Shown here: in pieces, positions 1 to 64,000 of the stretch
Position numbering within the stretch: position 1 is the first letter of the stretch
Layout of the letters: each line of letters starts with the position of its first letter
Origin: a virus
DNA length: 64,000 nucleotides
IMG/VR virus record: IMGVR_UViG_3300042114_000045
Location: 1 to 64,000 of that record
Reading direction: 5' to 3' (one strand)
Notes under the pieces: generated by a model
What the model saw: only the letters and a program-made list of their open reading frames with translations
Told to the model about the DNA's origin: nothing
Database searches by the model: none
Translations under genes and position numbers: made by a program

Positions 1-41
1 TCTTCAATAAATTTCTCGTATTTTACTTCACATATACCCAT
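1..41 (-). CDS. Start of a gene running off the left edge
   Basis: An ATG at 41 opens a reading frame (MGICEVKYEKFIE) that leaves the window at position 1. An AAAGG ribosome binding site lies 7-11 bases upstream, and the gene follows the stop of the SLOG/DUF4326 gene by ten bases, so it is probably in the same late transcript. Thirteen residues are too few to suggest a function. Confidence 0.6.
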   Translation of the reverse strand, partial: MGICEVKYEKFIE

Positions 42-51
42 TTAATTACCT

Positions 52-1776
52 TTAACATTCAAGACTACTAATGTCATCTTGTGTTTGTTTTTCTACAGTA
101 TTATATCCTATACTTGCTGTATCATCGTTTATGTCAAACATACCTTTAGCTAATGGTTCTTCATCCATATAGTTCATTGTATACTCAGCAGACTCAAACA
201 ACACTCTTCGTACTTCTTGTATCGATGAACCAGTCACGTACCCATTAACAGCTTCAGTAATAACTTTCTCGGAATACATACTTTTTTTACCTGTTAATTC
301 TTTTACCTTGCTAACAAAAGTATTATATATATCTTCTGATAAACCATAATGAATACTGTTATATAGTTTTTCACTATCAGTATTTTTTACAATAAATGAA
401 CCAACTCTAGCATCTTTATGAACTTCAGTTGAATTAGCGTTATAATTACCATCAACGTCTACCGAACCTTTATCGATATAGTTAGTTTTGCTAAAACTTT
501 TCATACCGATATAATATGTTTTAACAAACTCTTTCCAGTTTATCCTATTGGTACTTTTATTAACCACTTTTAGCTTCTTATCTAATAATATACTTGGTAT
601 ACTGCTTTGTTTACTGTTAATATAATCAGCTAACATTGAAGCTTCTGTTGGTGAATTACCATACTGTTTTTGTACGAATACTGCATTATCAAGTTCACCA
701 CTATTTAGTTTTTGTCTAATAAGTGATAACTTACTTTCTACAGCTTTGTTAATTTTATAACCTTCTGGTATACCTTTTTTCAACCAATAAATAAACTGTT
801 TGTTCATTTTTAACTTCTCTTTATCATCTTTTGTAAACGATGCAAATGGGTTACTATAAACAGAACCTTTACCTATTCTAACAATAGTATCTTGTGTACC
901 CAGATTCAACGGTGTTAACTCTTTACCTTCAACAGCTACATCAGACTTGATTGCAATAGCAGATTCTTTATCACCAAACGTAGCATTATAAGCATCCTTA
1001 ATAGCGTTAATTGCATTTATAGCTTCCTTCTCATTATATTTACCGTGTGGTGCAAATACAATTTTACCGTTACCGTCTTTGGTAGGTTTGCTAAAGTCAC
1101 TAATATCCCTTGTACCAATACCAGCAAAGTTTTGAGTTAGCGTTGGAGCAGCGTCTAACTTATCCCATACACTCTTGTCTGTATCTACGTTCTCGTAGTT
1201 CTTTTTATACCATTGATTATCACGTGGTGAAAACACAAATATTGGTTTACTAGCTATCGTAGCCATTGCTACTGCGTATCCAGTACCACCATTAACAAAT
1301 TCACCATCCAATTCAGCTACCGCGTACACCGCATCAGAATTTGATACCTGTACCCAGTTTCTAGCAAGTAATCCAATTGTATACGAGTTAGTAGCGAATT
1401 TCTTATCTCCGTTAAGAAGTTTATGTGCACGTTTAGCCATTCTTACACCAACGGAATATTCGTCATCAGTTATTTCAGTATTGCCTTCTGAAGGTTTTGA
1501 TTTGTCAGAGTTACTTTTATAATAATGGTTTGATGTAACCCCAAAGGCTTTACCTATATCTCCCCAATATGTATCAGCTCCTAAAGCTCCACCGCTATGG
1601 TTTACAAACTTACCAGGAGTAGTAGTCTTCCTATTTCCATCAGCAGGTATAGCACTTGTAAATCTAGTAGTGTATTCACCAATACTATTAAGTATCGCTT
1701 TATCTTTATCTGTCATACTCTCCATAGCTACTAAGCTATCGAGAGATTTAATAAATTCTTCAATTATACAAGCCAC
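52..1776 (-). CDS. SLOG-like plus DUF4326-like protein, coupled to the virion RNAP
   Basis: About 574 residues. Residues 57-225 look like a SLOG (Rossmann-type nucleotide-binding) domain of the phage kind: SGGALGAD near 61-68, GGTGYAVAMA near 163-172, FAGIGTRDIS near 217-226. Residues 297-390 resemble DUF4326 (GKGSVYSNPF, then a helical part ending in LADYI). The C-terminal third is not recognised. Start choice: a TTG lies directly against AAGGA, whereas the GTG at 1776 is six bases from it and overlaps the stop of the RNAP gene (TAGTG), implying translational coupling. SLOG proteins bind or process nucleotide-derived ligands; the ligand here is unknown. It is probably a virion or early-acting protein because of its late-gene position. 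Confidence 0.75.
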   Translation of the reverse strand: MACIIEEFIKSLDSLVAMESMTDKDKAILNSIGEYTTRFTSAIPADGNRKTTTPGKFVNHSGGALGADTYWGDIGKAFGVTSNHYYKSNSDKSKPSEGNTEITDDEYSVGVRMAKRAHKLLNGDKKFATNSYTIGLLARNWVQVSNSDAVYAVAELDGEFVNGGTGYAVAMATIASKPIFVFSPRDNQWYKKNYENVDTDKSVWDKLDAAPTLTQNFAGIGTRDISDFSKPTKDGNGKIVFAPHGKYNEKEAINAINAIKDAYNATFGDKESAIAIKSDVAVEGKELTPLNLGTQDTIVRIGKGSVYSNPFASFTKDDKEKLKMNKQFIYWLKKGIPEGYKINKAVESKLSLIRQKLNSGELDNAVFVQKQYGNSPTEASMLADYINSKQSSIPSILLDKKLKVVNKSTNRINWKEFVKTYYIGMKSFSKTNYIDKGSVDVDGNYNANSTEVHKDARVGSFIVKNTDSEKLYNSIHYGLSEDIYNTFVSKVKELTGKKSMYSEKVITEAVNGYVTGSSIQEVRRVLFESAEYTMNYMDEEPLAKGMFDINDDTASIGYNTVEKQTQDDISSLEC

Positions 1777-4700
1777 TAACAATCCTTAAATGAGTTTACT
1801 ACGTTTGTTCTTATCTGTTTAAAGTTTTTTAACACAAACTTTTTAATATTATCTGATAGATCACTATCTTCAATATACGTATTTAATTCAGTAATTATAT
1901 CATAGTTATCTTTAGTATCTGCTTTTTTAGCTGTACCTACTTCAACAGCTCTATCTAATTTCTCTAACGCTTTTTCTATGATAGACACTTCATTTTCAAC
2001 GTTATCTGTAGCAAATACACCAAATCTTCCTTCAGGTAATGTTCCTGTCCAATTTTCGTCGGTATTGGAGTTATACCCAGTCATATCATCAGATATATAG
2101 TATTGTTTCATAACTATAGGAGTTCTAGCTAGTTGTCTTCTATCATCGTGCGTATTTCTCAATATCTGTAATACATCACTTGGTTTTACAATAGTTTTAT
2201 CATTACCTATAATTCTATTGAAGTTATTACTAACCATTTCAGCCAAATATGAATCAGCATCGATAGTACTAAATACATCAGGATTTCTACCGATAGTATT
2301 CAATAGTCTACCAACTGCTTCACCCAAACTACTATGATTCATATTTAACTCATAAAATGATTTATTCATTTGGTTGATTTGTTTATTATTCAACTCACTG
2401 TTTACACCAAGTACCAACGCATCAAATATATTTAATGTTTTAGTAGTGTGAGCATCAACCATTGTACTACCATCTAAACTATGCTTATCAGTAACTCCAA
2501 TAGCTCCAACGTTAGAAATAACCTCTTTTATTATTCTGTTAATGTTAGATATATTAGCTCTACTTTTATTAGATTGAAATTGGTTACCACCTATAACGAC
2601 TTGAATCGTATCTTCGGTATTTTCATTTTGTGTTTTGTAATAGTCTTGTAACCCACCTAATGAATTAGTTGCTGCGTAATAACTACCTTCGTCAATCATC
2701 TCTTTCAATATATCCGTAAGTTTATCGTCTGTAACACCACCTAGTTTTGAACTATTGTTGAATGCTACTAATTTATCTTCTAATATTTTCTTAAACGCAA
2801 CAAAGTTTAGTTCCTCAACTACTTTGTGTGCTATTCTAAACTTGTTAATATCATTAAAACTATCGTCGAATGCTTCTTCTAATTGATTACCAATAGCAAT
2901 AGTAACAGCTGAACCTACGATTTCTAGTTGCCCTTCTGATAGAAAGTATTTAGTTGAACCTTTGCTAGCAGGGACAAGTTTTAACTTATCTGTTTTTTGA
3001 TCATACTCATATGCTACTAAGTTTCTCTCGTTAAGTAATACGAATGCTTTATTTATAACTTCTTTATGACTATCATTAGTAGAATTAACACTACCTAATA
3101 GCTCTTTTAATTTATCAATCTTACCAGTCATTATTGCTTCTTTTGCTAGGTTGTATCCTGCAACTTGTTTTATATTTCTTACACTTGATCCGTAGATAAA
3201 CACCATTACTAAAGGTTTTAGAAACGTTCTCCATTTACCACCAATAATACTCTCAACTAAAACAGACATATCAGTAGCTTCGTTGCTTGCACTTAAAGCA
3301 TCAATAAAAGCTTCTTTAGGAGTTTCGTATATATCTTGTTTCCCACTATCTTTAAACTTACCATGAGACATATCTGAAGTTGCATTTTCTCCAACATACA
3401 TACCGGCTTTTTCATATAAGTAACTTGAAGTCCTACTTAATCCCATCTGTAATAACGTAGATGCCATACCATTTGTTATACCGTCAGCCTCTAACGCTAA
3501 GTTTGTAGTAAACTCTTCACCAACAGTCATAGCATATACCGCTTCTAGTGCTTGATGGATATGCATTATATTTTTTGCTGTACCTTCAATATGACTATCA
3601 CTTTGATTATCTACAGCATTTCTAAGATCGTATAGAGATACTGGTTTTACTTCACCTGTTACTTTATCAACCATCAATGCTTTTAAATAGTCACCTAATT
3701 CAGTTGCAACTTTTCCGTTCTCATCGATAGTAAATTTAACGTACTTCTCTAAATCTTTAATTACTTTCTCATCTAACTTTTTATCTGGTCCGAGCTCTAA
3801 AGCTTGAGCGATAGCTAGTTGCATATGTAGTAAATCACCTTCTGTCATATTAGAAGGATTAATAGTGTAGTTCATATCGTCAAGACTAACTATAAATCTT
3901 GATAGCTTACTGTTCTGAGGATTAATCCAAGAGTTATCAATCATACTTCTATTACTTACAGTATAATCCCATTTTAAAAAGAAATCTTTATCTTTAACTA
4001 AAGAGTACGTATCTAGCATTCTATCAATATCTAATGCATCAGCTGTATATGCAGCTTTAGTTTTTTCAAACTCTAAAGGGTGTACACTACTTAACATTGT
4101 AGTTCTACCACCAAGTAAAATCTGTTTAAATTCATACTTAACAGCATTATCAATAGCTTCTAGTAACGCATCTTCTCTGTCCTCTTTTGAGTCAAAGTTT
4201 TTGTCAGCTAATGATGTAGCAGCTTTTTTTGTCGCAATTTTAAGTACATCTTCATACTGTTTTTTGAAGTCACTACTAAATTTCCAAACCATCTTACCTT
4301 GTGCATTTAAGTAGTCTACAGCTTTTTTAGCGATACCGACCATACTATTTCTAGTAGTTGAATCATCTTTTCTATCTTTTATAGGACTAGTATCTATAGT
4401 AGCTTCTTTATCTTCAGCGGCAAACTCAAATACACCACCCATATTTGATATAGCACCATCTGAAACTTCGTAGTTTGTAATAGTACCGACACCAAAGCTT
4501 AGTATTTTAGTTACACGAGAGTTTCTTGCACCATCAGCACTCTCATTAGTTATAGCACCTGTACTAGAGTCACGTACTAATACTTCTCTAACAATACCAT
4601 TATTGTTTGCACTTCTTGTTGCAGTTAACGCGTTGTAGATAACCAGTTCACCTAATGCAAGTTGTGTATCAAGAACATACTGACCTGTAACATCTCCAAA

Positions 4701-7700
4701 GGTTATCTCTAACTGATTTAATAGCTCTCTACCAGCGTCTAGTACATATGTACTTGTAGGAACGTATTTACCTTCTCTTATATCACTAACAATTTTATCA
4801 ACCTCATATGTATCAGGAAACTCACCAATAGTATTGACGAAAGCACCTTCTACGTATTCCCTAATATCATTATCACTTTTATATCTAATTTCTTGCATAC
4901 TTTTTAATGTAAGTATTGTAGCCATGTTAAGAGCAGATTTAACAATATCTCTAGTCTCACTATTTGTTAGTAAGTCATTGAAAGAACTACCACCAACCAT
5001 TGTAGCTAACCCATTAGCTATTTCAGTACCTTTTTGGTTAGTAATATTAATATCAGCTCTATTATCCGTAAATTTTTTAAACTGTTTTATAGCTCTTCTA
5101 ACTTTTACAACACCAGCTTTACCTGAGTCTTTAATAACATTCGGCATTAACGGCATTAAATTATTAACTGCATTTTTTAGTGAAACATTCTCGTTAACTT
5201 TATTAGTCTTATCGACAGCTAATTGGTTAAGAATTTTACTCATCTTACTAGCAATTTGTTCTGGTCTACTACTGATATCAGAGTCAACTATACCTGGTAT
5301 AGTATTACTTATAGCTATTCTATTTGGAAACTTTTCAGCATAAATTGCTTTTTTCAATTCCTTAACTTCGTCTTTAAAGTTACGTATTTGAATAGCAGTT
5401 CTATTACTAGTACGTACTTTATTTTCTCTCAATGTAGCGTTAGCTGCATGCAAAGCTCTTTCTTGCTGTCTAATATCTCGTAATACTTCGTCGTAGTTGT
5501 AGATGTAACTTCTTATTCTGTTAATCGTATTTCTAGTTCTTGTAATAACACCTTTGTATGCAGTATAGCTTCTTCTAATAGCACCTAAAGCACCTTTGAA
5601 TAATTCTCTAACAATCTGTTTTGCACCTGTTGATGAGTTAAGTAATGCTTCTAATTCATCAAACTTACCGAAAGCTTTAACTAGAGTAGCTTCTGATTTT
5701 TTAATATCGTTTCTTGCTTCTTTAATTTTATTTGTAATAGCAACTTTCTTAGACTTAAGTTCACTTAGTGCTTTATTGTTATTTCTAACACTAGCAGCAA
5801 TCTTTTTATTAATCGTAATAGCTGCACTAAGATCTTTCTGTAAGTCATTTAAGTTATACTCAACAGCACTAAGATTTTCTTCAAGTATCAATAATTTACT
5901 AGTAGCATCTTCAATGTTATCACTAATAGTACCTGCGTTATTATCTACAAGTACCTCAGATACATCAGTACCAAATGAAGATAAATCTATATTTGTATCA
6001 GTACCCTCTTCTACAGCTACGTCATTGTAGAAACTATCTGGTGGTGTGTTATCATCCACAGTAGGTACTTCTTCAGTACCAGTATTATCTACGTTATTTT
6101 GATACGAATACCCTTCATCATCATAAGTATACTCACCATTTTTTATATCACTATAATCTGCGTCATTGATCCCAGCTTGAACTGGAGCAGCTATAGTACT
6201 TTGTTTTGTAATGATGTCCCCATTAGCATCTAATTCATAATCCTCGTAAGATTCATCAACTTGATCTTCATAAAAATTATCGTTAGAGTTACTAGTTGAC
6301 TTTCTTACTATATCACTAGGGTTAATACTTTTAACAAACGATGTACCATCAGCTTTTGTAACTTCAACATCTACGTTGCCAATTACACTAACAGATGGTC
6401 CAACTAACGTACCTGTAGCTTCTTTATCACCGTATGAGTATACAACTCTCGAACCAATACCAAATCTATTAACAGCAGCCATAGAATTTTCATTTGTATA
6501 AGCTCTTTTAATTTCATTGTCAACGAAAACTTTCTCACCAGCACCAGCAACTGCAGTAATTAAATCTGCACCAGTTAAGCTAAGTAAGTGTTTATAATCG
6601 TTAATTGAAGCATCTAATGACTCTAACGCTTTTGTTAATTTAGTTCTAGTCTCATCTGTAAGGTTAGTACTAGTTAACGAAGTAGAAGCAATATTTTTTA
6701 ATTCAACTGTTTCATCTAGTCTTTTTTCAGCTAGCCTTTTAATAGAAGACGTTGATCTAAGAGTTCTTGATATAACATTACCTTTTTCATCTTTTACTTT
6801 ATCTACTGCATTAAGTAAATTGATACCTCTTGATTCAGCAAAGTTAATAAATTTATTAAGAGCAGATGCATTTGAATCTTTCATACTTGGTATATTATCA
6901 GATTTTGATATAGCTTCCATATCTATAGCGTGGTCTTTGATACCTTTGTACCAAGTTTTACCTAGTGCGTATCCGTACTGTGCCTCTAATTCAACGTCTT
7001 CAATAGTTTTTTTCTTAGGAGGTTTACCACCATTACCACCGATTTCATTGTTACCTAATACAGTCTCCATAGCATTACCTAATTTGTCTAATGGTTCACT
7101 ACCGAATGATTGCATAGTTGCAATAAGTTTTGCTAAACCAGCTAACTCATTGTCTGGTATCTTATCAGTATCAATATTAATACCGTGTTTCTCTTTTAAG
7201 TTAATAAATTTCTCTCTTAATTTATCAGAGAACATATCAGTTACTTCTTTTTCAACAAATTTATTACCTTTGAAAGCAGACATAAGAGTTTGAATAATAT
7301 GGTTTGATTCACCTTCAGAAGCTCTTTGATTTCCATTAGTACTAGAATCTTTACCATGTATCCATTCACCAAGTTTTTTAGCAACTTGACCAGCTATAAC
7401 TTCTTTACCTTCAGTAGTAGCCACTCCGTACATTTTTGAAACCATATCAGTTGTATCTTGTACAGCTTTAACGTTATTACCGTGCACAGCTGCAACATTA
7501 TTTATACCAGCTTTTATGTCTTCAGCAGTAGATGGCTTATCTTGTAAACTTTTGTAAGCTTTTAATGTACTATCAGCAGCACCTCTAATAGCAGCATCAA
7601 TAACAGTACCTTTGTGCTCCTCTGGGATATTTTCTGCGCCTACTGTTTTTACCATATTCATAATAGAATTTCTACCAGAACTTAATTCTGGGTCAACTCT

Positions 7701-9521
7701 ATTGAATATATAATCAGCATATTCTTTCTTTAGCTTACTACCTTCTTCATTATGTGCAATTAATTCGTCACCAGTTTTTACTAAACCAGCCTTGTAGTTA
7801 TCATTAATTTTTGTAGAAAATTCAGATGCAACATCATCAATAAACGAAGTATCTCTTTTACTATCTAGTATATCATAAGGAGTTCCAGCCATAGCCATAG
7901 CAGCACCTGCGTGATGACCTAACACACCTTGTACAGCTAAGTCCAATCTTTCATTAGCATTAAATAACTTACTCTCATTCTTAGTACCGTACTCTTTACC
8001 TACGTTTTCAGCAGCACCTTGTATAATCTCTTCGATTCCTTCGATAGCACCACTTTTACCGATATGATGTAGTCTATTTTTTACTACTTCCCAAGTTCCT
8101 TTATCTAATGCTTTAGCTAGTTCAGCTACTTCTTTTTTAGTCTCATATAAACCAGCATTACCGCCAGTAAATCTATTTACAACTCCATATACAACAGAGG
8201 CAGCAGTAGCGATAGCGTAGTCTTTAAACCCTAGCGGTTTACCATCAGCAGCTTCTTTTCTCTCGTCAAGTATGTTATTCATTTCATTAGCTATGATTAC
8301 ACCAGTACCAACGTATTTACTAGCCCCACCAATTATGTCACCAATACTAGTTGCTAGTACTTCAGGAGATTGCATAATACCTTTTGCAGTAACTGCAATT
8401 TTATCTAGTACACTAGTATCATTAGAGTTCCACACGTTTTTAAACGCTTGAGAGTAGTTTGACACACGTCTATCATTATAACCATAAGTAGTCATATCTT
8501 TATACTTATCAAAGTATTTGAAGTCTCCGTCTTCTGTAAAGTACTTTCGTAGCTCTGGTGCTTTATCCAAACTATGTTTGAACGTATTTGTAACTTCTGC
8601 ATCTGACATACCAGTAGCCATTGCTACTTTCTTTCCTAAGAACATTCCCGCATCGGCTACAACATCTGCAGCACTGAATAGAGTTTTACCTACTGAACCT
8701 GCGGCTCCGTGTGCAAGATTAGTAAGGTAATTACTATCTTCAATATTTGCACCACGTAATTTAAACTTAGATTCCATCTCATCAGCTGCATTTGGATTAG
8801 CCCATAAACCAACTTTATTATCTCTTGCTTCTTTTCCTACATTAAGTAAGTCACTTTTAAACTCGGTATATGGTACAGCATAACCTTTACTAATCATGTA
8901 TTTAGCATACTCATCGTTTTTAATTAAAGGTCTACCGAATTTATCGTTAGTGCTGTATGAGCCTTCTTTATCTAACGACACATTAGTTGCTGCAGATTGA
9001 CTATCATTAAATGAGGTTACTGACGCACCGGTATTAGTAAGGATATTTGGTCCAGTATCATTAACAGACGTTAAATACCCTTCCATAGTAGCAATTTTTC
9101 CACCAGAAACGTTAGCAGCATCTTTATCGCTATACCCAAGACCGTTTGCAGCAGTATCGGAAGCAGCTTTTATTGCATTATCAAAGTCTTTTATTTTCGT
9201 AGCATCAGTAGTTTTAGCTCTTAAAGCTAATAGTTTTTGTACCCTACCTTCAGCAAGTTGTTTCATTTTATCGGATGAAGTAGCTACTAAAGTGCTTTTC
9301 GCTACTTCAGGAGTATCCATACCAAGAATCCTATATCCTTGGCTATGAATCTTACCAGTAGAATCTTTATGTATTCTGTAAGGTGAGTCACCATCATGAA
9401 CTACGTATTCTGCGTTTTCAGGTACTGGTTCAATACCCATAGTTTTATTAGTTAGCTTTATGTAATTATCGAGTTGTGCGCCTTTAGTAGCATTGCCACC
9501 TGCAAATTGTGTACTTGTCAT
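1776..9521 (-). CDS. Virion RNA polymerase, N4 type, with N-terminal SNase-like domain
   Basis: 2,581 residues. The RNAP motifs of the T7/N4 single-subunit family are visible: TVSNR (T1854-R1858, the T/DxxGR position), motif A in EADGITNG (D2013), motif B with R2098, K2102 and Y2110 at the exact +4/+12 spacing followed by GSS, and motif C in NIFDALVLG (D2367). The B-to-C distance (265) is close to that of N4 vRNAP. Residues 38-245 match staphylococcal nuclease: HDGDSP (42-47), R64, DTPE (69-72), FGRPL (195-199) and EARDNKVGLW (231-240), with all active-site positions kept. Residues about 1,200-1,400 are coiled-coil-like. In N4 the enzyme is packaged, ejected with the DNA, and transcribes early genes. 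Only one cysteine (the last residue) is present. ATG has AAGG upstream. Confidence 0.9.
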   Translation of the reverse strand: MTSTQFAGGNATKGAQLDNYIKLTNKTMGIEPVPENAEYVVHDGDSPYRIHKDSTGKIHSQGYRILGMDTPEVAKSTLVATSSDKMKQLAEGRVQKLLALRAKTTDATKIKDFDNAIKAASDTAANGLGYSDKDAANVSGGKIATMEGYLTSVNDTGPNILTNTGASVTSFNDSQSAATNVSLDKEGSYSTNDKFGRPLIKNDEYAKYMISKGYAVPYTEFKSDLLNVGKEARDNKVGLWANPNAADEMESKFKLRGANIEDSNYLTNLAHGAAGSVGKTLFSAADVVADAGMFLGKKVAMATGMSDAEVTNTFKHSLDKAPELRKYFTEDGDFKYFDKYKDMTTYGYNDRRVSNYSQAFKNVWNSNDTSVLDKIAVTAKGIMQSPEVLATSIGDIIGGASKYVGTGVIIANEMNNILDERKEAADGKPLGFKDYAIATAASVVYGVVNRFTGGNAGLYETKKEVAELAKALDKGTWEVVKNRLHHIGKSGAIEGIEEIIQGAAENVGKEYGTKNESKLFNANERLDLAVQGVLGHHAGAAMAMAGTPYDILDSKRDTSFIDDVASEFSTKINDNYKAGLVKTGDELIAHNEEGSKLKKEYADYIFNRVDPELSSGRNSIMNMVKTVGAENIPEEHKGTVIDAAIRGAADSTLKAYKSLQDKPSTAEDIKAGINNVAAVHGNNVKAVQDTTDMVSKMYGVATTEGKEVIAGQVAKKLGEWIHGKDSSTNGNQRASEGESNHIIQTLMSAFKGNKFVEKEVTDMFSDKLREKFINLKEKHGINIDTDKIPDNELAGLAKLIATMQSFGSEPLDKLGNAMETVLGNNEIGGNGGKPPKKKTIEDVELEAQYGYALGKTWYKGIKDHAIDMEAISKSDNIPSMKDSNASALNKFINFAESRGINLLNAVDKVKDEKGNVISRTLRSTSSIKRLAEKRLDETVELKNIASTSLTSTNLTDETRTKLTKALESLDASINDYKHLLSLTGADLITAVAGAGEKVFVDNEIKRAYTNENSMAAVNRFGIGSRVVYSYGDKEATGTLVGPSVSVIGNVDVEVTKADGTSFVKSINPSDIVRKSTSNSNDNFYEDQVDESYEDYELDANGDIITKQSTIAAPVQAGINDADYSDIKNGEYTYDDEGYSYQNNVDNTGTEEVPTVDDNTPPDSFYNDVAVEEGTDTNIDLSSFGTDVSEVLVDNNAGTISDNIEDATSKLLILEENLSAVEYNLNDLQKDLSAAITINKKIAASVRNNNKALSELKSKKVAITNKIKEARNDIKKSEATLVKAFGKFDELEALLNSSTGAKQIVRELFKGALGAIRRSYTAYKGVITRTRNTINRIRSYIYNYDEVLRDIRQQERALHAANATLRENKVRTSNRTAIQIRNFKDEVKELKKAIYAEKFPNRIAISNTIPGIVDSDISSRPEQIASKMSKILNQLAVDKTNKVNENVSLKNAVNNLMPLMPNVIKDSGKAGVVKVRRAIKQFKKFTDNRADINITNQKGTEIANGLATMVGGSSFNDLLTNSETRDIVKSALNMATILTLKSMQEIRYKSDNDIREYVEGAFVNTIGEFPDTYEVDKIVSDIREGKYVPTSTYVLDAGRELLNQLEITFGDVTGQYVLDTQLALGELVIYNALTATRSANNNGIVREVLVRDSSTGAITNESADGARNSRVTKILSFGVGTITNYEVSDGAISNMGGVFEFAAEDKEATIDTSPIKDRKDDSTTRNSMVGIAKKAVDYLNAQGKMVWKFSSDFKKQYEDVLKIATKKAATSLADKNFDSKEDREDALLEAIDNAVKYEFKQILLGGRTTMLSSVHPLEFEKTKAAYTADALDIDRMLDTYSLVKDKDFFLKWDYTVSNRSMIDNSWINPQNSKLSRFIVSLDDMNYTINPSNMTEGDLLHMQLAIAQALELGPDKKLDEKVIKDLEKYVKFTIDENGKVATELGDYLKALMVDKVTGEVKPVSLYDLRNAVDNQSDSHIEGTAKNIMHIHQALEAVYAMTVGEEFTTNLALEADGITNGMASTLLQMGLSRTSSYLYEKAGMYVGENATSDMSHGKFKDSGKQDIYETPKEAFIDALSASNEATDMSVLVESIIGGKWRTFLKPLVMVFIYGSSVRNIKQVAGYNLAKEAIMTGKIDKLKELLGSVNSTNDSHKEVINKAFVLLNERNLVAYEYDQKTDKLKLVPASKGSTKYFLSEGQLEIVGSAVTIAIGNQLEEAFDDSFNDINKFRIAHKVVEELNFVAFKKILEDKLVAFNNSSKLGGVTDDKLTDILKEMIDEGSYYAATNSLGGLQDYYKTQNENTEDTIQVVIGGNQFQSNKSRANISNINRIIKEVISNVGAIGVTDKHSLDGSTMVDAHTTKTLNIFDALVLGVNSELNNKQINQMNKSFYELNMNHSSLGEAVGRLLNTIGRNPDVFSTIDADSYLAEMVSNNFNRIIGNDKTIVKPSDVLQILRNTHDDRRQLARTPIVMKQYYISDDMTGYNSNTDENWTGTLPEGRFGVFATDNVENEVSIIEKALEKLDRAVEVGTAKKADTKDNYDIITELNTYIEDSDLSDNIKKFVLKNFKQIRTNVVNSFKDC

Positions 9522-9587
9522 ATGTATACCTTAATATATTTATTAAATTATACCATATGATAGATTATTATTAGGTTAAACAGCTAC

Positions 9588-10802
9588 TTATTTTACGTAG
9601 TTGTTTAAGTAAGATTTGAATGTGTCTAAGTTTACCCTATTTGCGTTATTCATTAAACCTTTTTTATTATTTAGGGAAGACGTTAAAAGAGACTCATACA
9701 CTTTGTACATTGGTGCACCATTTTTCATTGCTTCATCAGCAATAGCTTTTATTTGTGTAACTGATGCATCATCACTACTGTTGAATACACTTTGTTCACC
9801 AGCAATTTTTTCAAGTAATAATGGAAAATTTTTGAATGCATCTTTGTCTCTGTCAATTTGTTTATCGTATATTCTATTTACAGAGGTTTCACCACCAACA
9901 AAATTACCTTTACTATCAATAAGAGAACTTACATCAGCACCGTTAGCTTTTAAATATTCAAACTTAGCTTTTTTGTCTAGTTCTTTTATTGCTTGTTCTG
10001 GGCTGTATTTTTCACCTTTTGCTACCGCAAGATTTTCTTTTAACATTTGATATTGTAGACCTGCATTTCTTGTACTTGCATTTGAACTAGCTATACTGGC
10101 TTTAGTTGCTAATTTATCAAGTTTAAACTTTTCATTATTTAGTACTTCTTTGAAATCATTTTGAAGATCTTCTTTTTTCTTATTAGAGAAATCGAATACA
10201 CTATTTTTTACTTTAACATCCGTACCAGCCGACGCTAAACCAGTAGCAAGAACATACTCAGGATCTGCATCTGCTTTTAAGTTTTTTGGGTCTTTATAGA
10301 AATTAGCTATATATTTTGGATCATTCAGAAACTTTGGGTCAGGTTCTTTAAAGTTAGTTTTATAATTAGTAATAGCATCACCAGCTCTTCTTTGTGTTTC
10401 AGTACTAACCTCTTTAACTACTGTTGGATCGAATAGACCAGCCATTAATGGATTGCTTAATAATTCTTTTCTTTTACTGTCAGCATCTACGGCAGATCCT
10501 AACTTATCAGAAGAGTATAGCGTGTTGAGAACATAGTTACTTGCTGTTTTTGTAGCAAGCTCTCTATTCTCTTTCATTGTATCTCTTGCTAAGCTATACA
10601 TTGCCATACCAGTTCTAGTATTATCATTAGCTATACTAGCCTGTGTAGTAGCATTAGCTCTATTATTAGCTTCTTCTTGTAACCTCATATTCTTTTGTTG
10701 AAATACTAGGTTAGTCATATCTTTAATTGAGTCTCTTAATTCACCAACACCATTTGAAACTCCAGGTATTGCTACCTGTTTTACACCGAAATCTCCTGCC
10801 AT
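9588..10802 (-). CDS. Putative internal virion (ejection) protein
   Basis: 404 residues, Lys/Asn/Asp/Ala-rich, largely helical, with no cysteine, no signal peptide and no membrane segment. It lies directly upstream of the virion RNAP gene in the late transcript and starts 7 bases after AAAGGA. In N4-like phages the genes next to the vRNAP encode capsid-internal proteins ejected with the DNA; that role is inferred from position and composition only. No domain is recognised. Confidence 0.75.
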   Translation of the reverse strand: MAGDFGVKQVAIPGVSNGVGELRDSIKDMTNLVFQQKNMRLQEEANNRANATTQASIANDNTRTGMAMYSLARDTMKENRELATKTASNYVLNTLYSSDKLGSAVDADSKRKELLSNPLMAGLFDPTVVKEVSTETQRRAGDAITNYKTNFKEPDPKFLNDPKYIANFYKDPKNLKADADPEYVLATGLASAGTDVKVKNSVFDFSNKKKEDLQNDFKEVLNNEKFKLDKLATKASIASSNASTRNAGLQYQMLKENLAVAKGEKYSPEQAIKELDKKAKFEYLKANGADVSSLIDSKGNFVGGETSVNRIYDKQIDRDKDAFKNFPLLLEKIAGEQSVFNSSDDASVTQIKAIADEAMKNGAPMYKVYESLLTSSLNNKKGLMNNANRVNLDTFKSYLNNYVK

Positions 10803-10811
10803 ACTAGTCCT

Positions 10812-11396
10812 TTATTGTACTTTATAAGCATCCATATATGCTTGTGTGTTATCCATATCTTTTTGAACAGCTTGTCTGTTTAATGCAGAACTTTTAAGAT
10901 TATCTTTTAGTTGTGTATGACTATCACCGTAAGCTAGTATACCTACTCCTGCGTTAAGAGCTGATAGACCAGTTGTTATACCAGCACCATACTTATCCAT
11001 AAATCCCATATTATTTTTAGTAGCTGCACCAGAAGCAGATAAATCTAGTTGATCTAAGTTTGATATTGTACCATCTGCACCGAATACTGGTTTCCACGGT
11101 TTTGTATCTAAACCAATATAGTTACCAGAATTACCTTTCATCATATCAGAAAAAACACTACTAGACAAACTATTCTTTTGTGCAGCAGTACTGAGTGCAG
11201 CAATCTCAGCATTGGTATTTTTACCACTATATAGCTGTTTTATTCGCTCATTAATATCTAATTGACCAGTAGTAGAACTGCTAGTAGATAAGTTAGGCAT
11301 TGCCTCTAAATTAATTTCAGCAAGTCCATTAGTGCCTGATTTTCCATTTGACAACAATGGAATAGCTAGCACATTCTTTATTTTAGTATTTTTCAT
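10812..11396 (-). CDS. Putative internal virion protein
   Basis: 194 residues, low complexity at the N-terminus (Ser/Thr/Asn/Gly), no cysteine, and a mildly hydrophobic glycine/alanine stretch near residues 135-155. AAAGGG precedes the ATG. It sits ten bases upstream of the 404-residue gene and behind a promoter-like motif at 11,426-11,440. Function unknown; the neighbourhood suggests a minor capsid-internal or connector component. Confidence 0.7.
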   Translation of the reverse strand: MKNTKIKNVLAIPLLSNGKSGTNGLAEINLEAMPNLSTSSSTTGQLDINERIKQLYSGKNTNAEIAALSTAAQKNSLSSSVFSDMMKGNSGNYIGLDTKPWKPVFGADGTISNLDQLDLSASGAATKNNMGFMDKYGAGITTGLSALNAGVGILAYGDSHTQLKDNLKSSALNRQAVQKDMDNTQAYMDAYKVQ

Positions 11397-11425
11397 GTAT
11401 ACCCTTTTTACTTATATTATTCTAC

Positions 11426-11440
11426 TATTATACAATACAC
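11426..11440 (-). promoter_or_regulatory. Promoter-like motif GTGTATTGTATAATA
   Basis: Read on the minus strand this 15-mer contains an extended-type -10 (TATTGTATAAT). It lies in the short gap upstream of the 194-residue gene. Near-identical copies occur in minus-strand gaps at 31,657 and 51,838. No good -35 hexamer is present. Confidence 0.5.
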
Positions 11441-11463
11441 AATCTTATGTACACCTGAACTTA

Positions 11464-13518
11464 CTATCCCCTGAAACCAGGTTTATTGCCAAATGAACTG
11501 AACTTAGCATAGGTATCAACTACGTATTTATCAGGTCTTGCGTAAGCACCTCTAACAGTCTGATCATAAACACCTGAAAAGTTATACCTCATATTACTTG
11601 CGTACTCTGGTGCACTATCTTTTAACTGTTTTTTTAATCTGCGGCTTTCCTCATTTTCATCATCTATTCTACCTTGTAGCTTTATTCTGTCCTCACTACT
11701 CAGTAGATTTACTGTATGATTTACTATACTTAAACTTTCTTGTATTTCTACCATAGTAAGCGAAGGTTTATTAGCTAGTACTGCTTTAAATTTATCTATA
11801 TCAGTACCATTGGCTATGGCAGCTTCGTTGGCTGCAGCATTACTGATAGTTTGAGCTGCTGTAAATATTGCTAAAGCAACTAAAGCATATTGAGCATACC
11901 TTGCTTGAGCACCTTTTATTATACCCATCTGCATACCAAGACTAAGTACTGTAGAAGCTACAAACGCATAACCTACTGCTGCACTAACTTCAAATGCTGC
12001 AGGCCCCATCCACCAAGCCATAATACAAGTAATTATTATTGAGATAACTTGGTCGTATGGGCATGGATTTCCTGACTCAGTTTTTACAGTCATACCCATA
12101 AACATCAGTTCCATTTTAACTGCTGGAGGTAGTGCTAACCACCAACTATTCCTTATCTTATACACAAAATACTCGGTACGAGCACTTGATGTTGTATGAC
12201 CATCATCATCTGTTGTTTCATATATAGTTATTTGTTTACAGCTATCACTTGCGTAAAGGTCAGGAGCTGGAAGATGTTGAATTTTACTCCATACCCTACC
12301 TATGTCATCACCATTCATACCTACTTGTGTATACCACATTCGTATATCATAAAACTCTTCATTAGTTAAAACAGCACCAGATTGAGCTTTTGCTCTAGCA
12401 GCAATGACCCTATCAATTTCGGTGTAGTCTGCTACTTTTGGATCACCTGATTCCTCTAATTGTGCTATACTATTTACTAGAGTTGTTGGTGTTCTAACGA
12501 ATACGTAGTTGAAGAAATTATCTATATCAGCATCATTTATCTGTAACTTATCCTGATCTGTTACATTAGCTATGGGTTTTCCGTACTTGTAGGCAGCGAT
12601 ATCAAGTATATCAATCAACCCTCTTAACTTTCTTCTATTGCTTTTACTTGTTGGTATTTCAACAGATAACTTCACAGAATCAAGTGTACCACCATATTTC
12701 ACATCTTTAAATGCTTGGTCTAAACCAGCTGACTCCATTATTGCTTTTATCTCTTCGTACCAAGCTGGATAAAACTCGGTAAGCATTCTTTGGCAATTAG
12801 CTTTAACTTTTGCTAGTATACTAATAATTTGTGAAACTGTATAAAGTAAATGATCACCTTGTTTTTCATTTATTATAGCACCAGTATTCACCAGTACTTC
12901 AGGAACTGTATTTTTTACTGTATTGAGTAGTTCTAGATTTGTTACAATATACTGCATTAAGTTACTAATGTACAGTGGCAACTCCTCCCTATCAGATGAT
13001 ATTACTGTTGGTATTCCACTACCGTAATTTACCATAGGGTACGTAGACATATCTTTATAAGTAGGAATCATAATACCTGTTGGACTAACTGGCATATTGT
13101 TATAAAAACTATTCCCTGTATAATTACTAAGACCAAAATAGAATACGTTACTAGTAACATTATGTGCATACTTGCTTTGGTAGTAGTACACCTTTGAAGA
13201 GTCATTGTCAATCTTAGAACTAATTTTAATAAAATCAACGCTAACGGAGGTATTAGTTGCTTTGGTTTTATCTACCAACTCAAGATCCGAGTACGCTACA
13301 ATAGAAGGTGTAGGAACAACACTATTAACAACACCTATTCTAAACATAAATGTATCAGTATCCTTATCAGCAATGTTGTTTTCAAGAAACGTTACTGTTT
13401 GGTCAACATAATTTACTATCTTAACAAGGTCATCTTTATCGAATGCAGACGCGTCTGAATCCCAAACTAACTTTAATTTAGTTGAGGAGTTAGTATTATT
13501 TGTTGCACTACATCCCAT
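11464..13518 (-). CDS. Putative ejection protein with hydrophobic segments
   Basis: About 684 residues. Residues about 480-560 form two to three hydrophobic segments (around MAWWMGPAAFEVSAAVGY and YALVALAIFTAA), followed by a charged C-terminal helix (residues about 620-640, Glu/Arg/Lys-rich). Such segments in a phage internal protein suggest insertion into the cell envelope during DNA entry, as proposed for other podovirus ejection proteins; this is inference. The ATG at 13,527 touches GGAAGG, so the ATG nine bases later (13,518, MGCSATNN) is the better start. It overlaps the end of the upstream gene by 11 bases. Confidence 0.7.
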   Translation of the reverse strand: MGCSATNNTNSSTKLKLVWDSDASAFDKDDLVKIVNYVDQTVTFLENNIADKDTDTFMFRIGVVNSVVPTPSIVAYSDLELVDKTKATNTSVSVDFIKISSKIDNDSSKVYYYQSKYAHNVTSNVFYFGLSNYTGNSFYNNMPVSPTGIMIPTYKDMSTYPMVNYGSGIPTVISSDREELPLYISNLMQYIVTNLELLNTVKNTVPEVLVNTGAIINEKQGDHLLYTVSQIISILAKVKANCQRMLTEFYPAWYEEIKAIMESAGLDQAFKDVKYGGTLDSVKLSVEIPTSKSNRRKLRGLIDILDIAAYKYGKPIANVTDQDKLQINDADIDNFFNYVFVRTPTTLVNSIAQLEESGDPKVADYTEIDRVIAARAKAQSGAVLTNEEFYDIRMWYTQVGMNGDDIGRVWSKIQHLPAPDLYASDSCKQITIYETTDDDGHTTSSARTEYFVYKIRNSWWLALPPAVKMELMFMGMTVKTESGNPCPYDQVISIIITCIMAWWMGPAAFEVSAAVGYAFVASTVLSLGMQMGIIKGAQARYAQYALVALAIFTAAQTISNAAANEAAIANGTDIDKFKAVLANKPSLTMVEIQESLSIVNHTVNLLSSEDRIKLQGRIDDENEESRRLKKQLKDSAPEYASNMRYNFSGVYDQTVRGAYARPDKYVVDTYAKFSSFGNKPGFRG

Positions 13519-14257
13519 AGTATTCATCCTTCCAAGTATTATAGTGTTTATCAGTAATATTGAGTAAGTACTTATGTTTTATATACTCTAGCATGTCAAA
13601 GTAAGTATACATAAAAGTATACAATTTTTCCTTATCATTTTTTTCTTCGTTATTAACAATATCTACGAGTTTGATTATGAACGTTTTAAACAGGTACTCA
13701 TACACTTCTTTACTATTATCATCACTATTAATCAGTGTGAGCATGTCTTTACCGATTATAAGGTAACTTTTATACATTCTACCTAACTCTTCGTTAGTTC
13801 TAGTGTAGTTACTAGAGTAACCTTCTAATATTGATAAATATAAGTTATTTTCTTCAGCAGCTTCAATAGTAGCTGTACATATAATTGATATACCTTTAAA
13901 TACATTTACTACGTCATCTAGAGCTGTAATAAAAGCACACCCAATACTACCTAACCCTAGAGCATTTGTCACATCATATATAACTCTTTTTATTTCTCTG
14001 TACAACTTAGCGATCAAACACGTTGGCGTACTACCATCATAAATATCTTTTATGAATTGTGATAGTTCTATCCCGTCCATTAACCCATCTGGAGTTACTA
14101 CTGCATACTTATCCCAGAACCCAATGTCATTATCCGCATTGCCAAATACATTAACGTAGCTTCCACTATGTAACTGCGTGGATTTTAAAGCAGTTAGTAA
14201 GTTCTCGCTAGGAGACTTACCAAATGAATAAGATATTGGTGAAAATGATGAAATCAT
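13508..14257 (-). CDS. Late structural protein of unknown function
   Basis: 249 residues, predicted mixed with several amphipathic helices (around YEYLFKTFIIKLVDI) and no recognised domain. It sits 3 bases after the stop of the upstream 319-residue gene and overlaps the next one, so it belongs to the virion operon. A tail or internal component is likely from context only. Confidence 0.7.
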   Translation of the reverse strand: MISSFSPISYSFGKSPSENLLTALKSTQLHSGSYVNVFGNADNDIGFWDKYAVVTPDGLMDGIELSQFIKDIYDGSTPTCLIAKLYREIKRVIYDVTNALGLGSIGCAFITALDDVVNVFKGISIICTATIEAAEENNLYLSILEGYSSNYTRTNEELGRMYKSYLIIGKDMLTLINSDDNSKEVYEYLFKTFIIKLVDIVNNEEKNDKEKLYTFMYTYFDMLEYIKHKYLLNITDKHYNTWKDEYYGM

Positions 14258-14260
14258 ATA

Positions 14261-15220
14261 CTAGATAGCACTTCTATTTAAGTCAGCTATTATGCTACCT
14301 GTACTAGTGGAAGCATTTTTTATACCATTTACTAAAGCCTCTCTAAATGATAGTTCACCAGCGGTTTCAGCAATTTTCGCATTTGACAATAACGCTGCTC
14401 TCTCGTCAGCAGTTTTAAGTAAATCTTTTAGGTTAACTATATCATAACCTTTAATTTGTTGGTCAACAATACCAGGGCTAGTTGTATTAACTGGATCTGA
14501 TTCAAGTGTACCTGATTGAATAAATATTTCTCCATCTACTTTTGGAGTAACTGTAACAGTAGTACCGTAGACTTGTTGTGCAGCAGGTAAAGGATTTGCT
14601 CCATTATACGTTGCGATAGCAGCAGCATTTTTAAGGAAATTACCAGCAGAATTAACTCTATAGTAGTAAGTATCACCTGTCAATGTATCAGTAACTGGAG
14701 AATACTTATCTGTACCAAAAGAATACGACACAGTACTTTTAACACCCCAGTTTTTAACTAATTCAGCTCTTGTTTTTAGTTGATTTAGCTTAGCAACTTC
14801 AATACTAACTATAGCTAATTCAACAGATTTTTGTTTTTCAGCAACTGTTGCTGTTGTAAGAGCAATCTCTTCAATAGTTTTTTGGCTATTAAGATCAATA
14901 GCGTATACTTCAGCTTCAGTTTTAACCCTATTTAATTCAGCAGTTTCATTAAATTTTAATAGGTCTAATGCTACACCAAGGGCTTTATCATTTATCTGTG
15001 TGTACACTTGTTTTAGAAAATCAGCATAAGCTGTTGTCTTTTGTACTACGTCCATCTCAGCATTATCTATTGAGCTTAGATAAGTTTCAAACTTATCAAG
15101 TACTGTTTGAAAAGGAGAGGTTGAGTTATTTATTAGATTATCTAGGATAGCATTTGTTACATCATAGAATTCTCTTGTGTTAATAGATCTATCACCTATT
15201 ACTTGTCTAGTTACTGCCAT
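14261..15220 (-). CDS. Late structural protein with long helical N-terminal half
   Basis: 319 residues. Residues about 85-160 are Glu/Ala/Val/Lys-rich and coiled-coil-like (VKTEAEVYAIDLNSQK onward); residues 165-240 look beta-rich. No cysteine. ATG preceded by AAAAAGG. Similar coiled-coil/beta proteins occur in podovirus tail or neck regions, but no family can be named. Confidence 0.7.
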   Translation of the reverse strand: MAVTRQVIGDRSINTREFYDVTNAILDNLINNSTSPFQTVLDKFETYLSSIDNAEMDVVQKTTAYADFLKQVYTQINDKALGVALDLLKFNETAELNRVKTEAEVYAIDLNSQKTIEEIALTTATVAEKQKSVELAIVSIEVAKLNQLKTRAELVKNWGVKSTVSYSFGTDKYSPVTDTLTGDTYYYRVNSAGNFLKNAAAIATYNGANPLPAAQQVYGTTVTVTPKVDGEIFIQSGTLESDPVNTTSPGIVDQQIKGYDIVNLKDLLKTADERAALLSNAKIAETAGELSFREALVNGIKNASTSTGSIIADLNRSAI

Positions 15221-15233
15221 ATTATTTACCTTT

Positions 15234-16076
15234 TTATTGTTTATCTACAACAAAACTACCGTAGAAGCCACCAAATCCATAGGATACAACACAACCAGTT
15301 CCTTGTTCGTTTGTATCTTCTATAAACATAAGCATATCTACTAACGAAGACATACCTTGTGTATTACCGTGTAATCCTGTATATGATAATATCTTACCAT
15401 AATGTTCTTTAATATTATCTTTAAATCCGTTATAATAGGTAATAATACTATCTGCCGGAGTAAAAACTTTTTTAAGTGAATCAAATATAGGGTATGAGTA
15501 AACACCGTATGAGTACGTAGTTTTAATATCTTTTATTTCTGTACCCTCACCTTCTTTAGAGAATACACATATAATGTACCCTTCACCAAGTACGGTAGGT
15601 AATCTATACTCTTTTAGCATATCTATGTTACTTTGTTGTAACTTATCTTCAGCTATAACTACGACGTGTTTGCATTTACCGCTGTCTAGTAATTGTTGTG
15701 CTTTATCGAGCGCCCATACACCACTAGACCAACCAGTAGCTATAATATCAACATAACTAATATTGTTATTAATGCTAAGCACGCTAACATATTTGTTAAC
15801 CATATAACTCATATTAGACAGAACGTACTTTTGTGGTGTACTATCAGTCTCAACAGTATACCTTAACTCACTTGTATGGTGTGCTTCACCACCAACGTAT
15901 ATTACACCCACGTCTCCGTCAAGTACTATACTATCTAGAAATTCTCTGCAGTAAGGACTACTAATATTACCAGTTGTAATATGCTCGTTATATTGAACAG
16001 GGGTATATAACCTAAATAGGTTATTATCTACGTCATAGTTGCTTGATAGCATATGCTTATATTTACTTAAAATCAT
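15234..16076 (-). CDS. Thiolase-fold, ketoacyl-synthase-III-like protein (probably catalytically inactive)
   Basis: 280 residues. Residues 105-172 follow the FabH/KAS III nucleophile region: ISYVDIIATGWSSGVWALDK, then LLDSGKCKHVVVIAEDK, then the counterpart of LFGDGAGA (VLGEGYIICVFS, 162-173). Near the C-terminus HGNT (236-239) matches the YGNT motif that carries the catalytic Asn, and SYGFGGFYGSFVV (265-277) matches the final glycine-rich strand. The catalytic Cys position holds Ser (117/118) and the catalytic His appears replaced (YYNGFKDN, 214-221), so it probably lost condensing activity. It is shorter than FabH (about 317). It sits between tail-type genes, so a structural role or acyl/pantetheine binding is possible. 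ATG has AAAGGA upstream. Confidence 0.65.
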   Translation of the reverse strand: MILSKYKHMLSSNYDVDNNLFRLYTPVQYNEHITTGNISSPYCREFLDSIVLDGDVGVIYVGGEAHHTSELRYTVETDSTPQKYVLSNMSYMVNKYVSVLSINNNISYVDIIATGWSSGVWALDKAQQLLDSGKCKHVVVIAEDKLQQSNIDMLKEYRLPTVLGEGYIICVFSKEGEGTEIKDIKTTYSYGVYSYPIFDSLKKVFTPADSIITYYNGFKDNIKEHYGKILSYTGLHGNTQGMSSLVDMLMFIEDTNEQGTGCVVSYGFGGFYGSFVVDKQ

Positions 16077-16085
16077 TTGTTTCCT

Positions 16086-17207
16086 TTATATATACTTATC
16101 GGCTTTTGTAGTATAGATTGGGTATTGTAGAAATCCAATCTCTTTCTCAGAAGATGTAGTAGCATATCCTGGTAATGAAGGAGCAGATACTTTCCATCCA
16201 AGTATGCTATTAAATATCGCACCAAAAAACGATGCTTCTTTTCTTTCTGATTTAAACATAGTCTCTGTTTTATGTATAACATATCTACTTTCAATAGTTT
16301 TTTCGCCGGTAGGCCTAAATAACGCGTAGTAACTTCTTGATATACCTAATCCTTCAGCGTATGCGCTTTTTGAATCTCTTTTAACATATGTACTTGTTGT
16401 ACTGCACGTGTTAACCCTTTTCATGTACACTAGGTATAGATACTTAGATGTAGAATATACACCACTATTACTAGTAGGTGTGTATGATGTTATTGTAGCT
16501 GTACTTGAAGTAACTGGATATAATGCATCAATAGTTGATATACTACCACCAATATGAATTTTACCTACGTTATTACTACCAAAACCAAAAAACTTACTTG
16601 TAGTACCGCCATTAGTAGCTTCTAAGATATCTTGTATATTACTTCGTTGTTGGCTGGCAGACATATTTTGTATAGCTTCAGTAACTGTGTTAAATGATAT
16701 ATTCCCAGAAGTATCAGACGTGCTTGCAGTATTAGCTAACGGTAGTCTAGCATTTTGCGGAACTATTAAAGTACATTCTCCGTGTATATCAAGTATTGGT
16801 CTATTAGAATCAAACGTTAACTTATTTAGTGAATTCTTTATAGTTATACCAAATGATGCAGAACTACTGCTATAAATACTTACTTCAGTAAACACAACTA
16901 CGGTTGGTCTATCACCTACGTATCCTAGGGTGATAACTAAAGTACCATCATTTGTATCAATAGCTTGACCTAGAACAGCACCATAAGACTGAGCAGTGTT
17001 AAACCTCAAAAAACATAAATACACAACATCTGTATGTACTATTGGTACTCTAAATACCTCAGTCTTTAATGTATCACTTGTGAAATTAATAGTTATATTA
17101 TTATTTGTACCATTGATGGTAGTAAAATGAACTAGTGTTGAATAATCAGAAGCACCGTTCATTAATAAATGTCCATGCTTATTTAACGCAAACATTCCAT
17201 ATTGCAT
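16086..17207 (-). CDS. Tail-associated structural protein
   Basis: 373 residues, beta-rich, opening with MQYGMFALNKHGHLLMNG, a style common at the N-terminus of small tail-tip or fibre proteins of phages ('plays as object with default state'). Rich in Ser/Thr/Asn, one membrane-neutral hydrophobic patch near residue 95. An AGGGAGG ribosome binding site lies seven bases before the ATG. It lies between the 1,183-residue protein and the KAS-like protein. The exact role is unknown. Confidence 0.7.
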   Translation of the reverse strand: MQYGMFALNKHGHLLMNGASDYSTLVHFTTINGTNNNITINFTSDTLKTEVFRVPIVHTDVVYLCFLRFNTAQSYGAVLGQAIDTNDGTLVITLGYVGDRPTVVVFTEVSIYSSSSASFGITIKNSLNKLTFDSNRPILDIHGECTLIVPQNARLPLANTASTSDTSGNISFNTVTEAIQNMSASQQRSNIQDILEATNGGTTSKFFGFGSNNVGKIHIGGSISTIDALYPVTSSTATITSYTPTSNSGVYSTSKYLYLVYMKRVNTCSTTSTYVKRDSKSAYAEGLGISRSYYALFRPTGEKTIESRYVIHKTETMFKSERKEASFFGAIFNSILGWKVSAPSLPGYATTSSEKEIGFLQYPIYTTKADKYI

Positions 17208-17210
17208 CTT

Positions 17211-20200
17211 CTACCTCCCTAATATTATTACAGTTGTGTCAGCAATGTTGTCAGCACTTTGTGCATACAATTCAATAGAAGGGTATACACCACCAGTAAC
17301 AAGTCTAGCTCTATAATAGTTATAGTTTTCTGACAAAATACTATTCGTGCTGCTAGGAATTGTTATTACACGGAGTTCTGTGTAAAGTGGTAAAACAGAC
17401 CTACTAGTTATACTATTTTGGGCTTGAAGTAACACACCATCCACTACGTTTTTAATTGGTCCAGTTGTAGTACTGTTGGTGTTAATGTCACCTTTTAGTA
17501 GAATACTATCAATCGGAACTACTTTTGTTATTGTACTACCAGTTACCTTAAAGTATCCAATTGCATTAAATAGTACAGTAGACGTGTCTAAAGTAACTTT
17601 TCCTGTGCTATCCTTTATTCTAATACCATATTCGTTATTTTGTTCAATAGGAGCACTATTAATATCAAACGTAGTTTTTATAGTCGGTATACTTCTATCA
17701 TCTATTCTACCAAACACATCTTGAAAGATACTAGTAATAGGTCCAACACTTGTTACATCAAATAATCTAGTAACTAATGCATTATCACTTTCCGTAGCTG
17801 TGTACCTTATACTATCTACGTATTGTTTATATTTTGAAGTAACCACATAATCAGAGATGACTTTATTTCGTTCTTTCACAGCCACTGCTGAGAACAACAT
17901 ATCGTTAAATTGAATACCTAAATGTCTTGTTAGTTTACTAGCAAGTAAATCGATATAGTTACTACAAGTACCAATATAAACATTATCAACCCAATGGTCA
18001 ATAAAACTAATAGTATCTTCAATTCTACTAATATTATCAATTTTTGAATACTTACTCTTATTCTGTAATACTGACTGTATACTAGTTTCAATTGTGTAAC
18101 CCAACATTCTAGCACCTGTACTACTATAGTTGTTATAGTCGTAATTGCCAGCAGTGTAACAATCCCGTATTTCACATAGCCATTGTAAACTATTAAGCAT
18201 AGTCATATTAGCACAATATTCAGCTATTTTACCTAACATCTCGATACTACCATTTGAGTACACTGTTGAGTGAACATTACATTCTATTCTAGCGCCGTAG
18301 TTAGTCCATTGCTTTGAGAAAGCATTATTTCTGTTATCAGCTGCATAACAACTGTGTAAATTATATATCATAGGTGCTAGTTCGCAATTTGTGGAAGGTA
18401 CACTTGTTATACCTAATGCCGCATCATAGGCTACTGAAGGTACATAACCTCTTGTGTACTTACCTGATACTTTACAAGCTATACCACACCATCCTGACTG
18501 CACTATATTAGTTTGCCCAAACTTAGATGCACAATGCCATACGTCACCTGCATCTTTATTTACTGCTGCATTGGTACTAGTATCATTATGCAACCATCCA
18601 TATAAGGCACTACTTTTATCAGCACTATAGTAGCAGTATTTCCATTCGTCATTATATTTTGTTACTCCGTAGACGTTAGGTGTTGTTGTATTATATAAAA
18701 TACCTCTTACAAACCATCCACTAGTACGACCACAAGTATGTTTGTATATTGAGTCTTGCATTGGTATATTAACGTTTAGATTACCAATAGTCTTTTTATA
18801 TTGTCCATAAGCATTATTAACTATACAAGTATCATCGCAAGTAATAGCTGCATATAATTTATATGCTGAATCAAACATCTCATGAATACTACTACCAGTA
18901 TCTGTTAAACCTGTGTTATAAGCTCGTATATCAAACGTGTCTTCTATATAAGTCATACAACTACTATAGGTGTCCATACTGGTTATTAGACAGTTTAAAG
19001 CATCAACTGTATCATTTCTTATAACATTAGTAAATGTAAGGTTATCAGTTCTATCATATAAATTACCAAGTATACCTACAGTAAAACTTTTATTAACAAC
19101 TTCGTATATAGCAGCACTTGTACAATATTCTGGATCTTGATACACCATACCACTATTGTAAATAGTAGCTAAGTCGTTACCTGTAACCCAACACTGCAAA
19201 AATGTAGTGTAGTAATTATAAGTAGTTACTTTATCTGATATCGTAGTAGTAGGTAGAACAGCTACGGAGTTAGCAACTGTATAAGTACTATCAACAGGGT
19301 AGGTAAATATAAAAGGATTAAACCCAGTGTATTTACTTGAACTTGTGTGCGTACTACTTGGTCTTTGTAAACCTGGACCATCAATGTTACCTAAATACCA
19401 CCCAGGTATTTTACTCTCAGGAACTCTTGCGTCTTTGTATGTCTCCATCATATAAAGGAACACACGCTCATCAGAACTCCAAGAGTTAAACATTCTAGGG
19501 TCTATAAAAGCTAGTTTCATTAACAAGGATACATGAGTTATATAAGGTCTACCAAGTATTGCACCATATAAGTTTTGTGTTGACTGAACACCTATCATCT
19601 GTGTAGGGTATTTATACCCATGAACTACGGAATCAGTATATAAGCTCATATTGCAAGACGATTGTGCTTTTGCATACGCAGTAGTACCATATACATCAAT
19701 AGCTATATTCTCAATTCCTTGGTACGGAAATACCTCTTTATTTGTACACGCAACAAGTCTATTACTTAATTCATTATATCGACTGGTATCAGTTATTGGG
19801 CTAAATAAACAGTAATAGTTATCTGCAATATTATTAGTGTATAAACATTGGATACCTGCGGCATTTTCAACTGTAGTATCTTTTGTTAGTGCAGCTATTG
19901 TATTAATATAAGATGGGTACTTAGCAATTAGGTTATACACCCTAGCTTTAAAGTACTCCAATGATGGTACCCTAAACGACGAATCAAAAAATGGATACAT
20001 TGTGTTACTTACATAGTCAATTAGCCTTAAACTATCTCTAAGAGCGTTTAGCTCAATGGTACTAAATCCAATCTTTTGTAACATAGCATTTAGTGTTATA
20101 TCAGTACCAACAACAGCATTAGTAAGTAACTGGACTTCATAATCTACGTTCGCCCATGACTGCAATAAACTTTTATATTTTTCAACAACTTCAACATTAA

Positions 20201-20762
20201 GTTTACTTGTTATATCATCTGTATTGTATGAAAATATATTTTGTATTATACTAACTGGTACAATATTCCATTCAGATACAGGCACAAACCTAACAGTATT
20301 AATAGGATCGATATCATCACATTCAATGATAAGTCTGTCTCTACCATATCTTTGCGCTAGTGAACTACCAGTTACTTCTCGTCTATACCTATAAGTATTA
20401 CCTGCTTGTATAATGTAGAATACATCTTTAATTAATGCGTCTCTCGTAGTTTTATCAAATACACTTTTATCCATTCCAAATAGATTTGCTCTGCTACCGA
20501 ATTGTGCATACATAGTATCAAGTAGTGCAGTTAATTTACTATTAAATAAATTAATATATACATTATCTGTACCTACTGGGGTTGTATTAACATACTCTAC
20601 AAATGTATCATATACACCTTTTATTTTTGCATATGGAAAATTATCGATGGTAATATTTGTTACTGCTGATAGCTTACTGTTTGGTTTTATACTTCCATCA
20701 AGATTAAATACTGTACTACTATAACCTAGTTTAATAGGCATTACACTATAAATTTTAGCCAT
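17211..20762 (-). CDS. Large tail or receptor-binding protein, Tyr/Cys-rich
   Basis: 1,183 residues, unusually rich in Tyr, Thr, Ser and Asn, with about 23 cysteines. No signal peptide and no long coiled coil. It starts on the A of the preceding stop (TAATG), so it is translationally coupled to the tail-tip-like protein. Size, composition and position point to a tail tip, hub or receptor-binding component; no domain was recognised. The CysxxxxCys-like pairs (for example CGIACK, CEIRDC) suggest disulfides or metal sites. Confidence 0.75.
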   Translation of the reverse strand: MAKIYSVMPIKLGYSSTVFNLDGSIKPNSKLSAVTNITIDNFPYAKIKGVYDTFVEYVNTTPVGTDNVYINLFNSKLTALLDTMYAQFGSRANLFGMDKSVFDKTTRDALIKDVFYIIQAGNTYRYRREVTGSSLAQRYGRDRLIIECDDIDPINTVRFVPVSEWNIVPVSIIQNIFSYNTDDITSKLNVEVVEKYKSLLQSWANVDYEVQLLTNAVVGTDITLNAMLQKIGFSTIELNALRDSLRLIDYVSNTMYPFFDSSFRVPSLEYFKARVYNLIAKYPSYINTIAALTKDTTVENAAGIQCLYTNNIADNYYCLFSPITDTSRYNELSNRLVACTNKEVFPYQGIENIAIDVYGTTAYAKAQSSCNMSLYTDSVVHGYKYPTQMIGVQSTQNLYGAILGRPYITHVSLLMKLAFIDPRMFNSWSSDERVFLYMMETYKDARVPESKIPGWYLGNIDGPGLQRPSSTHTSSSKYTGFNPFIFTYPVDSTYTVANSVAVLPTTTISDKVTTYNYYTTFLQCWVTGNDLATIYNSGMVYQDPEYCTSAAIYEVVNKSFTVGILGNLYDRTDNLTFTNVIRNDTVDALNCLITSMDTYSSCMTYIEDTFDIRAYNTGLTDTGSSIHEMFDSAYKLYAAITCDDTCIVNNAYGQYKKTIGNLNVNIPMQDSIYKHTCGRTSGWFVRGILYNTTTPNVYGVTKYNDEWKYCYYSADKSSALYGWLHNDTSTNAAVNKDAGDVWHCASKFGQTNIVQSGWCGIACKVSGKYTRGYVPSVAYDAALGITSVPSTNCELAPMIYNLHSCYAADNRNNAFSKQWTNYGARIECNVHSTVYSNGSIEMLGKIAEYCANMTMLNSLQWLCEIRDCYTAGNYDYNNYSSTGARMLGYTIETSIQSVLQNKSKYSKIDNISRIEDTISFIDHWVDNVYIGTCSNYIDLLASKLTRHLGIQFNDMLFSAVAVKERNKVISDYVVTSKYKQYVDSIRYTATESDNALVTRLFDVTSVGPITSIFQDVFGRIDDRSIPTIKTTFDINSAPIEQNNEYGIRIKDSTGKVTLDTSTVLFNAIGYFKVTGSTITKVVPIDSILLKGDINTNSTTTGPIKNVVDGVLLQAQNSITSRSVLPLYTELRVITIPSSTNSILSENYNYYRARLVTGGVYPSIELYAQSADNIADTTVIILGR

Positions 20763-22849
20763 TAAAATAACTTCCCTATTCTTATTCTCTCAACACCGCT
20801 ACTAAGTATACTAATACCATCTTTATCAAGATACATACCACTAGCACCAGGTTTCCACGTACCATTTGTTTCCTTTAACGTACCACCAAACACAAGTTCA
20901 TTCGTAGATATTTTACCGCCAGATATAGTCGTAACATTAGACATATCAGAGTTTGCTTTAGCACCAGTGTTAGTTACACCACCACCTATGTCTATACTTT
21001 TTATTTTAATTGAACTACCACTGTTTACTAGTGAAAACTTAACATTCTTAATTCTTGTATTGACTGAACGCCATGCTCCAGTCATAGGTATATCTAAGGA
21101 TACCCATCTATTACATTGGTCTGTTGTCAGTGTAGTAACCTTACTTCCTGTAGCATTAGTAACAAATAAACCACTTGCTGCATCATAACACTCTGTTGTA
21201 TACTCAATATTTCCTTTAAATGAAGCTAAGTTAGAGCATACAATAAGTCTAATAGTAGGATTTTCAAATCCACATACGTTTACTTGACTAGCATTAATAT
21301 ACGATGTGCTATTACTAGCAGTTACTAAAGCATACTTACCGTCAATATCACCAGCTGAAGCTGTCATACCAGTAACGGTTGTGTCTACCTTTGTTATGTT
21401 ACCACTATACAACGACGGGTCAACACCTTCAAATGTTACGTTGTAACTAGTACCAAACGTAGGTGAAACTGTAAATGGACTTGTATCAGTATTAGTGAAA
21501 TCAACTACGCCATTAAATTTTATCTTATTTGGGTGCCCTTGAATACCATCTGAAACTACGGTGAATGCACTGCTAAACGCTGCATTATCAGTTGTACTCT
21601 CGCCATTAGTAAGAATAAAGCAGTTAGCAGCTATTTTAAACACACTACTACTATCGCTACCGTCATACATAGACCAACCTGTTATAGCTCCATTAGACCC
21701 TTTGATAAGTTTCTCAGAGTATGCTGCCCATCCAATTATACTTTTAGCACAACCACAAGTAGCATAATCAGTACTAACATTTGCTGCATCATCTGAAGCA
21801 CCAAGTATAGTTCCGTTAAATAATTTTATTTTATGTAACTTAGGATCAATTTCTCCGATACTTACTGGGTAAGTTGTAGTGGTATCTACCCATATATCAT
21901 ATTTCTTTAGGCTAGCAATACTAGGAGAAACAGAACAACTGATAACTTTTCTATTAGCTAAATACTTAGCGTCACTAGCAAGTTCACCAATAGGTACAAC
22001 AGCAGTGTTAATACAAGTATCAACATAGGTACACGCACCGTTATCTAACGGTAACCAACCAATAGCACTACCGGCAAATCTATATGTAGTATTGTTATTA
22101 AAACATAGTACACCAATAGGAGGATTGGCTTCACCATTTATAGTCCATAGAGGATGAGAACTACTCCATTCTCTTTGTACCCCAGCAAATATACCATCAA
22201 CAGATGACAAACTAGTTGAGAATCCACCAATACATGTACCTAAGCAATCTATCTTATCTACTAACAAATCTTGATTTGTAACTACTGAGTTGTAGCTACT
22301 AGTGTAATCAACTATATTACCTTCGACATTCTGTAACCTATCCATAGTGCTTTGAAATGCATTTGTTATACTGAGAGGATTACCATTAGTATCTGTTAAT
22401 GTGCTAATCCTTGCATTACTAAAATCAGTATTAAGAATGTAAGCTTCAGGTATTTTATCACCATCTACGTCTTTAGCGATGTAACTAGCATCCAACGTAG
22501 ATAATATCCTATTTGATAGAATACCATCAGGTGACATAATACAGTTATCAATATAAGCACAAGTATTAACGATAGCTACGTCTCTTCCTCTAAACTCGTC
22601 CAGTAGACAGTTTTGTAGTGTACTAATACTAACATAGTCGCATAATATGTGAGCTGGTATATCATAGTGTATATAAGCACTAGCTTGGTATGGAGTTATT
22701 GTAAATGCATCATTAGCACCAAGAGTAGTTTTACAAGCGATTGTACTGGCATCAATATTAGTATCAGTTATAACTATACTAGTTTGTGTGTCAGCATACC
22801 CCAACTCTAGTCTATCAGCAGTTAGTACTTCTAAGTAACCTACTGCCAT
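20762..22849 (-). CDS. Tail-tip protein resembling the C-terminal part of J-like/DUF1983 proteins
   Basis: 695 residues. The middle (residues about 380-460: GSNGAITGWSMYDG, FKIAANCFILTNG, AFTVVSDG, NKIKFNGVVDF) has the repeated beta pattern of phage tail-tip J-like/DUF1983 proteins. The end (TISGGKISTNELVF, GMYLDKDGISIL) matches the way such proteins close. About 18 cysteines. AAGGATG precedes the ATG. It probably forms part of the host-contacting tip together with the coupled 1,183-residue protein. Confidence 0.7.
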   Translation of the reverse strand: MAVGYLEVLTADRLELGYADTQTSIVITDTNIDASTIACKTTLGANDAFTITPYQASAYIHYDIPAHILCDYVSISTLQNCLLDEFRGRDVAIVNTCAYIDNCIMSPDGILSNRILSTLDASYIAKDVDGDKIPEAYILNTDFSNARISTLTDTNGNPLSITNAFQSTMDRLQNVEGNIVDYTSSYNSVVTNQDLLVDKIDCLGTCIGGFSTSLSSVDGIFAGVQREWSSSHPLWTINGEANPPIGVLCFNNNTTYRFAGSAIGWLPLDNGACTYVDTCINTAVVPIGELASDAKYLANRKVISCSVSPSIASLKKYDIWVDTTTTYPVSIGEIDPKLHKIKLFNGTILGASDDAANVSTDYATCGCAKSIIGWAAYSEKLIKGSNGAITGWSMYDGSDSSSVFKIAANCFILTNGESTTDNAAFSSAFTVVSDGIQGHPNKIKFNGVVDFTNTDTSPFTVSPTFGTSYNVTFEGVDPSLYSGNITKVDTTVTGMTASAGDIDGKYALVTASNSTSYINASQVNVCGFENPTIRLIVCSNLASFKGNIEYTTECYDAASGLFVTNATGSKVTTLTTDQCNRWVSLDIPMTGAWRSVNTRIKNVKFSLVNSGSSIKIKSIDIGGGVTNTGAKANSDMSNVTTISGGKISTNELVFGGTLKETNGTWKPGASGMYLDKDGISILSSGVERIRIGKLF

Positions 22850-22850
22850 A

Positions 22851-23654
22851 TTACATCCTTACCGCTAGGTTTCCTCTTAGTATTCTCATCTCTCTACTAG
22901 AAGTATTGCTTGTTATTCCTCGTAAGGCATCTGTAAATTTTTCATATAAAGTTATTACATAGTAGTAGTTAAATACTGTATCGAAAGGATCAGAAGTATT
23001 ACCTGTTCGTATTTTCATTATGTCACTACTTTCAATATTAATAACACATTCACCATTAAACAGATCACTACCTTTATACTCTTCGTCAAATCGTTTTACA
23101 ATTACACCTAAACTAGGTTGTACTGCAGTCCAGTTAGCAGGTGTTGCACTAATATCAGCAATAGTTTTGTTACTACCAGAAGTATTTTTGAAAATAACAC
23201 CAGATGAACTATCAACTACTGTTTCTTCTGCGGCCACTTCTTGAACACCGTTAGTCGATGTTTTAACATATGTAGCAGCTGTAATAGCGTTACCATCACG
23301 TTTCCACACAGCTACATTATCATAGTCCGTGTCAATTACTACATCTACGGGTGCTGCAGTTATGTTCTTGTACGCTACCATTTCGTTAGTGTCATAAACT
23401 TTTTCTCCAATACCAACGGTACCTACTTCACCCTTAAGATACTTACAATCATGTCTCTTACCATTTTTGTGGAATATTTGTAGTACCCATCCCCAAGCTT
23501 CATCAAGGTATTCGGCTGGTTTTGTAACAGGAACTCCATTACCTATATAACCAGATAAGTTACGATTTAGTAAACCATCATCTTCTTTTATTTTAAGAAT
23601 TAATCGATAGTCACTACCTTTTTCTAGAATTATTTTTTTATCTGCTGCTGTCAT
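22851..23654 (-). CDS. Baseplate-like or tail adaptor protein
   Basis: 267 residues, no cysteine beyond two, starting with a polar helix and then beta-rich. The opening KIILEKGSDYRLILKIKEDDG and the closing MRILRGNLAVRM are the framing of small upper-baseplate-like Ig-type proteins found in front of tail-tip genes. A role as tip adaptor is inferred. AAGGA lies before the ATG. Confidence 0.6.
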   Translation of the reverse strand: MTAADKKIILEKGSDYRLILKIKEDDGLLNRNLSGYIGNGVPVTKPAEYLDEAWGWVLQIFHKNGKRHDCKYLKGEVGTVGIGEKVYDTNEMVAYKNITAAPVDVVIDTDYDNVAVWKRDGNAITAATYVKTSTNGVQEVAAEETVVDSSSGVIFKNTSGSNKTIADISATPANWTAVQPSLGVIVKRFDEEYKGSDLFNGECVINIESSDIMKIRTGNTSDPFDTVFNYYYVITLYEKFTDALRGITSNTSSREMRILRGNLAVRM

Positions 23655-23662
23655 ATTAATCC

Positions 23663-24169
23663 TTATTTACTTAGCATACTAGGAAGTTTGCTAAGTTTTA
23701 CTTTAGCTTCTTCTACAAGCATCTGTCTCTCAACAATACCTAGTCTATTAACATTAGGAGTACTCGTAGCTGTACCATTTATATAATCTACGGTTACGTC
23801 TACTGGGAAGTTACTTTCTAGTTGTAGTTTTTTTGATAAAACATCGATTTGTGTTGCTATCTTTTGTAGTAGTTTAATTTCATTATCTACGCGTATACCA
23901 TCAATTTGCGCTTCTACTAACTTTTCTTGTAGTGCATACTGTATACTTTGAGTTATTACTGTTTGTAAACTACCTAAGTAAACATCAGCGTATTTGTTAT
24001 CATCAATACGACCATTGTCATACTGTATAGAAGTAGCATCATTTATTACTTGTATAAGTTTATCTAGTATACCTGGAGTTTGTCCTGCGTCTAAAGTCCA
24101 TGCATATTGGTTATCTACTAGAGCTTTATGTCCGACACTTATATCTTCTATGGTGATATTTGTTGCCAT
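23663..24169 (-). CDS. Late structural protein (helical)
   Basis: 168 residues, helical, with a Gln/Lys/Leu-rich centre (VEAQIDGIRVDNEIKLLQKI) that resembles small tail-completion or connector proteins. AAGGATAATTA then ATG. Eight bases separate it from the next gene. No family recognised. Confidence 0.65.
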   Translation of the reverse strand: MATNITIEDISVGHKALVDNQYAWTLDAGQTPGILDKLIQVINDATSIQYDNGRIDDNKYADVYLGSLQTVITQSIQYALQEKLVEAQIDGIRVDNEIKLLQKIATQIDVLSKKLQLESNFPVDVTVDYINGTATSTPNVNRLGIVERQMLVEEAKVKLSKLPSMLSK

Positions 24170-24282
24170 TAATTATCCTTACTATCATATTTATATAGTA
24201 TAGTACAATAATATAGCTTAAGATTTGTTTTAAAGTGGGAAGTTGTATATTAAGGTAATTGGTAAGCTATGCAGCCAAAGGG

Positions 24283-24801
24283 CTACATACTACCAGCGTC
24301 AGAGACAGAGAATCTACTTCTCATGTGAACTTCACTTAAACCTGTTTGTGGGTTTAGTGTGTGTTGTGGAATCATAATTTCTTTAAGAACATCGAGATGC
24401 CCTTGTCTTACTTCAACAGGTAAGTTAAGAGGTAGTACCATAGTACCAAGGTCATAAAACTCATTAGAGCAGTTAACTGTAAATGAATTTGTTTTGTTAT
24501 TTGTTCTTTGATCATTATCAACGATATAAACAACTCTTGTTTTTCTTGCAGCAGCTTCTAACTGTGCAGCAACTTCTCTCATCGACATTACTCGTTTTTC
24601 AGCAGATATAATACCAGCTTTAACTACATCTAGACCTGAGTCTTCAGCAATTTCTGTTTTAACAGTGTGTACTATTCCAGTTTCTTGTGATTCATAAAAA
24701 GCATCAATTTTTTCCTTGAGTTTTAACTCTCCGATATTCTTACTATAAACTATACCTAGTTCATCAGCTTCTTTTTTTAGTTCTTCTATTTTGTCGTTCA
24801 T
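24283..24801 (-). CDS. HeH/LEM-like N-terminal domain protein downstream of the capsid gene
   Basis: 172 residues. Residues 1-34 (LKKEADELGIVYSKNIGELKLKEKI) follow the pattern of HeH/LEM-type two-helix domains often seen in head proteins; the rest ends with a conserved-looking beta part (DLGTMVLPLNLPVEVRQGHL) that recalls proteins encoded just after N4-like capsid genes. It is probably a head decoration or completion protein. An AAGGA lies nine bases before the ATG. Confidence 0.6.
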   Translation of the reverse strand: MNDKIEELKKEADELGIVYSKNIGELKLKEKIDAFYESQETGIVHTVKTEIAEDSGLDVVKAGIISAEKRVMSMREVAAQLEAAARKTRVVYIVDNDQRTNNKTNSFTVNCSNEFYDLGTMVLPLNLPVEVRQGHLDVLKEIMIPQHTLNPQTGLSEVHMRSRFSVSDAGSM

Positions 24802-24869
24802 TTCTAATTCCTTATTGGTTTTTTAGTTATTTTACTAATAGTAGTATTATAGGGTAAGTTGTATTAAGA

Positions 24870-24883
24870 GAGGCTTAAGCCTC
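24870..24883 (-). terminator. Hairpin after the capsid gene
   Basis: GAGGC-TTAA-GCCTC palindrome 16-29 bases after the capsid stop codon, followed on the minus strand by a short TCTTAAT. The U-run is weak, so it may be an attenuator or 3' stabiliser of the capsid mRNA. Confidence 0.45.
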
Positions 24884-24898
24884 ACTCAACGTCTAGGC

Positions 24899-26128
24899 TT
24901 ATTTAGAAGCTAGTACGTCTACTCTTAATAGTTTTTCTTCTTCAAGGATAATTCCAGCGTACCAGAAGTTATAAGAGAAGAAACCTTGTGTTCCGTATGG
25001 GTTGATTAGCTCAACTTGCTCAGGAGATTTGCTGTTAAACTTGATTTTATCGTTACCTTTAAGACCAACAGTTGCGAATGCACCTTGAGTTGGGTAAAGG
25101 ATTGGGAATACGTCAAAGTATGTTCCAGCAACAGCACCTAAACCTCTAGCAGCTACAGCAGCAGCATTGTCAGCAAAAGTTGTAGCACTTAAAGAACCTG
25201 TGTATCCAGCTGTAACCTCAGCACCTTTACCGTAGTAAACAACAGCTTGTTCAGCTTCAACGAAAATAGTTTCGTGCATTGAACCAACTTCACCTTGTAC
25301 ATATGTACCAGCATCAGCATATTTGTGAACAGGTGTAAACACGTATTCTTTCTCATATCCTGTACCTCTTGTTAAGTTCTCAAGGTCAGCTTTAACATCA
25401 GCACCAATTACAGCATAGAATGCTTTAGCAACTGTTTTTGTATCAATTTTTGTTGAACCAGTAACCATTGAACTTGTTTTTTTAGCTCTGTTTCTAACAA
25501 GTTTTCTACTTGCAGCTCTGATAAGGTCGTAAGAAACTTTCCATGAAGCATCTGCAGCACCAAGAGCATCAACACCTGTACCTAACGTAGCCATACTTGA
25601 AGCAGCACCTGCATACATTTTAGTAGTTGTACTTAACAAATCCATTTGAATTAAGTCTTCGTATCTAACGTTAGCTAATTCACCTAGTTCTTCTCTATAT
25701 TTAACTTGGATAAAATCCTCTGAAAACATATCTACTTCATCAGTAAAGTCCATCATTTCACCATATCTAGCGAAGCTAGTATCGAATGTAACTTTTTGTA
25801 ATGATCTTTTGTTTTGTGCACCTGCACCTTCACTTAATCCAGCACTCGCTAAAGCAGCAGATACAGCATCAGCACTTCTTGCAGTCATAAAACCTTTTGC
25901 AGCAAAATCACCATCAGTAGCTAAGTTTCTATCATACATATGTAAGAACTTACTAATTTTAAATGTTTTACCCATATTCAATGGCATAGATTTTCTATCC
26001 GCGAATTGTCCATAAACTTCAACTCTGTTTGCTGCTTTAATACCAGCCCTGTCATAAAAATGCGTTATCGTATTAGCACCAGCTGTTGCTGTTGTTGTAC
26101 CATTACCGTATACGTTTGTTATTGCCAT
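24899..26128 (-). CDS. Major capsid protein
   Basis: 409 residues, the usual size of N4-like capsid proteins (HK97 fold expected). The pattern DFTDEVDMFSED followed by a long helix (YREELGELANVRYEDLIQMDLL) and the closing GYFSYNFWYAGIILEEEKLLRVDV are typical of this family. It has no cysteine. It follows an acidic scaffold-like gene and is followed by a strong hairpin. A good AAGGA site precedes the ATG. Confidence 0.88.
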   Translation of the reverse strand: MAITNVYGNGTTTATAGANTITHFYDRAGIKAANRVEVYGQFADRKSMPLNMGKTFKISKFLHMYDRNLATDGDFAAKGFMTARSADAVSAALASAGLSEGAGAQNKRSLQKVTFDTSFARYGEMMDFTDEVDMFSEDFIQVKYREELGELANVRYEDLIQMDLLSTTTKMYAGAASSMATLGTGVDALGAADASWKVSYDLIRAASRKLVRNRAKKTSSMVTGSTKIDTKTVAKAFYAVIGADVKADLENLTRGTGYEKEYVFTPVHKYADAGTYVQGEVGSMHETIFVEAEQAVVYYGKGAEVTAGYTGSLSATTFADNAAAVAARGLGAVAGTYFDVFPILYPTQGAFATVGLKGNDKIKFNSKSPEQVELINPYGTQGFFSYNFWYAGIILEEEKLLRVDVLASK

Positions 26129-26169
26129 GTGTTTTCCTTATTTGGTTATATCTTTCTCTAACGAGAAGG

Positions 26170-27324
26170 CTAGTATTTAGCCTGTAACTCGTTATACCAC
26201 GCATCGTAGCTTTCTTCTGAATCGTCTAGATAATCTACAATTGTCTTACCAGCTTTCGCTTTGGTAGGAACAGCAGCCTTTCTAGCTTCAGCAGCAGCTT
26301 TCGTTGCATTTCTACTTTCCGTTTGTTTCTTAACTTCTGCAATTCTGTCAACAACAGGAGCTACAGCAACTACTTTTGGTACTACTGGTGCAACCTGTGC
26401 TTTCTGTGCGTTAAGAGTAGCAAAGTTGTTAATCGCTTTATTGTTGTGGTACTTAGTACCAGCTTCTATAAAGTACTCTAAGTCACTTTTAATTCCATCA
26501 TCTAAAGCTTTTAACTTCTGTGCTTCTGCATACACAAACTTATAGTCACCGTTTTTAACATCAACATGTAGACTCTCAATAAGCTTAGGGTTTTTAAAGA
26601 ATTCTGTTCTAGAACGTTCATCCCATTTATTTGCTATGATATCAGCTGTTATACCGAAATCAGCATCTCCCTCAAACTTTGATACTACATCTTGAATAGC
26701 TATCTCCGTATCATCTCGACCATAATTCTTTGGCTGATAATTAATGTTATCTGTGTCTAATTCGAGGGCATCAACGCCAGTTCGTTTCATTACACTTGCA
26801 ATAGCATTCTTATCGCCCTTAAGTACATCTATGAAAAGATTAACATCGTCATGTGTTAAACCATTATCTTTCAGCGCGCTTATGGTTTTTCTCCAAGGAG
26901 AAATCTCTTGCATTTTCTTCGTATAATCCATTGCTTTTGGAGCTAGTTGTAACAACTCAGGTAGTTCAAAATCGAACTCTTGTCCATTTGCTTTAACTTT
27001 ATACTTTTGTACTTCTTGTACCTTTGGTTCTTCTATCGTTACTACTTCTTCTACTGGTTCAGCAATTTCCCCGTCAGGATCTACTGAGGCATCATCATTA
27101 ACAACTACAGGGTCATTTTGTGTACTATTATCATCGGAGTCCTCACCGGGTTGTTCCAATTCTTCTTCTTCTTCTTCGTACTCAATTTCTTCTTCTATCT
27201 CTTCTACTGGATCTTCATCCATGTCATTCTGTAATTCTGCCACACCTGAACTTAATTCTTCCTTAGCCGCATAAAAAGCTACTTCTAGCTCTTCATCTGT
27301 CATATCATATATACTTTTTGACAT
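26170..27324 (-). CDS. Scaffold-like protein
   Basis: 384 residues, immediately upstream of the capsid gene. Residues 35-115 are extremely acidic (Glu/Asp runs), the centre is helical, and residues 320-365 are Ala/Lys-rich. This acid N-terminus/basic C-terminus layout is usual for phage scaffolds, which line the procapsid and leave or are degraded. No protease motif is seen. Confidence 0.75.
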   Translation of the reverse strand: MSKSIYDMTDEELEVAFYAAKEELSSGVAELQNDMDEDPVEEIEEEIEYEEEEEELEQPGEDSDDNSTQNDPVVVNDDASVDPDGEIAEPVEEVVTIEEPKVQEVQKYKVKANGQEFDFELPELLQLAPKAMDYTKKMQEISPWRKTISALKDNGLTHDDVNLFIDVLKGDKNAIASVMKRTGVDALELDTDNINYQPKNYGRDDTEIAIQDVVSKFEGDADFGITADIIANKWDERSRTEFFKNPKLIESLHVDVKNGDYKFVYAEAQKLKALDDGIKSDLEYFIEAGTKYHNNKAINNFATLNAQKAQVAPVVPKVVAVAPVVDRIAEVKKQTESRNATKAAAEARKAAVPTKAKAGKTIVDYLDDSEESYDAWYNELQAKY

Positions 27325-27327
27325 ATA

Positions 27328-27648
27328 TTACTCCTGACCGAATTCCGCTTCATAAGCGTCGTCTTCAGCGATTGATCCTATATTCTTAATAGTAATAAAG
27401 TGGTCTTGTAAATGGCTGATAGCAATAAGTGCTTCCATAACATCAGGTCTTGCACCAGATCTTTTTATATCATCTCTAGCAAGTAAGCTAACTTTTCTAG
27501 CTGCAGCTTCTGTGAAATAACCAGTTAATATAAGTGTTTTAAAGTCTTCGTTTTGCTCTAATCTTTTCAACGCTTCAAACTGTCTTACCCAGTATGTTTG
27601 TTCTCTTGTTTCTAATTCTACTTCTTCGTTTTCCGTTTGGTTAGTCAT
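27328..27648 (-). CDS. Small late protein between head genes
   Basis: 106 residues, charged and helical, N-terminus very acidic (TENEEVELETREQ). Three bases from the scaffold gene. AAGGAGTCAAT precedes the ATG. Unknown; probably a head-assembly accessory protein. Confidence 0.65.
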   Translation of the reverse strand: MTNQTENEEVELETREQTYWVRQFEALKRLEQNEDFKTLILTGYFTEAAARKVSLLARDDIKRSGARPDVMEALIAISHLQDHFITIKNIGSIAEDDAYEAEFGQE

Positions 27649-27740
27649 ATTGACTCCTTAGTTTTATTGATTTAGTATCTTAATGACCTTAGTCTAAGTT
27701 TACTTATAGTAATAATACTACAAGTATGCTTAATAGTACT

Positions 27741-28100
27741 TTAACTCAACTCTTTCATTTTGTATAAAGTACTTCTGTACAACGCTTGAATTTCTTGAAA
27801 TATGTTACTAATGTATTCATCATCACATTTTTTACATAGATTCTCGAGCATTGTAAGCTGAGTAGTAATTCCAGCAATTGGATCATCTATATCACCTTTC
27901 ATATCTACGAACGGTATATTTAGTTTACCGTATTTTCCTTGCGTAGCTTCAGCCAATGCATCAGCCAAATCTACGATTTCGTCATAAAACTTGTTTAGAG
28001 CTTTATGCTTAGAATAACTACCTGTTTTTAAGTGTGCCATATGTGAGTACGTTCTACTCATAAATAGGACACCTATTATTTTTCCTATACTTTCACTCAT
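27741..28100 (-). CDS. Small helical late protein
   Basis: 119 residues (MSESIGKIIG onward). The upstream in-frame TTG at 28,115 precedes a strong GGGAGGGG site, so the ATG at 28,100 is the start. Helical and charged, with CKKCDD near residue 92. Unknown role in the head region. Confidence 0.65.
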   Translation of the reverse strand: MSESIGKIIGVLFMSRTYSHMAHLKTGSYSKHKALNKFYDEIVDLADALAEATQGKYGKLNIPFVDMKGDIDDPIAGITTQLTMLENLCKKCDDEYISNIFQEIQALYRSTLYKMKELS

Positions 28101-28160
28101 ATTGACCCCTCCCAATTTCTACCTGCAACTCTGTCACTCTTTGCTTGCTCTCTTAATGTA

Positions 28161-28946
28161 TCAAGTAAAGGATTTTTTTTGCATTTCCTGCAGTTTAATA
28201 GTTTTTGATATACTTGGTTCTACAATATTTTTACTAATGTCACTAGCTAATGCTTTTCTTGGGTTGTTAGCTTTAGCTTCATTTATCATCATATCAATAG
28301 CTGCATCACTTTTAACATCTCTAGTAGGTGTTGAATCAACTGCAGTAACTACGTTCGTAGTTGCTTGTTTTGTAACTGGCGTTGAAGCTTTAAACCCACC
28401 GAATAGTTTACCGTTATCATTAGTTACAGATATACCTGCTTTCTTCATTGCAGCAAACGTCTGTGGTCCAAACTTACCATCTAATGTAGCGTTAGGGTCA
28501 TTCTCTTTAAACCCCATACGTTTTTGAATATCGTACACAGTGTCTTTACCTTTAAGCTCAGAGAGTGAGAATGAGTTATCAACTACTGGTTTACTATTAG
28601 ATGGTGTTGAAGGTACTGAAGCTGTTTGTTGTTTAAGTACTGGCTTACCATGAATTCTATTTTTAGCTTCATCACTACCTGCAAATACTGGCTTAAACTT
28701 TCCTTTACTAAGTACATCATTTGCCGTATGTCCATCAGTAAGCCATTTCATAGCTTCATATGTAGACGTAGCTGCAATAATTGGTAATGAAACTTTTTTA
28801 CTTACAGCTTTTATAGCACTTAGTCCTTCACCAGCTCCTTTTGATATTGCTCCAGCTGCCGGAGAATTCGCCATAGACCCAAAGTAGTTTATACCTGATT
28901 TTAGTGTGTTTCTACCAAAGGTACTTAATGCTTCACCATTCCACAT
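28161..28946 (-). CDS. Head-region protein with peptidoglycan-binding-like motif
   Basis: 261 residues. Residues about 137-170 (YDIQKRMGF, LDGKFGPQTFAAMKKAGI) match the PG_binding_1 helix pattern. The N-terminus is glycine/alanine-rich with a possible amphipathic segment, the C-terminus is charged. It lies with small head genes downstream of the portal, so it may be a virion protein that touches peptidoglycan during entry. No catalytic domain is seen. Confidence 0.65.
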   Translation of the reverse strand: MWNGEALSTFGRNTLKSGINYFGSMANSPAAGAISKGAGEGLSAIKAVSKKVSLPIIAATSTYEAMKWLTDGHTANDVLSKGKFKPVFAGSDEAKNRIHGKPVLKQQTASVPSTPSNSKPVVDNSFSLSELKGKDTVYDIQKRMGFKENDPNATLDGKFGPQTFAAMKKAGISVTNDNGKLFGGFKASTPVTKQATTNVVTAVDSTPTRDVKSDAAIDMMINEAKANNPRKALASDISKNIVEPSISKTIKLQEMQKKSFT

Positions 28947-28947
28947 A

Positions 28948-29229
28948 CTAAGCCTTTTTACCTAGGTTAAGTGTTTGTAATAGTTTACTTAAAGCTACTT
29001 GTTCACCAGTTTGTAAACCTTGTTGATGACCAGCTACCATACCTTGTTGTGCACCAATCTTAGCGGCATCAGCCAACTCAGCTTGTTTTACAGCATCAGC
29101 TTGTGCTTTATTATTTTGTGCAACAATACCATCTAAAGCTTTTGCTTTAGCAGCATTAATCTGTGCTTCATTATTAAATGTTTGTTTAAATTTATCGGCA
29201 TTTGCCATTGTTTCTATATATCCAGCCAT
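28948..29229 (-). CDS. Small Ala/Gln-rich head protein
   Basis: 93 residues, Ala/Gln/Lys-rich and fully helical. Directly adjacent to both neighbours (1-base gaps). Probably a small head or neck component; not recognised. Confidence 0.65.
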   Translation of the reverse strand: MAGYIETMANADKFKQTFNNEAQINAAKAKALDGIVAQNNKAQADAVKQAELADAAKIGAQQGMVAGHQQGLQTGEQVALSKLLQTLNLGKKA

Positions 29230-29230
29230 A

Positions 29231-29515
29231 TTACGCTCCCATCTTACTTAAACTTAAAGGTTGTACTTGTTGTTGTTGTGCAGTATCTGCAGCGACGTCA
29301 GTAGTTTGTCCTTGACCTTGAACTTCTTGTCCTTGACCTTGCTGAATCATCTGTACAGCATATTCAATTATTTCTTTTGGAACACCCATTTGAGCTAACT
29401 CATCAGGAGTATGCCCTTGTTGTAACATCTGTATAACTTGCATCAGAAGTTCTTTCATCTTTGCTTCGTCCATACCACCAGTTCCTGATGCACTTAATCC
29501 TTGTTGTTCTTCCAT
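29231..29515 (-). CDS. Small Gln/Met-rich head protein
   Basis: 94 residues, Gln/Met/Glu-rich (around MKELLMQVIQMLQQG and a GQGQEVQGQGQ tract near 70). Such short Q-rich proteins often follow portal genes in podoviruses. Preceded by AAGGAATTAGT and by a promoter-like sequence at 29,541-29,568. Confidence 0.65.
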   Translation of the reverse strand: MEEQQGLSASGTGGMDEAKMKELLMQVIQMLQQGHTPDELAQMGVPKEIIEYAVQMIQQGQGQEVQGQGQTTDVAADTAQQQQVQPLSLSKMGA

Positions 29516-29540
29516 ACTAATTCCTTAATCTTTTATATTT

Positions 29541-29568
29541 ATTATAGCAAACGCACTATTAATGACAA
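29541..29568 (-). promoter_or_regulatory. Sigma70-like promoter
   Basis: Minus strand: TTGTCA, a 16-base spacer, then TATAAT, with TG in the extended -10 position. It begins just after the portal stop codon and would drive the small head genes, scaffold and capsid. The best sigma70 match found in the late region. Confidence 0.6.
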
Positions 29569-29569
29569 C

Positions 29570-31627
29570 TTAAGCCTTGTTGGCTTTTAGTTGTGCTTCT
29601 TTATTCTTCTGAATAAGCTCTGCTATCTTAACCTGCAGATCATGTGCTCGCATATCAGCAGCTTCTTGTGCTTTATGTCCAGCAAGTACTTCTTCGTGGT
29701 CATGATCTACGGCTTTCATCTCAATATTCTGTCTATGAGTTTGTTCAGCCCTTTGCATTTCTTCATGCATCTGTATACCTTGATCACTTTTAAGGAAATC
29801 AAGATCAAGTCTATCAGCTTCACTGCCAAGTTTTCTAGCTTTAGCAGCTTCAACTTCAGCTTTTTGTGTTTTAAGTTGCATATCAATTTTGTTTTCGTTA
29901 GCTCTAGCTTTTAAGTCTTCTATTGTAGCTTGTAAAACAGCATTCTCTAACGTAGCTTTTTGAAGTGCTAGTTGTTTCATTTGTTCAGCAGCAGGATCTG
30001 GTTGAGGTTGGTACGTTCTTAATTTCATTGCTTGTTCTGGCATTCTCATTAATTCCATTATCTGAGCCATTATTTCTTTTCTAATTGCAGGATCTTCGTT
30101 CGGACCTACGGTTTGCAATAGGAAACTTAACTCCTGACTCTTAGCCGCATTATCTTCAGCGGTACTAATCTCGATATCAATATCAATGTTACCAGTTAAG
30201 TCATCTTTTCTAATAGCTACGAATTCTTCGTTAGTAACCCTGATAACTTCTTCTTCACTTAGAAACTCAGCATTGTACGCCATCCATTTTCTCATTAAAG
30301 GTTTAATAGCATTTTCTGCTATGTTTCTAACTAAGTTCATTCTTCTCGTAGCTGTTGCGTCTAAGGCACCTCTAGCACCCGTAGCTGTTCCACCTAAACT
30401 GTTACCTGTAATACCACCACTGAAACTTTTAACACCAGTTAAACTCTCTATTTCATTGTTCATAAGACCAAGTACATCAAATGCACTATTAGGCAGTACA
30501 TTAAATTGTCCAAACCAGAAATCATTTGGTGTTCCATTAAATTCAAAGTTTTGTCCACCTACCCATTTCTTTCTATTAACCGCATCAAGAGCACCTTTTC
30601 TAACACCTACTTGTCCATTATTGCTTTGAGCCATATTATCAATAAGTCCTCTAATAATAGCCGTCTTAACTTTTTGACTGTCACCAATCATTTCAGCATT
30701 AGACTCACCATGCAATTGAAATGGTACACTACTAAATGGTGCAACAATAAATGGGGGTTTCTTATCAGGATAAGGATTACTTTGCAGTCTAATTATAGTA
30801 TCACCAACCCAAGCACATACAATAGCTTCAGCGATACCATCATTATTAACATCGTAGTTACCCCAATACTCATACACAACTATTTTCTTTCTTGGATCAT
30901 CTCTAAACCTAAATACAGTTGTATCTTGTGGTCTATAGGTTGTATCTCTTTTATCGAGTGATTGTGCAAGTTTATCAAGGTTCTTATATCTTCCATCTTG
31001 TCTAAGTGTACTCATATCAGTTTCATATCTATGAATAACGAATTGACTCTTATCTAAATCATCCATACAAGTAGGGTCTAGATAAATGTCTTCATTTCTA
31101 CATATCTTAGCAGTAGGTCTATTTCTTAAAATCTTTAGTTCAGTAGATTTCTCTGTAACTACGGTTTCTCTTCCATCAGGTCCCATAATAACTGTTTCAA
31201 CATCAACATCAATTTCTTGATCTTCATAATCCCAACCAGTTTGAATAATAGCGGTACCTTCAGTACTCATAATTTTAACTAACCTAGTAACAAAATTATA
31301 TCTATCAAACTGTCTACAGAATTGAGTATTAAGTAACAACTCACTTTGTCTAGCTGATTTAGCATCTTCAAATGTAACAGGTAAAGCTTTAACTATGTTA
31401 CTACTACTTACAAATGGATCAACTAGTGTAGCGTGTTGCCACTCTCTTTGTCTCTTTATATCTCGTGATACTATTGACGATTTACCTTTTACCTCATTAC
31501 CATATGGATCTCCGTTATCTTCACGTTTCCATGAAAGTATCTGTGAATCCCATTCTCTTTTTAGTATTTCAGCACTCTTTAAATCTGCTTTTAGTGTTGC
31601 CAATAACGTAGTTTTATCTATCTTCAT
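29570..31627 (-). CDS. Portal protein
   Basis: 685 residues, the length expected for podovirus/N4-type portals. The order is typical: N-terminal KREWDSQILSWKRE, a central domain around YWGNYDVNNDGIAEAIVCAWVGD and IVAPFSSVPFQLHGES, then GITGNSLGGTATGARGALDA, and a long charged helical C-terminus (residues about 560-680, Glu/Lys/Gln/Ala) that would form the barrel inside the head. The portal ring is the DNA-entry vertex to which the terminase and tail attach. A TAGGATAATTA-type site precedes the ATG. Confidence 0.88.
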   Translation of the reverse strand: MKIDKTTLLATLKADLKSAEILKREWDSQILSWKREDNGDPYGNEVKGKSSIVSRDIKRQREWQHATLVDPFVSSSNIVKALPVTFEDAKSARQSELLLNTQFCRQFDRYNFVTRLVKIMSTEGTAIIQTGWDYEDQEIDVDVETVIMGPDGRETVVTEKSTELKILRNRPTAKICRNEDIYLDPTCMDDLDKSQFVIHRYETDMSTLRQDGRYKNLDKLAQSLDKRDTTYRPQDTTVFRFRDDPRKKIVVYEYWGNYDVNNDGIAEAIVCAWVGDTIIRLQSNPYPDKKPPFIVAPFSSVPFQLHGESNAEMIGDSQKVKTAIIRGLIDNMAQSNNGQVGVRKGALDAVNRKKWVGGQNFEFNGTPNDFWFGQFNVLPNSAFDVLGLMNNEIESLTGVKSFSGGITGNSLGGTATGARGALDATATRRMNLVRNIAENAIKPLMRKWMAYNAEFLSEEEVIRVTNEEFVAIRKDDLTGNIDIDIEISTAEDNAAKSQELSFLLQTVGPNEDPAIRKEIMAQIMELMRMPEQAMKLRTYQPQPDPAAEQMKQLALQKATLENAVLQATIEDLKARANENKIDMQLKTQKAEVEAAKARKLGSEADRLDLDFLKSDQGIQMHEEMQRAEQTHRQNIEMKAVDHDHEEVLAGHKAQEAADMRAHDLQVKIAELIQKNKEAQLKANKA

Positions 31628-31656
31628 TAATTATCCTGTTATATTTTCTATATTGA

Positions 31657-31671
31657 TAGTATACAATACAC
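31657..31671 (-). promoter_or_regulatory. Promoter-like motif GTGTATTGTATACTA
   Basis: Second copy of the 15-mer seen at 11,426, differing in one base. It lies 30 bases upstream of the portal ATG on the minus strand, where a promoter for the head genes would be. Confidence 0.5.
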
Positions 31672-31695
31672 TAACTTTATATACGCTTATTAGTA

Positions 31696-31712
31696 CATGG
31701 CGTAAGCCACGT
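31696..31712 (-). terminator. Small hairpin after the lysis genes
   Basis: GTGGC-TTAC-GCCAT hairpin on the minus strand between the lysis cassette and the portal promoter motif. No U-run follows closely, so it may be a processing or stability hairpin. Confidence 0.3.
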
Positions 31713-31714
31713 AA

Positions 31715-31744
31715 CTATTTCTTTGGTTTTACTTTACAACCCAT
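31715..31744 (-). CDS. Possible nine-residue peptide
   Basis: MGCKVKPKK with a GGAG site six bases upstream, immediately after the endolysin gene. Too short to judge from sequence; listed because the ribosome binding site is good and very short basic ORFs near lysis genes are often kept in phages. Confidence 0.25.
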   Translation of the reverse strand: MGCKVKPKK

Positions 31745-31745
31745 G

Positions 31746-32159
31746 CTATACTCCTAATTCAAAATGTGGGTAATCTTTCATCTTCCAATCACCACCATAG
31801 ACTATCTTAACACCTACGGTTTCAGCAGCTTTCTTTACTACTTTAGCCATCTCTAAAAACCTATTAATATTATTCCAATCAATAGGGAACGGTGCGATGT
31901 CTATAGCTTTAGAAGGGTTAAAATTATGGTTACTAACTTTTTTTGTACCATCTTTATCTGTTACAGTAGCACCAGTCTTTTTCCACTCTTTACCTACTAA
32001 AGTTCTACCTTTTTTGAATAGTTCAAATTGCTCTGCAGGAGTTCTATATCCAAATAGAATAGTAAAATCATAATGCTTTATAGCCTCGTTCATAACTTTC
32101 TGTATATCAGGATGACAAGTACGTAGTCTGTCTAAACTAACTTTACCAAAACTAGGCAT
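31746..32159 (-). CDS. Endolysin, M15 (VanY/L-Ala-D-Glu peptidase type)
   Basis: 137 residues, the single-domain size of M15C phage endolysins. The zinc ligands are in place: H78 and D87 (HNFNPSKAIDIA) and H132 (YPHFEL), with FGYRTPAEQFELF at 36-48 as the conserved N-terminal motif. It cuts the peptide stem of peptidoglycan. There is no signal peptide, so it needs a holin. AAGGA lies seven bases before the ATG, inside the overlap with the upstream gene. Confidence 0.9.
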   Translation of the reverse strand: MPSFGKVSLDRLRTCHPDIQKVMNEAIKHYDFTILFGYRTPAEQFELFKKGRTLVGKEWKKTGATVTDKDGTKKVSNHNFNPSKAIDIAPFPIDWNNINRFLEMAKVVKKAAETVGVKIVYGGDWKMKDYPHFELGV

Positions 32160-32394
32160 GTGTAAGTCCTTGTATAATATTAGAAACTACTTCTTTACCT
32201 ACTTTACTACCATCAATATCTTCACCGAATCTATTACCATTACTTTCAGCAACATCTTTTAGTAAAGCAATAGCTAATTCATTATCAATTGATACCCCAC
32301 TAGTTTCAACTAATTTTCTCGTACCTTTTTTCAGTAACGCTTTAAACGTTTCGCTACTCATCACCATAAATAATATATTTACCAGTATACCCAT
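32152..32394 (-). CDS. Small membrane-tethered lysis-cassette protein
   Basis: About 80 residues. The ATG at 32,394 (MGILVNILFMVMSS) has AAAGGATATAAA upstream and is preferred over the ATG 21 bases earlier. The first 12 residues are hydrophobic, the rest helical and charged. It overlaps the endolysin start by 8 bases. A role in lysis control or as part of the holin system is likely by position only. Confidence 0.6.
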   Translation of the reverse strand: MGILVNILFMVMSSETFKALLKKGTRKLVETSGVSIDNELAIALLKDVAESNGNRFGEDIDGSKVGKEVVSNIIQGLTHA

Positions 32395-32404
32395 TTTATA
32401 TCCT

Positions 32405-32530
32405 TTAACACGCATCTCTATACGTTAACAGAACAGTACGTAGATCATCTACTAACTTTATTGCATCTTCCCATCTATTAGCTACTATAGCTACGTAAAG
32501 GTCTTTGCATAAGTCCATACATTTATACAT
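32405..32530 (-). CDS. Small protein of 41 residues in the lysis cassette
   Basis: MYKCMDLCKDLYVAIV onward, helical, four cysteines at residues 4, 8 and the C-terminus region. TAGGATAG provides a ribosome binding site before the ATG. It fills the gap between the holin-like gene and the 80-residue gene without overlaps. Unknown function. Confidence 0.5.
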   Translation of the reverse strand: MYKCMDLCKDLYVAIVANRWEDAIKLVDDLRTVLLTYRDAC

Positions 32531-32531
32531 T

Positions 32532-32798
32532 CTATCCTACTAATTGTTGTAACGCTAACCCAATAGCACTCATTATAACACCAGTTATAATACCACTTAT
32601 TGCCCCACTAAACTTAGCACTATTCTCTGCAGTATGTGTAAGTTCTGACTTCAAAGTTGTAACATCAATAGTCATTGAAGCTAATTTTGTATCAAACTTT
32701 TGAACATCTTTCTCAACTTGGTCAAGTCTATACAAAATTAATCTACTATCACCATTGTCATGACTACTTCTTCTATCTGGACCTACGAATTCACTCAT
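32532..32798 (-). CDS. Holin-like protein, XhlA type
   Basis: 88 residues. Residues 22-58 form a coiled coil (LILYRLDQVEKDVQKFDTK onward) and residues 63-86 one membrane segment (SGAISGIITGVIMSAIGLAL). This coiled-coil plus C-terminal membrane layout is that of haemolysin XhlA-type lysis proteins. Within two bases of the PAS gene stop. Confidence 0.7.
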   Translation of the reverse strand: MSEFVGPDRRSSHDNGDSRLILYRLDQVEKDVQKFDTKLASMTIDVTTLKSELTHTAENSAKFSGAISGIITGVIMSAIGLALQQLVG

Positions 32799-32800
32799 GA

Positions 32801-33469
32801 TTACTCCTCTTTACCACTAAATTTGAATTTATTAAATATACCTGCTGTTATCATTGGACACTTAGCTCCAATACATTCATTAGCTATATATGCATTAATG
32901 TACTCAGTAAGGTCTCTACCACTACCAACTACTCCAATTAACTCACCCTCAAAAAACACAGGAGCTTTAAATACTTCAAGGTGCATCATTTCACCTTTAA
33001 CTTTTCCTTCTTCTAAAAATCTACCATCATCTTTTGTAAATGAGCCATCTTTAGTTTTATTAATAACTACTACGTCGCTATTATCACAAACTTCACCGAA
33101 TGTATGATTATCAGCACCAAATCTTTCTTTAGCAGCCAACGCCATTGTAACATCATTTTTACCAATAGGATCTCTATCAAATAGCAACCCATCTCTTATA
33201 GCTTTATTTGCATATAGATAATTACCTTCTAAGTCTTTCATCCATAACATATCAGGGAGAACTTCCATCATTGCTTCCATTATAGCTTCTTGTCTCTGAA
33301 CTTTGGATTCCCAAAAAGCTCTCTCCTGCTTCAACTCTTCCTTTATTGCTTTAGCAATACCGTGCAACTCTTCCATACTATTTATTAGCCTATCTAACGA
33401 GGGAGTTTCCGTACTAGCTACGCATTTACCCTTTAACCAATTATATGCATTATCTACTATTCCACTCAT
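32801..33469 (-). CDS. PAS-domain protein in the lysis cassette
   Basis: 222 residues. After a short N-terminal helix and a coiled-coil linker (residues 38-68) comes a PAS fold: VLPDMLWMKDLEGNYLYANKA (70-90), PIGKND (101-106), EVFKAPVFFEGELIGVVGSGRDLTE (165-189). This exact style (LPDMLWMKDLEGNYLYAN, F-GE-C-NSD) is familiar from PAS domains of Campylobacterota sensor proteins. There is no kinase, GGDEF or HD-GYP output domain. The C-terminal tail carries Cys199 and Cys204. Probably taken from a host sensor protein; it could sense redox state, metabolite or ligand and gate lysis, which is speculation. GGAG-type site before the ATG. Confidence 0.75.
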   Translation of the reverse strand: MSGIVDNAYNWLKGKCVASTETPSLDRLINSMEELHGIAKAIKEELKQERAFWESKVQRQEAIMEAMMEVLPDMLWMKDLEGNYLYANKAIRDGLLFDRDPIGKNDVTMALAAKERFGADNHTFGEVCDNSDVVVINKTKDGSFTKDDGRFLEEGKVKGEMMHLEVFKAPVFFEGELIGVVGSGRDLTEYINAYIANECIGAKCPMITAGIFNKFKFSGKEE

Positions 33470-33518
33470 TTGTGTCTCCGTTTTCTTTATAACTAAATTA
33501 TTACATAATGTAGCTTTA

Positions 33519-33540
33519 GTACGCCTTACACGGCGTACTA
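33519..33540 (-). terminator. Hairpin at the end of the kelch-like gene
   Basis: Perfect 8-bp stem AGTACGCC/GGCGTACT with a 6-base loop, starting within the stop codon of the upstream gene and followed by AAAGCTACATTATG without a strong U-run. A Rho-independent or processing hairpin between fibre island and lysis cassette. Confidence 0.45.
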
Positions 33541-34968
33541 ACTATCTATAAGTGCACAACGAACAAACGCTGGACTTGAATGTAGTATAATATAGTAAAA
33601 GTCGATACCGTCCGGACTCGTTAGAATACAACTCTTGTCCCCAACTACTGCTGTACTATTAGGGTATAACCATTGGTACAATTTAGGTACTAAAGTGTTT
33701 CTATATGGTACACCTTCATAAATTCTCATAGTATTATCTTTTTGTATAAATAAACTTCCTTGTTTACCATTAAATCCTCTAGCAGCAACCGTAGTACCAG
33801 TAGTAAATGTTTCAGTGCTAGGATAATAAGTCTCAGTAGCCCAAGTATTCGCTACTAGATCATATATATAGACACTAGATGTTGCCCCACCTCTTAAACA
33901 CCAAAGCTTATCTGGACTATATGCAGGTAACCATTTTAAAGCTCCACCTAGGCCAACACCACCAGGTGCAGCTGCTATAGCAGGATTTCCACTATTAGCA
34001 CTAGTTGTTGCCCAAGCGTTAGCACCTATGTTATACCTATAAACAACAGTAGCATTACTACCAACCAAGTACATATTTCCATAGTACCCAGCAGTAGCAG
34101 CACTTGGAATACCAACTCTTAATGGAGCTACTGTTAATGATGTAGCAGAAGCAGCAGCCGCAGCCGTTAAAACTGCATACTTATCTACTTCAATTATTGA
34201 GTTAGCTGGTATACCTTTCTGTAGTGGATATATAGTCAATGTAGTTGCACTAGCAGCACTATCAGCACTTAAACAGAGTTCACAACCGTTATAGCACTGT
34301 AATATCGTACCAGCCTTCATAGCTTCAGTAGCACCAGTAACGGTTAAACTTGTAGTACCTCTAGCTGCAGCAGCAGTTATAGTAATATCATATTTACCAA
34401 ATCTTAATATTGTACCAGACACTAATGCTTCAGGCAGTGCAGTAACCGATACAGTTGTAGCTCCAGCAGCAGCCAAAGCACTTGTAGTTATAGTTCTTGT
34501 AACACCAGAATGATATGCAGTTTCATAATTATTTCTAGGTACACTAGGGTACATTAGATAACAATCAGTTGCAAATGTAGCTGGAATACCAGTTGTACCT
34601 AAGTTAGCAGCCCAAGTATTAGTAGCAACATTATATTTATAAAAATAACATATTGTAGCATTACCTACGAATAAATAAATAGAACCAAATACTTGTCCGC
34701 TAAATTGTCCACCAACTACTTTTGTATACATCATATTAGCAACTGTTCCTGTTTGTGTAGGAGGTGTTGCTAATTGTTGCCAGCAATCAAACCAAGTACA
34801 GTATCTCCAAAACTGTGCAGCAGTTGCAGAAGTTTGTATGTAGTAATATATGTATCTTTTATCATCATCTACGAAGTTTGATCCGGCTATACCGGTAGCA
34901 GGTGCAAAACTAAGTTGCTCCCACATCGGTCTATCGATCATCGGTCTATTATTATTAGTTATCGCCAT
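33538..34968 (-). CDS. Kelch-like fibre protein with inserted beta-repeats
   Basis: 476 residues. Kelch-style blades are seen near residues 50-70, 100-130, 310-325 and 365-380 (YNVATNTWAANLG, YNIGANAWATTSA, YDLVANTWATE). Residues about 165-290 hold four copies of an Ala/Thr-rich beta unit (GATTVSV, GTTSLTV, SATTLTI, SATSLTV). Kelch propellers in phages usually bind receptors or sit on fibre trunks. Start inside the end of the 52-residue gene. AAGG-poor region upstream; GATAA-ATG context. Confidence 0.65.
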   Translation of the reverse strand: MAITNNNRPMIDRPMWEQLSFAPATGIAGSNFVDDDKRYIYYYIQTSATAAQFWRYCTWFDCWQQLATPPTQTGTVANMMYTKVVGGQFSGQVFGSIYLFVGNATICYFYKYNVATNTWAANLGTTGIPATFATDCYLMYPSVPRNNYETAYHSGVTRTITTSALAAAGATTVSVTALPEALVSGTILRFGKYDITITAAAARGTTSLTVTGATEAMKAGTILQCYNGCELCLSADSAASATTLTIYPLQKGIPANSIIEVDKYAVLTAAAAASATSLTVAPLRVGIPSAATAGYYGNMYLVGSNATVVYRYNIGANAWATTSANSGNPAIAAAPGGVGLGGALKWLPAYSPDKLWCLRGGATSSVYIYDLVANTWATETYYPSTETFTTGTTVAARGFNGKQGSLFIQKDNTMRIYEGVPYRNTLVPKLYQWLYPNSTAVVGDKSCILTSPDGIDFYYIILHSSPAFVRCALIDS

Positions 34969-35113
34969 AAACTATCCTTTTTATCATTTCATCCGTTACA
35001 TTAAACTCTTTATCTGCTAAATTTGTAATACCAAACTTAACCTCAACTATTCTATCCGCAGGTATAACCGCTTCTAATTCTTCATTACTTGTTTCTTTTA
35101 GTTCCGCAATCAT
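34955..35113 (-). CDS. Small protein of 52 residues in the fibre island
   Basis: MIAELKETSNEELEAVIPAD onward, acidic and helical. It has a strong AAGGA 7 bases before the ATG, overlaps the kelch gene start by 14 bases and the upstream 85-residue gene stop by 4. Unknown, probably a fibre assembly accessory or chaperone-sized protein. Confidence 0.6.
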   Translation of the reverse strand: MIAELKETSNEELEAVIPADRIVEVKFGITNLADKEFNVTDEMIKRIVYGDN

Positions 35114-35367
35114 ACAAAATTCCTTCTTACTGAGCTATAATACATATTAGCAGAATTACTAATAGCAGCACTAGCTTTACCTTGATCACCAAAACCAATA
35201 TTACCTGTACCAACAGTAGTTACAGTAGTTAACGACCCTGAAACACTCGTTGCTCCACTTATTCTTAAAGCAGATGTAGTGTCAAAACTAAATCTACCAA
35301 ATTTATTAATTAAGTTCTTTATACTATAGTCATTAGCTAAATCACCAAACATATTTGTTATAGTCAT
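35110..35367 (-). CDS. Small fibre-island protein
   Basis: 85 residues (MTITNMFGDLANDYSIKNLINKFGRFSFD onward), Ser/Thr/Gly-rich second half. Short proteins of this kind are common next to phage fibres and may cap or attach them. AAGGA-type site before the ATG. Not recognised further. Confidence 0.6.
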   Translation of the reverse strand: MTITNMFGDLANDYSIKNLINKFGRFSFDTTSALRISGATSVSGSLTTVTTVGTGNIGFGDQGKASAAISNSANMYYSSVRRNFV

Positions 35368-35370
35368 ATT

Positions 35371-36693
35371 TTATCCTTCTACCAAATTAAATGTAATTGT
35401 ACCATCAGTTCCCTTACATATCCATAAAGCCGAAGCTCCAACATCTATAGTAGGCGTAGCTTCTTGTATAAATACATTTTGTTCAGGTACGCTTATTACT
35501 ATATCTCCGCTACCTAGTAAACTATTACCATTAATTGTTTTAATATTCGTACCACTTACTAAAGTAGTTTGTTTTCCATCCCAACTACTTTTTTCTATAT
35601 CTGTTACAAACCTGTTATTAGAGTCTTGTGTTATAATACTAGCAGGATGGCTAACTGGGTGTGTGTATATAGTATCTGCGGCCCATTTCGTGTCACACTC
35701 AGATATTATAGCTATCACATCACCAGTTAGATCAATACCGTTACCGGCAGTATATGTAGTTCCTCCACCGCTAGGCGTAGCCCAACAAGCCTTACCTGCT
35801 GCATCTGACGTAAGGACTTTACCAACTCCCTGAGTTCCATCTACTATACAAACAGAACCTAAACAGTCAACAGAAAACTTTATGTTATAGTCATCAGTAG
35901 TTGTACCGTGTGCATTACTACCGTAACCTACAGCAAATATCTTACTAGAAGAACTTCCAATTTGTGTACACTGCCCTAGAACTAATGAACTAGCAGTGTA
36001 AGCACGAGTATTACAGCCAATAGTTGTAGAGTAATTACCAGCAGCACGAGTGTTATAACCCATAGCTATAGAGGTATCGCCAGCAGCACAAGTATTATAA
36101 CCCACCGCTAAAGAGTTACTACCAATAGCACAAGCATAATAACCAATTGCTGTAGAACTATGCCCAGCAGCATAGGTACTATGACCCATAGCCGTAGACC
36201 TACGACCTTCAGCAATAGTACTCTGACCCATAGCCATAGAGTAACATCCAGTAGCGCAAGTACTATAGCCCATAGCTATAGAGGTACATCCAGTAGCACC
36301 TGTAGTAGTTGAGACGCTAGGTGAATAACTCAAATCAATAGCGTTACATCCTATGTCACCATAGTTACCAGGATTCGCAGCACGATAACATGTTCCGTAT
36401 CCTGTCTTAGTATTTTCTGTTATTACACATATAGCGTTAGAACCAACAGTATCGGTAGACCACTTAGTATCACAAGCTGCAGTAACAGCAACTACATCAC
36501 CTGTTAAATCAATTGCATTTCCTGCTGTATATGTAGTTCCTCCTCCACCAGCAATGACTAAGTCTCCACTTCCAAGCAGACTAGTTCCATTAACAGTCTT
36601 AATATCAGTACCACTAACTAGTACATCCTGTTTACCTTTTAACTCAGTACCGACAGCTGTAGCCAGTGCAGATATACAACTATCCATACTCAT
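35371..36693 (-). CDS. Tail fibre with YadA-head-like repeats
   Basis: 440 residues. Residues about 140-240 are about seven 14-residue repeats of the YadA-head type (SIAMGYSTCATGCYS, STAMGHSTYAAGHS). Flanking modules (GSGDLVIAGGGGTTYTAGNAIDL and its second copy near 345) and a shared KIFAVGYG…DGTQG-GKVL block occur again in the 634-residue fibre. About 17 cysteines, many in the repeat turns. Such left-handed beta-rolls form trimers. AAGGATTATAG-type site before the ATG. Confidence 0.75.
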   Translation of the reverse strand: MSMDSCISALATAVGTELKGKQDVLVSGTDIKTVNGTSLLGSGDLVIAGGGGTTYTAGNAIDLTGDVVAVTAACDTKWSTDTVGSNAICVITENTKTGYGTCYRAANPGNYGDIGCNAIDLSYSPSVSTTTGATGCTSIAMGYSTCATGCYSMAMGQSTIAEGRRSTAMGHSTYAAGHSSTAIGYYACAIGSNSLAVGYNTCAAGDTSIAMGYNTRAAGNYSTTIGCNTRAYTASSLVLGQCTQIGSSSSKIFAVGYGSNAHGTTTDDYNIKFSVDCLGSVCIVDGTQGVGKVLTSDAAGKACWATPSGGGTTYTAGNGIDLTGDVIAIISECDTKWAADTIYTHPVSHPASIITQDSNNRFVTDIEKSSWDGKQTTLVSGTNIKTINGNSLLGSGDIVISVPEQNVFIQEATPTIDVGASALWICKGTDGTITFNLVEG

Positions 36694-36702
36694 CTATAAT
36701 CC

Positions 36703-37857
36703 TTACACTAAAGCAGCGTTAAATACAGCTACATAATCAGTATTTGTAGCACCTATATCAGAAGAAGCCTGTGCACCAGTAATATCAGCAACAGCTAATG
36801 TAACAGCGCCAGTTCTACCTGCAACCGTAGTTACAGGAGCATTTGCCCAGCTTAAAGACCCAGCAGTTGCACCCGCCATTAAGAACTTACCATTATTAGT
36901 AGTACTTGTAGCTGGTACGTGTAAACTACCATCAGTAGATGGGTGTGTATAAACTGTATCTGTCCAAGGAATATTCACTACACCTTGCCCAGAAGCATTA
37001 GTTTGCAACCCATAAGTTCTACTAGCCGTAGTGGTAACTGCACTAGCAGCAACAGTCTGTACAGTATCACTATTAATCTTGATACCACCTAATATAGTAG
37101 TAGTACCAGCTGGTAGTGTATAAGCCGTAGCACCAGAAGCAATACCATCTAACTTAGTTTTATCTGTAGCACTCATAAATCCTGCAACACTAGTAGTAGC
37201 AGCACCATGCGCAGCACCAGTATCACCAACGTGTGTACTAGGAGCAGCATCAGTAATACCATAACCACTTAGTGTAGTTGGATTTGTACCTGCTGTTACT
37301 CTACCTTTTGCATCAACAGTAACGCTTTTATAAGTAGAAGCAGTTACACCACTATTAGCCAACGTAGCTGCACCAGTAACATTCCCAGAACCATCAAATG
37401 ATCCAGATGTATACGTTACATCACCAGTAATCGCAATAGTTCTACCAGTAGCTAACTTCGTAGCTGTTAATACATTCTTATCTGCATCGGCAGTGTTATC
37501 AACATTTCCTAAACCTACGTCACCTTTGACGAGAGTAACTACCCCAGTTTTACCTGCAACGCTATCAACAGCACCAGAAGCAATTTGTGTATAAACACTT
37601 CCACTCCATCTATAAGTTCTATTAGTATCTAACGTAACATATAATATACCTGCAACACCTGTACCAGGCAACGCTGCAAGATTAGCATATTCTACTACAT
37701 CATCTACGAAACTTGGTAATTGTGCACTCGGTATTTTACCACCACCATCTAGAGTTGCAACTCCATTTGCAGCACCTTTTTCACTACTCGAAATCTTACC
37801 TTTAACTGCTGTACCTATCGAGGTAAAAACACTTTGTAATCCACTATCTAAACTCAT
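36703..37857 (-). CDS. Tail fibre with phage-fibre repeats
   Basis: 384 residues. GKTGVVTLVKGDVGLGNVDN near residues 105-125 and 355-370, YKSVTVDAKGRVTAGTNPTTLSGYGITDA near 188-215 are classical phage fibre repeat units. The N-terminus (MSLDSGLQSVFTSIGTAVKGK) parallels that of the 440-residue fibre, suggesting a shared attachment module. No cysteine, unlike its neighbours. AAAGGATATA then ATG. Confidence 0.75.
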   Translation of the reverse strand: MSLDSGLQSVFTSIGTAVKGKISSSEKGAANGVATLDGGGKIPSAQLPSFVDDVVEYANLAALPGTGVAGILYVTLDTNRTYRWSGSVYTQIASGAVDSVAGKTGVVTLVKGDVGLGNVDNTADADKNVLTATKLATGRTIAITGDVTYTSGSFDGSGNVTGAATLANSGVTASTYKSVTVDAKGRVTAGTNPTTLSGYGITDAAPSTHVGDTGAAHGAATTSVAGFMSATDKTKLDGIASGATAYTLPAGTTTILGGIKINSDTVQTVAASAVTTTASRTYGLQTNASGQGVVNIPWTDTVYTHPSTDGSLHVPATSTTNNGKFLMAGATAGSLSWANAPVTTVAGRTGAVTLAVADITGAQASSDIGATNTDYVAVFNAALV

Positions 37858-37867
37858 ATTATATCCT

Positions 37868-38179
37868 TTAATTTAATAACGCATTTAGAAATACGTTTGT
37901 ATAATTTACTTGCCCAACTACATTATCATATACTTGCGCCAACTCAGCTACATCATCAGCTGTTAAATCTTCATAAGTTAAAGGATCACCTTTAACTCCT
38001 TGTGTACCAGGAGGCCCCTGTAAACCAGTCTCTATCACAACCGTAGGTGTAACAGCTTCTTCTGAAACTACTACATTAACTACGTCTCCACTAGTAATAT
38101 CGACAGAATTGGCATCGGCAAGATTAGTTACCTCAACAGTACTGTAGGTATTATAGTTAACTGTTATATCATTAGCCAT
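37868..38179 (-). CDS. Short collagen-like fibre-associated protein
   Basis: 103 residues: beta-rich start, then a short collagen-type GPPG tract (GLQGPPGTQGVKGDP, residues 53-67), then a helix. Resembles the small proteins that link fibres in podoviruses. AAGTTGAT-type site before the ATG. Confidence 0.6.
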   Translation of the reverse strand: MANDITVNYNTYSTVEVTNLADANSVDITSGDVVNVVVSEEAVTPTVVIETGLQGPPGTQGVKGDPLTYEDLTADDVAELAQVYDNVVGQVNYTNVFLNALLN

Positions 38180-38180
38180 A

Positions 38181-38522
38181 TTATATCAACTTACCTTTTA
38201 CTAGTAGTTTAATTGCTTTAGAAGTCTGTTCAATACCAGATGCTGTTGTGTATTTAAAGTCTACAAAATATGAATCATCCACTAGAACTTCTGTGTCTTT
38301 AACCATTATACTAAATGTACCATTAACTAAACCATCAGTTGTTACACTTCTATTGATAGTTGGGGCGTTTGAGTTAATTTCGATAACAGCAGTATCATCA
38401 GAATTAAGTATGCTGACAGTAATAGTAAATGTGCTTAAATCAACAGGCGTAGAAGTGCCTGCTTGTTTGTAATTACATGTGAGTTGTAACGTGTCTCCAC
38501 GCTTTATAGCTATAGTATCCAT
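38181..38522 (-). CDS. Ig-like/BppU-type small tail protein
   Basis: 113 residues: IAIKRGDTLQLTCNYKQAG opening and VDDSYFVDFKYTTASG closing, the pattern of small beta-sandwich proteins upstream of phage fibres. AAGGATTATA before the ATG. Probably an adaptor. Confidence 0.6.
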   Translation of the reverse strand: MDTIAIKRGDTLQLTCNYKQAGTSTPVDLSTFTITVSILNSDDTAVIEINSNAPTINRSVTTDGLVNGTFSIMVKDTEVLVDDSYFVDFKYTTASGIEQTSKAIKLLVKGKLI

Positions 38523-38579
38523 TATAATCCTTATTGTTTATTACAACTATATTATACAGATACTTAACTTATGTTATCC

Positions 38580-39440
38580 TTACACAGGCTCAGTTTCAAG
38601 GAAACCTTTTAAATCATTAATAGCTTTATCTGCTAGTTCTTTATTGACGTGAACTCCATTAGGCATAGATGTATTATAGTTAAATCTTCCATCATACTTC
38701 CAACCAAACTGCTCAGGAGTATTCATATCCCAAAAAACTATACCAGGTTTATTGATAGAAGCCATGTAATGTTGCATCATACTATCAATACCTACGAAGA
38801 AGTCAGCTTTACTAAACACGTACATCCATTGAATAACATTTAACTGTAGTTGTATAGCACCTTTTAGCTTTGGTTCATTTGGTAACCCGAATTGTACCAT
38901 TTTGTAATCAGAAAATTCCTTAGTTAAACCTTCGAATAGTGGATCTATCATACCCATATTTCTACCAGTTCTCATATGGTTTCTTTCATAAGCAGGTAAG
39001 TTATTTACATCTTTAATATCATAAGGACTTTGTCCACCACTAATTTGCATAACGTAGAACTTACCATCACCAAGTTGCTTGTCAATTGCAGCTTTCTCAT
39101 CTTCTGTAATTTTTGCATAGAGTACAGGTATTCTAGTTTCTAAATCTTTTTTTGGTAGTCCTAGCATATTAGCCCAAGCATCTACTACGTGAACATCACC
39201 TTTCCACATATTACCGATATATGGATCCCATGCATAAACATCATCAAAGTAACTATAGAACTTTCTCATATCTTTACCTTCAGCTGAATGATACACCATA
39301 CTAACACCTGGACAACCCATAAATATTTCTGGGTACGCAGATTCAATACATATGTTACCATCTCTTTCAACAAGCTCTTTAATTAAACCTGTAAACGCTA
39401 TATTCTTTCCTATTCCACCATCAATTTTATATAAATTCAT
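38580..39440 (-). CDS. Glycosyltransferase, GT9/heptosyltransferase-like
   Basis: 286 residues. N-terminal GGIGKNIAFTGLIKELVERDG (8-28) and C-terminal ADFFVGIDSMMQHYMASINKPGIVFWD (212-238) are the two nucleotide-sugar site patterns of GT9 enzymes. Lies within the fibre island, so it could modify fibre, host or surface glycan; not stated by sequence. AAAGGATATACATG. The activity is inferred from fold only. Confidence 0.65.
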   Translation of the reverse strand: MNLYKIDGGIGKNIAFTGLIKELVERDGNICIESAYPEIFMGCPGVSMVYHSAEGKDMRKFYSYFDDVYAWDPYIGNMWKGDVHVVDAWANMLGLPKKDLETRIPVLYAKITEDEKAAIDKQLGDGKFYVMQISGGQSPYDIKDVNNLPAYERNHMRTGRNMGMIDPLFEGLTKEFSDYKMVQFGLPNEPKLKGAIQLQLNVIQWMYVFSKADFFVGIDSMMQHYMASINKPGIVFWDMNTPEQFGWKYDGRFNYNTSMPNGVHVNKELADKAINDLKGFLETEPV

Positions 39441-39528
39441 GTATATCCTTTTATTTATTTATAAAGGAAGTATAACATAACCTTTGTTAAAAGTTTCTTA
39501 GGAAAAGTAATACTTGTACTAATTAATC

Positions 39529-39562
39529 TTACCAATAGTTCATACCAATACTTTACTATTGG
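39529..39562 (-). terminator. Hairpin after the 83-residue gene
   Basis: Inverted repeat ACCAATAGT…ACTATTGGT with a loop of about 15 bases, overlapping the stop of the 83-residue gene. It could end transcription or stabilise the message ahead of the glycosyltransferase. No U-run. Confidence 0.35.
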
Positions 39563-39807
39563 TCTTTAGTTCCGTTGTACTTCTCAGTAGCAACAGCATA
39601 TAAACTCTCATAAGGGCTAACACCATCTACAAAAGGAGCTTCTACACCGAATCCTTCTAACTGATACTTAGTACCATCTTTAGTTACGTTATACACTTCA
39701 AAGTGACCTCTCCAACCATCTTTAGCACTACCGTGAATATGCTCTATTTTAGCATACGCTTTCTTTACACTCATTCCCTTAAATTCATAGTCTATTCTTA
39801 TTGCCAT
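39556..39807 (-). CDS. Small conserved-looking phage protein
   Basis: 83 residues, beta-rich (MAIRIDYEFKGMSVKKAYAKIEHIHG…). This kind of short protein recurs in fibre regions of phages of Gram-negative hosts; function unknown. Possibly a small fibre-attachment or chaperone protein. AAAGGATATAAC before the ATG. Confidence 0.6.
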   Translation of the reverse strand: MAIRIDYEFKGMSVKKAYAKIEHIHGSAKDGWRGHFEVYNVTKDGTKYQLEGFGVEAPFVDGVSPYESLYAVATEKYNGTKDQ

Positions 39808-39864
39808 GTTATATCCTTTTATTTTAATTTGTTATAAATACCAAGTACCTACTTAGCAATAGCT

Positions 39865-41769
39865 TTAAGTAGCGTATCCTTGTATCTCAACCGTCTCAAC
39901 TCGTACTTCCCAGTAGATAACTTCTGTACCACCACTAGCACACTCAACTTTCAAACCTCCAAGAGTTGTATCTGCACTTATAGCTAAACTACAAGGCAAA
40001 GTACCACCTAGTACAGTAACAGTGTTACCAACTATAGTAGTGGATGCAACATCAGCTCCTATAACCAAAATACCTTTAACCTCAAAAGCTTTAACATTAG
40101 CTTCGGTAGTATCTGATCCAGCCTGTTTAGCTAACACGGTTAGTCTATACGTCGCAGCAGAGCTGAAAACAGCTAAGGAAAATATATTTTTACTACCAAC
40201 GTTAATATTAGGACTTCCAGCATCAGCAGTAGCCACTACTGCAGTCGTACTGGTACTTCTAGCTCTTAACAACACAGTCGTAGTTTGCATAGGGGTAACA
40301 CAACTATTATGGTAGTTACCACTAGAATGAGATATACTTCCTATAGTACTAGCAGCAGTACTCCTACCAATAGCTGTAGAAGCATAACCGCTAGCGATAG
40401 TATTGATACCCATAGCCGTAGAATTACATCCAGTAGCACAAGTATTATAACCAATAGCTGTAGAGTAATTTCCAATAGCTGTAACGCATGTACCTAACGC
40501 AATTGAACCTTCAGCACAAGCGCAACTAACGTAACCTATAGCAATAGCACCAGCACCATTAGAGATAGTACCACCACCTCCAATAGCCAAACCATACATA
40601 CATGATACTGCGTTGGTACCGATTGCTATTGAGTAATCGCCTGCCGTAATGGATGAACCGAGTGCTATACTAGAAACCCCAGCTATTGTGGTGTTACCCA
40701 TAGCTATACCAAAATCACCAGTTCTAGTATGCGCCCCTGCTGTAAAAGAGTAACAACCTACAGCACCATAGTAACACGTTGCTGTAGAACTAAAACTTAA
40801 ATCTACTGACGAGGTACCAATAGTACCGTAGTTATTAGGATTAACTGCTCTATAGTAAGTACCATATCCTGAATTAATTACGCATAAGCCTGGAGTTCCA
40901 CCACTTGTAGGTATAGCCCAGCTAGCTAACCCATTAGTATCTGATACCAGTACCTTACCTGCTCCTTGAGTTCCGTCTATTATCTTAATCTGTTTAGTAC
41001 AAGTCATACCATTACAGTCTATGGAAAAATGAACATTATAGTCATCTGTTATATTATACTTACTATCAGTACCATATCCAACTGCAAATATCTTATTAGA
41101 TGTACATCCAATTTGTGTACCGCTACCAAACGCCGAGCTCTTACATCCCCTATTAATAACATCATATCCTGTACTAAACGACATATCACCAACAGAACAT
41201 GAGTTATACCCAATAGCTATAGAGCTAAACCCTATAGCCTTTGTACCACTACCAAAAGCAGAAGAATAATTACCAACTGCTGAAGTATAAGCACCAGTAG
41301 CAAACGATGCAATACCAGAACCGTAGTTTTGAATACCAATTGCTGTTGCGAAACATCCTGTCACTTGGTGTTGACACCCAATAGCAGTAGAATAGCAGTT
41401 ATTAACAAAATTGCAGAAACCTATGGCAGTAGAGTACGCACAAAGTGATCTATTGCACAAACCAAATGCTATGGAATAGTCGCCACTTGAAATTGAACAA
41501 ATACCGAAATTTACAGAACCTTTACCTGGAGTTGGGTATGAATTGTTATTTGTATCTAGTGTATGTATACTACTGCTATTTAATATAAAGGCGCTATCAG
41601 TATGTAAGTTACCTAGTACAATAGTTTTACTAGATTTTCCTGCTGAAGGCAGTAAATCCACAGTATTACAAGAAATTTGTTTACCAGATACTTCGTATAA
41701 ACAACTAGTTGTAGCTGCACTATACAATGAGTCATACCTACCAAAACTTTCCTCAATACCGTAATTCAT
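39865..41769 (-). CDS. Large YadA-head-like tail fibre, Cys-rich
   Basis: 634 residues, about 26 cysteines. Two blocks of 14-residue YadA-head-type repeats (about residues 85-205 and 340-460: STAIGFCNFVNNCY, SIALGSSITAGDY, STAIGYNTCATGCN), separated by the KIFAVGYG…DDYNVHFSIDC…DGTQGAGKVL module shared with the 440-residue fibre. The end (about 500-634) is a beta domain. The protein is very likely a trimeric adhesin-type fibre. ATGA overlap with the upstream gene. Confidence 0.75.
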   Translation of the reverse strand: MNYGIEESFGRYDSLYSAATTSCLYEVSGKQISCNTVDLLPSAGKSSKTIVLGNLHTDSAFILNSSSIHTLDTNNNSYPTPGKGSVNFGICSISSGDYSIAFGLCNRSLCAYSTAIGFCNFVNNCYSTAIGCQHQVTGCFATAIGIQNYGSGIASFATGAYTSAVGNYSSAFGSGTKAIGFSSIAIGYNSCSVGDMSFSTGYDVINRGCKSSAFGSGTQIGCTSNKIFAVGYGTDSKYNITDDYNVHFSIDCNGMTCTKQIKIIDGTQGAGKVLVSDTNGLASWAIPTSGGTPGLCVINSGYGTYYRAVNPNNYGTIGTSSVDLSFSSTATCYYGAVGCYSFTAGAHTRTGDFGIAMGNTTIAGVSSIALGSSITAGDYSIAIGTNAVSCMYGLAIGGGGTISNGAGAIAIGYVSCACAEGSIALGTCVTAIGNYSTAIGYNTCATGCNSTAMGINTIASGYASTAIGRSTAASTIGSISHSSGNYHNSCVTPMQTTTVLLRARSTSTTAVVATADAGSPNINVGSKNIFSLAVFSSAATYRLTVLAKQAGSDTTEANVKAFEVKGILVIGADVASTTIVGNTVTVLGGTLPCSLAISADTTLGGLKVECASGGTEVIYWEVRVETVEIQGYAT

Positions 41770-42149
41770 AGGTCACCACCTCTGGTAACGATACAATTGA
41801 TAGTCTGTGTAGTAGTAATTCCTACTTTAATCTTCCATCCAGATTTTAGAATTATACCTAAATTAGTAAACTGCTGTTTCCATGCTACGGCAGTTGTACT
41901 AGCAGTAATAGCAGTAGTTGCCATTTCTAGTATAAGTCTCGTGTAAGTACCATCATATATGAAAAGTGTTATCACACCAGCCACTGAGTTACCTGTAGCA
42001 CTAAACATTATGTCATCTACCCTAGTTCCATTTGCACCTGCAGTTATTAAGTCTACCAAAGTTCCTGTACCGTCTCTAGCCGTATTAGCCGTAGTTACTT
42101 GACACATTGCTGTACAAGGTGTTGCTGCGTATTGTGGTGCTGCTGCCAT
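41766..42149 (-). CDS. Small fibre-associated protein
   Basis: 127 residues, beta-rich, Ala/Thr-rich (MAAAPQYAATPCTAMCQVTTANTARDGTGTL…). Overlaps the large fibre start by four bases (ATGA), so production is coupled to it. Probably a domain or cap of the same fibre; unknown. Confidence 0.6.
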   Translation of the reverse strand: MAAAPQYAATPCTAMCQVTTANTARDGTGTLVDLITAGANGTRVDDIMFSATGNSVAGVITLFIYDGTYTRLILEMATTAITASTTAVAWKQQFTNLGIILKSGWKIKVGITTTQTINCIVTRGGDL

Positions 42150-42150
42150 A

Positions 42151-42393
42151 TTATATTACCCCTCTTTGTATTTCAAATTTATGATTCACGGAACTTCCCA
42201 CACCACCTGAATTAGTTCCTGGTACCCAAGTACTAGTTGCTATATCCCAAACTAATATATTACCATCTGCAATACCAGTAGTATTAACGTCTCTTAAATC
42301 TGTTAGATTTTTATATAAAAAACTACAACCATCTGACCCAATAATATCAGATGAATTGCTAAGTTGTAATGTATCACAGACTTGTATAGCCAT
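42151..42393 (-). CDS. Short fibre protein
   Basis: 80 residues. The segment NLTDLRDVNTTGIADGNILVWD is a common linking unit in phage fibres. One base from the previous gene. Probably a short linker fibre. Confidence 0.6.
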   Translation of the reverse strand: MAIQVCDTLQLSNSSDIIGSDGCSFLYKNLTDLRDVNTTGIADGNILVWDIATSTWVPGTNSGGVGSSVNHKFEIQRGVI

Positions 42394-42397
42394 CTAC

Positions 42398-43186
42398 TTA
42401 TCCGATAATAACAACAGTATATGAGTTTGCACCTAGTACAGCAGAAAACTCTAATGTAATTGTATTAGCATCTGTGTGATTTATATTACACATTACCTCA
42501 TCACCAGAAGCTGTGTACACTCTTGTATGTACGTAGTTAGATCCTAAATTATGTACAATAGGAAATGATGAAGCATTACCTGTAATTGTAGTTTGGTGTT
42601 TTTTAACAGACCATACAGAATTTTTTAGTTTTAATGGTGTAATAGCTCTAACGTCGTCAGTACCAGTGTTAACTTCTGATTGCGTTGCAACTTCTAAAAC
42701 CCCAGCAGTCTCTTCAGTAGCTGAAGGTGTAGTAGCCATAAACGCAGTCCATGTAACACTATCAGTATCAAGTACGAAGTTAGTATTTGTTTGTCTATAC
42801 GTATTACCTGTGTATGTACCTTCTTCAACAGTAACAATAGCTTGTTCAAGACTATTAACACTATTGGCATCAGTAGACCTAGTAGTCGTAATAGAATCCC
42901 CATTAAATACATATATACCATTACTTTTTGGGGTAGTTTGTCCCATTAATAAAAGTCTATCTCCAACAGATAATGTTATACCGTCTAATTGACTTCCTGG
43001 TGCTGCTAAGTTAACATTACTAGCTACAGCTACTCTTACAGCATCTTTCCATGAAATACCTCCTGCAATAATACTATCTAAATCTTGTAACCTTACAGGT
43101 TCAGTAGAACTGCCTGGAGCAGGTAGGTTAATAATTTTTGAGGTAGACCCCATGTCAAACGTTTGTCTTACTTGTATATTTGCCAT
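42398..43186 (-). CDS. Tail fibre/appendage protein
   Basis: 262 residues. MANIQVRQTFDMGSTSKIINLP and GISWKDAVRVA…GDRLLLMGQTTPKSNGIYVFNGDS are typical of phage side fibres and trunk proteins. Ends with a beta domain (HNLGSNYVHTRVY…). AAAGGAAAAGT before the ATG. Confidence 0.7.
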   Translation of the reverse strand: MANIQVRQTFDMGSTSKIINLPAPGSSTEPVRLQDLDSIIAGGISWKDAVRVAVASNVNLAAPGSQLDGITLSVGDRLLLMGQTTPKSNGIYVFNGDSITTTRSTDANSVNSLEQAIVTVEEGTYTGNTYRQTNTNFVLDTDSVTWTAFMATTPSATEETAGVLEVATQSEVNTGTDDVRAITPLKLKNSVWSVKKHQTTITGNASSFPIVHNLGSNYVHTRVYTASGDEVMCNINHTDANTITLEFSAVLGANSYTVVIIG

Positions 43187-43198
43187 ACTTTTCCTTTT

Positions 43199-46144
43199 TT
43201 ATTGGTACACTATATACCCTGATTCATAATTACTAAATTCTACCACAAACCTGTTTAAGTCAAGCTGAATTGTTGAGGTAAACATTTGTACACCACCAGT
43301 AGTATAAACAGAAACAGTTGGTATTCTACCTCTATTATGTACTACATTAACTACGTTGACGTTGCTAAACACTTCTGTTACAGGTTCATATATCGTAGGT
43401 TTATTGAGAATAATGGGACTATTATTAGTACCAGTATTACACCAATCAATTTCTATTCTTTTTGAACACCACTTATTAACAGTTGAGTCCCACATTAAAG
43501 TATCATCATTACATACACCGGTTACAACTACATCGGTTAAATCATTTAGTGTATTATAAGAACAAACATCAACTGAACTGCTTGTGTTATTAATACCATC
43601 ACATAATGTTATCACGTTATTACACGATGTAATACATGAGTTGTACATACCAGTCTTTAGTGTATTACATACACCGATAACGCATGAAACTAGATTACTA
43701 AGACATGTTGTGCATCCATTAATTGCAGCTACTTGAACTTCCAAACTAGACGCTGCATCAACAGCAGCGACACCGGCAGCAATTGCATTACTTATATCAA
43801 CTTCAGTATTTTGAACTAAACTAGTAAGACAACTATTAATATTGTCAATACAACTCTTAGAACTAATAACACACGACTGAAGACTTTGTACACAATCTCT
43901 GGCGGTAGTTATATATGCACAGGTAGTAGCAATACTGGTAGCAGCATTACCAACAGCGCAAGACATAGTAGTTATATCATTACACATAGTAGTAATACAA
44001 TCTGCAGCGTTTAAAGCATTAGTACCGTAGCTTTGTGAAACAGTAGCCCAGTGTAAAGCACTGTATCTATCATTAACACCATCATTACATATAATCTGGT
44101 TATACGGAGTCTCTGCCCATAAACAAGCAGTTCCAGCACCGTTAGTGTAGTCATCAATAAGTGTATTAACAAATGCTTGAATACAACTACATTCGGTTTC
44201 TGTAAATGCATCAATTTCTAAACACTTATTTATTGTAACATTATCCAATGTAGTACAGGCTGCTGCCATACAGTTGTCGATAGTTGTAACAATACCAGTA
44301 ACACATAATATTTTATCGTTAGCAGCAGTCACCATATTAGAACATATCGATCTACTTAGGTCATAATAACACTTAGCAGAGTAGTAGCCGCAAGTGTCCG
44401 TTCCAACACCACTTGCATACCAAGCTGCGCAGTCTCTATACCCTATTGTGGCGTTCTTTATAGTATTTACACATGCTATAGAATTTGTTATCTCAGGAAT
44501 ATATACATCCACTAACGAGTTATAAACTGTATTAACGCAAGAGAATTCACTTGACGCAGTTTGTAATAACCCTTCTGTACAAGTAATGTATGAATCTACG
44601 TTTACCATTGCTGCTATACCGTTAGTAAAATCAGTTTCTGTACCTACAAACCCACCATCAGTTGCATATTGAAAAGCACTCTTACCGTTATGAACGCAGA
44701 ATTGACCAGCAGTCACACCAGTAGATAGTAGTACACTATAGATGTCACAAGAGTCTGCACTCAGTTTTGGTTTACCTAAATATGTACTATTATAGCAAGC
44801 CTGTGCAATACCAATCCCGCGTAAATCACCTGTAGTATAACTACTACCGTCACTAAAATTCCATTTGTATCTTCCATCAGTACAGGCATCTGTACTAAGC
44901 ATACATATACCTTTACCGTGGCATAGTGTTGTTGTAAAAACAGAACCATTAGTTAAAAAGAATTTAACATCATCAACTTTGTTACCAAAAGTATCTAAAC
45001 ATCTGCACGTTTGTGTGATATTATTTACGCTAGCACCGTTAACCCCGTTAAATACTTCATAACAATGTGCGTATCCATTATCGAATGTCATTTTATAGCA
45101 AGTACCGTTCTGAGAGCTACTTAATACAGAAACACACTGTACTTTACCACCATCTAAAGGTCTATAAATATTAAAATCAAAACTAGGACAGTTACGACTA
45201 AAGTTTATTCTATACTTATCAAAACTTCCGCCAATACCACTGCATATTTGTTGGATACAAGTAATACCTGCACCTTGTGCTATATCGAAGCTAGTAACGC
45301 CACCATTATGTAAGCAGATATTATACCTATCAACACCAACAGGTACGCCAGATGTTGCTGGTACTATACAAGATATACCTGTACCATTTTGTACATTAAA
45401 TGTACTAGTTTGCCCATCACCCATAGTAATAGTATACGTATCTAAACTACCTAAACAACCAGTACCACCAGTTCTTAGTACTGATGCAATACCATTACCG
45501 TTTGTTACACATATATCATCACTTGTAGTACCATCTGTGTAACAAGTTCTATAGATTGAGGTACCACCTTCAGCAGTACTGATACTAACTGGAGCTAAAC
45601 AACTAACACCTCTACCAGTTGCACCTCTTAAACTATTAGTTTTAAAAGTACATCCGTCACTAAAGTGCCAAGTGTATGAATAGTCAGGATTTTCTGTACT
45701 GTCAACTAGACAAACGTGTCTACCGTTACACACGGTAAAAGGTAGTAGACAGTTACTTGTAGTGCATAGTGAATAAACATTTGATTCTACACCAAAACTA
45801 GTAGGAACTATACCACATATACTATCACCTTTGTCTCCACATAGGTTACTAGTTGTATAAGAAGTACCTTCACTGAAATTCCATGTATATGTACCGTCAT
45901 TATTATCAACGATACAAGACATTTTAACGTCAAGTCCATTATGAACAGTAAAACAAGCATTATTACCACTAGTTAGGTTAATTCTATATGTATCTACGGT
46001 ACCAATAGCCGGAGTTTCACCTGAAACCCGTACAATACCAGTAATACTATCACCTTTGATACCAGAAATACACGAAGTAGTACCGTCATCATAGTGAAAT
46101 ATAATACCAGTAGTATCCGTAGTTACATTACATACATTAGCCAT
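43199..46144 (-). CDS. Giant Cys-rich fibre, beta modules then coiled coil
   Basis: 981 residues with about 65 cysteines (6.6%). Residues 1-500 are repeated beta modules of the form G(I/D)..S..C..…D.YTWNFSDG…YTT; residues about 520-860 are helical, with Cys at regular heptad-type spacing (for example seven-residue steps in QSLQSCVISSKSCIDNINSC). The end is a small beta domain. Such a shape fits a long trimeric fibre. AAGGATTATGA before the ATG. Confidence 0.7.
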   Translation of the reverse strand: MANVCNVTTDTTGIIFHYDDGTTSCISGIKGDSITGIVRVSGETPAIGTVDTYRINLTSGNNACFTVHNGLDVKMSCIVDNNDGTYTWNFSEGTSYTTSNLCGDKGDSICGIVPTSFGVESNVYSLCTTSNCLLPFTVCNGRHVCLVDSTENPDYSYTWHFSDGCTFKTNSLRGATGRGVSCLAPVSISTAEGGTSIYRTCYTDGTTSDDICVTNGNGIASVLRTGGTGCLGSLDTYTITMGDGQTSTFNVQNGTGISCIVPATSGVPVGVDRYNICLHNGGVTSFDIAQGAGITCIQQICSGIGGSFDKYRINFSRNCPSFDFNIYRPLDGGKVQCVSVLSSSQNGTCYKMTFDNGYAHCYEVFNGVNGASVNNITQTCRCLDTFGNKVDDVKFFLTNGSVFTTTLCHGKGICMLSTDACTDGRYKWNFSDGSSYTTGDLRGIGIAQACYNSTYLGKPKLSADSCDIYSVLLSTGVTAGQFCVHNGKSAFQYATDGGFVGTETDFTNGIAAMVNVDSYITCTEGLLQTASSEFSCVNTVYNSLVDVYIPEITNSIACVNTIKNATIGYRDCAAWYASGVGTDTCGYYSAKCYYDLSRSICSNMVTAANDKILCVTGIVTTIDNCMAAACTTLDNVTINKCLEIDAFTETECSCIQAFVNTLIDDYTNGAGTACLWAETPYNQIICNDGVNDRYSALHWATVSQSYGTNALNAADCITTMCNDITTMSCAVGNAATSIATTCAYITTARDCVQSLQSCVISSKSCIDNINSCLTSLVQNTEVDISNAIAAGVAAVDAASSLEVQVAAINGCTTCLSNLVSCVIGVCNTLKTGMYNSCITSCNNVITLCDGINNTSSSVDVCSYNTLNDLTDVVVTGVCNDDTLMWDSTVNKWCSKRIEIDWCNTGTNNSPIILNKPTIYEPVTEVFSNVNVVNVVHNRGRIPTVSVYTTGGVQMFTSTIQLDLNRFVVEFSNYESGYIVYQ

Positions 46145-46153
46145 TCATAATCC

Positions 46154-46843
46154 TTATGATATTGTGTAAGAAAATGCACTGAATCCTTTTGGAAGAGTAC
46201 CAAATCCTTTTAAATCTACATCTCTTGTAGTATTATCGCCAGGTATTAAACCTTTTGCCTCTATTTCATCACAAGACATCTTAAATCTCATTAAATGTGT
46301 ATTATTTTCACCATCAATGTTACCGTCAACACTACCGTGAGCTCTGTAACCTACATAATGCATCAACGGTTCCATTAAAAATCTAGGAATTTCAACACTA
46401 TAAGACTCATCAGCGTCTAAAGGTATTTCAACTGGCATAGTACAGAATGTAACTACGAATTGTGTTACATCTTTTTGTACTTCTTTTACTTGCATTGTGT
46501 CATACGTCGGGAAATATGCAGTATATTTATCAGCGTAGTTATTAATAGAAACTTCATTTCCTAAATTATCAACAATCCTAATTATTCTACTAAATTCTCT
46601 CTTATTATAGGTAGCTTTAACTACTCCAGACAGTACATCAGCACTACCTTTGTTAAGTGTGTAGATAGTTTTACCTGGTACTAGATCAATAACTGCTTCT
46701 TGTACATTTAATACAAATCTATCATGTATGGCAACGATAGCCATATTTATAAAATCAATAATAACGTTATCAGGTTTATCTTTTGCCGATAATCCCTTTA
46801 ACTCTCCGTTTCTTGCTGTGTTTAATATACTACTTAGTTTCAT
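46154..46843 (-). CDS. Tail tube/adaptor protein, N4 gp67-like by position
   Basis: 229 residues, next to the large terminase as the tail tube gene is in N4. Opening MKLSSILNTARNGELKGL and the beta part VQKDVTQFVVTFCTMPVEIPLDADESYSVEIPRFLMEPLMHYVGYRAH recall small podovirus adaptor proteins that close the portal. AGGGG-type site before the ATG. The N4 assignment is by synteny and style only. Confidence 0.65.
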   Translation of the reverse strand: MKLSSILNTARNGELKGLSAKDKPDNVIIDFINMAIVAIHDRFVLNVQEAVIDLVPGKTIYTLNKGSADVLSGVVKATYNKREFSRIIRIVDNLGNEVSINNYADKYTAYFPTYDTMQVKEVQKDVTQFVVTFCTMPVEIPLDADESYSVEIPRFLMEPLMHYVGYRAHGSVDGNIDGENNTHLMRFKMSCDEIEAKGLIPGDNTTRDVDLKGFGTLPKGFSAFSYTIS

Positions 46844-46882
46844 GTGTACCCCTCAATTATGGGATATTTTACTGTAAATCAC

Positions 46883-48565
46883 CTAAAATACAACTGAAGA
46901 CATCCTATTCTCTTCATCTCTATCAGGTGTTTGCCATTCATCACCCCACATAGTACCAATATGTACAACATTTGGATCTTCTATAACTTCTATACTAGGT
47001 CTATAAGCCTCAATCTCACTAAGCATTGATATAGTATCAGCAATATCATCGTGTTTAGACTTAAAACCTTTCTTAGAGACATTGCGTAGTTCCTCTTCTA
47101 GTTCATTCATATAAGCTTCTTCCTTCATTTCTTCAGGGAACCATATCTTTTTCTGTTTAAACAACGGTAATACCTGGTTGAATCTAGTTAATTTATCACC
47201 AATTGGTCTAATTCCAGGTGCATTACCATTACTCTTACCGACTGCTAAGTTAAAGAATATATTTCGTCTTATCATTTCTTGGTTAATCCAACTTATAAAC
47301 CCACCTTGTTGACCAGTAACCTCTATACCTACGCTCAATGGTTTGTACATACTTACCATTCTAAATAGATCATTTATATTTGTATCCATTAGTTGCTGTT
47401 TACATATACCATCAACCAACATCCAGTCACCATTATTAGTGTATGCCCATACAGATATAACACTAAAGTCAGCACCTTTCTTACTCGAGGTAGCAAAGTC
47501 CGTAGTTATATAATAATTGTACGCGTACTTGTTCTTAATTATATCAGATCTTTTATACCATACAACATCACTATCTTGAATCAATCTATCTTCCTCAGAC
47601 ATAATTCTTAGCATAAGCTCTTGGTAGAAGTTTTCTGGTTTATTAAGTGCAATAGCCTCATCATACTCAGCTTTAACATACTCGTATGTAAACCTATCTT
47701 CCCAACTACCTCTAAACTCTTCTCTAGGACAAGGAAACCTCTCACAAACAGGAAACACTGATACAGTCCAAGCACCACTCTCAACAGCTCTGTACAATGG
47801 ATCTCTTGCATTAAACGGTGTACCGATAAAAATCATCTTCTGTTTAGTAGGATGTAACGCTTTAGACACAGCCTTATAGATAGTATTTTCAATAGTTTCA
47901 ATAATGGTAGCAGATCTAGCAGCATCATCACTAATAAGGTCATCCAGAATAGCTACTGTAGGTCTTATACCCATCTCTTTAGCTCCCCTTACCCCAGTTT
48001 GTGCTCCATATCCTTTAACAACCGTTCTATGACCTTTTGTGTTCATAAACTCTAAACGAATATCAGTAAACTTTCTACCACCAGAAGTCTGATTTTCGTA
48101 TTCGTCTAAGTCAACAAATCCAGCACCATCTGTACCTACAGTTATTTTCTGGTTAGGAATTAGTTGCTTTAAAAACTCACTCTCTTGGTATCTATATTCA
48201 ACGTTTCTTCTTAAGTTTTTTACTCCATTTTCAATACTATCGGTTACATATAACATAAGACTAACTTTACCAAAACCTGGTAGATAACCAAATGCGGCAA
48301 CAAACAATATTAAGTACTCGGCAAACAACGTAGTTTTACCGATACCCCTATGACACATAATAGCACAACGTCTATCTTCATTAAATACTCTCTCCATCAT
48401 AACTAAGTGTACAGGTGGAGTTTCATTCTCTTCACTACCGCCATTTACAGCTTTGATAAAGTTTACAAACCTTAGTGCATCATCAATAGGCATATAGCCT
48501 TTAAACTCATAATCTACGTTGTTAAGGTATTCCTCAACCGTAGTTGCTTTACTTCTCTCTATCAT
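46883..48565 (-). CDS. Terminase large subunit
   Basis: 560 residues. ATPase: Walker A CHRGIGKTT (71-79), Walker B VAILDD (204-209), motif III around KMIFIGTP (243-250). RNase-H-like nuclease: TDFATSSKKGAD (355-366) and KHDDIADTIS near 520. The ATPase pumps DNA into the head, and the nuclease cuts concatemers. ATG directly after the upstream stop; ribosome binding site GGAGAAATAGATG. Confidence 0.93.
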   Translation of the reverse strand: MIERSKATTVEEYLNNVDYEFKGYMPIDDALRFVNFIKAVNGGSEENETPPVHLVMMERVFNEDRRCAIMCHRGIGKTTLFAEYLILFVAAFGYLPGFGKVSLMLYVTDSIENGVKNLRRNVEYRYQESEFLKQLIPNQKITVGTDGAGFVDLDEYENQTSGGRKFTDIRLEFMNTKGHRTVVKGYGAQTGVRGAKEMGIRPTVAILDDLISDDAARSATIIETIENTIYKAVSKALHPTKQKMIFIGTPFNARDPLYRAVESGAWTVSVFPVCERFPCPREEFRGSWEDRFTYEYVKAEYDEAIALNKPENFYQELMLRIMSEEDRLIQDSDVVWYKRSDIIKNKYAYNYYITTDFATSSKKGADFSVISVWAYTNNGDWMLVDGICKQQLMDTNINDLFRMVSMYKPLSVGIEVTGQQGGFISWINQEMIRRNIFFNLAVGKSNGNAPGIRPIGDKLTRFNQVLPLFKQKKIWFPEEMKEEAYMNELEEELRNVSKKGFKSKHDDIADTISMLSEIEAYRPSIEVIEDPNVVHIGTMWGDEWQTPDRDEENRMSSVVF

Positions 48566-49318
48566 CTATTTCTCCTCAATCTCAGCATCTTCATAATCAA
48601 CTGCAGTATGTACAATAGCTACGTTGGCTATCGCCTTAAGGTCTCCACCAGCGGCAATCTGGTCTTTCTGTGTAGACACTAGTTGATTAATCATAGCTTC
48701 ATACTTATCAATCATATTCTCTTGTTTAACACCAATATCAAGTTCAACTTTAATGTTCTCAGGTGGTTTAACGTGAGTCAATAACTTATCGGCAGCAGCA
48801 ATCCTATCCTTACTATACATTGCAGTATGCATCTCCGTAGCTAGTACACTTACAGCTTGGTATCTTGCACCTTGAAACATAAGATACAATGGCATATCAG
48901 CCATAATAAGTATATCTTTAACCATAGGAGTTTTTCTGTACCTACTAGCTGCAAATGTTAGTTCTTTATATCCAGATGAATCACTAGGTAACTCCATTCT
49001 TTCTCTAACAAAGTCTTCGTGACATCTAGCTTTTATATAAGCTTGTGTATAATTATCTTCAGTAGACTCCAAATAAGCACAAAATCTAAGAGCATTAATA
49101 TACTCTTGCATACTAGCACTATTCTTAGTCATAACATCTCTGTACGTAATCATCTGGTTAATAAATTCATCACCATTAAACTCTGGGTCACTATTAGCTC
49201 TATTGATTAATGCAACAGTGTTCTCATCAATTGTCTTAGCTTTACTAGGGAACTTTTCTTTAAGGAATTGTTCCGTCACTACATTTTTAGTTTTACAAAC
49301 TATACCTAACCCAGCCAT
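48566..49318 (-). CDS. Putative terminase small subunit-like protein
   Basis: 250 residues, helical, ending in an acidic tail (DYEDAEIEEK). Position immediately upstream of TerL is that of the N4-type partner. Starts on the A of the upstream stop (TAATG). A helix-turn-helix is not obvious, so the small-subunit role is inferred from position. Confidence 0.6.
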   Translation of the reverse strand: MAGLGIVCKTKNVVTEQFLKEKFPSKAKTIDENTVALINRANSDPEFNGDEFINQMITYRDVMTKNSASMQEYINALRFCAYLESTEDNYTQAYIKARCHEDFVRERMELPSDSSGYKELTFAASRYRKTPMVKDILIMADMPLYLMFQGARYQAVSVLATEMHTAMYSKDRIAAADKLLTHVKPPENIKVELDIGVKQENMIDKYEAMINQLVSTQKDQIAAGGDLKAIANVAIVHTAVDYEDAEIEEK

Positions 49319-49461
49319 TATTTTTTCCTATTATGTAATTCAATGAAGTCATCGCATAAATGTTCAATAGCATCACCTAGTGTTTTCACACCAAGTATTG
49401 CTTGAACCATACGTAGTTTTCTATGAATTCCGTCAAGAATCTTTATAGTTACTTTTAACAT
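49318..49461 (-). CDS. Small ribbon-helix-helix-like DNA-binding protein
   Basis: 47 residues (MLKVTIKILDGIHRKLRMVQAILGVKTLGD…). A strand followed by two helices fits the Arc/MetJ/ParG fold. The ATG at 49,461 has a strong GAGGAGG site and is preferred to the longer frame that overlaps the metallophosphoesterase gene. Probably a transcription regulator of the late genes or a terminase partner. Confidence 0.6.
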   Translation of the reverse strand: MLKVTIKILDGIHRKLRMVQAILGVKTLGDAIEHLCDDFIELHNRKK

Positions 49462-49462
49462 A

Positions 49463-50602
49463 TCAACCTCCTCTTCTAACATTATAGGTAATTCTTGTAT
49501 CTTCACCATACTCTCTATCATACACAATACACTTCATAGTTCCTGCATTTCTACCAAATCCAGCATCAGCTGCCCAAGCATTTAAAGGTGCAATATTTCT
49601 ATGACTCTCAGCTTTACAAAGTCTACCATCATATATAGCATCTTTATGGATATGACCAAAATGGAAATACCTCTCTTTAGTAGTACTCCAGTTAGCTTCA
49701 TTATGCATCGCCATAACTTCTCCAGAATGGCCCATCTTTAATCCATCACCATGTGCAAAACCTAACAACGTTCTACCAAATTGGTAGTATTTTTGTTTAG
49801 CAGGAGATTCATCAACTATAACACCTTCATCATTTCTAAACCATGCAGACACAAATGCAGTAATAGCATACCCAGTAGTTATATCGTGGTTACCACTTAT
49901 ATTAATAAACCTAACAGTATTATGTTTTGTTAAAGCTTTCTCAATAAAGTATCTCATACATTCCATAGCAACTTTCATTACCTTTGGATATCTTCCATCA
50001 GTATCTAGTATATGCCCACTCTTAGGTGTCATATTTTTAAGGTCATCTATCTCAGTTAAATCTCCAAGATCAACAACAATACATTCTTCAGTAGATGGAG
50101 CTCTCTCAACTAACTCATCAATAGCAAGTTTTAATTGAGTCTCAGCTATAGACAAATCCCAATCACTGTCCCTAGTTTCAGGACCCCACATTAACGCACC
50201 AATATGTACATCATTTGATATATAAACAGGAAGTAAATCAGTTCGTGTATTTTGTACTCTTGGTAACTGTACATGTGAAGATCTTAAAGAACCAAGTAGT
50301 TCTAATATGGCAGTCTTAGCTGCATCAGCTTTACTATTACCAGTCTCTTTAACCCATTGTAGTTTAACATTACCTTCTCCATCAACCAATGTAGATGTTC
50401 CAGTAGTTATAGCCATAGTTGGTTTAACACCAGAATACAAACTTAGTATATCTTCTCTTGTCTTATACAAATACCAGTTGTTAATTCCATACTTCAGTCT
50501 AACATTTCTAGTAGCTCTTTTTCTTTCTCTGGGATCGGCAATCATCAGTGCCTCTGCTACTTCTTTTAATTCTTCTTTACTCCAGTTATCGTATAACGCC
50601 AT
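49463..50602 (-). CDS. Calcineurin-like metallophosphoesterase
   Basis: About 379 residues. All metal motifs are seen: DVH (131-133), GD (180-181), GNHD (237-240), HGD (284-286), GHIH (316-319). The substrate (nucleotide, DNA end or phosphoprotein) cannot be told. The ATG at 50,602 is seven bases from AAAGG and is preferred to that at 50,608. First gene of the late block; N-terminal 60 residues look like a helical DNA-binding or partner region. Confidence 0.85.
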   Translation of the reverse strand: MALYDNWSKEELKEVAEALMIADPRERKRATRNVRLKYGINNWYLYKTREDILSLYSGVKPTMAITTGTSTLVDGEGNVKLQWVKETGNSKADAAKTAILELLGSLRSSHVQLPRVQNTRTDLLPVYISNDVHIGALMWGPETRDSDWDLSIAETQLKLAIDELVERAPSTEECIVVDLGDLTEIDDLKNMTPKSGHILDTDGRYPKVMKVAMECMRYFIEKALTKHNTVRFINISGNHDITTGYAITAFVSAWFRNDEGVIVDESPAKQKYYQFGRTLLGFAHGDGLKMGHSGEVMAMHNEANWSTTKERYFHFGHIHKDAIYDGRLCKAESHRNIAPLNAWAADAGFGRNAGTMKCIVYDREYGEDTRITYNVRRGG

Positions 50603-50801
50603 GAGCATCCTTTATTAGTAATTTTACTAATTATACTTAAAGTAGTCTTAACTTTATCTTAAAGGTATATCTGCTATAATACACTATAAGTACGGAATAG
50701 TCATACACGACATAATTAACTGTGCTTATCTTTTATTAACTAACAATGATACTAAATCTGATTTTTTCATATTATCTATATTAAATACTGAAGAGTTTAA
50801 A

Positions 50802-50875
50802 TGGTTCGGATATAGAGAATCGAACTCTAACCTCAGCTTCCCAAAAGCCGTGTGCTACCATAACACTTTATCCAA
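50802..50875 (-). tRNA. tRNA-Pro (UGG)
   Basis: Cloverleaf with acceptor TTGGATA/TATCCGA, anticodon loop TTTGGGA, T-loop TTCGATT and encoded CCA. Last gene of the ten-tRNA minus-strand cluster; spacing to tRNA-Phe is only three bases. Confidence 0.9.
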
Positions 50876-50878
50876 ATA

Positions 50879-50954
50879 TGGTGCTACCAACAGGGATCGA
50901 ACCTGTGACACTAGGATTTTCAATCCTATGCTCTACCATCTGAGCTACAATAGC
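50879..50954 (-). tRNA. tRNA-Phe (GAA)
   Basis: Acceptor GCTATTG/TGGTAGC, D-arm with GATGGTA, anticodon loop TTGAAAA, T-loop TTCGATC and encoded CCA. Confidence 0.92.
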
Positions 50955-50955
50955 A

Positions 50956-51032
50956 TGGTGGAATATATCGGATTCGAACCGATCACCTCTAGCGTGCAAA
51001 GCTAGCGCTCTACCAAAATGAGCTAATACCCC
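50956..51032 (-). tRNA. tRNA-Ala (UGC)
   Basis: Acceptor GGGGTAT/ATATTCC, anticodon stem CTAGC/GCTAG with loop TTTGCAC, T-loop TTCGAAT and encoded CCA. Confidence 0.92.
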
Positions 51033-51042
51033 TTATAAAAAT

Positions 51043-51119
51043 TGGTTGTTCCATAAGGACTTGAACCTTAAACCTCTCGATTATCAACCGAACGCTCTGA
51101 CCAATTGAGCTATGGAACA
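51043..51119 (-). tRNA. tRNA-Ile (GAU)
   Basis: Perfect acceptor TGTTCCA/TGGAACA, anticodon loop TTGATAA, T-loop TTCAAGT, encoded CCA. Purine 34-36 is GAU, so it reads AUU/AUC. Confidence 0.92.
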
Positions 51120-51121
51120 TT

Positions 51122-51197
51122 TGGCACTCCTAATCGGATTCGAACCGATATGAGCTCCTGGAAAGGGAGCCATCCTAAACCATTAGATGATAGGAGC
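51122..51197 (-). tRNA. tRNA-Glu (UUC)
   Basis: Acceptor GCTCCTA/TAGGAGT, discriminator G, D-loop AATGGTTTA, anticodon loop CTTTCCA, T-loop TTCGAAT, encoded CCA. Confidence 0.92.
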
Positions 51198-51199
51198 AT

Positions 51200-51273
51200 T
51201 GGCTCTCTAGGTAGGTATCGAACCTACGACTTCCCTTTAACAGAGGGATGCTTGACCTTCAAGCTACTAGAGA
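51200..51273 (-). tRNA. tRNA-Asn (GUU)
   Basis: Acceptor TCTCTAG/CTAGAGA, anticodon stem TCCCT/AGGGA with loop CTGTTAA, discriminator G typical of Asn, encoded CCA. Confidence 0.9.
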
Positions 51274-51274
51274 A

Positions 51275-51351
51275 TGGGGTAATCGACGAGACTCGAACTC
51301 GCAACATTCAGGATCACAACCTGACGCCTCTACCATTGGGCTACGACTAAC
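51275..51351 (-). tRNA. tRNA-His (GUG)
   Basis: Anticodon loop TTGTGAT, T-loop TTCGAGT, encoded CCA and an extra G at -1 opposite C73, the His identity pair. Position 1 is T facing C72, a mismatch unusual for a functional acceptor. Confidence 0.85.
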
Positions 51352-51358
51352 ATAAATT

Positions 51359-51442
51359 TGGTGCGGAAGGAGAGACTCGAACTCTCACGCCTTTCAGCAC
51401 TGGTTTCTAAGACCAGATTGGCTACCATTACAACACTCCCGC
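51359..51442 (-). tRNA. tRNA-Leu (UAG)
   Basis: Class II tRNA: acceptor GCGGGAG/CTTCCGC, anticodon stem CTGGT/ACCAG with loop CTTAGAA, 13-base variable arm, T-loop TTCGAGT, encoded CCA. Confidence 0.9.
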
Positions 51443-51443
51443 A

Positions 51444-51517
51444 TGGATCGAGGACCAGGGTTCGAACCTGGATTCGCAACTTCAAAGGCTGCTGTCCTAC
51501 CATTAGACGATCCTCGA
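51444..51517 (-). tRNA. tRNA-Gln (UUG)
   Basis: Perfect acceptor TCGAGGA/TCCTCGA, anticodon loop CTTTGAA, T-loop TTCGAAC, encoded CCA, discriminator T. Confidence 0.9.
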
Positions 51518-51520
51518 ATA

Positions 51521-51596
51521 TGGAGCTCAATATCAGAATCGAACTGATTATCTCCTGGTTACAAATCAGGCGCTTCGCCAGCAAAGCTTATCAAGC
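51521..51596 (-). tRNA. tRNA-Thr (UGU)
   Basis: Acceptor GCTTGAT/ATTGAGC, D-arm GCTT/AAGC, anticodon loop TTTGTAA, T-loop TTCGATT, encoded CCA. First tRNA of the cluster, 14 bases after a strong terminator. Confidence 0.88.
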
Positions 51597-51609
51597 ATAT
51601 TATATAAAT

Positions 51610-51640
51610 AAAAAAGGGCAGAACCTTTCGATCCTACCCT
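51610..51640 (-). terminator. Intrinsic terminator ahead of the tRNA cluster
   Basis: Minus strand: 10-bp stem (GGGTAGGATC/GGTTCTGCCC, three G-U pairs) with a GAAA loop, then six T. It ends the replication-block transcript before the tRNAs. Confidence 0.8.
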
Positions 51641-51664
51641 TCTAAAGATGAACTGTGTATAAAA

Positions 51665-51766
51665 CTATATACCAGTAACCTCAAAAGGGCACAGACACGT
51701 CTCGGCATTAAACGCCGGTAGCTGATGATTAATAATATTTACATTATGTAGTTGTGCTATTGCCAT
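51665..51766 (-). CDS. Small protein of 33 residues
   Basis: MAIAQLHNVNIINHQLPAF onward, containing CLCPFE. AAGGAACAGAC precedes the ATG and the strong terminator at 51,610 follows the stop, so it looks like a genuine last gene of the replication block. Unknown function. Confidence 0.5.
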   Translation of the reverse strand: MAIAQLHNVNIINHQLPAFNAETCLCPFEVTGI

Positions 51767-51837
51767 GTCTGTTCCTTATTTATTTTATATTTGAGTAATT
51801 GTACTATTAATATGCTTTAATATACCTTAAATCTGTG

Positions 51838-51852
51838 TAGTATACAATAGAC
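51838..51852 (-). promoter_or_regulatory. Promoter-like motif GTCTATTGTATACTA
   Basis: Third copy of the minus-strand 15-mer (13 of 15 identical to that at 11,426). It overlaps the stop region of the 356-residue gene and would drive the 33-residue gene. Confidence 0.45.
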
Positions 51853-51857
51853 TGTAA

Positions 51858-52928
51858 TTATACAAGTTCATTAGCAATTTTTCTTACTACATTCATGGCT
51901 AATACTTCACCACTATCAACTGCAGCTTCATACAATCTATATAAAGGTACAACTTTCATGCCATACATACCAACAGCGTTAGCCCACGCATAAGTACCAT
52001 CAACACAGTTATTAACATCAAAAGAATCTTGAATATGACATAGTACTCCGCTATCTTTATCAACAGCTTTTAAAATAATATCATCAACACTATTACATTT
52101 CCTTCTTCGTCTAAATTCTACAACAGCTTCTTTAATAATATTTTCCTCAAGCGTAGAGTAGTATGTACCATACACTATATGTTTAACCATAAACACCCTC
52201 TCTGTACTCTTTAAAGTCTTTCCTTTAACATACATTGGAATAATAGTGTAAACACTGTACACGTAGATATTACCTTTCTTATATAAGAACTTCTCACCAA
52301 ATCTTAATATACCAGACGTATTAGTAAGCTTACCTCTATTAATATAAGCTATTACACATTCCCTAGCATCTCTATAACTCTTCGGTGAATAGCCTATCCT
52401 AATTGAGTAAGCAACCATTGCAAGTTTACCAACACTACAAGTTACACCAACTATACCTATAGCTTCTAGTATATTTTCAAAAGACAACACTATATTATGC
52501 CGTGCTATACCTACGTCCCTAGTACTCCATATTCTATTTTCAATACGTCTAATACTATTATTACTAAAAGCTTTATAATCAATCAGTTGTTTACCAGTTG
52601 ATAAGCCATTATACCCTCTACCGTTATTACTTCTTTTACCAATAGAAGCTAGAGCTGATAGCCTAGTACCAGTATACCCATGTACTACTAGCAACCTAAA
52701 CAACGTAGTTCTTAACTCGGTAAACAATTTCTTACCTGCGTCTGTGTCATTAATACTTTCACCAACATATATACCACTAGTCATTCTATGAACATTAAAT
52801 ATATTTGGAGCTAATCCTAAAGCTGCGGCAATCTCTTCTAGTGTGTCAGCCTTTGTGTATAAATTAACGTATCTTAATACTTCATCACATAGTATACGTC
52901 TGTTGAGTACCTTTTTAACGATCCACAT
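51858..52928 (-). CDS. Unrecognised 356-residue replication-block protein
   Basis: Basic, mixed fold. Residues 25-50 (TLEEIAAALGLAPNIFNVHR) could be a helix-turn-helix; residues about 180-200 (YSPKSYRDARECVIAYIN) and 265-290 (Arg/Glu/Lys-rich) may be nucleic-acid-binding. It overlaps the OB-like gene by 14 bases and the block includes RepL, so a replication role is likely. No known family could be named. Confidence 0.6.
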   Translation of the reverse strand: MWIVKKVLNRRILCDEVLRYVNLYTKADTLEEIAAALGLAPNIFNVHRMTSGIYVGESINDTDAGKKLFTELRTTLFRLLVVHGYTGTRLSALASIGKRSNNGRGYNGLSTGKQLIDYKAFSNNSIRRIENRIWSTRDVGIARHNIVLSFENILEAIGIVGVTCSVGKLAMVAYSIRIGYSPKSYRDARECVIAYINRGKLTNTSGILRFGEKFLYKKGNIYVYSVYTIIPMYVKGKTLKSTERVFMVKHIVYGTYYSTLEENIIKEAVVEFRRRRKCNSVDDIILKAVDKDSGVLCHIQDSFDVNNCVDGTYAWANAVGMYGMKVVPLYRLYEAAVDSGEVLAMNVVRKIANELV

Positions 52929-53325
52929 TAGTTACCAACTTTGCATCCTGTACACCATGTTTGATATACCTATTTTTACCGCTACTACTAACGTATTTTC
53001 TAACAACACCTTCCATATAAACCCTAACAAGTTTACCAGTTCCTATTAGCCCTAGCTTCTTTCTATCAGTACTACTCAGTAATACCCATACATGATCTAG
53101 ACCATCACCACGTATACTAACATTCTTTAACATAACAGTAGGATTTCTATAATCACCACCTCTTAACTCACCACTGAACTTAACCGTCATACCAACGTAA
53201 TGTTCTAAATGACTTCTATCAGCATCCTCAGTTATATTAACAGTCTTACTTTTTAGTTTATAGTGTGCATCCCTAACCGATTTTGGTGCACCTGCTAAGA
53301 TATGAGTGTTCCTATGTTTCTTCAT
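52915..53325 (-). CDS. OB-fold-like nucleic-acid-binding protein
   Basis: 136 residues. Residues 70-125 (LDHVWVLLSSTDRKKLGLIGTGKLVRVYMEGVVRKYVS) follow the DHVWV…G..V.F…V..Y pattern of small phage OB-fold proteins. N-terminus basic. Overlaps RepL by four bases (ATGA). Probably a ssDNA- or RNA-binding partner of replication. Confidence 0.6.
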   Translation of the reverse strand: MKKHRNTHILAGAPKSVRDAHYKLKSKTVNITEDADRSHLEHYVGMTVKFSGELRGGDYRNPTVMLKNVSIRGDGLDHVWVLLSSTDRKKLGLIGTGKLVRVYMEGVVRKYVSSSGKNRYIKHGVQDAKLVTNVDR

Positions 53326-53789
53326 ACAAGATTACCTCTTACACTTCTCATACCAGTCTCTTTATCATATACAATACTAAGATGTATGTTCTTATTCCGT
53401 AGTTCATTAATAGTCTTCCAATCACCTTTACCAAACAGATAAGGATTCAACATAAACGTACCAGTGTCTATTCTACTTATAATACCAGACTTTAATAGAT
53501 CTTGTAACCTATTATCTATAGTCTTAACACTAAATCCAGTAGCTTCAGATATTCGTCTCTTAAACACCGCAGTCAGACCTATCTCTTGTGTACCATATGT
53601 AACGTACTTCAACAACTCTTGTAACAAAGCACCAGCAGAAGCAGGTATATTATGCAGATAAGATATATCCTCTAGGTACAACTTAACATAATTAGGTTCT
53701 TCTCCTTTAAATCTTTTAACCACTGTGCTACTCTTAATCTCACCAGTAGTATAATCTATACTATCCGTAGTTTCTATTACTTTACCCAT
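53322..53789 (-). CDS. RepL-like replication initiator
   Basis: 155 residues. Residues about 60-120 are a winged helix (KRRISEATGFSVKTIDNRLQDLLKSGIISRIDTGTFMLNPYLFGKGDW), and the closing NPYLFGKGDWKTINELR matches RepL-type plasmid initiators. Iteron-like repeats lie at once upstream and one dyad overlaps its promoter, so autoregulation is likely. AAGGAATATAG before the ATG. Confidence 0.75.
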   Translation of the reverse strand: MGKVIETTDSIDYTTGEIKSSTVVKRFKGEEPNYVKLYLEDISYLHNIPASAGALLQELLKYVTYGTQEIGLTAVFKRRISEATGFSVKTIDNRLQDLLKSGIISRIDTGTFMLNPYLFGKGDWKTINELRNKNIHLSIVYDKETGMRSVRGNLV

Positions 53790-53813
53790 CTATATTCCTT
53801 ATATTTATACAGT

Positions 53814-53840
53814 ATTATAACATACCCTGACTTAAGGGAA
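53814..53840 (-). promoter_or_regulatory. RepL promoter region with operator-like dyad
   Basis: Minus strand: extended -10 TGTTATAAT (53,814-53,822). An imperfect dyad related to the iterons (ACCCTG…AAGGGAA, 53,823-53,840) lies directly in the spacer/-35 area, so binding there would block the promoter. Confidence 0.5.
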
Positions 53841-53884
53841 CCTTTTACTAAATGCTAATATAAACATACACTATTATCAGGGTA

Positions 53885-53950
53885 TTCCCTGTCACAGTTA
53901 ATAACCTTCCCTGTCACAGGGAATGTTGTACCCTACCACAGGGAATGTAC
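53885..53950. repeat. Three 22-bp iteron-like repeats with inner dyad
   Basis: Units start at 53,885, 53,907 and 53,929, exactly 22 bp apart. The central one holds the perfect dyad TTCCCTGTCACAGGGAA (53,907-53,923); the others are half-diverged copies. A further half-site CAGGG is at 53,878. Two helical turns of spacing next to a RepL gene suggest an initiator-binding array. Confidence 0.7.
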
Positions 53951-53993
53951 TAAATTCAGCAAACACCGACTGCATAGGGTCTAGAGGCTACTT

Positions 53994-54022
53994 TTTACAA
54001 ATCCTCACCTCTTATATATTAT
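53994..54022 (+). promoter_or_regulatory. Early sigma70-like promoter
   Basis: TTTACA, 17-base spacer, TATTAT: five of six matches to each consensus hexamer with ideal spacing. Points to the early genes from 54,313. Confidence 0.55.
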
Positions 54023-54240
54023 CCCTGGTAAGCAGACTAGAGTTTGTAGTTGTATTAGTTATTTACTTTAAGGTTATTGCGAACGCTGCTAAGATTCATT
54101 TAAGCCAGCTCATGTGCGGAAAATTTTATAATTTTTGTGAAGAGTCACTACCCTCCGTCCAGTCATACCATCGACTACCACCCCCCCCATTAAGTCGGTA
54201 AGAGACTCCTTTTCCCTCACTACCCCCAAAACAATTTTAC

Positions 54241-54270
54241 TTCTTCTTAGCCTTGACCTTTGAACCTGTA
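54241..54270 (+). promoter_or_regulatory. Early-region repeated box, copy 1
   Basis: TTCTTCTTAG (54,241-54,250) and CTTTGAACCTGTA (54,258-54,270), 43 bases ahead of the first early ATG. The same two boxes with almost the same spacing occur at 55,346-55,376. Perhaps a recognition site for a phage RNAP or an early RNA element. Confidence 0.45.
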
Positions 54271-54312
54271 CGGAGCAGTAGCAATACTGTATCTTATCTC
54301 AAAGGACCAACA

Positions 54313-54669
54313 ATGGCAACAATACTAAACTTTACTAATGCAATCGCATCAACAAAAGACGACTCTATTAACATAGATGAGGCAACTCTTAGAACTACTA
54401 AAGTGTATGCTAAACTTATGTTAGCTAAAGGCGAAAAGTTCGAAGCGGTAACTTCTAGAGAGCAGTTCTTATTAAGTGAATCAGGTGACTATATCAGAGC
54501 AGAGCTATTCTTTATTAATAAGAATAACAATATGCTTATAGACCATCGGCTTTATCTTAATGTATCGATTGATGCTACTATTAAAGTTAATACTCAGAAC
54601 AAGTTCTACTATGTAGAGCTAATTCATCCTACTATCAGCCTAGCTGAAGATGAAGCAACTAGCTTCTAA
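54313..54669 (+). CDS. First early protein, unknown
   Basis: 118 residues (MATILNFTNAIAST onward), mixed alpha/beta, no membrane segment. AAAGGACCAACA precedes the ATG at 54,313; the longer frame from 54,253 lacks a site. Not recognised; as first gene after the early promoter it may act in host takeover. Confidence 0.7.
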   Translation: MATILNFTNAIASTKDDSINIDEATLRTTKVYAKLMLAKGEKFEAVTSREQFLLSESGDYIRAELFFINKNNNMLIDHRLYLNVSIDATIKVNTQNKFYYVELIHPTISLAEDEATSF

Positions 54670-54758
54670 GTCGATAGAGTAACTACGGTCTCGTAGATGT
54701 ATTGGTCTAATCAGCCAAGAACCAATTAACCAACCCATTCTAAAATAAAGGACCTATT

Positions 54759-55088
54759 ATGAAATCTCAAACTCAATCAATCTTCCAATCTACTAAGCAA
54801 ATTGCAACTTCAACTGCAAGCTTTGTAACTAAAACCGTAGATGTTGCGGTAATTGCTATTGATACTGTATCTAACGAACTTATTACTATGAAGATTAACA
54901 ATTCTATTAATAATATTAGTGAAGTCGTAGATACTAAAAAGTCAGCGTTAAACGATATGTATACAGAACTTGATGTATTATCAGCAATTAAAGCTCCTAC
55001 TGAACGGCAAAAATCCGAGTTAGAGGACCTTAGATTAGCCATTAAGCTCATCAAAGATGTTGACATATCTGCAGTGGCGAGAAACTAA
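54759..55088 (+). CDS. Early helical protein
   Basis: 109 residues, helical, with a coiled-coil-like C-terminus (NDMYTELDVLSAIKAPTERQ…). AAAGGACCTATT before the ATG. The 90-bp gap upstream holds two hairpins (CTACG/CGTAG at 54,683 and ATTGGT/ACCAAT at 54,700-54,728). Unknown. Confidence 0.7.
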   Translation: MKSQTQSIFQSTKQIATSTASFVTKTVDVAVIAIDTVSNELITMKINNSINNISEVVDTKKSALNDMYTELDVLSAIKAPTERQKSELEDLRLAIKLIKDVDISAVARN

Positions 55089-55089
55089 G

Positions 55090-55200
55090 ATGAGTAGCTT
55101 TATCTTAGTATTAGCTACGGCTATGGTGTTGATTGCCTACTCAGACCGTTTAGTCCCAGATTCGCTGGCTAGATGGGCATCCAAGTATCTCAAGCTATGA
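55090..55200 (+). CDS. Small membrane peptide (36 residues)
   Basis: MSSFILVLATAMVLIAYSDR onward: one membrane segment (residues 3-17) and a basic tail. It begins two bases after the previous stop and ends in the stem of a strong terminator. Probably an early membrane-acting peptide. Confidence 0.5.
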   Translation: MSSFILVLATAMVLIAYSDRLVPDSLARWASKYLKL

Positions 55201-55229
55201 TACCCTTCGGGGTATTATTTTTTTTTTTC
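55200..55229 (+). terminator. Intrinsic terminator with UUCG loop
   Basis: ATACCC-TTCG-GGGTAT stem-loop followed by T, A and about eleven T. Ends the first early transcript. Confidence 0.9.
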
Positions 55230-55345
55230 TGTTCCTCACATCGTACCGCTGATTTCTTCTTTGCCTTCACCATTTGGAAAGTCATTGACAAGAGGAAGCT
55301 ATTTATTTCCAAGCTTCGTTCTTTTGGTTCACCGTTCTATCGAAT

Positions 55346-55376
55346 TTCTTCTCAGACGATAGGCTTTGAACCTGTA
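55346..55376 (+). promoter_or_regulatory. Early-region repeated box, copy 2
   Basis: TTCTTCTCAG (55,346-55,355) and CTTTGAACCTGTA (55,364-55,376), matching the pair at 54,241-54,270. It lies in the non-coding stretch after the terminator and before the second early gene block. Confidence 0.45.
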
Positions 55377-55421
55377 AAGGACTTTTCTTTCTTTAATCAG
55401 CTGAACCGCGAGAGCAACGAG

Positions 55422-55469
55422 CGGGCTACAACGACTAGCAGACCTAGACGGGCTACAACGATTAACAGA
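55422..55469 (+). repeat. Tandem 21-base repeat
   Basis: Two copies starting CGGGCTACAACGA, 27 bases apart, differing at two positions. Lies in the non-coding early leader region. Function unknown. Confidence 0.7.
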
Positions 55470-55708
55470 ATAAGGTTAGCAGATCAGAGTATTATCTACG
55501 GTAAGGGTAGAGGAATGCCATCTAGGAGAGCCGTAGAGAACGATTAGCAGTTGGGAGTAGGAAGACCAGGGTAAGGCAGAGAAGAGCATCGTATGGTAGG
55601 TCAGAATAGCTAGAATAGCGATGATATACTCATTCAACAACATCTCAACCAAACACAGAAACCAACAGGTAACCTACACCAACATACACTAAAACAAAGG
55701 AACAAACA

Positions 55709-55918
55709 ATGGAATTAGTATCAAATGTAATTAACTTATACACATTAAGTGTACACCTAATAGGAACATTACTATGTATGATTTTAATATTCTTTGCAAA
55801 CAAAGAAAAAGGAACAGACATACCATTATGGGGTGCATTACTACTATGGATGTTTGGGTGGATGATAATACTATTCATTCTATATACTACCCTTGATGAA
55901 AAATTTAGGAGTAAGTAA
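55709..55918 (+). CDS. Early membrane protein, two segments
   Basis: 69 residues. Hydrophobic segments at about 8-30 and 40-60 (IGTLLCMILIFFA, WGALLLWMFGWMIILFIL). AAGGAACAAACA before the ATG. First gene of the second early block; may alter the host inner membrane or exclude other phages. Confidence 0.7.
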   Translation: MELVSNVINLYTLSVHLIGTLLCMILIFFANKEKGTDIPLWGALLLWMFGWMIILFILYTTLDEKFRSK

Positions 55919-55919
55919 T

Positions 55920-56042
55920 ATGGCTAAACTAACAGTAAAGCCATCTAAAATCAAAGTAAGACAAGTATGGTCATTCAATCCAGTGACTAGAACAGTACCA
56001 AGTAAAAAACTATATAAAAGAAGCAAACAAGTATGGGTATAG
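55920..56042 (+). CDS. Small basic protein (40 residues)
   Basis: MAKLTVKPSKIKVRQVWSF onward; NPVTRTVPSKK-Y-R is a motif I have seen in short basic proteins of many phages. One base after the previous stop, with GGAG in that gene's last codons as a site. Probably nucleic-acid- or enzyme-binding. Confidence 0.6.
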   Translation: MAKLTVKPSKIKVRQVWSFNPVTRTVPSKKLYKRSKQVWV

Positions 56043-56152
56043 TAGAAGTAATCGTAATAACCATAATAATCTTCTCTGTAATAGTAAGAGATAGTAAACT
56101 AGAAACAAGTATAACCAATTGGTTAGAGAAAAAAACTAAAAATAAAGGATAA
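56033..56152 (+). CDS. Small single-pass membrane peptide (39 residues)
   Basis: MGIVEVIVITIIIFSVIVRD onward: one membrane segment then a basic tail. Its start overlaps the end of the basic 40-residue gene by ten bases. No strong ribosome binding site, so translation may be coupled. Confidence 0.5.
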   Translation: MGIVEVIVITIIIFSVIVRDSKLETSITNWLEKKTKNKG

Positions 56153-56155
56153 ACA

Positions 56156-56431
56156 ATGTTACAAGCATTAGATAAAGCATTAACTGAAATAGAAACATCA
56201 TTAGCGAAAGTTGGAGTAGTACGAACAAGAAAAGGCGAAGCACCTTCTAGATTAGCTACAAATGTAGAGATAGCAAAAGCTAGAAATGTATCAAATATTG
56301 CTGGTATACCATACAGAGAAGCACTAGCCGTGACAATCAAAAGAGCAGACAGAATGGCATCAGCAACAGAAACCGTAGGTTCAGTTAGAAGAGCTGAAAG
56401 CTATTACCATTTACCAATAGAAGAGAAATAA
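56156..56431 (+). CDS. Early basic helical protein
   Basis: 91 residues, many Arg/Lys/Ala (RTRKGEAPSRLATNVEIAKARNVSN…). AAAGGATAAACA before the ATG. Compact helical and probably nucleic-acid-binding; not recognised. Confidence 0.65.
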   Translation: MLQALDKALTEIETSLAKVGVVRTRKGEAPSRLATNVEIAKARNVSNIAGIPYREALAVTIKRADRMASATETVGSVRRAESYYHLPIEEK

Positions 56432-56494
56432 GTCGCATTAGGCCTATCGTAAGATTATAAGCCCTAAGCTAACCACAAATAACAGGAGAAATTT

Positions 56495-56758
56495 ATGGCA
56501 AGAGAACAAGGAAGACTATCAAGAGTAGCAAATGCATTAGTGGATACACCAGTAGACATTGTAACAGACTTATTAGCAACTACGGGTAGTGTAACAAGAA
56601 TGGTTAGTATTGTAGCAGAAGAAGCACTAATTGGTTCACAGGGAGAACTATTAGATGCTAAGATAGCATATGCTAAGAAGCATTTTGATGTAGAGGCAAG
56701 CTTAGAAGAAATGAGCTTAACAATGGACCAAATCGAAAAACTATTAGGGAGAAAATAA
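56495..56758 (+). CDS. Early helical protein
   Basis: 87 residues, helical (GRLSRVANALVDTPVDIVTDLLATTGSV…). CAGGAGAAATTT precedes the ATG. The 63-base gap upstream has a TTAGGC/GCCCTAA-type hairpin. Unknown. Confidence 0.65.
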   Translation: MAREQGRLSRVANALVDTPVDIVTDLLATTGSVTRMVSIVAEEALIGSQGELLDAKIAYAKKHFDVEASLEEMSLTMDQIEKLLGRK

Positions 56759-56759
56759 T

Positions 56760-57365
56760 ATGCCAAAGAAAACAACAAACTCAGGAAAAGTAACAAAAAC
56801 AGTAGCTGTAAAAGCTAAAACTTCATTAGAGCAAGCAAGAGAAATAGTAGCTAGCAATAGAGTTGCAATTGGAAAACTAAAACAATTAGTTAACAACATT
56901 ACATCTACATTGGATTTAGATGAAGATAGAATGGCTAAGAGAATCGATGCCGCTATGAAATCAGAGTATGGTGCAGTAAATGGTATGATTAACTTAGTAG
57001 TGGCAATTAGTAATTGGCCAGTAGAAGCTGGAGATGGAGCAAATGTTGCACTTAATAGAAGAATACTTGAAGATAAATTCAATCTAGACTTACTATTAAT
57101 GGAAGATATTGGTTCGTTCAGAGGATATCATAGCTTTGCAACTGATACACTTGAAATCAAAGAGGGTAAAGAACCTGATTACCAAAACTACGCAGACTAT
57201 TGCAGAATCTTCTTAGAAGAACTTGGTGTAACTACTAACAGACCAACTATTGAACCAGTAGCTTGGAGAGGTAGAGAAGCCAAAGCAAGTAAAGATGCGA
57301 AAGATGAGCTAATCAAAATGGCAGATGCAATCGACAGATACAAGTTACAACTTGAAAACAAATAA
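56760..57365 (+). CDS. Early protein preceding the RNA polymerase
   Basis: 201 residues; basic, Lys-rich N-terminus (MPKKTTNSGKVTKTVAVKAK) then a helical body. GGGAGAAAATAAT lies before the ATG. Because it directly precedes the RNAP gene it could be a transcription cofactor, but no family is recognised. Confidence 0.65.
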   Translation: MPKKTTNSGKVTKTVAVKAKTSLEQAREIVASNRVAIGKLKQLVNNITSTLDLDEDRMAKRIDAAMKSEYGAVNGMINLVVAISNWPVEAGDGANVALNRRILEDKFNLDLLLMEDIGSFRGYHSFATDTLEIKEGKEPDYQNYADYCRIFLEELGVTTNRPTIEPVAWRGREAKASKDAKDELIKMADAIDRYKLQLENK

Positions 57366-57366
57366 T

Positions 57367-57391
57367 AATAGGCTAGTAAATCTAGCCTATT
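57367..57391 (+). terminator. Strong hairpin ahead of the RNA polymerase gene
   Basis: AATAGGCTAG-taaat-CTAGCCTATT, a 10-bp perfect stem between two genes, without U-run. Could be an RNA-processing site or attenuator controlling the RNAP message. Confidence 0.5.
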
Positions 57392-57412
57392 AAACTAACT
57401 AAAGGAAATAAA

Positions 57413-59266
57413 ATGATTAGAGAATATCTTAGTGAAAAACTAACAGCAGAGGTTAAAAGCCTATTGGACTTCGAATCAGAAACAACACAACATATGATAA
57501 AAGCAATGGAAAAAGGTGTACTATACGGTACAAACACTATAAGCTTACCTTACTTCAGTGAGATAAATCCAATACTAGTAAAAGATATAACATATATATT
57601 TACTAAACTTGGAATATCAACAGTAAGAGCTAATAGTAAATTTGCAGAGATGTCATTCAACACAGGATTACTTGACCAAACTAAACTACAAGAGTGGAGA
57701 AGAAGAGTAAAACTGGAAAAATTCACAATGAGATTAGATACTAAAGACTATGAAACAGATTTAGTTAAACGAAATGTGGTAATAACTACGGGAGGGTTAG
57801 ATAGACCAGGTATGATGGCAACAGCTAAGAATACATTCCAAATAGATGTACCTTATATGTTAAAATATAGAAGAGCTATTAAACAAAACCTTGTAAAGTC
57901 TATCAAAACTATGGTAGAGAAAAAGCAAATAACAACTGTGTTCTTCAAAGATGAAGCATCTTATCTTGAGATAGCAGAGCTATGTCTAGTAGAGTATGCA
58001 GATGGTAGTAAGATATACAACTCAGAGTACAATGTACAAGACCAAAGAGGTAGAGCTATTAAAGCTGTACTAAAACGAATTGGTAACTACATTAGTAGTA
58101 AAGACTTTAGAGCATTACTTAAAGTACCAAGAAGTGCAGGTGCAATAGCAGTTCATAAAGAGAACGATAATGCATTAAACGATATCTATTACTTCATAGC
58201 AGAGCTAACAGGTAATAAGTGTATTGGGTTAACAGAAGCTGATAAAATCAGAGCTGGTAAATTAGCATATACTAATAGAGTATTGCCAAGATTAGACCTT
58301 AAATCTACTGAAGGTAGAGATGAGTTACACGAGTTAATATGGCTAGAGAGAATCTACGATAAGCTAGATAGATTGAATAAAATAGGTGTAGTACTATGGG
58401 ATATACCATTAGAAATAGACCATTCAATGTCATTAGCACAAATAGTTGGTGCATTAACAAATGATAAAAGAGTACTTGAATCAACTTGTGTAATAGGAGA
58501 TAAATTATCAGACCCTTGGTTTATCAATGGGGTAAAGAGAATTACCGCTAAAACAGTTGGTACACCAGTATTCTACGGTTCATCTAAATCAGCAGTAGCC
58601 TTAGTGAAAGGTAAGAAATTACTTAGAACACAAAACCTACCAGAGACAGCTACGGAAAAAGAGATAGAAGAAGCAAAAAGGCTAGACAAGCTAGAACTAG
58701 CATTGTTGAAGAAAGAATTTGCAACAGGTAGATTCTCTATCCTTAAACAGTTCAAAGACTTACTAATCCAAAACTACGGTATTCATACACCAGTAGTACA
58801 TATTGATTTAGGTATAACAAACTTTGAGATACACACTAACAAATGGAAACCAGCAGGTACAACATTAGTATGTACAGAAGTATTTGATGGTAAGAAATGG
58901 GTTAGAGTATTTACACATAAAGTAAACTACATACCTGATTACGATAAAATGAAAACATTTTGGGCTACTTGTCTAGTACATCATCTAGACTCAGACTTAA
59001 TGGAACATAACCTAGTACACAATTCACAATATTGGGCACTAGATATACACGATGCGATTCTATGCTTACCAGGTCAAGCTAGAATATTCAGAGAATCAGC
59101 ATCAAGAAGACTTAAATACTATAACACAAATAGAAAACTAATACTTAATAGTTATATGATATCTATTGGTGCAATAACGGATAAGGCTTATAATCAATTG
59201 CTAAAACTATTAGCAAGTGTTGTTGAAGCTGAAGACTTAGAATTCAGTAGAAACTGTATGAAATAA
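57413..59266 (+). CDS. Single-subunit RNA polymerase (early/middle, N4 RNAPII-like)
   Basis: 617 residues. Motifs: DQRGR (210-214, DxxGR), motif A EIDHSMS with D336, motif B R376, K380, Y388 followed by GSS (exact +4/+12 spacing), motif C IHDAI with H546 D547. N4 RNAPII is made of two chains (gp15 and gp16), whereas here all motifs are in one chain. It lacks the T7 N-terminal promoter-recognition domain, and motif A to B is only 44 residues against 94 in T7, so the fingers are shortened. It would transcribe a middle class of genes. AAGGAAATAAA before the ATG. Confidence 0.88.
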   Translation: MIREYLSEKLTAEVKSLLDFESETTQHMIKAMEKGVLYGTNTISLPYFSEINPILVKDITYIFTKLGISTVRANSKFAEMSFNTGLLDQTKLQEWRRRVKLEKFTMRLDTKDYETDLVKRNVVITTGGLDRPGMMATAKNTFQIDVPYMLKYRRAIKQNLVKSIKTMVEKKQITTVFFKDEASYLEIAELCLVEYADGSKIYNSEYNVQDQRGRAIKAVLKRIGNYISSKDFRALLKVPRSAGAIAVHKENDNALNDIYYFIAELTGNKCIGLTEADKIRAGKLAYTNRVLPRLDLKSTEGRDELHELIWLERIYDKLDRLNKIGVVLWDIPLEIDHSMSLAQIVGALTNDKRVLESTCVIGDKLSDPWFINGVKRITAKTVGTPVFYGSSKSAVALVKGKKLLRTQNLPETATEKEIEEAKRLDKLELALLKKEFATGRFSILKQFKDLLIQNYGIHTPVVHIDLGITNFEIHTNKWKPAGTTLVCTEVFDGKKWVRVFTHKVNYIPDYDKMKTFWATCLVHHLDSDLMEHNLVHNSQYWALDIHDAILCLPGQARIFRESASRRLKYYNTNRKLILNSYMISIGAITDKAYNQLLKLLASVVEAEDLEFSRNCMK

Positions 59267-59267
59267 C

Positions 59268-59290
59268 GGAGAGGTATAAAAGCCTCTCTA
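59268..59290 (+). terminator. Hairpin after the RNA polymerase gene
   Basis: GGAGAGG…CCTCTC stem (about 6 bp) with a loop of about 8 bases directly after the stop codon, no U-run. Possible processing or stabilising hairpin. Confidence 0.35.
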
Positions 59291-59310
59291 ACTTAACTAA
59301 AGGATAGCAG

Positions 59311-59619
59311 ATGGCTAACAGATACACAGCAACAGTCAGTACGGAGTACAGAGATACTCATACCAGCTCACCTAGAGTATGCATTAATAATGTAATGAAT
59401 CTTGAGACAGGAGAAGTATTCAGAGACGGACATACTTGGATACCATTAACAGATGAAATCAGAGGTATGGTACGAAGTAACCTAGAGTTTGCTAGAATAA
59501 CATTTATAGCAGATGTAAGAGAGTATAAAACTAGAGGACCAATTAAGGAATCATTATTCAATGTAAATGGGTTAACTAAAATAGGTAACTCAGTTAGAAA
59601 ACCAAGAAGAGCGAAGTAA
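59311..59619 (+). CDS. Small OB-fold-like protein
   Basis: 102 residues. HTWIPL-T…LEFARITFIADVREYKTRGP…NVNGLTKI resembles the DHVWV…V.F.A.V..Y pattern of the 136-residue minus-strand protein. Basic C-terminus. AAAGGATAGCAG before the ATG. Probably nucleic-acid-binding. Confidence 0.55.
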   Translation: MANRYTATVSTEYRDTHTSSPRVCINNVMNLETGEVFRDGHTWIPLTDEIRGMVRSNLEFARITFIADVREYKTRGPIKESLFNVNGLTKIGNSVRKPRRAK

Positions 59620-59662
59620 TGGCTATACCGTAATGGTATGGCTAACTCTTTTTTTTTTTTTT
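59620..59662 (+). terminator. Intrinsic terminator
   Basis: 10-bp stem (TGGCTATACC/GGTATGGCTA, two G-U pairs), 5-base loop, then a run of 14 T. Ends the RNA polymerase/OB transcript. Confidence 0.9.
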
Positions 59663-59668
59663 CTATCC

Positions 59669-59715
59669 TTTTTTTAAAGGAAATATGATATATATTTTTT
59701 AAAGGAAATACGATA
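59669..59715 (+). repeat. Duplicated ribosome-binding-site unit
   Basis: TTTTTTAAAGGAAATAYGATA occurs twice, 25 bases apart. The first copy has ATG (tiny frame MIYIF, which stops inside the next site), the second ACG. May be a relic leader or attenuator peptide. Confidence 0.5.
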
Positions 59716-59783
59716 AAACTGTTGTATTGTTCTACTTAACTGTTTGGATAATACTGAAATTTAAACTACTAAAGGAGTTAGAA

Positions 59784-60026
59784 ATGATACAAATTATAAT
59801 AAATGGAGAAACAACACCTATCGGTAAACCATTACCTGAAAAAATAGAAGCATTAACTGTTGTTAATATAGTTAATCATCTTCAACCACCGATTATAGTA
59901 CCAGCTGAACAAGCTATACTGATTGATAAATGGTTAAAAGAGATGATAGGAAAATGTGTATGTGAGTATGCGATGTACAACGGAACCTTTGTAACATTAG
60001 AAGAAATTAGGGAAACTATTAAGTAG
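59784..60026 (+). CDS. Early protein of 80 residues
   Basis: MIQIIINGETTPIGKPLPEK onward, mixed fold, with a CVCEY segment. AAAGGAGTTAGAA precedes the ATG and is preferred to the frame start 57 bases earlier. Unknown. Confidence 0.65.
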   Translation: MIQIIINGETTPIGKPLPEKIEALTVVNIVNHLQPPIIVPAEQAILIDKWLKEMIGKCVCEYAMYNGTFVTLEEIRETIK

Positions 60027-60110
60027 TAATAGTAGTAAACTGTACATACACTACTCTTTTTAAAAATACCTAATTTTTACATACGTCAGTATACACCAAA
60101 ATGAGGTAAT

Positions 60111-60473
60111 ATGGAAATAGTGATAGTTCTTTTTTTCGTTGGTTGTGCCATTGCATTATACAATGAAAGTACTAAGTATAGCAAAGAAAAACCTGCACCC
60201 AAATTCGATAAAGGACTATATAGAATTGCTAGTATAGATTATAAGATGTATATTATGTCACCAGAATGGTACGCAAAAAAGATACAAAGATTAGTACTAG
60301 ACAACTATACCTGTCAACGATGTGGAAGTAAAGAATTCTTAGAGGTTCATCATAAAACCTACGAGAATTTAGGTAAAGAACAAATGGAAGATTTAGCTAC
60401 GGTGTGTAGAACTTGTCATCAAGCAATACACGATAAGTATGGAAGGAAAGGGAATTACTTTCCACTAAACTAA
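60111..60473 (+). CDS. HNH endonuclease with N-terminal membrane segment
   Basis: 120 residues. Residues 1-17 (MEIVIVLFFVGCAIALY) are a membrane segment or signal anchor. The nuclease part is CQRCG (about 68-72), LEVHHKTYENLG (79-90), CRTCHQAIHDKYG (102-114): HNH with two zinc-knuckle CxxC pairs. Free-standing HNH proteins are often homing or packaging nucleases, but an anchored one is unusual and could act at the membrane on incoming or host DNA. TGAGGTAAT before the ATG. Confidence 0.85.
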   Translation: MEIVIVLFFVGCAIALYNESTKYSKEKPAPKFDKGLYRIASIDYKMYIMSPEWYAKKIQRLVLDNYTCQRCGSKEFLEVHHKTYENLGKEQMEDLATVCRTCHQAIHDKYGRKGNYFPLN

Positions 60474-60493
60474 AATAAAAGGAAAAACAAAAC

Positions 60494-60748
60494 ATGAGAA
60501 AAGTATTATTAACAATAGCGGTATTAGCTACGATGGCTCAAGCTGGATGGATTACATCAGTGCAATCATACAATGATCCAGAGGTAAAAACAAAAAAGAA
60601 CTCTTTAGATACTTATGGTCAAAACCCAAGAATGTATCAATTCGATACTGATTTTATGCATTGTGTTATTGTGTACACAGAACAAGACTTAGGAGAAAAA
60701 AACGCTAAATCAACTGCTCCAGTTATGCAATGTATTACTAAAAAATAA
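60494..60748 (+). CDS. Small exported protein
   Basis: 84 residues with a classic Sec signal peptide (MRKVLLTIAVLATMAQA, cut after about residue 17) and a mature part with two Cys (residues about 55 and 80) that could form a disulfide. AAAGGAAAAAC before the ATG. A periplasmic early protein may block other phages or alter the envelope. Confidence 0.7.
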   Translation: MRKVLLTIAVLATMAQAGWITSVQSYNDPEVKTKKNSLDTYGQNPRMYQFDTDFMHCVIVYTEQDLGEKNAKSTAPVMQCITKK

Positions 60749-60757
60749 GGAAAAATA

Positions 60758-61753
60758 ATGACATCATTTAGTGAAATAAGAAGTAGATGTAGTGATTTTG
60801 ATCAGCTAAACGACTATATGAGAGAGCTAGATTTACTAGATTACTTTTCAGCAGAAGACTTATTTACACACTTTGTTTATACAGGTATTACTGAACCTGA
60901 TGCATCATGCAGAACTATGTTATCTGATATATATTATAGTTTACCAGATGATGCTGAAGAACAATATCTAATACAAGGTTATCAATCTGCTATAAATAAA
61001 TTTAGAACTTTCGATGCAATGTGGGATACAATACTTGGATTAGATTTAAGTAATTTTGACTATGATGGTATTTCATATATATCAATATACTTTGAATTTG
61101 CAAATAGTGTAAAACTTGAAGCACCATTCCCTGATATGAAACGTCTATTTTTAGAGCATATTAAAAAAGAGTATGGTATTGAATTAGAAGAGGAGAACAA
61201 TGTGATTAACAGTCAAACAGGAAGATACGAAGTAGGTACACCAAAATTAGCTAGCGGTGGAATAATAGTAAATAACAACGGGAGAAAAACGATGAAACAA
61301 ACGATTATGGGATTAGGGGAACAAAATAAAGACAACGCACTTGCAGTAGCAAGAGTAACTGCTGGTAAAGCACTAAACAAAAAGTTAGTAAAACTTATTA
61401 AACCAAAACTACCATTTCCTATTAACGGTCTTGCAGACTCTGGATTTGCTCCAGTTATTATTGCTAACGCAGTTGCATTTGCAATTAAACAATACACAAC
61501 AAATGAAAGAGCAAACACTATAGCCGACTTAATGCTAGAAGCAGCAGCGTTTCAATTAGCAGGTTCATTCAATCTTGATGATATGCTTGAAGATTTGATT
61601 GATGGTATTGCATTACCAGGTGCTGTAGCTACGGTAGATTTGAATGCTATGTCTGTTACCGACTTAAAAACATTAGCTAAAACTAACAATATTGATATTG
61701 CTGGTTTAACTTCTAAAGCAGAAATTAGAGACGCTGTTAAAGCAGCTATCTAG
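60758..61753 (+). CDS. Early protein with C-terminal HeH/SAP-like domain
   Basis: 331 residues. The N-terminal half is acidic and helical (unrecognised). The centre has a Lys/Ala-rich helical part (KALNKKLVKLIKPKLPF…) and a long hydrophobic helix (SGFAPVIIANAVAFAIKQY). The final 35 residues (MSVTDLKTLAKTNNIDIAGLTSKAEIRDAVK) are a helix-extended-loop-helix domain as in LEM/SAP/Rho-N folds. Could be nucleic-acid-binding. AAGGAAAAATA before the ATG. Confidence 0.65.
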   Translation: MTSFSEIRSRCSDFDQLNDYMRELDLLDYFSAEDLFTHFVYTGITEPDASCRTMLSDIYYSLPDDAEEQYLIQGYQSAINKFRTFDAMWDTILGLDLSNFDYDGISYISIYFEFANSVKLEAPFPDMKRLFLEHIKKEYGIELEEENNVINSQTGRYEVGTPKLASGGIIVNNNGRKTMKQTIMGLGEQNKDNALAVARVTAGKALNKKLVKLIKPKLPFPINGLADSGFAPVIIANAVAFAIKQYTTNERANTIADLMLEAAAFQLAGSFNLDDMLEDLIDGIALPGAVATVDLNAMSVTDLKTLAKTNNIDIAGLTSKAEIRDAVKAAI

Positions 61754-61815
61754 TACAAACGAATAGGTGAACAATAGTTCAACAAAATAATCATGATGAA
61801 GATAAGGATTGTAAA

Positions 61816-62037
61816 ATGATAACAATGAACAGAATTAGCACAGCTAAAAAATCAAAGAATGGTACACCAGTTACCTCAAGACTTGGACAAACTACTTACA
61901 CTAAAACTGTAGTAGGTGGAAATGGTATGTACGTATTTGTATACGGAGAAGGTAAAAAGAAAAAATCTGAAACTAGACATATGTCTGAGTCTCAAGCTAA
62001 TACTTATAAAGCACAACTAGAAAAAGCAGGGTACTAG
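61816..62037 (+). CDS. Small basic early protein
   Basis: 73 residues, strongly basic (MITMNRISTAKKSKNGTPVT… GEGKKKKSETRHM). AAGGATTGTAAA precedes the ATG; a second ATG 9 bases later is possible. Probably nucleic-acid-binding. Confidence 0.6.
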   Translation: MITMNRISTAKKSKNGTPVTSRLGQTTYTKTVVGGNGMYVFVYGEGKKKKSETRHMSESQANTYKAQLEKAGY

Positions 62038-62039
62038 TC

Positions 62040-62600
62040 ATGGATATTATACTAGCATTTATTGCAGGTGCAGTGTGGTATGAGTTACTATTCCTGGTAG
62101 TTCTAGGGATAGTGTTTATAGTATCAATAGCTGAAGAAAGTTCTTTCTGGTTAATTGTAGTAACGGCTCTGTACCTACTGATATTTGGACATCCACTTGA
62201 ACTGCTAGAACAATACTGGTATTATGTACCTATGTATATCGTATTAGGATTACTATGGTCTGTGTTTAAACATTCTGTTGTAGCAAAAGAGATAACAGTA
62301 AGTGCGTTTAAAAGATTCTATACAGATAAAATTATACCAGAAGAAGGTACACATCAGTATAACAAAAACAAAGAATATCTTAGTAGGGAAATTAAGGATA
62401 AGCTTGAGTATAGATCAAGTGTTGATGCAAAACTATATTGGGTACTATTATTCCCAATATCTGTAACAGGTTACTTATTTGGAGATATGCTTAAAAATAT
62501 TATCAACAAACTAGGCGTAGTTTATACCAGTATTACTAATAAGATTATTCAATCTCAATTTGATACGATATATCCAACGAAACAAAAAACAACAGTTTAA
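62040..62600 (+). CDS. Early multi-pass membrane protein
   Basis: 186 residues. Membrane segments at about 3-30, 36-55 and 62-76, then a charged helical part and a further hydrophobic segment near 130-150 (VLLFPISVTGYLFGDM). It starts two bases after the previous stop, with a weak site. It may change the host envelope; not recognised. Confidence 0.7.
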   Translation: MDIILAFIAGAVWYELLFLVVLGIVFIVSIAEESSFWLIVVTALYLLIFGHPLELLEQYWYYVPMYIVLGLLWSVFKHSVVAKEITVSAFKRFYTDKIIPEEGTHQYNKNKEYLSREIKDKLEYRSSVDAKLYWVLLFPISVTGYLFGDMLKNIINKLGVVYTSITNKIIQSQFDTIYPTKQKTTV

Positions 62601-62630
62601 AAACTACGGTTGTGGTATGCATACTCCTAC

Positions 62631-62692
62631 TGATTAACTAGACTTGAAGATAAGTCTGACCGGTACCGATCCTATTAAGTTAGGTTTAATCA
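62631..62692 (+). ncRNA. Cloverleaf-like element without tRNA loops
   Basis: Perfect 7-bp closing stem TGATTAA/TTAATCA holding a 6-bp hairpin AGACTT-gaagat-AAGTCT, a GGTACC palindrome and a 4-bp hairpin CCTA-ttaagt-TAGG. It has no D- or T-loop consensus. Possibly a relic or a structured RNA; folded by eye. Confidence 0.4.
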
Positions 62693-62728
62693 ATGGCTCC
62701 TCAGCATTCTCTGAGGACTAGTATATGA

Positions 62729-62809
62729 TACTGCTATACAACCTCTGGAAGCGGAGGATCTTGGAGAGACTGGGATACTGGTTGATGTTCGATTCGTCGT
62801 ATAGTAGTA
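62729..62809 (+). ncRNA. tRNA-like element B, extended acceptor, no CCA
   Basis: Canonical T-arm (TGATG/CGTCG with loop TTCGATT) and a D-like arm CCTC/GAGG with loop TGGAAGCG. The closing stem runs ten bp (with one G-U) instead of seven, and no CCA follows. The anticodon-arm region folds as a 7-bp wobble-rich stem with a 5-base loop AGAGA; with the standard register the loop lacks U33. Confidence 0.5.
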
Positions 62810-62890
62810 CAATGTACTATCTTTAACTGCTCTGGAATTGATCACTGGAGTGTCATGGAGACTTATGAACGTTAAATACGTCATTGTTTA

Positions 62891-62918
62891 TATACCGATG
62901 AAAGCTAAATCGGTATAT
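62891..62918 (+). other. Perfect 10-bp hairpin between tRNA-like elements
   Basis: ATATACCGAT/ATCGGTATAT with a 9-base loop, followed by CTTTTATG. Might be a weak terminator or a processing hairpin for the tRNA-like array. Confidence 0.45.
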
Positions 62919-62924
62919 CTTTTA

Positions 62925-62994
62925 TGTACATTTAGCTCAGTTGGTAGAGCGTCTCGCGAGGTGTCGTTGGTTCGAGTCCAACAATGTACAACCA
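62925..62994 (+). tRNA. tRNA-like element D lacking the anticodon loop
   Basis: Perfect 7-bp acceptor TGTACAT/ATGTACA (8 bp with T-A), D-arm GCTC/GAGC with loop AGTTGGTA, T-arm GTTGG/CCAAC with loop TTCGAGT, discriminator A and encoded CCA. Between D- and T-arm there are only 15 bases (62,951-62,965) against about 23. TCTCG and CGAGG abut as if the 7-base anticodon loop had been removed. It cannot decode in the usual way. Confidence 0.65.
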
Positions 62995-63239
62995 ACATAG
63001 GTTTATATATGCAAAGTCCCGTATGAGCTCTGGCAAAAGTATGAGTAGCTTATGATACTTCGGGTTCGCTGTAAATTCTAGATCGTCTAAAGAAACACAG
63101 TAGCATCCGTACGCTCTGGATGTGAAGCAGTGCTACAGTGCTTAATCTGTAGAAGACATCTCTATATTTTGTAATTGAATAGATGAATAGGTGTGATGGT
63201 AACGAGCACCTGTAAAATAAATATCGTGCCACCTTATAT

Positions 63240-63363
63240 ATGATGGTCTGGCGAAATTGGGAAACGCTTGGGTATAGATACTCATTCTGTAGGTTCGACT
63301 CCTACTAGGAATTAATTACTCCGAATATGGTAAGTTTTCAGGTTCAACTCCTGAGTCCATCAT
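63240..63363 (+). tRNA. tRNA-like element G, class II type with long insert
   Basis: Acceptor ATGATGGtC/GtCCATCAT (one mismatch) and D-arm GCG/CGC with loop AAATTGGGAAA are like tRNA-Leu. The T-arm TCAGG/CCTGA with loop TTCAACT is normal. The anticodon arm TGGGTA-TAGA-TACTCA has a 4-base loop. The variable region is about 53 bases and contains another complete T-arm (GTAGG/CCTAC, loop TTCGACT, 63,289-63,305). No CCA. Confidence 0.55.
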
Positions 63364-63370
63364 CATTTTT

Positions 63371-63450
63371 ATATAGCTATAGTTTAACTGGGTAAAACCG
63401 TCGACATTATGGAGGCAAGATATAGGTTCAAATCCTATTAGTTATGTCCA
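63371..63450 (+). tRNA. tRNA-like element H with odd anticodon arm
   Basis: Acceptor ATAGCTA/TAGTTAT (up to 9 bp), D-arm GTTT/AAAC with loop AACTGGGTA, T-arm ATAGG/CCTAT with loop TTCAAAT, CCA at 63,448-63,450. Length is standard. In the standard register the anticodon stem GTCGA/GAGGC has tandem G-A mismatches, the loop is CATTATG with A instead of U at 33, and 34-36 would be UUA (stop codon UAA). Confidence 0.55.
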
Positions 63451-63572
63451 GAAGATAGAAAGATGCATTAGGTTGTGTAGAGTCTGCGGAAGCCAGAGTG
63501 TCTGGTAGTCGAATGCATAGGCTGACTCATTGGATTAATTCCAGGCAAGTTCGATTCTTGTCATCTTCACCA
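63451..63572 (+). tRNA. tRNA-like element I with about 45-base insert
   Basis: Begins at once after the CCA of H. Acceptor GAAGATA/CATCTTC (A-C mismatch at 7:66), T-arm GCAAG/CTTGT with loop TTCGATT, discriminator A, encoded CCA. 122 bases in total. The inner part has a 7-bp stem (63,463-63,469 with 63,512-63,518) and a CCAGA-GTG-TCTGG triloop hairpin; no normal anticodon arm is found. Confidence 0.5.
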
Positions 63573-63578
63573 ATATAC

Positions 63579-63664
63579 GCAAGGATATAGTCACTGACAC
63601 ATATTGAAAACATAGGGCGTACAGCTACGTTCCAGAGTAAGTTTGAATCTTACACCTTGCTCCA
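63579..63664 (+). tRNA. tRNA-like element J
   Basis: Acceptor GCAAGG/CCTTGC (A-A mismatch at 7:66), T-arm GTAAG/CTTAC with loop TTTGAAT, T discriminator, encoded CCA. No D-loop GG. The middle offers GCGTA-CAGC-TACGT (4-base loop) where an anticodon or variable arm would be; a 7-base loop with U33 cannot be formed convincingly. Its 3' end is repeated at 63,926-63,939. Confidence 0.5.
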
Positions 63665-63939
63665 AATCTAACTTAAAGGAATATAAATGAAGTATCTACT
63701 TATACTAGCTATTATACTAATCCTATCTGGTTGCACAGAAAAAAAGATAGTGCATGTAGACCCAACAACAATAAAGTACCCTCAAATGCCAGAGTTAAAG
63801 ATTGTATGTGATAAACGTGGATACGCTTACTACAAACAATATGTATATACTGAAACATATATATATACTCCGATACTTAGGAACTATGATTCAACATATC
63901 AATTACTATGCAAAGATCTATAATGACACCTTGCTCCAA
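63652..63939 (+). repeat. 14-bp direct repeat flanking the lipoprotein gene
   Basis: ACACCTTGCTCCAA occurs at 63,652-63,665 (3' end of element J with its CCA) and at 63,926-63,939, just after the lipoprotein stop codon. Duplicated tRNA 3' ends are a hallmark of insertion next to tRNA genes. Confidence 0.6.
63687..63923 (+). CDS. Small lipoprotein
   Basis: 78 residues. Signal MKYLLILAIILILSGC with lipobox LSGC (Cys16), then a Tyr-rich mature part with Cys near residues 41 and 75. AAAGGAATATAA before the ATG. Small phage lipoproteins often block receptors or act as outer spanins; with no partner visible here, superinfection exclusion is the more likely guess. Confidence 0.7.
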   Translation: MKYLLILAIILILSGCTEKKIVHVDPTTIKYPQMPELKIVCDKRGYAYYKQYVYTETYIYTPILRNYDSTYQLLCKDL

Positions 63940-64000
63940 TGTCTTTGTAGTATATCGTAATTATACCTATTTTGTCTCATAAACGAAATAGAGAACTTGG

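Follow-up and report, generated by a model that had tools for sequence, protein, structure and literature searches.

Gene organization of the virion RNA polymerase locus

The stretch of viral DNA analysed here (the window) spans positions 1 to 64,000 of the IMG/VR record IMGVR_UViG_3300042114_000045, and the features described below are listed in Table 1. Gene 1 of this stretch starts with an ATG codon, and the coordinates given for this ORF in an earlier sequence-only reading are borne out (minus strand, 2581 aa). That reading had assigned the protein to the N4-type virion RNA polymerases (vRNAPs) and had placed the polymerase motifs about 1,600 residues beyond an N-terminal nuclease-like part; the spacing is correct, and the assignment is supported by a match of residues 1841-2527 to PHROG 2206 'virion RNA polymerase' (E 2.6e-26) and by aligned motifs. 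As single-protein scans revealed no direct relatives of gene 1, alignments with the vRNAPs of N4, LIT1 and phi50-12 were needed, and all four motifs, viz. NPQNSKLSR, EADGITNG (motif A), R..LKPLVMVFIYGS (motif B) and NIFDALVLG (motif C), could be aligned to these proteins at 19-20% identity. The T7-like catalytic set is present in gene 1, consisting of R1875 (equivalent to the arginine of TxxGR), D2013 of motif A, R2098, K2102 and Y2110 of motif B, and D2367 of motif C.

A point absent from the earlier reading is that gene 1 lacks both the zincin and the C-terminal third of N4 vRNAP; the ORF is part of a vRNAP, not a whole one. Downstream of it lie gene 2, a middle cassette, and gene 3, which begins in the window and is completed at the opposite contig end (G000 119033-122686; 1217 aa). 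The genome is circular or terminally redundant, and the 134-bp overlap of its ends makes genes 1-2-3 contiguous. Gene 3 encodes the zincin (HEVEH) and the C-terminal region of N4 vRNAP, and it matches the second half of PHROG 2206 (positions 2269-3094; E 5e-56). The three genes are closely coupled. At the gene 1/gene 2 junction the stop and start codons overlap (TAGTG) and a Shine-Dalgarno-like AAGGA is found upstream, while a similar sequence, AAAGG, is found at the gene 2/gene 3 junction. As judged from their sequences, genes 1, 2 and 3 jointly stand in for the single 3,500-residue vRNAP of N4.

Table 1. Positions of the described features (window coordinates unless a locus is named)
Feature	Position	Strand	Remark
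Gene 3 start, ATG at 38-40, with Cys4	1..40	-	runs off window
Terminal repeat	1..134		identical to the final 134 bases of the 122,779-base record except for base 8
Gene 2, middle cassette, GTG start at 1776	52..1776	-	574 aa
Cys574 codon of gene 2 (last residue)	55..57	-	just before TAA stop
DprA/SLOG-like domain, gene 2 residues 56-194	1195..1611	-	PHROG 768, E 6e-9
Cys3 codon of gene 2	1768..1770	-	
Gene 1: SNase domain, long helical middle, N4-type vRNAP domain	1776..9521	-	2581 aa
Cys2581 codon (TGT) of gene 1 (last residue)	1779..1781	-	just before TAG stop
N4-type vRNAP domain, gene 1 residues 1841-2527	1941..4001	-	PHROG 2206
SNase-type domain, gene 1 residues 38-245	8787..9410	-	catalytic set and PDB profile match
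Insert of ~110 residues between the two catalytic blocks	8946..9290	-	bigger than in relatives
Two cysteine-free proteins (404 and 194 aa) at N4 gp51/gp52 positions	9588..11396	-	by position
N4-like virion block	24899..31627	-	
Major head protein	24899..26128	-	
gp57-like protein	26170..27324	-	
Portal	29570..31627	-	
AD45 vRNAP region	L112:36713-48395 (NC_021532.1 90623-102305)		GenBank: 'potential frameshift', no CDS

Based on comparison of gene order with N4 and phi50-12, the window vRNAP lies in an N4-like virion gene block, with the genes for the portal, gp57 and the major head protein upstream. Two proteins of 404 and 194 aa are encoded just upstream of the vRNAP gene; their comparison with N4 gp51 and gp52 gave no sequence match above chance. 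The window vRNAP thus resembles the gp50 vRNAP of coliphage N4 (Schitoviridae; PHROG 2206) in its RNAP motifs, its zincin and C-terminal region, the order of its parts, the virion genes upstream and the cysteine-free interior of the protein. However, it differs in being split over three genes with a cysteine at each inner end, and in possessing a staphylococcal nuclease (SNase)-type head and an exchangeable middle cassette. The genome is also larger (122.8 kb versus about 70 kb for N4). As a type, N4 vRNAPs are virion-packaged, injected enzymes that use hairpin promoters to transcribe early genes.

Ten further metagenomic genomes show the split as well, as do the cultured Alteromonas phages AD45-P1 to P4; in 12 genomes RNAP, zincin and C-terminal region do not form a single giant chain. 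The contiguous order of genes 1-2-3 is also seen in L009-L012, L088 and L090, and genes 1 and 3 are adjacent in L008, L013, L091, L099 and AD45. Pairwise identities among the gene 1 proteins of this clade lie mostly at 22-43%, with L009 and L010 sharing 90%. Split vRNAPs had been met earlier in two isolates, where they were taken as gene-calling errors or readthrough (PMC10654107), and a search of open-licence papers found no report of split vRNAPs as a mechanism.

The SNase-type domain at the N-terminus of gene 1

The sequence-only reading had recognised SNase motifs in the first 245 residues of gene 1 and their fusion to a vRNAP, and both are substantiated by a complete catalytic set and by a profile match to PDB chains. 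The residues D43, D45, R64, D69-T-P-E72 and R197 correspond to D19, D21, R35, D40-E43 and R87 of SNase, and they occur in the same order as in staphylococcal nuclease (PF00565). The domain differs from that enzyme in its fusion to a vRNAP, in an insert of ~110 aa and in the absence of a secretion signal. When residues 1-264 were compared with the Pfam SNase family, the match (E 0.00087, 20.2 bits) fell slightly short of the curated cut-off of 21, and it covered residues 193-242 only, because the extra residues part the DTPE and FGRPL blocks; this insert was predicted, at low confidence, to be mostly helical or coil. The relative L009 lies above the cut-off (21.2 bits). Searches of the PDB with phmmer, using gene 1 or single domains, gave nothing useful, and only a family profile worked. 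This profile, built from the vRNAP N-termini of the window and six other loci, matched SNase/thermonuclease chains (E 6e-5; 258 matches, with 60/60 of the matches listed being SNase), and its alignment spans the two catalytic blocks, D21/R35/D40-T41-P42-E43 and R87. The AlphaFold2 models of the domain from two runs were of low confidence (mean pLDDT 49 and 42), and Foldseek searches with them gave no significant match.

The occurrence of this domain was surveyed among vRNAPs obtained by scanning viral contigs with the vRNAP domain (80 loci) and by a clade-specific scan (four more). Using iterated profiles and a leave-one-out test on roughly 85 vRNAPs, split and unsplit, the SNase-type domain was found at the N-terminus of 12 proteins and of one truncated protein (L013). 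Members that were left out were recovered at E 6e-6 or better (3e-7 for the window), whereas non-members, the truncated member aside, scored no better than about 0.06. The earlier reading knew of no SNase domain in N4 vRNAP. A survey of N4-like RNAP fusions lists zincin, lysozyme, PBECR RNase and ART as partners, SNase not being among them (PMC5512222), and no paper describing SNase together with an N4-type vRNAP was found among open-licence papers. The domain is not unique to the window, as 12-13 of the ~85 vRNAPs carry it. The fusion is a new architecture within a known kind, the polyvalent N4-like vRNAP, and it would add a new enzyme to the injected partners of N4 polymerases.

In the 12 aligned domains, the loop aspartates D19/D21 as well as R35, E43 and R87 are invariant (12/12), while the D40 position holds Asp in seven of them and Asn in the other five; the window keeps D40 and T41. 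The active site is thus under purifying selection with one metal ligand partly eroded, and this combination makes nuclease activity of the window domain likely, not certain. The sequence-only reading suggested that the ejected protein may cut host DNA or RNA during entry or trim competing templates. That the head is such a delivered nuclease, active and Ca2+-dependent, is given somewhat less than even odds. The retention of the catalytic residues in sequences that are otherwise very divergent speaks for it, whereas the asparagine in five relatives and the absence of the domain from the clade members L008, L090 and AD45 speak against it. In addition, SNases require millimolar Ca2+, and the concentration in the cytoplasm is far below this, which makes the periplasm or cell surface a more plausible site for the predicted activity. 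The same losses of D40 and of the whole domain would be expected if the head serves only in nucleic acid binding or in a structural role (cf. the degenerate domains of SND1/Tudor-SN), e.g. by tethering the genome end to the polymerase, and the fact that N4 vRNAP takes part in the injection of the first part of the genome also fits with this. However, the invariant E43, R35 and R87 are required for catalysis rather than binding, and a role limited to binding or structure is considered less likely than not.

Cysteine residues are located at the inner ends of the vRNAP pieces

As noted before, N4-like single-chain vRNAPs nearly always lack cysteine, and this lack has been linked to passage through the tail and to periplasmic oxidation (PMC3715699, PMC3915230, PMC4837373). 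Of the single-chain N4-like vRNAPs, 57/61 are without cysteine past residue 60. The interior of the window pieces is likewise free of cysteine, and one cysteine is found at each inner end: Cys2581 is the sole cysteine of gene 1, and gene 2 contains cysteine at residues 3 and 574 only. If the four cysteines of the window vRNAP were placed randomly in its 4372 residues, the chance of all of them falling in the junction windows is ~6e-10. Other proteins of this genome contain on average 1.3% Cys, and a cysteine is present in the first 6 residues of 5/96 of them and in the last 5 residues of 3/96.

The same pattern holds across the 12 genomes, where each of the 38 junction ends (38/38) has a cysteine within six residues of the end, and 39/40 cysteines, among about 49,000 residues, are located at junction ends. 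The single exception is one extra internal cysteine in gene 3 of L013, and the outer ends of the split-clade pieces are without cysteine. In genomes that lack one of the pieces or have it joined to another (L008, L013, L091, L099 and AD45), the matching cysteine pair is absent as well. One example of this kind is L099, in which a SLOG-like domain is fused directly to gene 3 and the cysteine pair of that junction is gone. The junction codons are a mixture of TGT and TGC, the C-terminal cysteines lie 0-4 residues ahead of the stop, the paired codons are 8-44 nt apart (often 8-11 nt), and the junctions include all three frame relations (0, +1 and +2) and all three stops (TAA, TAG and TGA). Such varied codons, frames, stops and gaps indicate selection on the amino acid. 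No report of the terminal-cysteine rule was found in our search of open-licence papers.

A split vRNAP in cultured Alteromonas phages

In vB_AmaP_AD45-P1 to P4 (KF005317-KF005320) the vRNAP consists of two intact cysteine-tipped genes. The larger product (2481 aa) has a single Cys, at 2479, and the smaller one (1409 aa) likewise has a single Cys, at 4. Like the window phage, these phages have a split vRNAP with cysteine-tipped inner ends; they differ from it in having two pieces, in lacking the SNase head, and in the change of the zincin HEXXH to EEVVH. The vRNAP of Shigella phage pSb-1 is annotated in three pieces and has no cysteines. AD45-P1 and pSb-1 have both been considered to possess a single chain (PMC10654107), which is also implied by the GenBank remark on the AD45 region. 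Sequencing error as the origin of the split was rejected, as the split is found in 12 genomes and in the four AD45 isolates, all of which share the same break; the three-piece pSb-1 is cysteine-free. In the light of the cysteine rule, what appeared to be an annotation error in cultured phages is a genuine arrangement of genes.

It could be argued that one chain is nevertheless made, by readthrough, frameshifting or ribosome bypassing between the Cys codons, so that the split is only apparent. The short distance between these codons and the order of the parts, which equals that of the single-chain vRNAPs, are in keeping with such an explanation. However, it is not easily reconciled with junctions in every frame relation and with every stop codon, with Cys codons that are often mismatched (TGC/TGT) and lie shortly ahead of the stop, with the Shine-Dalgarno-like sequences that precede the new starts, or with the shared break of the AD45 isolates; moreover, a fused product would need no cysteine. 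Programmed frameshifting, readthrough and codon-matched bypassing were rejected on the frames, codons and gaps, and the single-chain explanation is regarded as highly improbable. A split intein was also rejected from the sequence, as just 0-4 residues follow the cysteine.

Proposed coupling of the pieces by terminal disulfides

We consider it probable that, in the virion, disulfides join each piece to the next, and that the pieces are ejected as one train and freed by reduction in the cytoplasm. The disulfides, their pairing, the threading and the reduction are steps that we infer; in such a scheme there would be two pairs, Cys2581 (gene 1) with Cys3 (gene 2) and Cys574 (gene 2) with Cys4 (gene 3), and the disulfides formed within them in the virion would yield one covalent train. 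This train would thread the tail as a single unit, as is thought for the single-chain vRNAP of N4, and the reducing cytoplasm would then cleave it into free parts, viz. the RNA polymerase with its SNase head, an effector cassette that can be exchanged (SLOG/DprA-like here), and the zincin with the C-terminal part. The SNase head would refold after passage into a Ca2+-dependent nuclease or a nucleic-acid-binding module, with the Ca2+-rich periplasm or the cell surface as its most likely site of action. The model rests on the injection of vRNAP, on the suitability of cysteine-free chains for an oxidising compartment, and on the presence of disulfides in phage virions (PMC10172136). Against it, virions are assembled in a reducing cytoplasm, and the disulfides would therefore have to form late or after lysis; the extra cysteine in gene 3 of L013 and some features of the Crassvirales proteins described below also do not favour it.

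Disulfides at these positions could just as well anchor the pieces within the capsid instead of forming a threaded train. In a broader form of this explanation, the cysteines bind each other, a metal or some other thiol partner and serve only to keep the pieces joined or attached to the capsid while the virion is assembled and stored, and ejection occurs piece by piece. The virions of crAss001 contain disulfides which stabilise the tail and portal vertex (PMC10172136), in agreement with such a role. However, the cysteines are found only at neighbour-facing ends and are gone upon fusion (L099, L008, L013 and L091), a distribution that end-to-end joining fits better, and we hold ejection in separate pieces to be unlikely.

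For the problem of moving a polymerase of 350-500 kDa along a narrow tail and across two membranes, the cysteine rule offers a directly testable answer, with covalent coupling outside and reductive uncoupling inside the cell. Terminal cysteines in otherwise cysteine-free proteins would then predict which ORFs are co-injected, and the cysteine-coupled pieces suggest a modular delivery of protein cargo.

Terminal cysteines in Crassvirales virion RNAP proteins

The virion RNAP of Crassvirales is of the double-psi beta-barrel kind, unrelated to the T7-like fold of N4 vRNAP. The giant virion proteins of these phages (phi14:2 g065-g067; crAss001 gp47/gp49/gp50), including the RNAP proteins, which are virion cargo (PMC10172136), resemble the split N4-like pieces in having one cysteine per neighbour-facing end. 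The Crassvirales loci compared (L114-L124) were those of crAss001, DAC15, cr106_1, cr111_1, cr116_1, cr55_1, crAss002, phi14:2, cr50_1, Dulem virus 41 and Leptolyngbya phage Lbo-JY46. In phi14:2, the only cysteine of g067 is its last residue, g066 has cysteines solely at residue 3 and at the second-to-last position, and g065 at residue 3 only. The inner-end rule is also kept, where the ends are readable, in crAss001, DAC15, cr106_1, cr111_1, cr116_1, cr55_1, cr50_1, Dulem virus 41 and Lbo-JY46. In cr116_1, an apparent C-terminal Cys of the first gp50 part was not counted, as a small ORF is inserted in the interval that follows it (probably an intron).

Besides the RNAP fold, the two groups differ in the internal cysteines of some crAss pieces, as some gp50 homologues contain 1-8 of them. 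The gp33 of crAss002, as annotated, lacks the N-terminal cysteine and is an exception on one side. The evidence nonetheless leans towards a convergence of these unrelated lineages on one solution, in which separate, largely cysteine-free polymerase and effector proteins would be joined in the virion by terminal-cysteine disulfides, injected as a single covalent train and uncoupled by host reductant, with breaks and cysteine pairs appearing and disappearing together. The prediction would thereby extend to the crAss phages, which are more abundant in the human gut than any other phages. If this is true, effector cassettes (SLOG, NADAR and zincin) would be exchangeable between fixed couplings.

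Middle cassettes and the zincin

The middle cassettes vary, being SLOG/DprA-like in the window and NADAR-like in L088 and L090, as is expected of exchangeable cargo. The SLOG-like domain of gene 2 is 40% identical to the N-terminal domain fused onto gene 3 in L099. Several effector domains together with a zincin, the hallmark of polyvalent proteins, are present across genes 1-3, and the window proteins share with the phage polyvalent proteins (PMC5512222) the character of multi-effector sets, predicted to be injected along with the DNA, in which an N4-like RNAP is joined to a zincin and other enzymes. They differ in that SNase, SLOG and NADAR do not appear in the main text of that work and in that the modules are separate cysteine-ended polypeptides, not one chain. 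The zincin is predicted to cut polyvalent chains apart (PMC5512222). If the disulfide-linked train holds, the zincin of gene 3 would be partly redundant, and the loss of HEXXH from gene 3 in L011, L012, L090 and AD45 is in line with this. The middle cassettes of L011, L012 and L090 carry a HEXXH of their own.

Other genes of the genome

A gene of the nicotinate phosphoribosyltransferase family (PF04095, E 5e-37) and a nucleotidyltransferase (PF01467) are found at G000 82414-84954 (L002:18414 to L003:954); they resemble an NAD+ rebuilding pathway, which may be linked to the injected SLOG/NADAR cassettes. Two very cysteine-rich proteins, viz. one at window 39865-41769 with 26 Cys in 634 aa and a YadA-head match, and the other at 43199-46144 with 65 Cys in 981 aa and a weak PKD match, are probably tail or decoration proteins; their composition differs sharply from that of the cysteine-free ejected set. 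The regions G000 76464-77637 and 87096-88316 (L002:12464-13637; L003:3096-4316) hold one or more TerD-domain genes and a gene for an RtcB RNA ligase, and a reverse transcriptase (PF00078, E 8e-21) at G000 98842-99624 (L003:14842-15624) adjoins genes which, by eye, resemble a PRTRC/ThiF cluster. An array of ten tRNAs is located on the minus strand at window 50802-51596, with two more tRNAs near 62.9-63.4 kb.

Follow-up and report, generated by a model that had tools for sequence, protein, structure and literature searches.

This locus raises the question of why a protein resembling a ketoacyl synthase (KAS) should be encoded among the genes of a phage particle, and whether such a protein can still act as an enzyme there. 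The window (the whole stretch of DNA that was analysed, 64,000 nucleotides) corresponds to positions 1-64000 of a virus record of 122,779 bases (122.8 kb), and the features discussed here are summarized in Table 1. The gene under study, P0001, is surrounded by those for the portal, tape measure, major head and virion RNA polymerase-like proteins and lies, therefore, inside the virion module. Since these four genes are present we consider the window phage to be N4-like, and the giant virion RNA polymerase and the N4-type head genes are indeed those by which N4-like phages (Schitoviridae) are recognised. The major head protein shares 58-67% identity with its counterparts in Alteromonas phages AD45-P1, R22Y (59%) and PT11-V19, and R22Y was assigned to Schitoviridae by its authors (PMC11705849). 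Two further observations concern the window phage itself: the start of the virion RNA polymerase-like protein resembles by eye a staphylococcal-nuclease-like domain (HDGDSPYR...RILGMDTPE; Pfam SNase, E=0.029, below cut-off), and ten tRNA genes are clustered at window positions 50802-51596 on the minus strand.

Table 1. Features of the window and of related contigs (window positions unless a contig is named).
Feature	Position	Strand	Basis or remark
Virion RNA polymerase-like gene, 2581 aa, N4-like hallmark	1776..9521	-	phrog_2206, E=2.6e-26
Late protein, 687 aa, two hydrophobic segments, candidate ejection protein	11464..13527	-	
Pseudo-ketosynthase gene P0001, 280 aa	15234..16076	-	intact ORF, alignment, structure match
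Glycine-rich C-terminal strand SYGFGGFYGS, conserved in family	15255..15284	-	alignment A2; G267, G269 kept
Asn238 codon, catalytic His 2 column	15363..15365	-	His in 68/68 relatives
Thr233 codon, active-site Lys column	15378..15380	-	Lys in 68/68 relatives
Tyr214 codon, catalytic His 1 column	15435..15437	-	His in 68/68 relatives
Trp116 codon, catalytic Cys column	15729..15731	-	Cys in 68/68 relatives
Shine-Dalgarno-like AAGGAA just ahead of P0001 ATG	16081..16086	-	read from sequence
Virion structural protein gene (phrog_2050)	23663..24169	-	directly before ACP-KAS cassette in most relatives
Major head protein gene	24899..26128	-	2.7e-79 (PHROGs); query for finding relatives
Gene annotated tape measure, N4 gp57-like	26170..27324	-	PHROGs
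Portal protein gene	29570..31627	-	phrog_1216, E=1.5e-190
ACP-like + third gene, no KAS	L130 (PP212876.1) about 22420-23197; L131 (OP751378.1) 17349-18099; L021 8854-9571		

Taken alone, the P0001 protein gave sub-threshold matches to Pfam ACP_syn_III (E=1e-3, below cut-off) and NCBIfam fabH (E=1.5e-3). Its weak PHROG matches were at chance level, and a Radical_SAM Pfam match, which covers the KAS core, was discarded as spurious. Matches of this strength would agree with a likeness to FabH motifs that arose by chance and not by common descent. However, the alignment of the N4-like family (A2) matched that of a second group of phage KAS proteins (clade 2, A8) with E=3e-24 in an hhalign profile-profile comparison, and the family profile retrieved from the PDB almost solely KAS and thiolase-fold enzymes. 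The AlphaFold2 model of P0001 built from the family alignment (pLDDT 77.5, pTM 0.81) displayed the five-layer alpha-beta-alpha-beta-alpha arrangement of the thiolase/ketosynthase fold. When this model was compared with the PDB by Foldseek, 893 chains were matched with E<=1e-3, ketosynthases on top. VIA-align superposed it on 6kxf_B with a Z of 24.1 (3.2 A, 261 residues), and dozens of KAS were tied with this chain within 1-2 Z units (Z 22-24, about 260-276 residues). As modelled, P0001 is thus a member of the thiolase/ketosynthase fold, a feature on which the original prediction had staked itself. Together with the synteny with intact KAS genes described below, the model already refutes chance resemblance, to which we give practically no weight. 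An intact relative (in contig L044) was modelled better than the window protein (pLDDT 85.7) and superposed on 7f28_B with a Z of 27.3 (3.7 A, 269 residues).

When P0001 alone was used as query, neither IMG/VR nor a set of 50,697 phage records yielded a match, and its relatives were reached only through the neighbouring major head gene, which led to 37 loci, four of them with a homologue at the equivalent place. With two alignment scans, the relatives amounted to 29 other N4-like contigs in total, their KAS proteins being 276-293 aa long. A further relative, annotated as a 3-oxoacyl-ACP synthase, was found in MW202545.1 (ctpbd312) in another gene setting, with P22-like tail genes, and used as a lead it disclosed 51 more IMG/VR loci from a different lineage. 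Together with MW202545.1 these make up clade 2, whose KAS proteins exceed the cut-offs of Pfam for the two ketoacyl-synt domains (PF00109/PF02801). The search for homologues in other phages, by which the original prediction could be checked, was accordingly productive in both lineages. None of the proteins recovered was a close relative of the window protein. Among the 50,697 records no countable member came from an isolated phage and only one from a metagenome-assembled record, in keeping with the earlier statement that such a fold is no regular component of phage virions. Matches in Enterococcus, Listeria, Staphylococcus and Pseudomonas "phage" records were not counted, as they covered the query partially and at 23-28% identity; being partial, unannotated and often on short contigs, they look like bacterial FabF contamination. 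Host contamination is likewise suspected for the FabF-like pieces in unannotated "phage" records of Listeria, Enterococcus and Staphylococcus (H33-H49). Bacterial and archaeal genomes, when scanned with a narrow pattern, disclosed no relative, a result compatible with the existence of cellular or prophage kin. Two side observations were made on these contigs. In MW202545.1, the start of UOF78413.1 was probably annotated too late (L040 11620-11785), since the family frame extends upstream and abuts the ACP-like gene. In L028 (1504-2362) and L032 (7776-8633), about 860 bases break the major head gene after approximately residue 49; this insert contains an HNH-endonuclease-like frame and is therefore probably a group I intron or a similar mobile element.

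We compared the active sites in an alignment of 69 distinct sequences (the window protein, 24 N4-like and 44 clade-2 sequences). The Cys-His-Lys-His tetrad was intact in 24/24 N4-like and 44/44 clade-2 proteins, whereas the window protein carries W/Y/T/N in these columns and lacks, therefore, the nucleophilic Cys, the two catalytic His and the active-site Lys of KAS I/II. Because all four catalytic residues are replaced, we refer to P0001 as a pseudo-ketosynthase. The Cys-His-Asn triad of KAS III was not found either, the corresponding residues being W/Y/N in the window protein and Cys-His-His in the relatives. Consequently, of the original description of a KAS-III-like protein in a virion module, the ketosynthase fold and the location hold, but the family to which the protein belongs is of the KAS I/II type. 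The serine said to take the place of the catalytic Cys was misplaced by one position, as three alignments (phmmer, MAFFT and hhalign) put Trp116 in the Cys column and Ser117 in the next one. On the other hand, the absence of His at the expected place was correctly noted, Y214 and N238 replacing both His residues (and T233 the Lys), and the final glycine strand is indeed conserved in the family. The HGNT motif compared with that of FabH is present, but it aligns with the family IGHTQG, so that its N falls in the second-His column. Conservation in 90% or more of the N4-like sequences was seen at 34 columns; the window protein retains 14 of these, including G63, G237, G241, G267 and G269, and loses 20. 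A maximum-likelihood tree placed P0001 within the N4-like clade with a support of 100/100. Its branch there measures 3.72 changes per site, a length that makes its exact neighbour inside the clade unsure.

The gene order around the intact KAS genes was the same in the two unrelated phage lineages, in both of which the cassette is located among the structural genes of the virion module. An ACP-like gene, usually overlapping the KAS start, was directly upstream of KAS in 27/27 N4-like contigs and 51/51 clade-2 loci including MW202545.1 (78/78 of the relatives with upstream DNA, by a per-contig tally from the gene-order table). A third small gene followed KAS in 27/27 N4-like and 47/48 clade-2 cases. 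The ACP-like proteins have the serine of a DSL-type motif, the small size and the acidity (pI 4.1-4.8) of acyl carrier proteins, with Asp-Ser invariant in a [LIVM]DS[LMF] motif (13 and 14 rows in the two sets). Their profiles matched carrier proteins in the PDB, NodF best (E=1.6e-4), with E values of about 0.005 for ACPs from plants and bacteria, and the N4-like and clade-2 sets matched one another with E=1e-7. As no single member reached the Pfam cut-off, we base the assignment on the combination of profile, motif, size, charge and context. The third genes had no known relatives in profile searches and did not match between the N4-like phages and clade 2; kinship with GNAT-type acyltransferases or T7 gp13 seemed plausible by eye but obtained no profile support. 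The gene after the N4-like cassette encodes hydrophobic segments as in candidate ejection proteins, and clade 2 mostly lacks them; the 687-aa candidate of the window had no phmmer match to those of the relatives. The KAS gene is optional in the cassette, since the ACP-like and third genes were found without it at an equivalent place of the virion operon in contigs L021, L022 and L037 and in two cultured Alteromonas phages, R22Y and PT11-V19. In the window's own record, which may be incomplete, neither two family profiles nor PF00550 (which gave a match in 12/14 control genomes) disclosed an ACP, and no third gene and no other KAS was found.

We believe that these results are best explained if the window protein belongs to an ACP-linked family of phage ketosynthases but is itself dead, evolving fast and retained for a role without catalysis, probably in assembly, a reading to which we assign a probability of roughly 0.6. 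P0001 would have descended from a phage-specific family of KAS I/II type whose gene occupies, within the late virion operon in N4-like phages, the middle of a cassette with the order acyl carrier protein, ketosynthase and third small protein. In the window phage the acyl chemistry would have disappeared, and the protein, still folded, would now serve assembly or the particle in some way other than catalysis, for example as a scaffold or binding partner. We infer this retention because the partners and catalytic residues were lost while the frame and fold were kept. It is quite unlikely, to our mind, that P0001 is instead a decaying gene, left without ACP and function and drifting toward loss. 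Such decay would account for the very long branch and for the loss of catalytic residues and partner genes, but unconstrained divergence should have yielded stops, and a composition-matched sequence would stay open over the 280 codons with a probability of only ~4e-12. Moreover, the codon-position GC pattern is normal, and both the ribosome-binding-like site and the structural glycines are retained. Chain length factors are KAS-fold proteins devoid of the catalytic Cys that stand beside type II polyketide ketosynthases. The tied top structure matches include KS/CLF complexes (6kxf, 6kxd and 6qsp), and P0001 might thus pair with a host ketosynthase or ACP and shape or block its activity, altering host fatty-acid synthesis. 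This we regard as improbable, since many ordinary KAS are tied in Z, the gene lies in a late virion operon and not among early host-takeover genes, and the record holds no partner KAS. Docking of an ACP, too, is probably altered, because many of the 20 replaced columns belong to active-site motifs. A retained pseudo-enzyme in the service of assembly remains our preferred reading of P0001, and for the window protein, with active site and carrier gone and fold and position kept, the earlier idea of a scavenged fold turned structural is plausible. It does not extend to the family, as 68/68 relatives have the complete tetrad together with an ACP-like gene, and for the proposed acyl/CoA sensor we found no specific support in the window protein.

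From what is known of these families, phosphopantetheine should be carried by an ACP with this DS-type motif, and acyl groups on ACP should be condensed by a KAS with the Cys-His-Lys-His tetrad. The relatives, from dozens of other uncultured phages, and their matching carrier gene point to a hitherto undescribed use of acyl-chain chemistry beside phage particle assembly. In the intact cassette, host AcpS would load phosphopantetheine on the phage ACP, and KAS would condense or extend an acyl chain on it. The third protein may bind this chain or pass it on, the most likely acceptor being a virion or ejection protein encoded by the next genes; such a transfer is suggested by position, because the third genes match nothing, nor each other. 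Tentatively, and as a somewhat doubtful extension, we propose that in two unrelated phage lineages the cassette is dedicated to building an acyl chain that becomes attached to a virion or ejection protein, which could thereby, for instance, enter the host membrane, the window enzyme having turned into a structural or assembly protein.

The ACP that a profile disclosed in R22Y (L130) belongs to the same set, at the same place, as the cassette ACPs and, in a record that carries no annotation, is probably the published gp30. It is possible, if rather doubtful, that the intact family is an ordinary auxiliary metabolic set, composed of ACP and FabF, through which host fatty-acid synthesis is raised or redirected; its position among virion genes would then mean late expression only. 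The catalytic tetrad is conserved throughout the relatives, gp30 was itself proposed as an auxiliary metabolic gene acting on host lipid metabolism (PMC11705849), and a prophage fabG-acpP-fabF set was interpreted similarly (PMC8224337). Nevertheless, the cassette is sited between structural genes in both lineages, nearly always with the third gene, further fatty-acid genes were not recognised next to it, and ACP and third gene persist without KAS. Also, the sequences are distant from cellular KAS, the best PDB matches being at 10-20% identity. If, on the contrary, the cassette acts on the virion, these phages would lipidate or otherwise equip their own particles or ejection proteins by acyl-carrier chemistry. 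Phage ACP genes, so far considered auxiliary metabolic genes, would then become particle-assembly genes in at least one group. The window protein represents a clear case of an enzyme fold that stays in place after losing all its chemistry. Since R22Y and PT11-V19 are cultured, their ACP and third gene are open to direct testing. We know of no phage in which acyl-carrier chemistry serves the lipidation of particles or ejection proteins.

In the literature searched, with subscription papers mostly outside its scope, we found no account of ACP and KAS genes forming a cassette within a virion module. Related genes have been reported, such as the acyl carrier protein of Erythrobacter phage R6L, called an auxiliary metabolic gene (PMC5463345), and fabF in pelagimyophages (PMC7029224). 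The database entries phrog_35856 (unknown function; clade-2 KAS match 1e-41), UOF78413.1 and BFVD A0A6J7X0R1 ("FabB" from an uncultured phage, the closest viral structure) are listings for which we found no description of a cassette or virion-module setting. R22Y itself differs from the intact cassettes in being devoid of KAS. With regard to chain length factors, the window protein shares a KAS fold without the catalytic Cys, and 6kxf_B is among its tied top matches, but it has Trp in the Cys column and its record carries no partner ketosynthase gene. KAS III (FabH) provides the best single-sequence matches, with a size near 320 aa and a GNT motif also present in the window protein, but FabH has Asn where the relatives have the second His (GHTQG), and the window protein also lacks the Cys and the first His. 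Finally, the phage relatives have in common with KAS I/II (FabB/FabF) the thiolase fold and the C-terminal glycine strand, and retain the Cys, the His in HGTGT and the Lys and His in YKxxIGHTQG. The N4-like members are shorter than FabF (about 410 aa) and are set apart by their place in a virion operon, paired with a phage ACP-like gene, and the window protein has 0/4 of the catalytic residues.

What the first reader, a model, noticed from the sequence alone, without database searches (positions are those of the whole stretch)
32801..33469. PAS sensor domain protein in the lysis cassette
Seen: a full PAS domain with coiled-coil linker and no output domain, adjacent to an XhlA-like holin candidate and M15 endolysin. 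Known: PAS domains bind haem, flavin or small ligands and are common in host sensor proteins, but rare in phages. Inference: could make lysis timing depend on energy, oxygen or a metabolite, or interfere with a host sensor.
Basis: partly seen in the sequence, partly recalled or inferred. Interest (0 to 1): 0.7.

Follow-up and report, generated by a model that had tools for sequence, protein, structure and literature searches.

The report
Phage lysis cassette with PAS sensor
This phage, and a scattered set of unrelated environmental phages, carry a small protein built on a bacterial sensor (PAS) domain that is almost always encoded directly beside a small membrane protein among the genes that burst the host cell, so the timing of host killing may respond to a chemical signal; nobody has tested this.

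Summary
The 222-aa gene at 32801-33469 (-) has a real PAS domain (Pfam PAS_4 above cut-off; AlphaFold2 pLDDT 85; PAS neighbours in the PDB), a long N-terminal helix and no output domain. It heads a tightly packed cassette: PAS, coiled-coil/one-TM protein, 41-aa protein ending in Cys, 87-aa protein, M15 endolysin. It has homologues in about 17 other viral contigs but none in 50,697 GenBank phage records. In 19 of 20 distinct copies the next gene is a 69-138 aa coiled-coil protein with one TM helix, while endolysin type (M15_4, M15_3, GH108, GH24, CHAP) and phage type vary. Two phage pairs share almost only this cassette in the region compared. So PAS protein and membrane protein are the unit. 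The phage PAS proteins form one clade apart from cellular PAS domains, whose closest forms sit in Campylobacterota cyclic-di-GMP enzymes and histidine kinases; sensor residues are retained, dN/dS is 0.06-0.09. Best reading: a cytosolic sensor that works through the membrane partner to set lysis timing. Ligand, partner contact and effect on lysis are inferred. XhlA membership is not supported. The phage VqmA receptor is the nearest precedent, but it acts through an HTH that is missing here.

The parts
32801..33469 (-). PAS protein, 222 aa, whole gene
   Evidence: PAS_4 32.1 bits; AF2 pLDDT 84.7; homologues in about 17 other viral contigs
33404..33469 (-). N-terminal helix (residues 1-22), amphipathic in many homologues; possible membrane contact
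   Evidence: AF2 helix 2-18; hydrophobic moment 0.55 here, mean 0.64 over the first 30 residues in the family against 0.56 in the coiled coil: weak evidence
33260..33403 (-). Long helix, residues 23-70, probable coiled coil / dimerisation helix
   Evidence: AF2
32906..33259 (-). PAS core, residues 71-188, with PDMxWxKD, HTFGExCxNSD, LEVxKxP and GxGRDxT motifs
   Evidence: Alignment A4; the same residues conserved in cellular sensors
32804..32905 (-). C-terminal tail, residues 189-222, with the KYEF-like motif (here KFKF, 214-217)
   Evidence: K214 is K, R or H in 20 of 20 phage proteins and has no aligned residue in 35 of 37 cellular PAS domains
32532..32798 (-). Partner: 88-aa coiled-coil protein with one TM helix (about residues 65-83)
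   Evidence: Starts 2 nt after the PAS stop; one hydrophobic segment, KD 1.98; same type of gene follows 19 of 20 PAS copies
32405..32530 (-). 41-aa protein ending in Cys (MYKCMDL...TYRDAC)
   Evidence: Homologues after the membrane partner in 8 of 20 distinct PAS copies; no significant hit in loci without PAS
32152..32415 (-). 87-aa protein of unknown function in the cassette; overlaps both neighbours
   Evidence: ORF list; weak hydrophobic N-terminus; resembles a 71-aa protein in L079 (by eye)
31746..32159 (-). M15 peptidase endolysin, 137 aa
   Evidence: PF13539 5.5e-9; PHROG endolysin 2.6e-39
29570..31627 (-). Portal protein, SU10 type; places the phage and anchors the comparison
   Evidence: PF23899 3.4e-137
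33538..34968 (-). Kelch-like protein upstream, probable tail protein
   Evidence: Weak Kelch hits; tail-fibre-like genes occupy this place in relatives

Best explanation
The gene encodes a cytosolic PAS sensor that works with the single-TM coiled-coil protein encoded directly after it, as a small transferable module that tunes when the phage lyses its host. Proposed mechanism: the PAS protein dimerises through its long helix; its PAS pocket reads a small molecule or redox state that the host's own PAS proteins of this subtype also read; the bound or free form holds or releases the cytosolic coiled coil of the membrane partner, which in turn helps or delays the holin. Shown: PAS fold, lack of an output domain, the fixed gene pair, transfer of the pair as a unit, purifying selection, conservation of the sensor residues. 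Inferred: contact between the two proteins, ligand binding, effect on lysis timing.
For: PAS fold. Next gene is a 69-138 aa one-TM coiled-coil protein in 19 of 20 distinct copies, start -19 to +12 nt from the PAS stop; about 12% of genes in these loci are of that kind. Pair kept across endolysin types M15_4, M15_3, GH108, GH24, CHAP and across SU10-type phages, contigs with siphovirus-type tail genes and one with a baseplate gene. L103 against L112: the shared DNA is one 1.39-kb stretch at 91.6% that ends at the stop of the 41-aa gene, plus a 41-bp piece; L113 against L110: PAS plus partner at 75.8%, plus a 94-bp piece. dN/dS 0.06-0.09 (PAS), 0 to 0.03 (partner). Sensor residues invariant in 20 phage and nearly so in 37 cellular PAS domains. 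One phage clade, 100/99. No integrase found in the 123-kb record, which favours timing over a lysogeny switch.
Against: No ligand, no demonstrated contact, no phenotype. In L104 the pair has no recognised lysis gene nearby. The second copy in L051 lacks the membrane partner. Membrane partners vary much in sequence and match no lysis family with confidence. Relatives without PAS also carry coiled-coil/TM genes by the portal, so the PAS layer is optional.
Confidence: 0.5

Rival explanations
1. The PAS protein is a ligand-independent scaffold or antiholin-like clamp: the PAS fold is used only to dimerise and to bind the membrane partner, like the cytoplasmic T4 antiholin RIII in position though not in sequence.
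For: Fixed pairing with the partner; phage-specific C-terminal KYEF motif that may be a docking site; T4 lysis is regulated by antiholins including cytoplasmic RIII (PMC8385771, abstract).
Against: Residues shared with cellular sensors (W76, K78, H122, T123, C128, D132, E153, K168) stay invariant in all phage copies, more than a bare scaffold would need.
Confidence: 0.2
2. The pair is a moron that sits in a permissive site beside lysis genes and does something else at the membrane, for instance superinfection exclusion or protection of the infected cell.
For: L104 has the pair alone on the opposite strand from its neighbours; the pair moves as a unit between phage types.
Against: Nearly all copies lie with lysis genes in different phage types; no hit in the defence library PADLOC.
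Confidence: 0.15
3. Decoy of a host sensor: the protein pairs with host PAS proteins of the same subtype (c-di-GMP enzymes, histidine kinases) and disturbs their signalling.
For: Closest cellular relatives found are PAS-GGDEF-EAL and PAS-kinase proteins of Campylobacterota, E down to 2e-53, in 17 of 298 genomes searched.
Against: Late lysis-module position and conserved pairing with a phage membrane protein are not needed for a decoy; the host of this phage is not established.
Confidence: 0.12

Closest known systems
VqmA of vibriophage VP882 and of Vibrio cholerae (PAS quorum-sensing receptor for DPO)
   Same: Phage PAS sensor linked to host lysis; best solved structural match of the model (6ugl Z 11.8, rmsd 2.4, 27% identity over 112 residues; phage VqmA 7dwm Z 10.2); also the top, weak profile hits in the PDB (E 0.009-0.02).
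   Different: VqmA ends in an HTH DNA-binding domain and acts by transcription through qtip (PMC8284805). Here there is no HTH, the PAS follows a long helix, and the partner is a membrane protein. The HTFGExCxNSD stretch is not part of the profile matches to VqmA.
Phage T4 antiholins RI and RIII (lysis inhibition)
   Same: Small phage proteins that adjust holin timing to outside conditions (PMC8385771, PMC7182436); RIII is cytoplasmic.
   Different: No PAS domain known to me; homology was not tested. Comparison of role only.
XhlA-type lysis accessory proteins
   Same: Partner has the layout coiled coil plus C-terminal TM helix and lies in a lysis module.
   Different: No Pfam XhlA match for any partner tested; PHROG 1193 'hemolysin' only at E 0.003-0.025.
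PAS domains of Campylobacterota GGDEF-EAL proteins and histidine kinases
   Same: Same PAS subtype with the same conserved residues.
   Different: Cellular forms are domains inside larger proteins (about 320-1800 aa); the phage form stands alone, has its own N-terminal helix and C-terminal motif, and forms a separate clade.
Cellulophaga phage proteins phi18:3 gp090, phi19:1 gp108, Ingeline_36, phiSM gp11 (phrog_10199/31932)
   Same: BFVD models of two of them match our PAS model; they lie between tail-fibre genes and the endolysin in at least three phage types and seem to carry their own TM helix.
   Different: PAS nature unproven: no Pfam hit, profile comparison weak, our AF2 model failed with pLDDT 37.

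Membership tests
PAS domain (Pfam PAS_4, PF08448) | Score above the curated cut-off | tested here: met
   32.1 bits against 23.1
PAS domain (Pfam PAS_4, PF08448) | PAS fold | tested here: met
   AF2 model pLDDT 84.7; Foldseek and VIA matches to PAS domains
PAS domain (Pfam PAS_4, PF08448) | Bound ligand or cofactor | not testable with these tools
   No coordinates for pocket analysis and no assay; ligand unknown
VqmA receptors | C-terminal HTH DNA-binding domain | tested here: not met
   34 residues follow the PAS core, with one short helix after it; no HTH family in the Pfam scan
VqmA receptors | Binds DPO | not testable with these tools
   Needs a binding assay
XhlA (partner protein) | Match to the Pfam XhlA family | tested here: not met
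   Absent from hits up to E 1 for the window partner and ten homologues; short divergent proteins can be missed
XhlA (partner protein) | Coiled coil followed by one C-terminal TM helix, in a lysis module | tested here: met
   One hydrophobic segment near the C-terminus; M15 endolysin in the cassette. Coiled coil judged by eye. Some partners in relatives carry a tail after the TM helix
Holin | Forms membrane holes that release endolysin | not testable with these tools
   No holin family matched the partner; function not shown
T4-type antiholins RI/RIII | Sequence homology | not tested
   Compared by role from papers only
Known anti-phage defence proteins | Match in PADLOC-DB | tested here: not met
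   No hit up to E 0.1

The most novel reading that the evidence does not exclude
A mobile sensor cassette (PAS protein, one-TM coiled-coil protein, often a 41-aa Cys-ended protein) is traded between unrelated phages and lets lysis respond post-translationally to a host metabolite or redox cue, with the same pocket as the host's own c-di-GMP sensors: direct chemical gating of lysis without any transcription step.
Probability: 0.35. Interest if true: 0.88.

Novelty: new variant of a known kind. Interest (0 to 1): 0.68.

Why it matters
Lysis timing is usually treated as an intrinsic holin clock, adjusted by superinfection or energy poisons. A sensor domain tied to a membrane protein inside lysis modules of several phage types would make environmental control of lysis directly testable with two or three small genes. 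It would also give a ligand hint from the cell side, since the same PAS subtype sits in bacterial cyclic-di-GMP enzymes and kinases.

Tried and rejected
Partner as a member of Pfam XhlA: not supported. A true holin in the window cassette: not identified; besides the partner only the 87-aa protein has a weak hydrophobic stretch. LOV photoreceptor: the flavin motif NCRFLQ is absent by eye. Haem: not decided, no pocket computed. Search of cellular genomes with the window protein alone found nothing; a subfamily alignment was needed. A link to isolated phages by sequence: none. Structure of the Cellulophaga proteins: AF2 failed and profile comparison was weak, so they stay a lead. Literature search for phage PAS proteins in lysis cassettes found none on the subject; most subscription journals are not covered. 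Host: not settled; Campylobacterota is suggested by the closest cellular PAS domains and by two genomes that carry SU10-type portals, one beside a membrane-partner-like gene, holin-like and spanin-like genes but no PAS. Promoter scan uninformative (31 found, 35 expected). A second scan for more PAS phages returned only contigs already known.

Full report
What is there. The ORF at 32801-33469 on the minus strand encodes 222 aa. Pfam PAS_4 matches at 1.5e-7, 32.1 bits against a cut-off of 23.1. AlphaFold2 with a 20-sequence alignment gives pLDDT 84.7: a helix 2-18, a long helix 23-70, a PAS core of about 71-188, and a short C-terminal helix before the last ten residues. Foldseek and a second structural alignment return mostly PAS-domain proteins in the top rows. 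There is no room for an output domain.

Its surroundings. The window is part of a 122,779-bp virus record with an SU10-type portal (PF23899 3.4e-137), related to the portal of Alteromonas phage AD45 at 66% identity. All cassette genes are on the minus strand and tightly packed: PAS 33469-32801; coiled-coil/one-TM protein 32798-32532, 2 nt away; a 41-aa protein 32530-32405 that ends in Cys; an 87-aa protein 32415-32152; the M15 endolysin 32159-31746; then the portal.

Relatives. The window protein has no match in 50,697 GenBank phage records, nor do two homologues. Homologues were found by looking near portal relatives and by a profile pattern: 20 distinct copies, of which 19 lie in 18 viral contigs (window included) and one in contigs filed under candidate-phylum genomes that look viral. 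Invariant or near-invariant residues include W76, K78, N88, H122, T123, G125, C128, D132, E153, K168 and the GxGRDxT motif. Cellular relatives carry the same residues but as domains in larger proteins; in 17 of 298 genomes drawn from the phylum of a Sulfurimonas genome, E-values reach 2e-53, in GGDEF-EAL proteins and histidine kinases (domains read from sequence). A tree of 57 PAS domains separates phage from cell with support 100/99. The root is not known and sampling is limited, so one origin is consistent with the data, not proven.

The pair. After 19 of 20 distinct PAS copies the next gene, starting -19 to +12 nt from the PAS stop, encodes 69-138 aa with a coiled-coil-like stretch and one TM helix. 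The exception is the second copy in L051, which follows an overlapping pair that resembles Rz/Rz1 spanins. Genes of that size with one TM make up about 12% of genes in these loci; for a dozen lineages a chance fit would be about 6e-12, a rough figure because lineages are not independent. Eight of the 20 copies also have the 41-64 aa Cys-ended protein, and no locus without PAS has a significant hit (the search model was built from these same members).

The pair travels. Endolysins beside the pair belong to M15_4, M15_3, GH108, GH24 lysozyme and CHAP families. SU10-type portals are present in records G000, G011, G012 and G013 but not found in the records of L098, L102 and L103, which may be fragments; L103 has a tape measure protein, L102 a J-type tail fibre protein, L099 a baseplate wedge protein, L104 a DnaB-type helicase. 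L103 and L112 share one 1,387-bp block at 91.6% identity and a 41-bp piece; the block holds a small membrane protein, PAS, partner and Cys-ended gene and stops at the end of the last. L113 and L110 share PAS and partner (75.8%) and only a 94-bp piece besides. These comparisons cover the fetched flanks, about 16 kb (8 kb for L113). Selection is purifying: dN/dS 0.06-0.09 for PAS, 0 to 0.03 for the partner.

Against a strict lysis link. In L104 the pair sits alone on the plus strand; Pfam finds NUDIX and Band_7 proteins but no lysis gene among ten neighbours. PAS-less relatives also have coiled-coil/TM genes near the portal, and a phage region in one Campylobacterota genome has such a gene with holin-like and spanin-like genes but no PAS. 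So the PAS layer is an optional addition.

How it most likely works. The protein has no TM helix and is most likely cytosolic, perhaps touching the membrane through its amphipathic N-terminus, for which the evidence is weak. It probably dimerises through the long helix. Conservation of the sensor residues argues that it still reads a signal. With no output domain of its own, the fixed gene pair and the near or overlapping start of the next gene point to the membrane protein as the output. In most phages that protein lies among endolysin, holin-like or spanin-like genes, so the likely effect is on lysis timing. No integrase was found in the 123-kb record, so a lysogeny switch is less likely here. 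Ligand, contact and phenotype are not shown.

Comparison with the known. The best solved match is VqmA (6ugl Z 11.8, 27% identity over 112 residues; phage VqmA 7dwm Z 10.2); several unrelated PAS domains score within 1 of it, so this is a hint. Profile hits to VqmA are the top ones in the PDB but weak, E 0.009-0.02. VP882 VqmA binds the host signal DPO and switches on the lytic programme through transcription of qtip (PMC8284805; family in PMC12802170); V. cholerae VqmA is also redox-sensitive through cysteines (PMC7387800). The present protein lacks the HTH, so it is not a VqmA, though it may do a comparable job by contact instead of transcription. [quoted passage not shown] A single-TM protein needed for correct lysis timing is known from mycobacteriophages (PMC13056207), with the opposite layout (N-terminal TM).

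A wider lead. Foldseek against viral models points to Cellulophaga phage proteins phi18:3 gp090 and phi19:1 gp108 (genes identified here by length). They and relatives in Nekkels and phiSM lie between tail-fibre or pectate lyase genes and the endolysin; in Ingeline the gene follows the tail genes but no endolysin is named. They appear to have a TM helix, a coiled coil and then the PAS-like part in one chain. If these are PAS domains, the fusion would support the pairing. Pfam, profile comparison and my own AF2 run did not confirm it.

Verdict. A real and, as far as searched, undescribed PAS family tied to a membrane protein in phage lysis modules; function inferred. I rate it a new variant of a known kind, interest 0.68.

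Noticed in passing
window 53322-53789 (-): RepL-type plasmid replication protein (PF05732, 2.6e-12) in a phage record; may be a replication initiator or hint of a phage-plasmid.
   Followed up: no
window 50802-51596 (-): Array of ten tRNA genes; a further doubtful tRNA with a four-base anticodon at 63372-63450.
   Followed up: no
L051 595-1242 and 3646-4269: One phage contig holds two PAS copies; the first in order follows a spanin-like overlapping pair and lacks the membrane partner.
   Followed up: partly
L103 7506-8892 and L112 7569-8955: 1.39-kb block at 91.6% identity shared by otherwise unlike phage contigs, ending exactly at the Cys-ended small gene.
   Followed up: yes
L113 and L114: Contigs filed under Shapirobacteria and Falkowbacteria genomes carry the cassette and identical phage genes; probably viral contigs in the wrong bins.
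   Followed up: no
L226 39021-39620, L228 6203-6925, L237 3435-4037, L238 3411-4046: Cellulophaga phage proteins of unknown function with TM, coiled coil and possible PAS-like part near the endolysin in phages of different families.
   Followed up: partly
L243 5852-10563: SU10-type phage region inside a Campylobacterota genome contig, with coiled-coil/TM, holin-like and spanin-like genes upstream of the portal.
   Followed up: partly
window 39865-41769 (-): Tail-fibre-like protein with YadA head repeats (PF05658 1.1e-8).
   Followed up: no

What the first reader, a model, noticed from the sequence alone, without database searches (positions are those of the whole stretch)
62601..63665. Array of tRNA-like elements with intact T-arms and acceptors but defective anticodon arms
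Seen: at least five plus-strand elements (62,925; 63,240; 63,371; 63,451; 63,579, perhaps also 62,729) have a standard T-arm and matching acceptor ends, four with encoded CCA, yet none has a normal seven-base anticodon loop with U33. One (62,925-62,994) lacks the loop completely; others have four-base loops, tandem G-A pairs or long inserts, one carrying a second T-arm. The ten minus-strand tRNAs 11 kb away are all canonical, so this is not general decay in the genome. Known: EF-Tu, RNase P and many aaRS recognise mainly acceptor and T-arm. Inference: they may be non-decoding RNAs, such as decoys for tRNA-acting enzymes or nucleases, amino-acid donors outside translation, or relics resistant to anticodon nucleases.
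Basis: partly seen in the sequence, partly recalled or inferred. Interest (0 to 1): 0.85.

Follow-up and report, generated by a model that had tools for sequence, protein, structure and literature searches.

The report
Phage tRNA-like array lacking anticodon arms
A 123-kb phage carries a row of five tRNA-shaped genes that cannot read codons; they are most likely non-decoding tRNA bodies, and chasing them uncovered a small, widespread, probably spliced insert inside many phage tRNA genes, at least one of them in this genome.

Summary
Five plus-strand elements (62,926-63,664) keep 6-7 of 7 acceptor pairs and 5/5 T-stem pairs; none has a canonical anticodon arm, and no single excision convincingly restores one. 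Four T-arm/acceptor/CCA elements occur here, against none in 2,000 shuffles.

The cause is less clear. A relative (G001) has a different odd array after the homologous gene, so the content turns over. I favour non-decoding tRNA bodies, mostly relics, over functional mimics; function is untested.

Outside the window, one clear (80,690, Ile-UAU) and one weaker tRNA of this genome carry a ~50-nt insert in the anticodon stem. The family (hairpin + CWGCAA) recurs in many phages: excision restores a perfect anticodon arm in 65 of 95 viral cases (shuffles 1.5%) and in 29 of 49 from bacterial contigs (0.7%), and its hairpin covaries. I found no Rfam family for it. Introns in Lak-phage tRNAs were published in 2019, but my model has no hit inside Lak tRNAs. 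The genome also encodes RtcB, RlaP, an RNA ligase, a CCA-adding-type enzyme and a tmRNA. Splicing is not shown.

The parts
62926..62994 (+). E1: tRNA body with perfect acceptor, D- and T-arms; anticodon stem TCTCG|CGAGG (62952-62961) with no loop
   Evidence: RF00005 55.6 bits
63242..63365 (+). E3: class II-like tRNA-like element; anticodon hairpin with 6-nt loop, ~53 extra nt with a second T-arm-like hairpin, 3' end TCA
63372..63450 (+). E4: tRNA-like element with CCA; anticodon arm 3/5 paired (tandem G-A), no U33
   Evidence: ARAGORN tRNA-???; RF00005 42.7 bits
63451..63572 (+). E5: T-arm + acceptor (6/7) + ACCA around ~87 nt without recognisable D or anticodon arm
63579..63664 (+). E6: T-arm + acceptor (6/7) + TCCA, interior without canonical D or anticodon arm
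62726..62811 (+). weak sixth candidate: long terminal helix with a T-arm-like GATG-TTCGATT-CGTC; not supported by any model
   Evidence: read from sequence; no hit
61816..62037 (+). 73-aa gene whose homologue also precedes the odd tRNA array of relative G001 (synteny marker)
   Evidence: tblastn 37.5% over 32 aa, E 7e-5
50802..51596 (-). ten canonical tRNA genes (contrast set)

Best explanation
The array is a fast-turnover phage tRNA locus made of non-decoding tRNA bodies. Shown: these genes keep the acceptor/T half and lack any canonical anticodon arm. Inferred: they descend from ordinary phage tRNA genes whose anticodon arms were lost or rearranged; transcripts would still be trimmed by RNase P and 3'-end enzymes and completed by the phage's own CCA-adding-type enzyme; because they cannot read codons they persist mainly as relics, with at most an incidental role as tRNA mimics. 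In the same genome a second, separate cause of odd tRNAs operates: mini-introns in the anticodon stem (80,690-80,814, a restored Ile-UAU; 73,040-73,166, weaker).
For: No canonical arm even with any single excision. No intron-model hit above background in the array. Position conserved but content not: G001 has another odd array after the homologous gene, matching only in short stretches. Lesions are not confined to the anticodon arm: G001's third element lacks a D-loop; 80,514 and 80,930 have odd T-loops. Folding energies of the five are unremarkable, z -0.4 to -1.6. Short-armed tRNA bodies recur sporadically across viral contigs (30 distinct with good acceptors). An enzyme matching the polyA-polymerase/CCA-adding head family is encoded at G000 90,427-91,671.
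Against: E1 scores as well as functional tRNAs of the canonical cluster despite its lost loop, and T-stems are 25/25 paired, which looks like retained selection (though detection required T-arm and acceptor). Keeping ~1.1 kb of DNA with no working tRNA is costly for a phage, and G001 keeps an array at the same place.
Confidence: 0.45

Rival explanations
1. Functional non-decoding tRNA mimics: charged or uncharged tRNA bodies that titrate tRNA-acting enzymes (EF-Tu, aaRS, RNase P, host tRNA nucleases) or serve as amino-acid donors outside translation.
For: Acceptor and T-stems preserved in all five; E1 at 55.6 bits; CCA encoded in E4, E5 and E6, one nt out of register in E1; array position conserved in G001; precedent of a non-translating pseudo-tRNA with a phenotype in Bacillus cereus (PMC3399842).
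Against: No homologous element found in any relative; no covariation data; detection bias favours intact T-arms and acceptors; D- and T-loop lesions also occur in the same set of genes.
Confidence: 0.3
2. Precursor tRNAs repaired at RNA level: the elements become ordinary tRNAs after unusual processing (further intron types, trans-splicing) by the phage's RtcB, RlaP and RNA ligase.
For: The genome encodes RtcB, RlaP and an RNA ligase; intron-like inserts occur in sister clusters; Lak phages have tRNA introns, one of which may itself encode a tRNA (PMC6784885).
Against: E1 and E6 cannot be parsed after any excision, E4 only imperfectly without one, E5 no better than shuffles, E3 weakly; E1 lacks sequence rather than having extra.
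Confidence: 0.12
3. Processing punctuation: tRNA-like folds serve only as RNase P / 3'-end cleavage sites that separate flanking transcripts, as in the tRNA-punctuation model of mitochondria.
For: The array sits between two same-strand genes (62,040-62,600 and 63,687-63,923); the acceptor/T half is what RNase P mainly recognises (established knowledge).
Against: Five consecutive sites would be redundant; no transcript data.
Confidence: 0.08

Closest known systems
Lak megaphage tRNAs with 'enigmatic introns' (PMC6784885)
   Same: Phage tRNA genes with unclassified inserts, one of which may itself encode a tRNA; presence/absence alleles are reported there.
   Different: The model of the CWGCAA mini-intron has no hit inside Lak-A1 or Lak-B1 tRNAs; two Lak-A1 inserts that ARAGORN predicts are 93 and 114 nt; the window elements are not restorable by excision.
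Bacillus cereus tRNA-Other pseudo-tRNA (PMC3399842)
   Same: A tRNA-like gene that does not function in translation but may act in regulation.
   Different: It retains a Trp anticodon and lies in a chromosome; E1-E6 lack an anticodon arm and lie in a phage.
Phage tRNAs that evade tRNA-targeting defences by anticodon-loop changes (PMC10264068; also PMC11555353)
   Same: Phage tRNAs with altered anticodon loops (title and abstract only).
   Different: As I understand those reports the tRNAs still decode; these cannot. The papers themselves were not read here.
Group I introns in bacterial and phage tRNA genes (PMC3984707, abstract)
   Same: Intervening sequence in a tRNA gene.
   Different: Group I introns are larger catalytic RNAs; no Rfam group I hit here; these inserts are mostly 39-57 nt.

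Membership tests
canonical decoding tRNA (E1-E6) | acceptor helix and T-arm | tested here: met
   6-7/7 and 5/5 pairs, TT[CT][AG]A loops
canonical decoding tRNA (E1-E6) | 5-bp anticodon stem with 7-nt loop and U33 | tested here: not met
CWGCAA mini-intron family (E1-E6) | hairpin + CWGCAA insert in the anticodon arm whose excision restores it | tested here: not met
   model R1 with filters off, best 6.7 bits
CWGCAA mini-intron family (G000 80,690-80,814) | hairpin + CWGCAA; excision restores a perfect arm | tested here: met
   CTTCA CTTATAA TGAAG after excision; 43.7 bits, E 2.6e-6, but this sequence was in the model's training set
CWGCAA mini-intron family (G000 73,040-73,166) | hairpin + CWGCAA; excision restores a perfect arm | tested here: inconclusive
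   motif and hairpin present and restoration passes, but model score only 18.4 bits, E 0.5
RNA intron (CWGCAA inserts) | removal from the transcript and ligation of exons | not testable with these tools
   no RNA data
Group I intron | catalytic core | tested here: not met
   no Rfam group I hit
YrlA / bacterial Y RNA | Rfam RF02553 score over cut-off | tested here: not met
   16.6 bits against cut-off 69, spanning two neighbouring elements

The most novel reading that the evidence does not exclude
Many phages, this one included, carry a distinct class of mostly 39-57-nt introns (hairpin followed by CWGCAA) in the 5' side of the tRNA anticodon arm, mostly between nt 28/29 or 29/30, that are removed at RNA level by an unknown route; alongside them this lineage keeps non-decoding tRNA bodies, so that its tRNA pool depends on RNA processing.
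Probability: 0.5. Interest if true: 0.88.

Novelty: new variant of a known kind. Interest (0 to 1): 0.6.

Why it matters
Phage tRNA lists are usually read as decoding capacity. Here a whole array cannot decode, and a recurrent small insert makes real phage tRNAs look like pseudogenes: Serratia phage BF's insert-bearing tRNA is annotated 'tRNA-Pseudo', while the identical gene in an Erwinia phage is annotated tRNA-Lys. If the insert is spliced, phages (and some bacterial contigs) use a short tRNA intron of a type I did not find described, and cultured phages (BF, Erwinia SNUABM, Pectobacterium CBB) make it testable now.

Tried and rejected
Excess of short-loop hairpins in the array: rejected, 6 against 5.1 in shuffles; the same count for the 80-kb cluster was high (11 against 4.8) but one of five regions tested. 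Y RNA (YrlA): rejected, weak hit spanning two adjacent tRNA-like units. Mini-intron within the array: rejected. Phage-encoded RtcB as a requirement for mini-introns: not supported, 1/25 carriers against 2/20 other large contigs; RNA_ligase 15/25 against 6/20 (p 0.07), union with T4-type ligase 15/25 against 8/20 (p 0.24); the control contigs were picked by other tRNA patterns and may hold unseen introns. Homologues of E4 and 80,434 by D-arm/T-arm pattern: none in viral contigs. Relatives by the RNAP-like and 62,040 proteins: none; named phages near the array: none. Lak introns as the same family: model hits do not fall in Lak tRNAs. The restoration count was made three times: a first version on 56 genes (24 restored), a version with a wrong D-arm offset that returned six rows, and the corrected one reported, in which the motif pattern was also widened (C[ACT]GCAA, C[AT]GCAT or CAGCG) after seeing examples.

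Full report
What the window is. The window is bases 1-64,000 of a 122,779-bp virus record. Its terminase gene shares about 72% DNA identity over ~530 bases with Vibrio N4-like phages, and its protein is 74% identical to that of an IMG/VR relative, here G001. The rest of the record was read as three loci.

The observation. Five plus-strand elements between 62,926 and 63,664 carry a 5-bp T-stem, a TT[CT][AG]A T-loop and a matching acceptor. Infernal recognises E1 (55.6 bits) and E4 (42.7 bits). The pattern T-arm + acceptor + CCA (one nt offset allowed) occurs four times here and never in 2,000 dinucleotide shuffles. The anticodon arms are abnormal: no loop, 6-nt loop, G-A-paired without U33, or unrecognisable. 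A search over every single excision of 10 nt or more found no convincing canonical parse: E1, E6 and the 80,434 gene gave none, E4 only an imperfect unexcised one, E5 one no better than shuffles, E3 a weak one (6 of 60 shuffles as good).

The rest of the genome. Cluster 2 (72.9-73.2 kb) and cluster 3 (80.0-81.0 kb) add a Met and two Ser tRNAs, a tmRNA, a Tyr-like and a Met-like gene with odd T-loops, a gene with a 6-nt anticodon loop, and two genes with long inserts (the T-loops were read from sequence). Pfam finds RlaP, RtcB, a DNA ligase, a polyA-polymerase/CCA-adding-type enzyme, an RNA ligase and a reverse transcriptase between 86 and 100 kb.

Relatives. In G001 the homologue of the 61,816 gene also precedes an odd tRNA array: one gene with a 9-nt anticodon loop, one ordinary, one without a D-loop (loops read from sequence). 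The two arrays share only 15-20-nt matches. G003 has two tRNA-like genes with inserts. The locus is therefore conserved while its content turns over.

The inserts. The two insert-bearing genes share a hairpin followed by GCACWGCAA. On the first 56 genes examined, 24 could be restored by excision against 0.7% of shuffles. The motif pattern was widened after seeing examples, the second scan selected for the motif, and 30 motif genes are not restored under this rule. Among genes without the motif 11 of 51 are also restorable, so restorability is not exclusive to the family. On 38 restored genes the internal hairpin, which played no part in their selection, pairs in 85.5% of cells and covaries far above shuffles; the second helix of that alignment was part of the selection rule and is not independent evidence.

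Bacterial contigs. One scan of the GTDB genome collection with the motif pattern returned 65 stretches, mostly Lachnospiraceae and other Clostridia, many of them metagenome assemblies. Of 49 distinct motif genes 29 restore, against 0.7% of shuffles. Whether these contigs are phage, plasmid or chromosome was not examined.

Cultured phages and annotation. Serratia phage BF and Erwinia phage SNUABM_19 have the same 125-nt gene, identical in tRNA and insert; it is annotated tRNA-Pseudo in BF and tRNA-Lys(ttt) in SNUABM_19. Erwinia phage SNUABM_50 has a 122-nt version whose anticodon stem differs on both sides of the insert with compensating changes (CG+ACA/TGTCG against GG+GCA/TGCCC). With the insert removed, the BF gene matches an annotated, uninterrupted tRNA-Lys of Pseudomonas phage PaBG at 90.3% over positions 6-67. 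Aeromonas phages PX29 and Aeh1 have related inserts, annotated as a two-piece tRNA-Leu and as tRNA-Val, but their loops do not restore U33. Pectobacterium phage CBB carries further ones.

Known or not. No Rfam 15 family other than tRNA covers these inserts in the loci tested. The Lak megaphage paper reported unclassified introns in phage tRNAs in 2019 and stated that none had been reported before to its authors' knowledge; my model found no hit inside Lak-A1 or Lak-B1 tRNAs, and two Lak-A1 inserts are longer. The paper describing Aeh1 reports no group I introns and counts three tRNA pseudogenes for it. My literature search covers only the held open-access library, so novelty of the family is provisional.

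Mechanism. For the array I favour relics with retained tRNA folds (0.45) over functional mimics (0.30); the evidence does not separate them well, because detection itself required T-arm and acceptor. For the mini-introns, removal at RNA level is the natural reading, but the exons could also pair around a retained bulge. Phage RtcB is not a shared requirement; host enzymes or self-splicing remain open.

Noticed in passing
G000 80,690-80,814 (L002:16690-16814): tRNA with a ~50-nt hairpin + CWGCAA insert; excision gives a perfect tRNA-Ile(UAU). Same family in many phages and some Clostridia contigs.
   Followed up: yes
G000 73,040-73,166 (L002:9040-9166): Second insert-bearing tRNA with related hairpin and motif; weaker (model E 0.5).
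   Followed up: partly
G000 80,012-80,341 (L002:16012-16341): Phage-encoded tmRNA (RF00023, 75 bits), tag peptide ANNVNYRSAQFVRVAA.
   Followed up: partly
G000 86,079-92,915 (L003:2079-8915): RNA-repair set: RlaP, RtcB, DNA ligase, polyA-polymerase/CCA-adding-type enzyme, RNA ligase.
   Followed up: partly
G000 98,842-99,621 (L003:14842-15621): Reverse transcriptase (RVT_1) of unknown role.
   Followed up: no
G000 73,676-75,091 (L002:9676-11091): DUF2828/DUF7788 protein directly downstream of the second tRNA cluster, followed by TerC/TerD/TelA genes.
   Followed up: no
L109, L132, L144, L154, L164, L172, L175, L178 (viral contigs): tRNA-like genes sharing an anticodon-side motif near CTCAYGGTGAAGGRCCAAA, not restorable by excision: possibly another conserved non-decoding or intron-bearing family.
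   Followed up: partly
L126 and L123 (viral contigs): Inserts sharing TGCCCGC..AGGGCCGA..GCA..GGTTAT, unlike the CWGCAA family; L126 restores, L123 does not.
   Followed up: no
Lak-A1, L396:8337-8523 and 16003-16167 (minus strand): Two intron-bearing tRNAs predicted by ARAGORN whose inserts contain tRNA-like sequence.
   Followed up: partly
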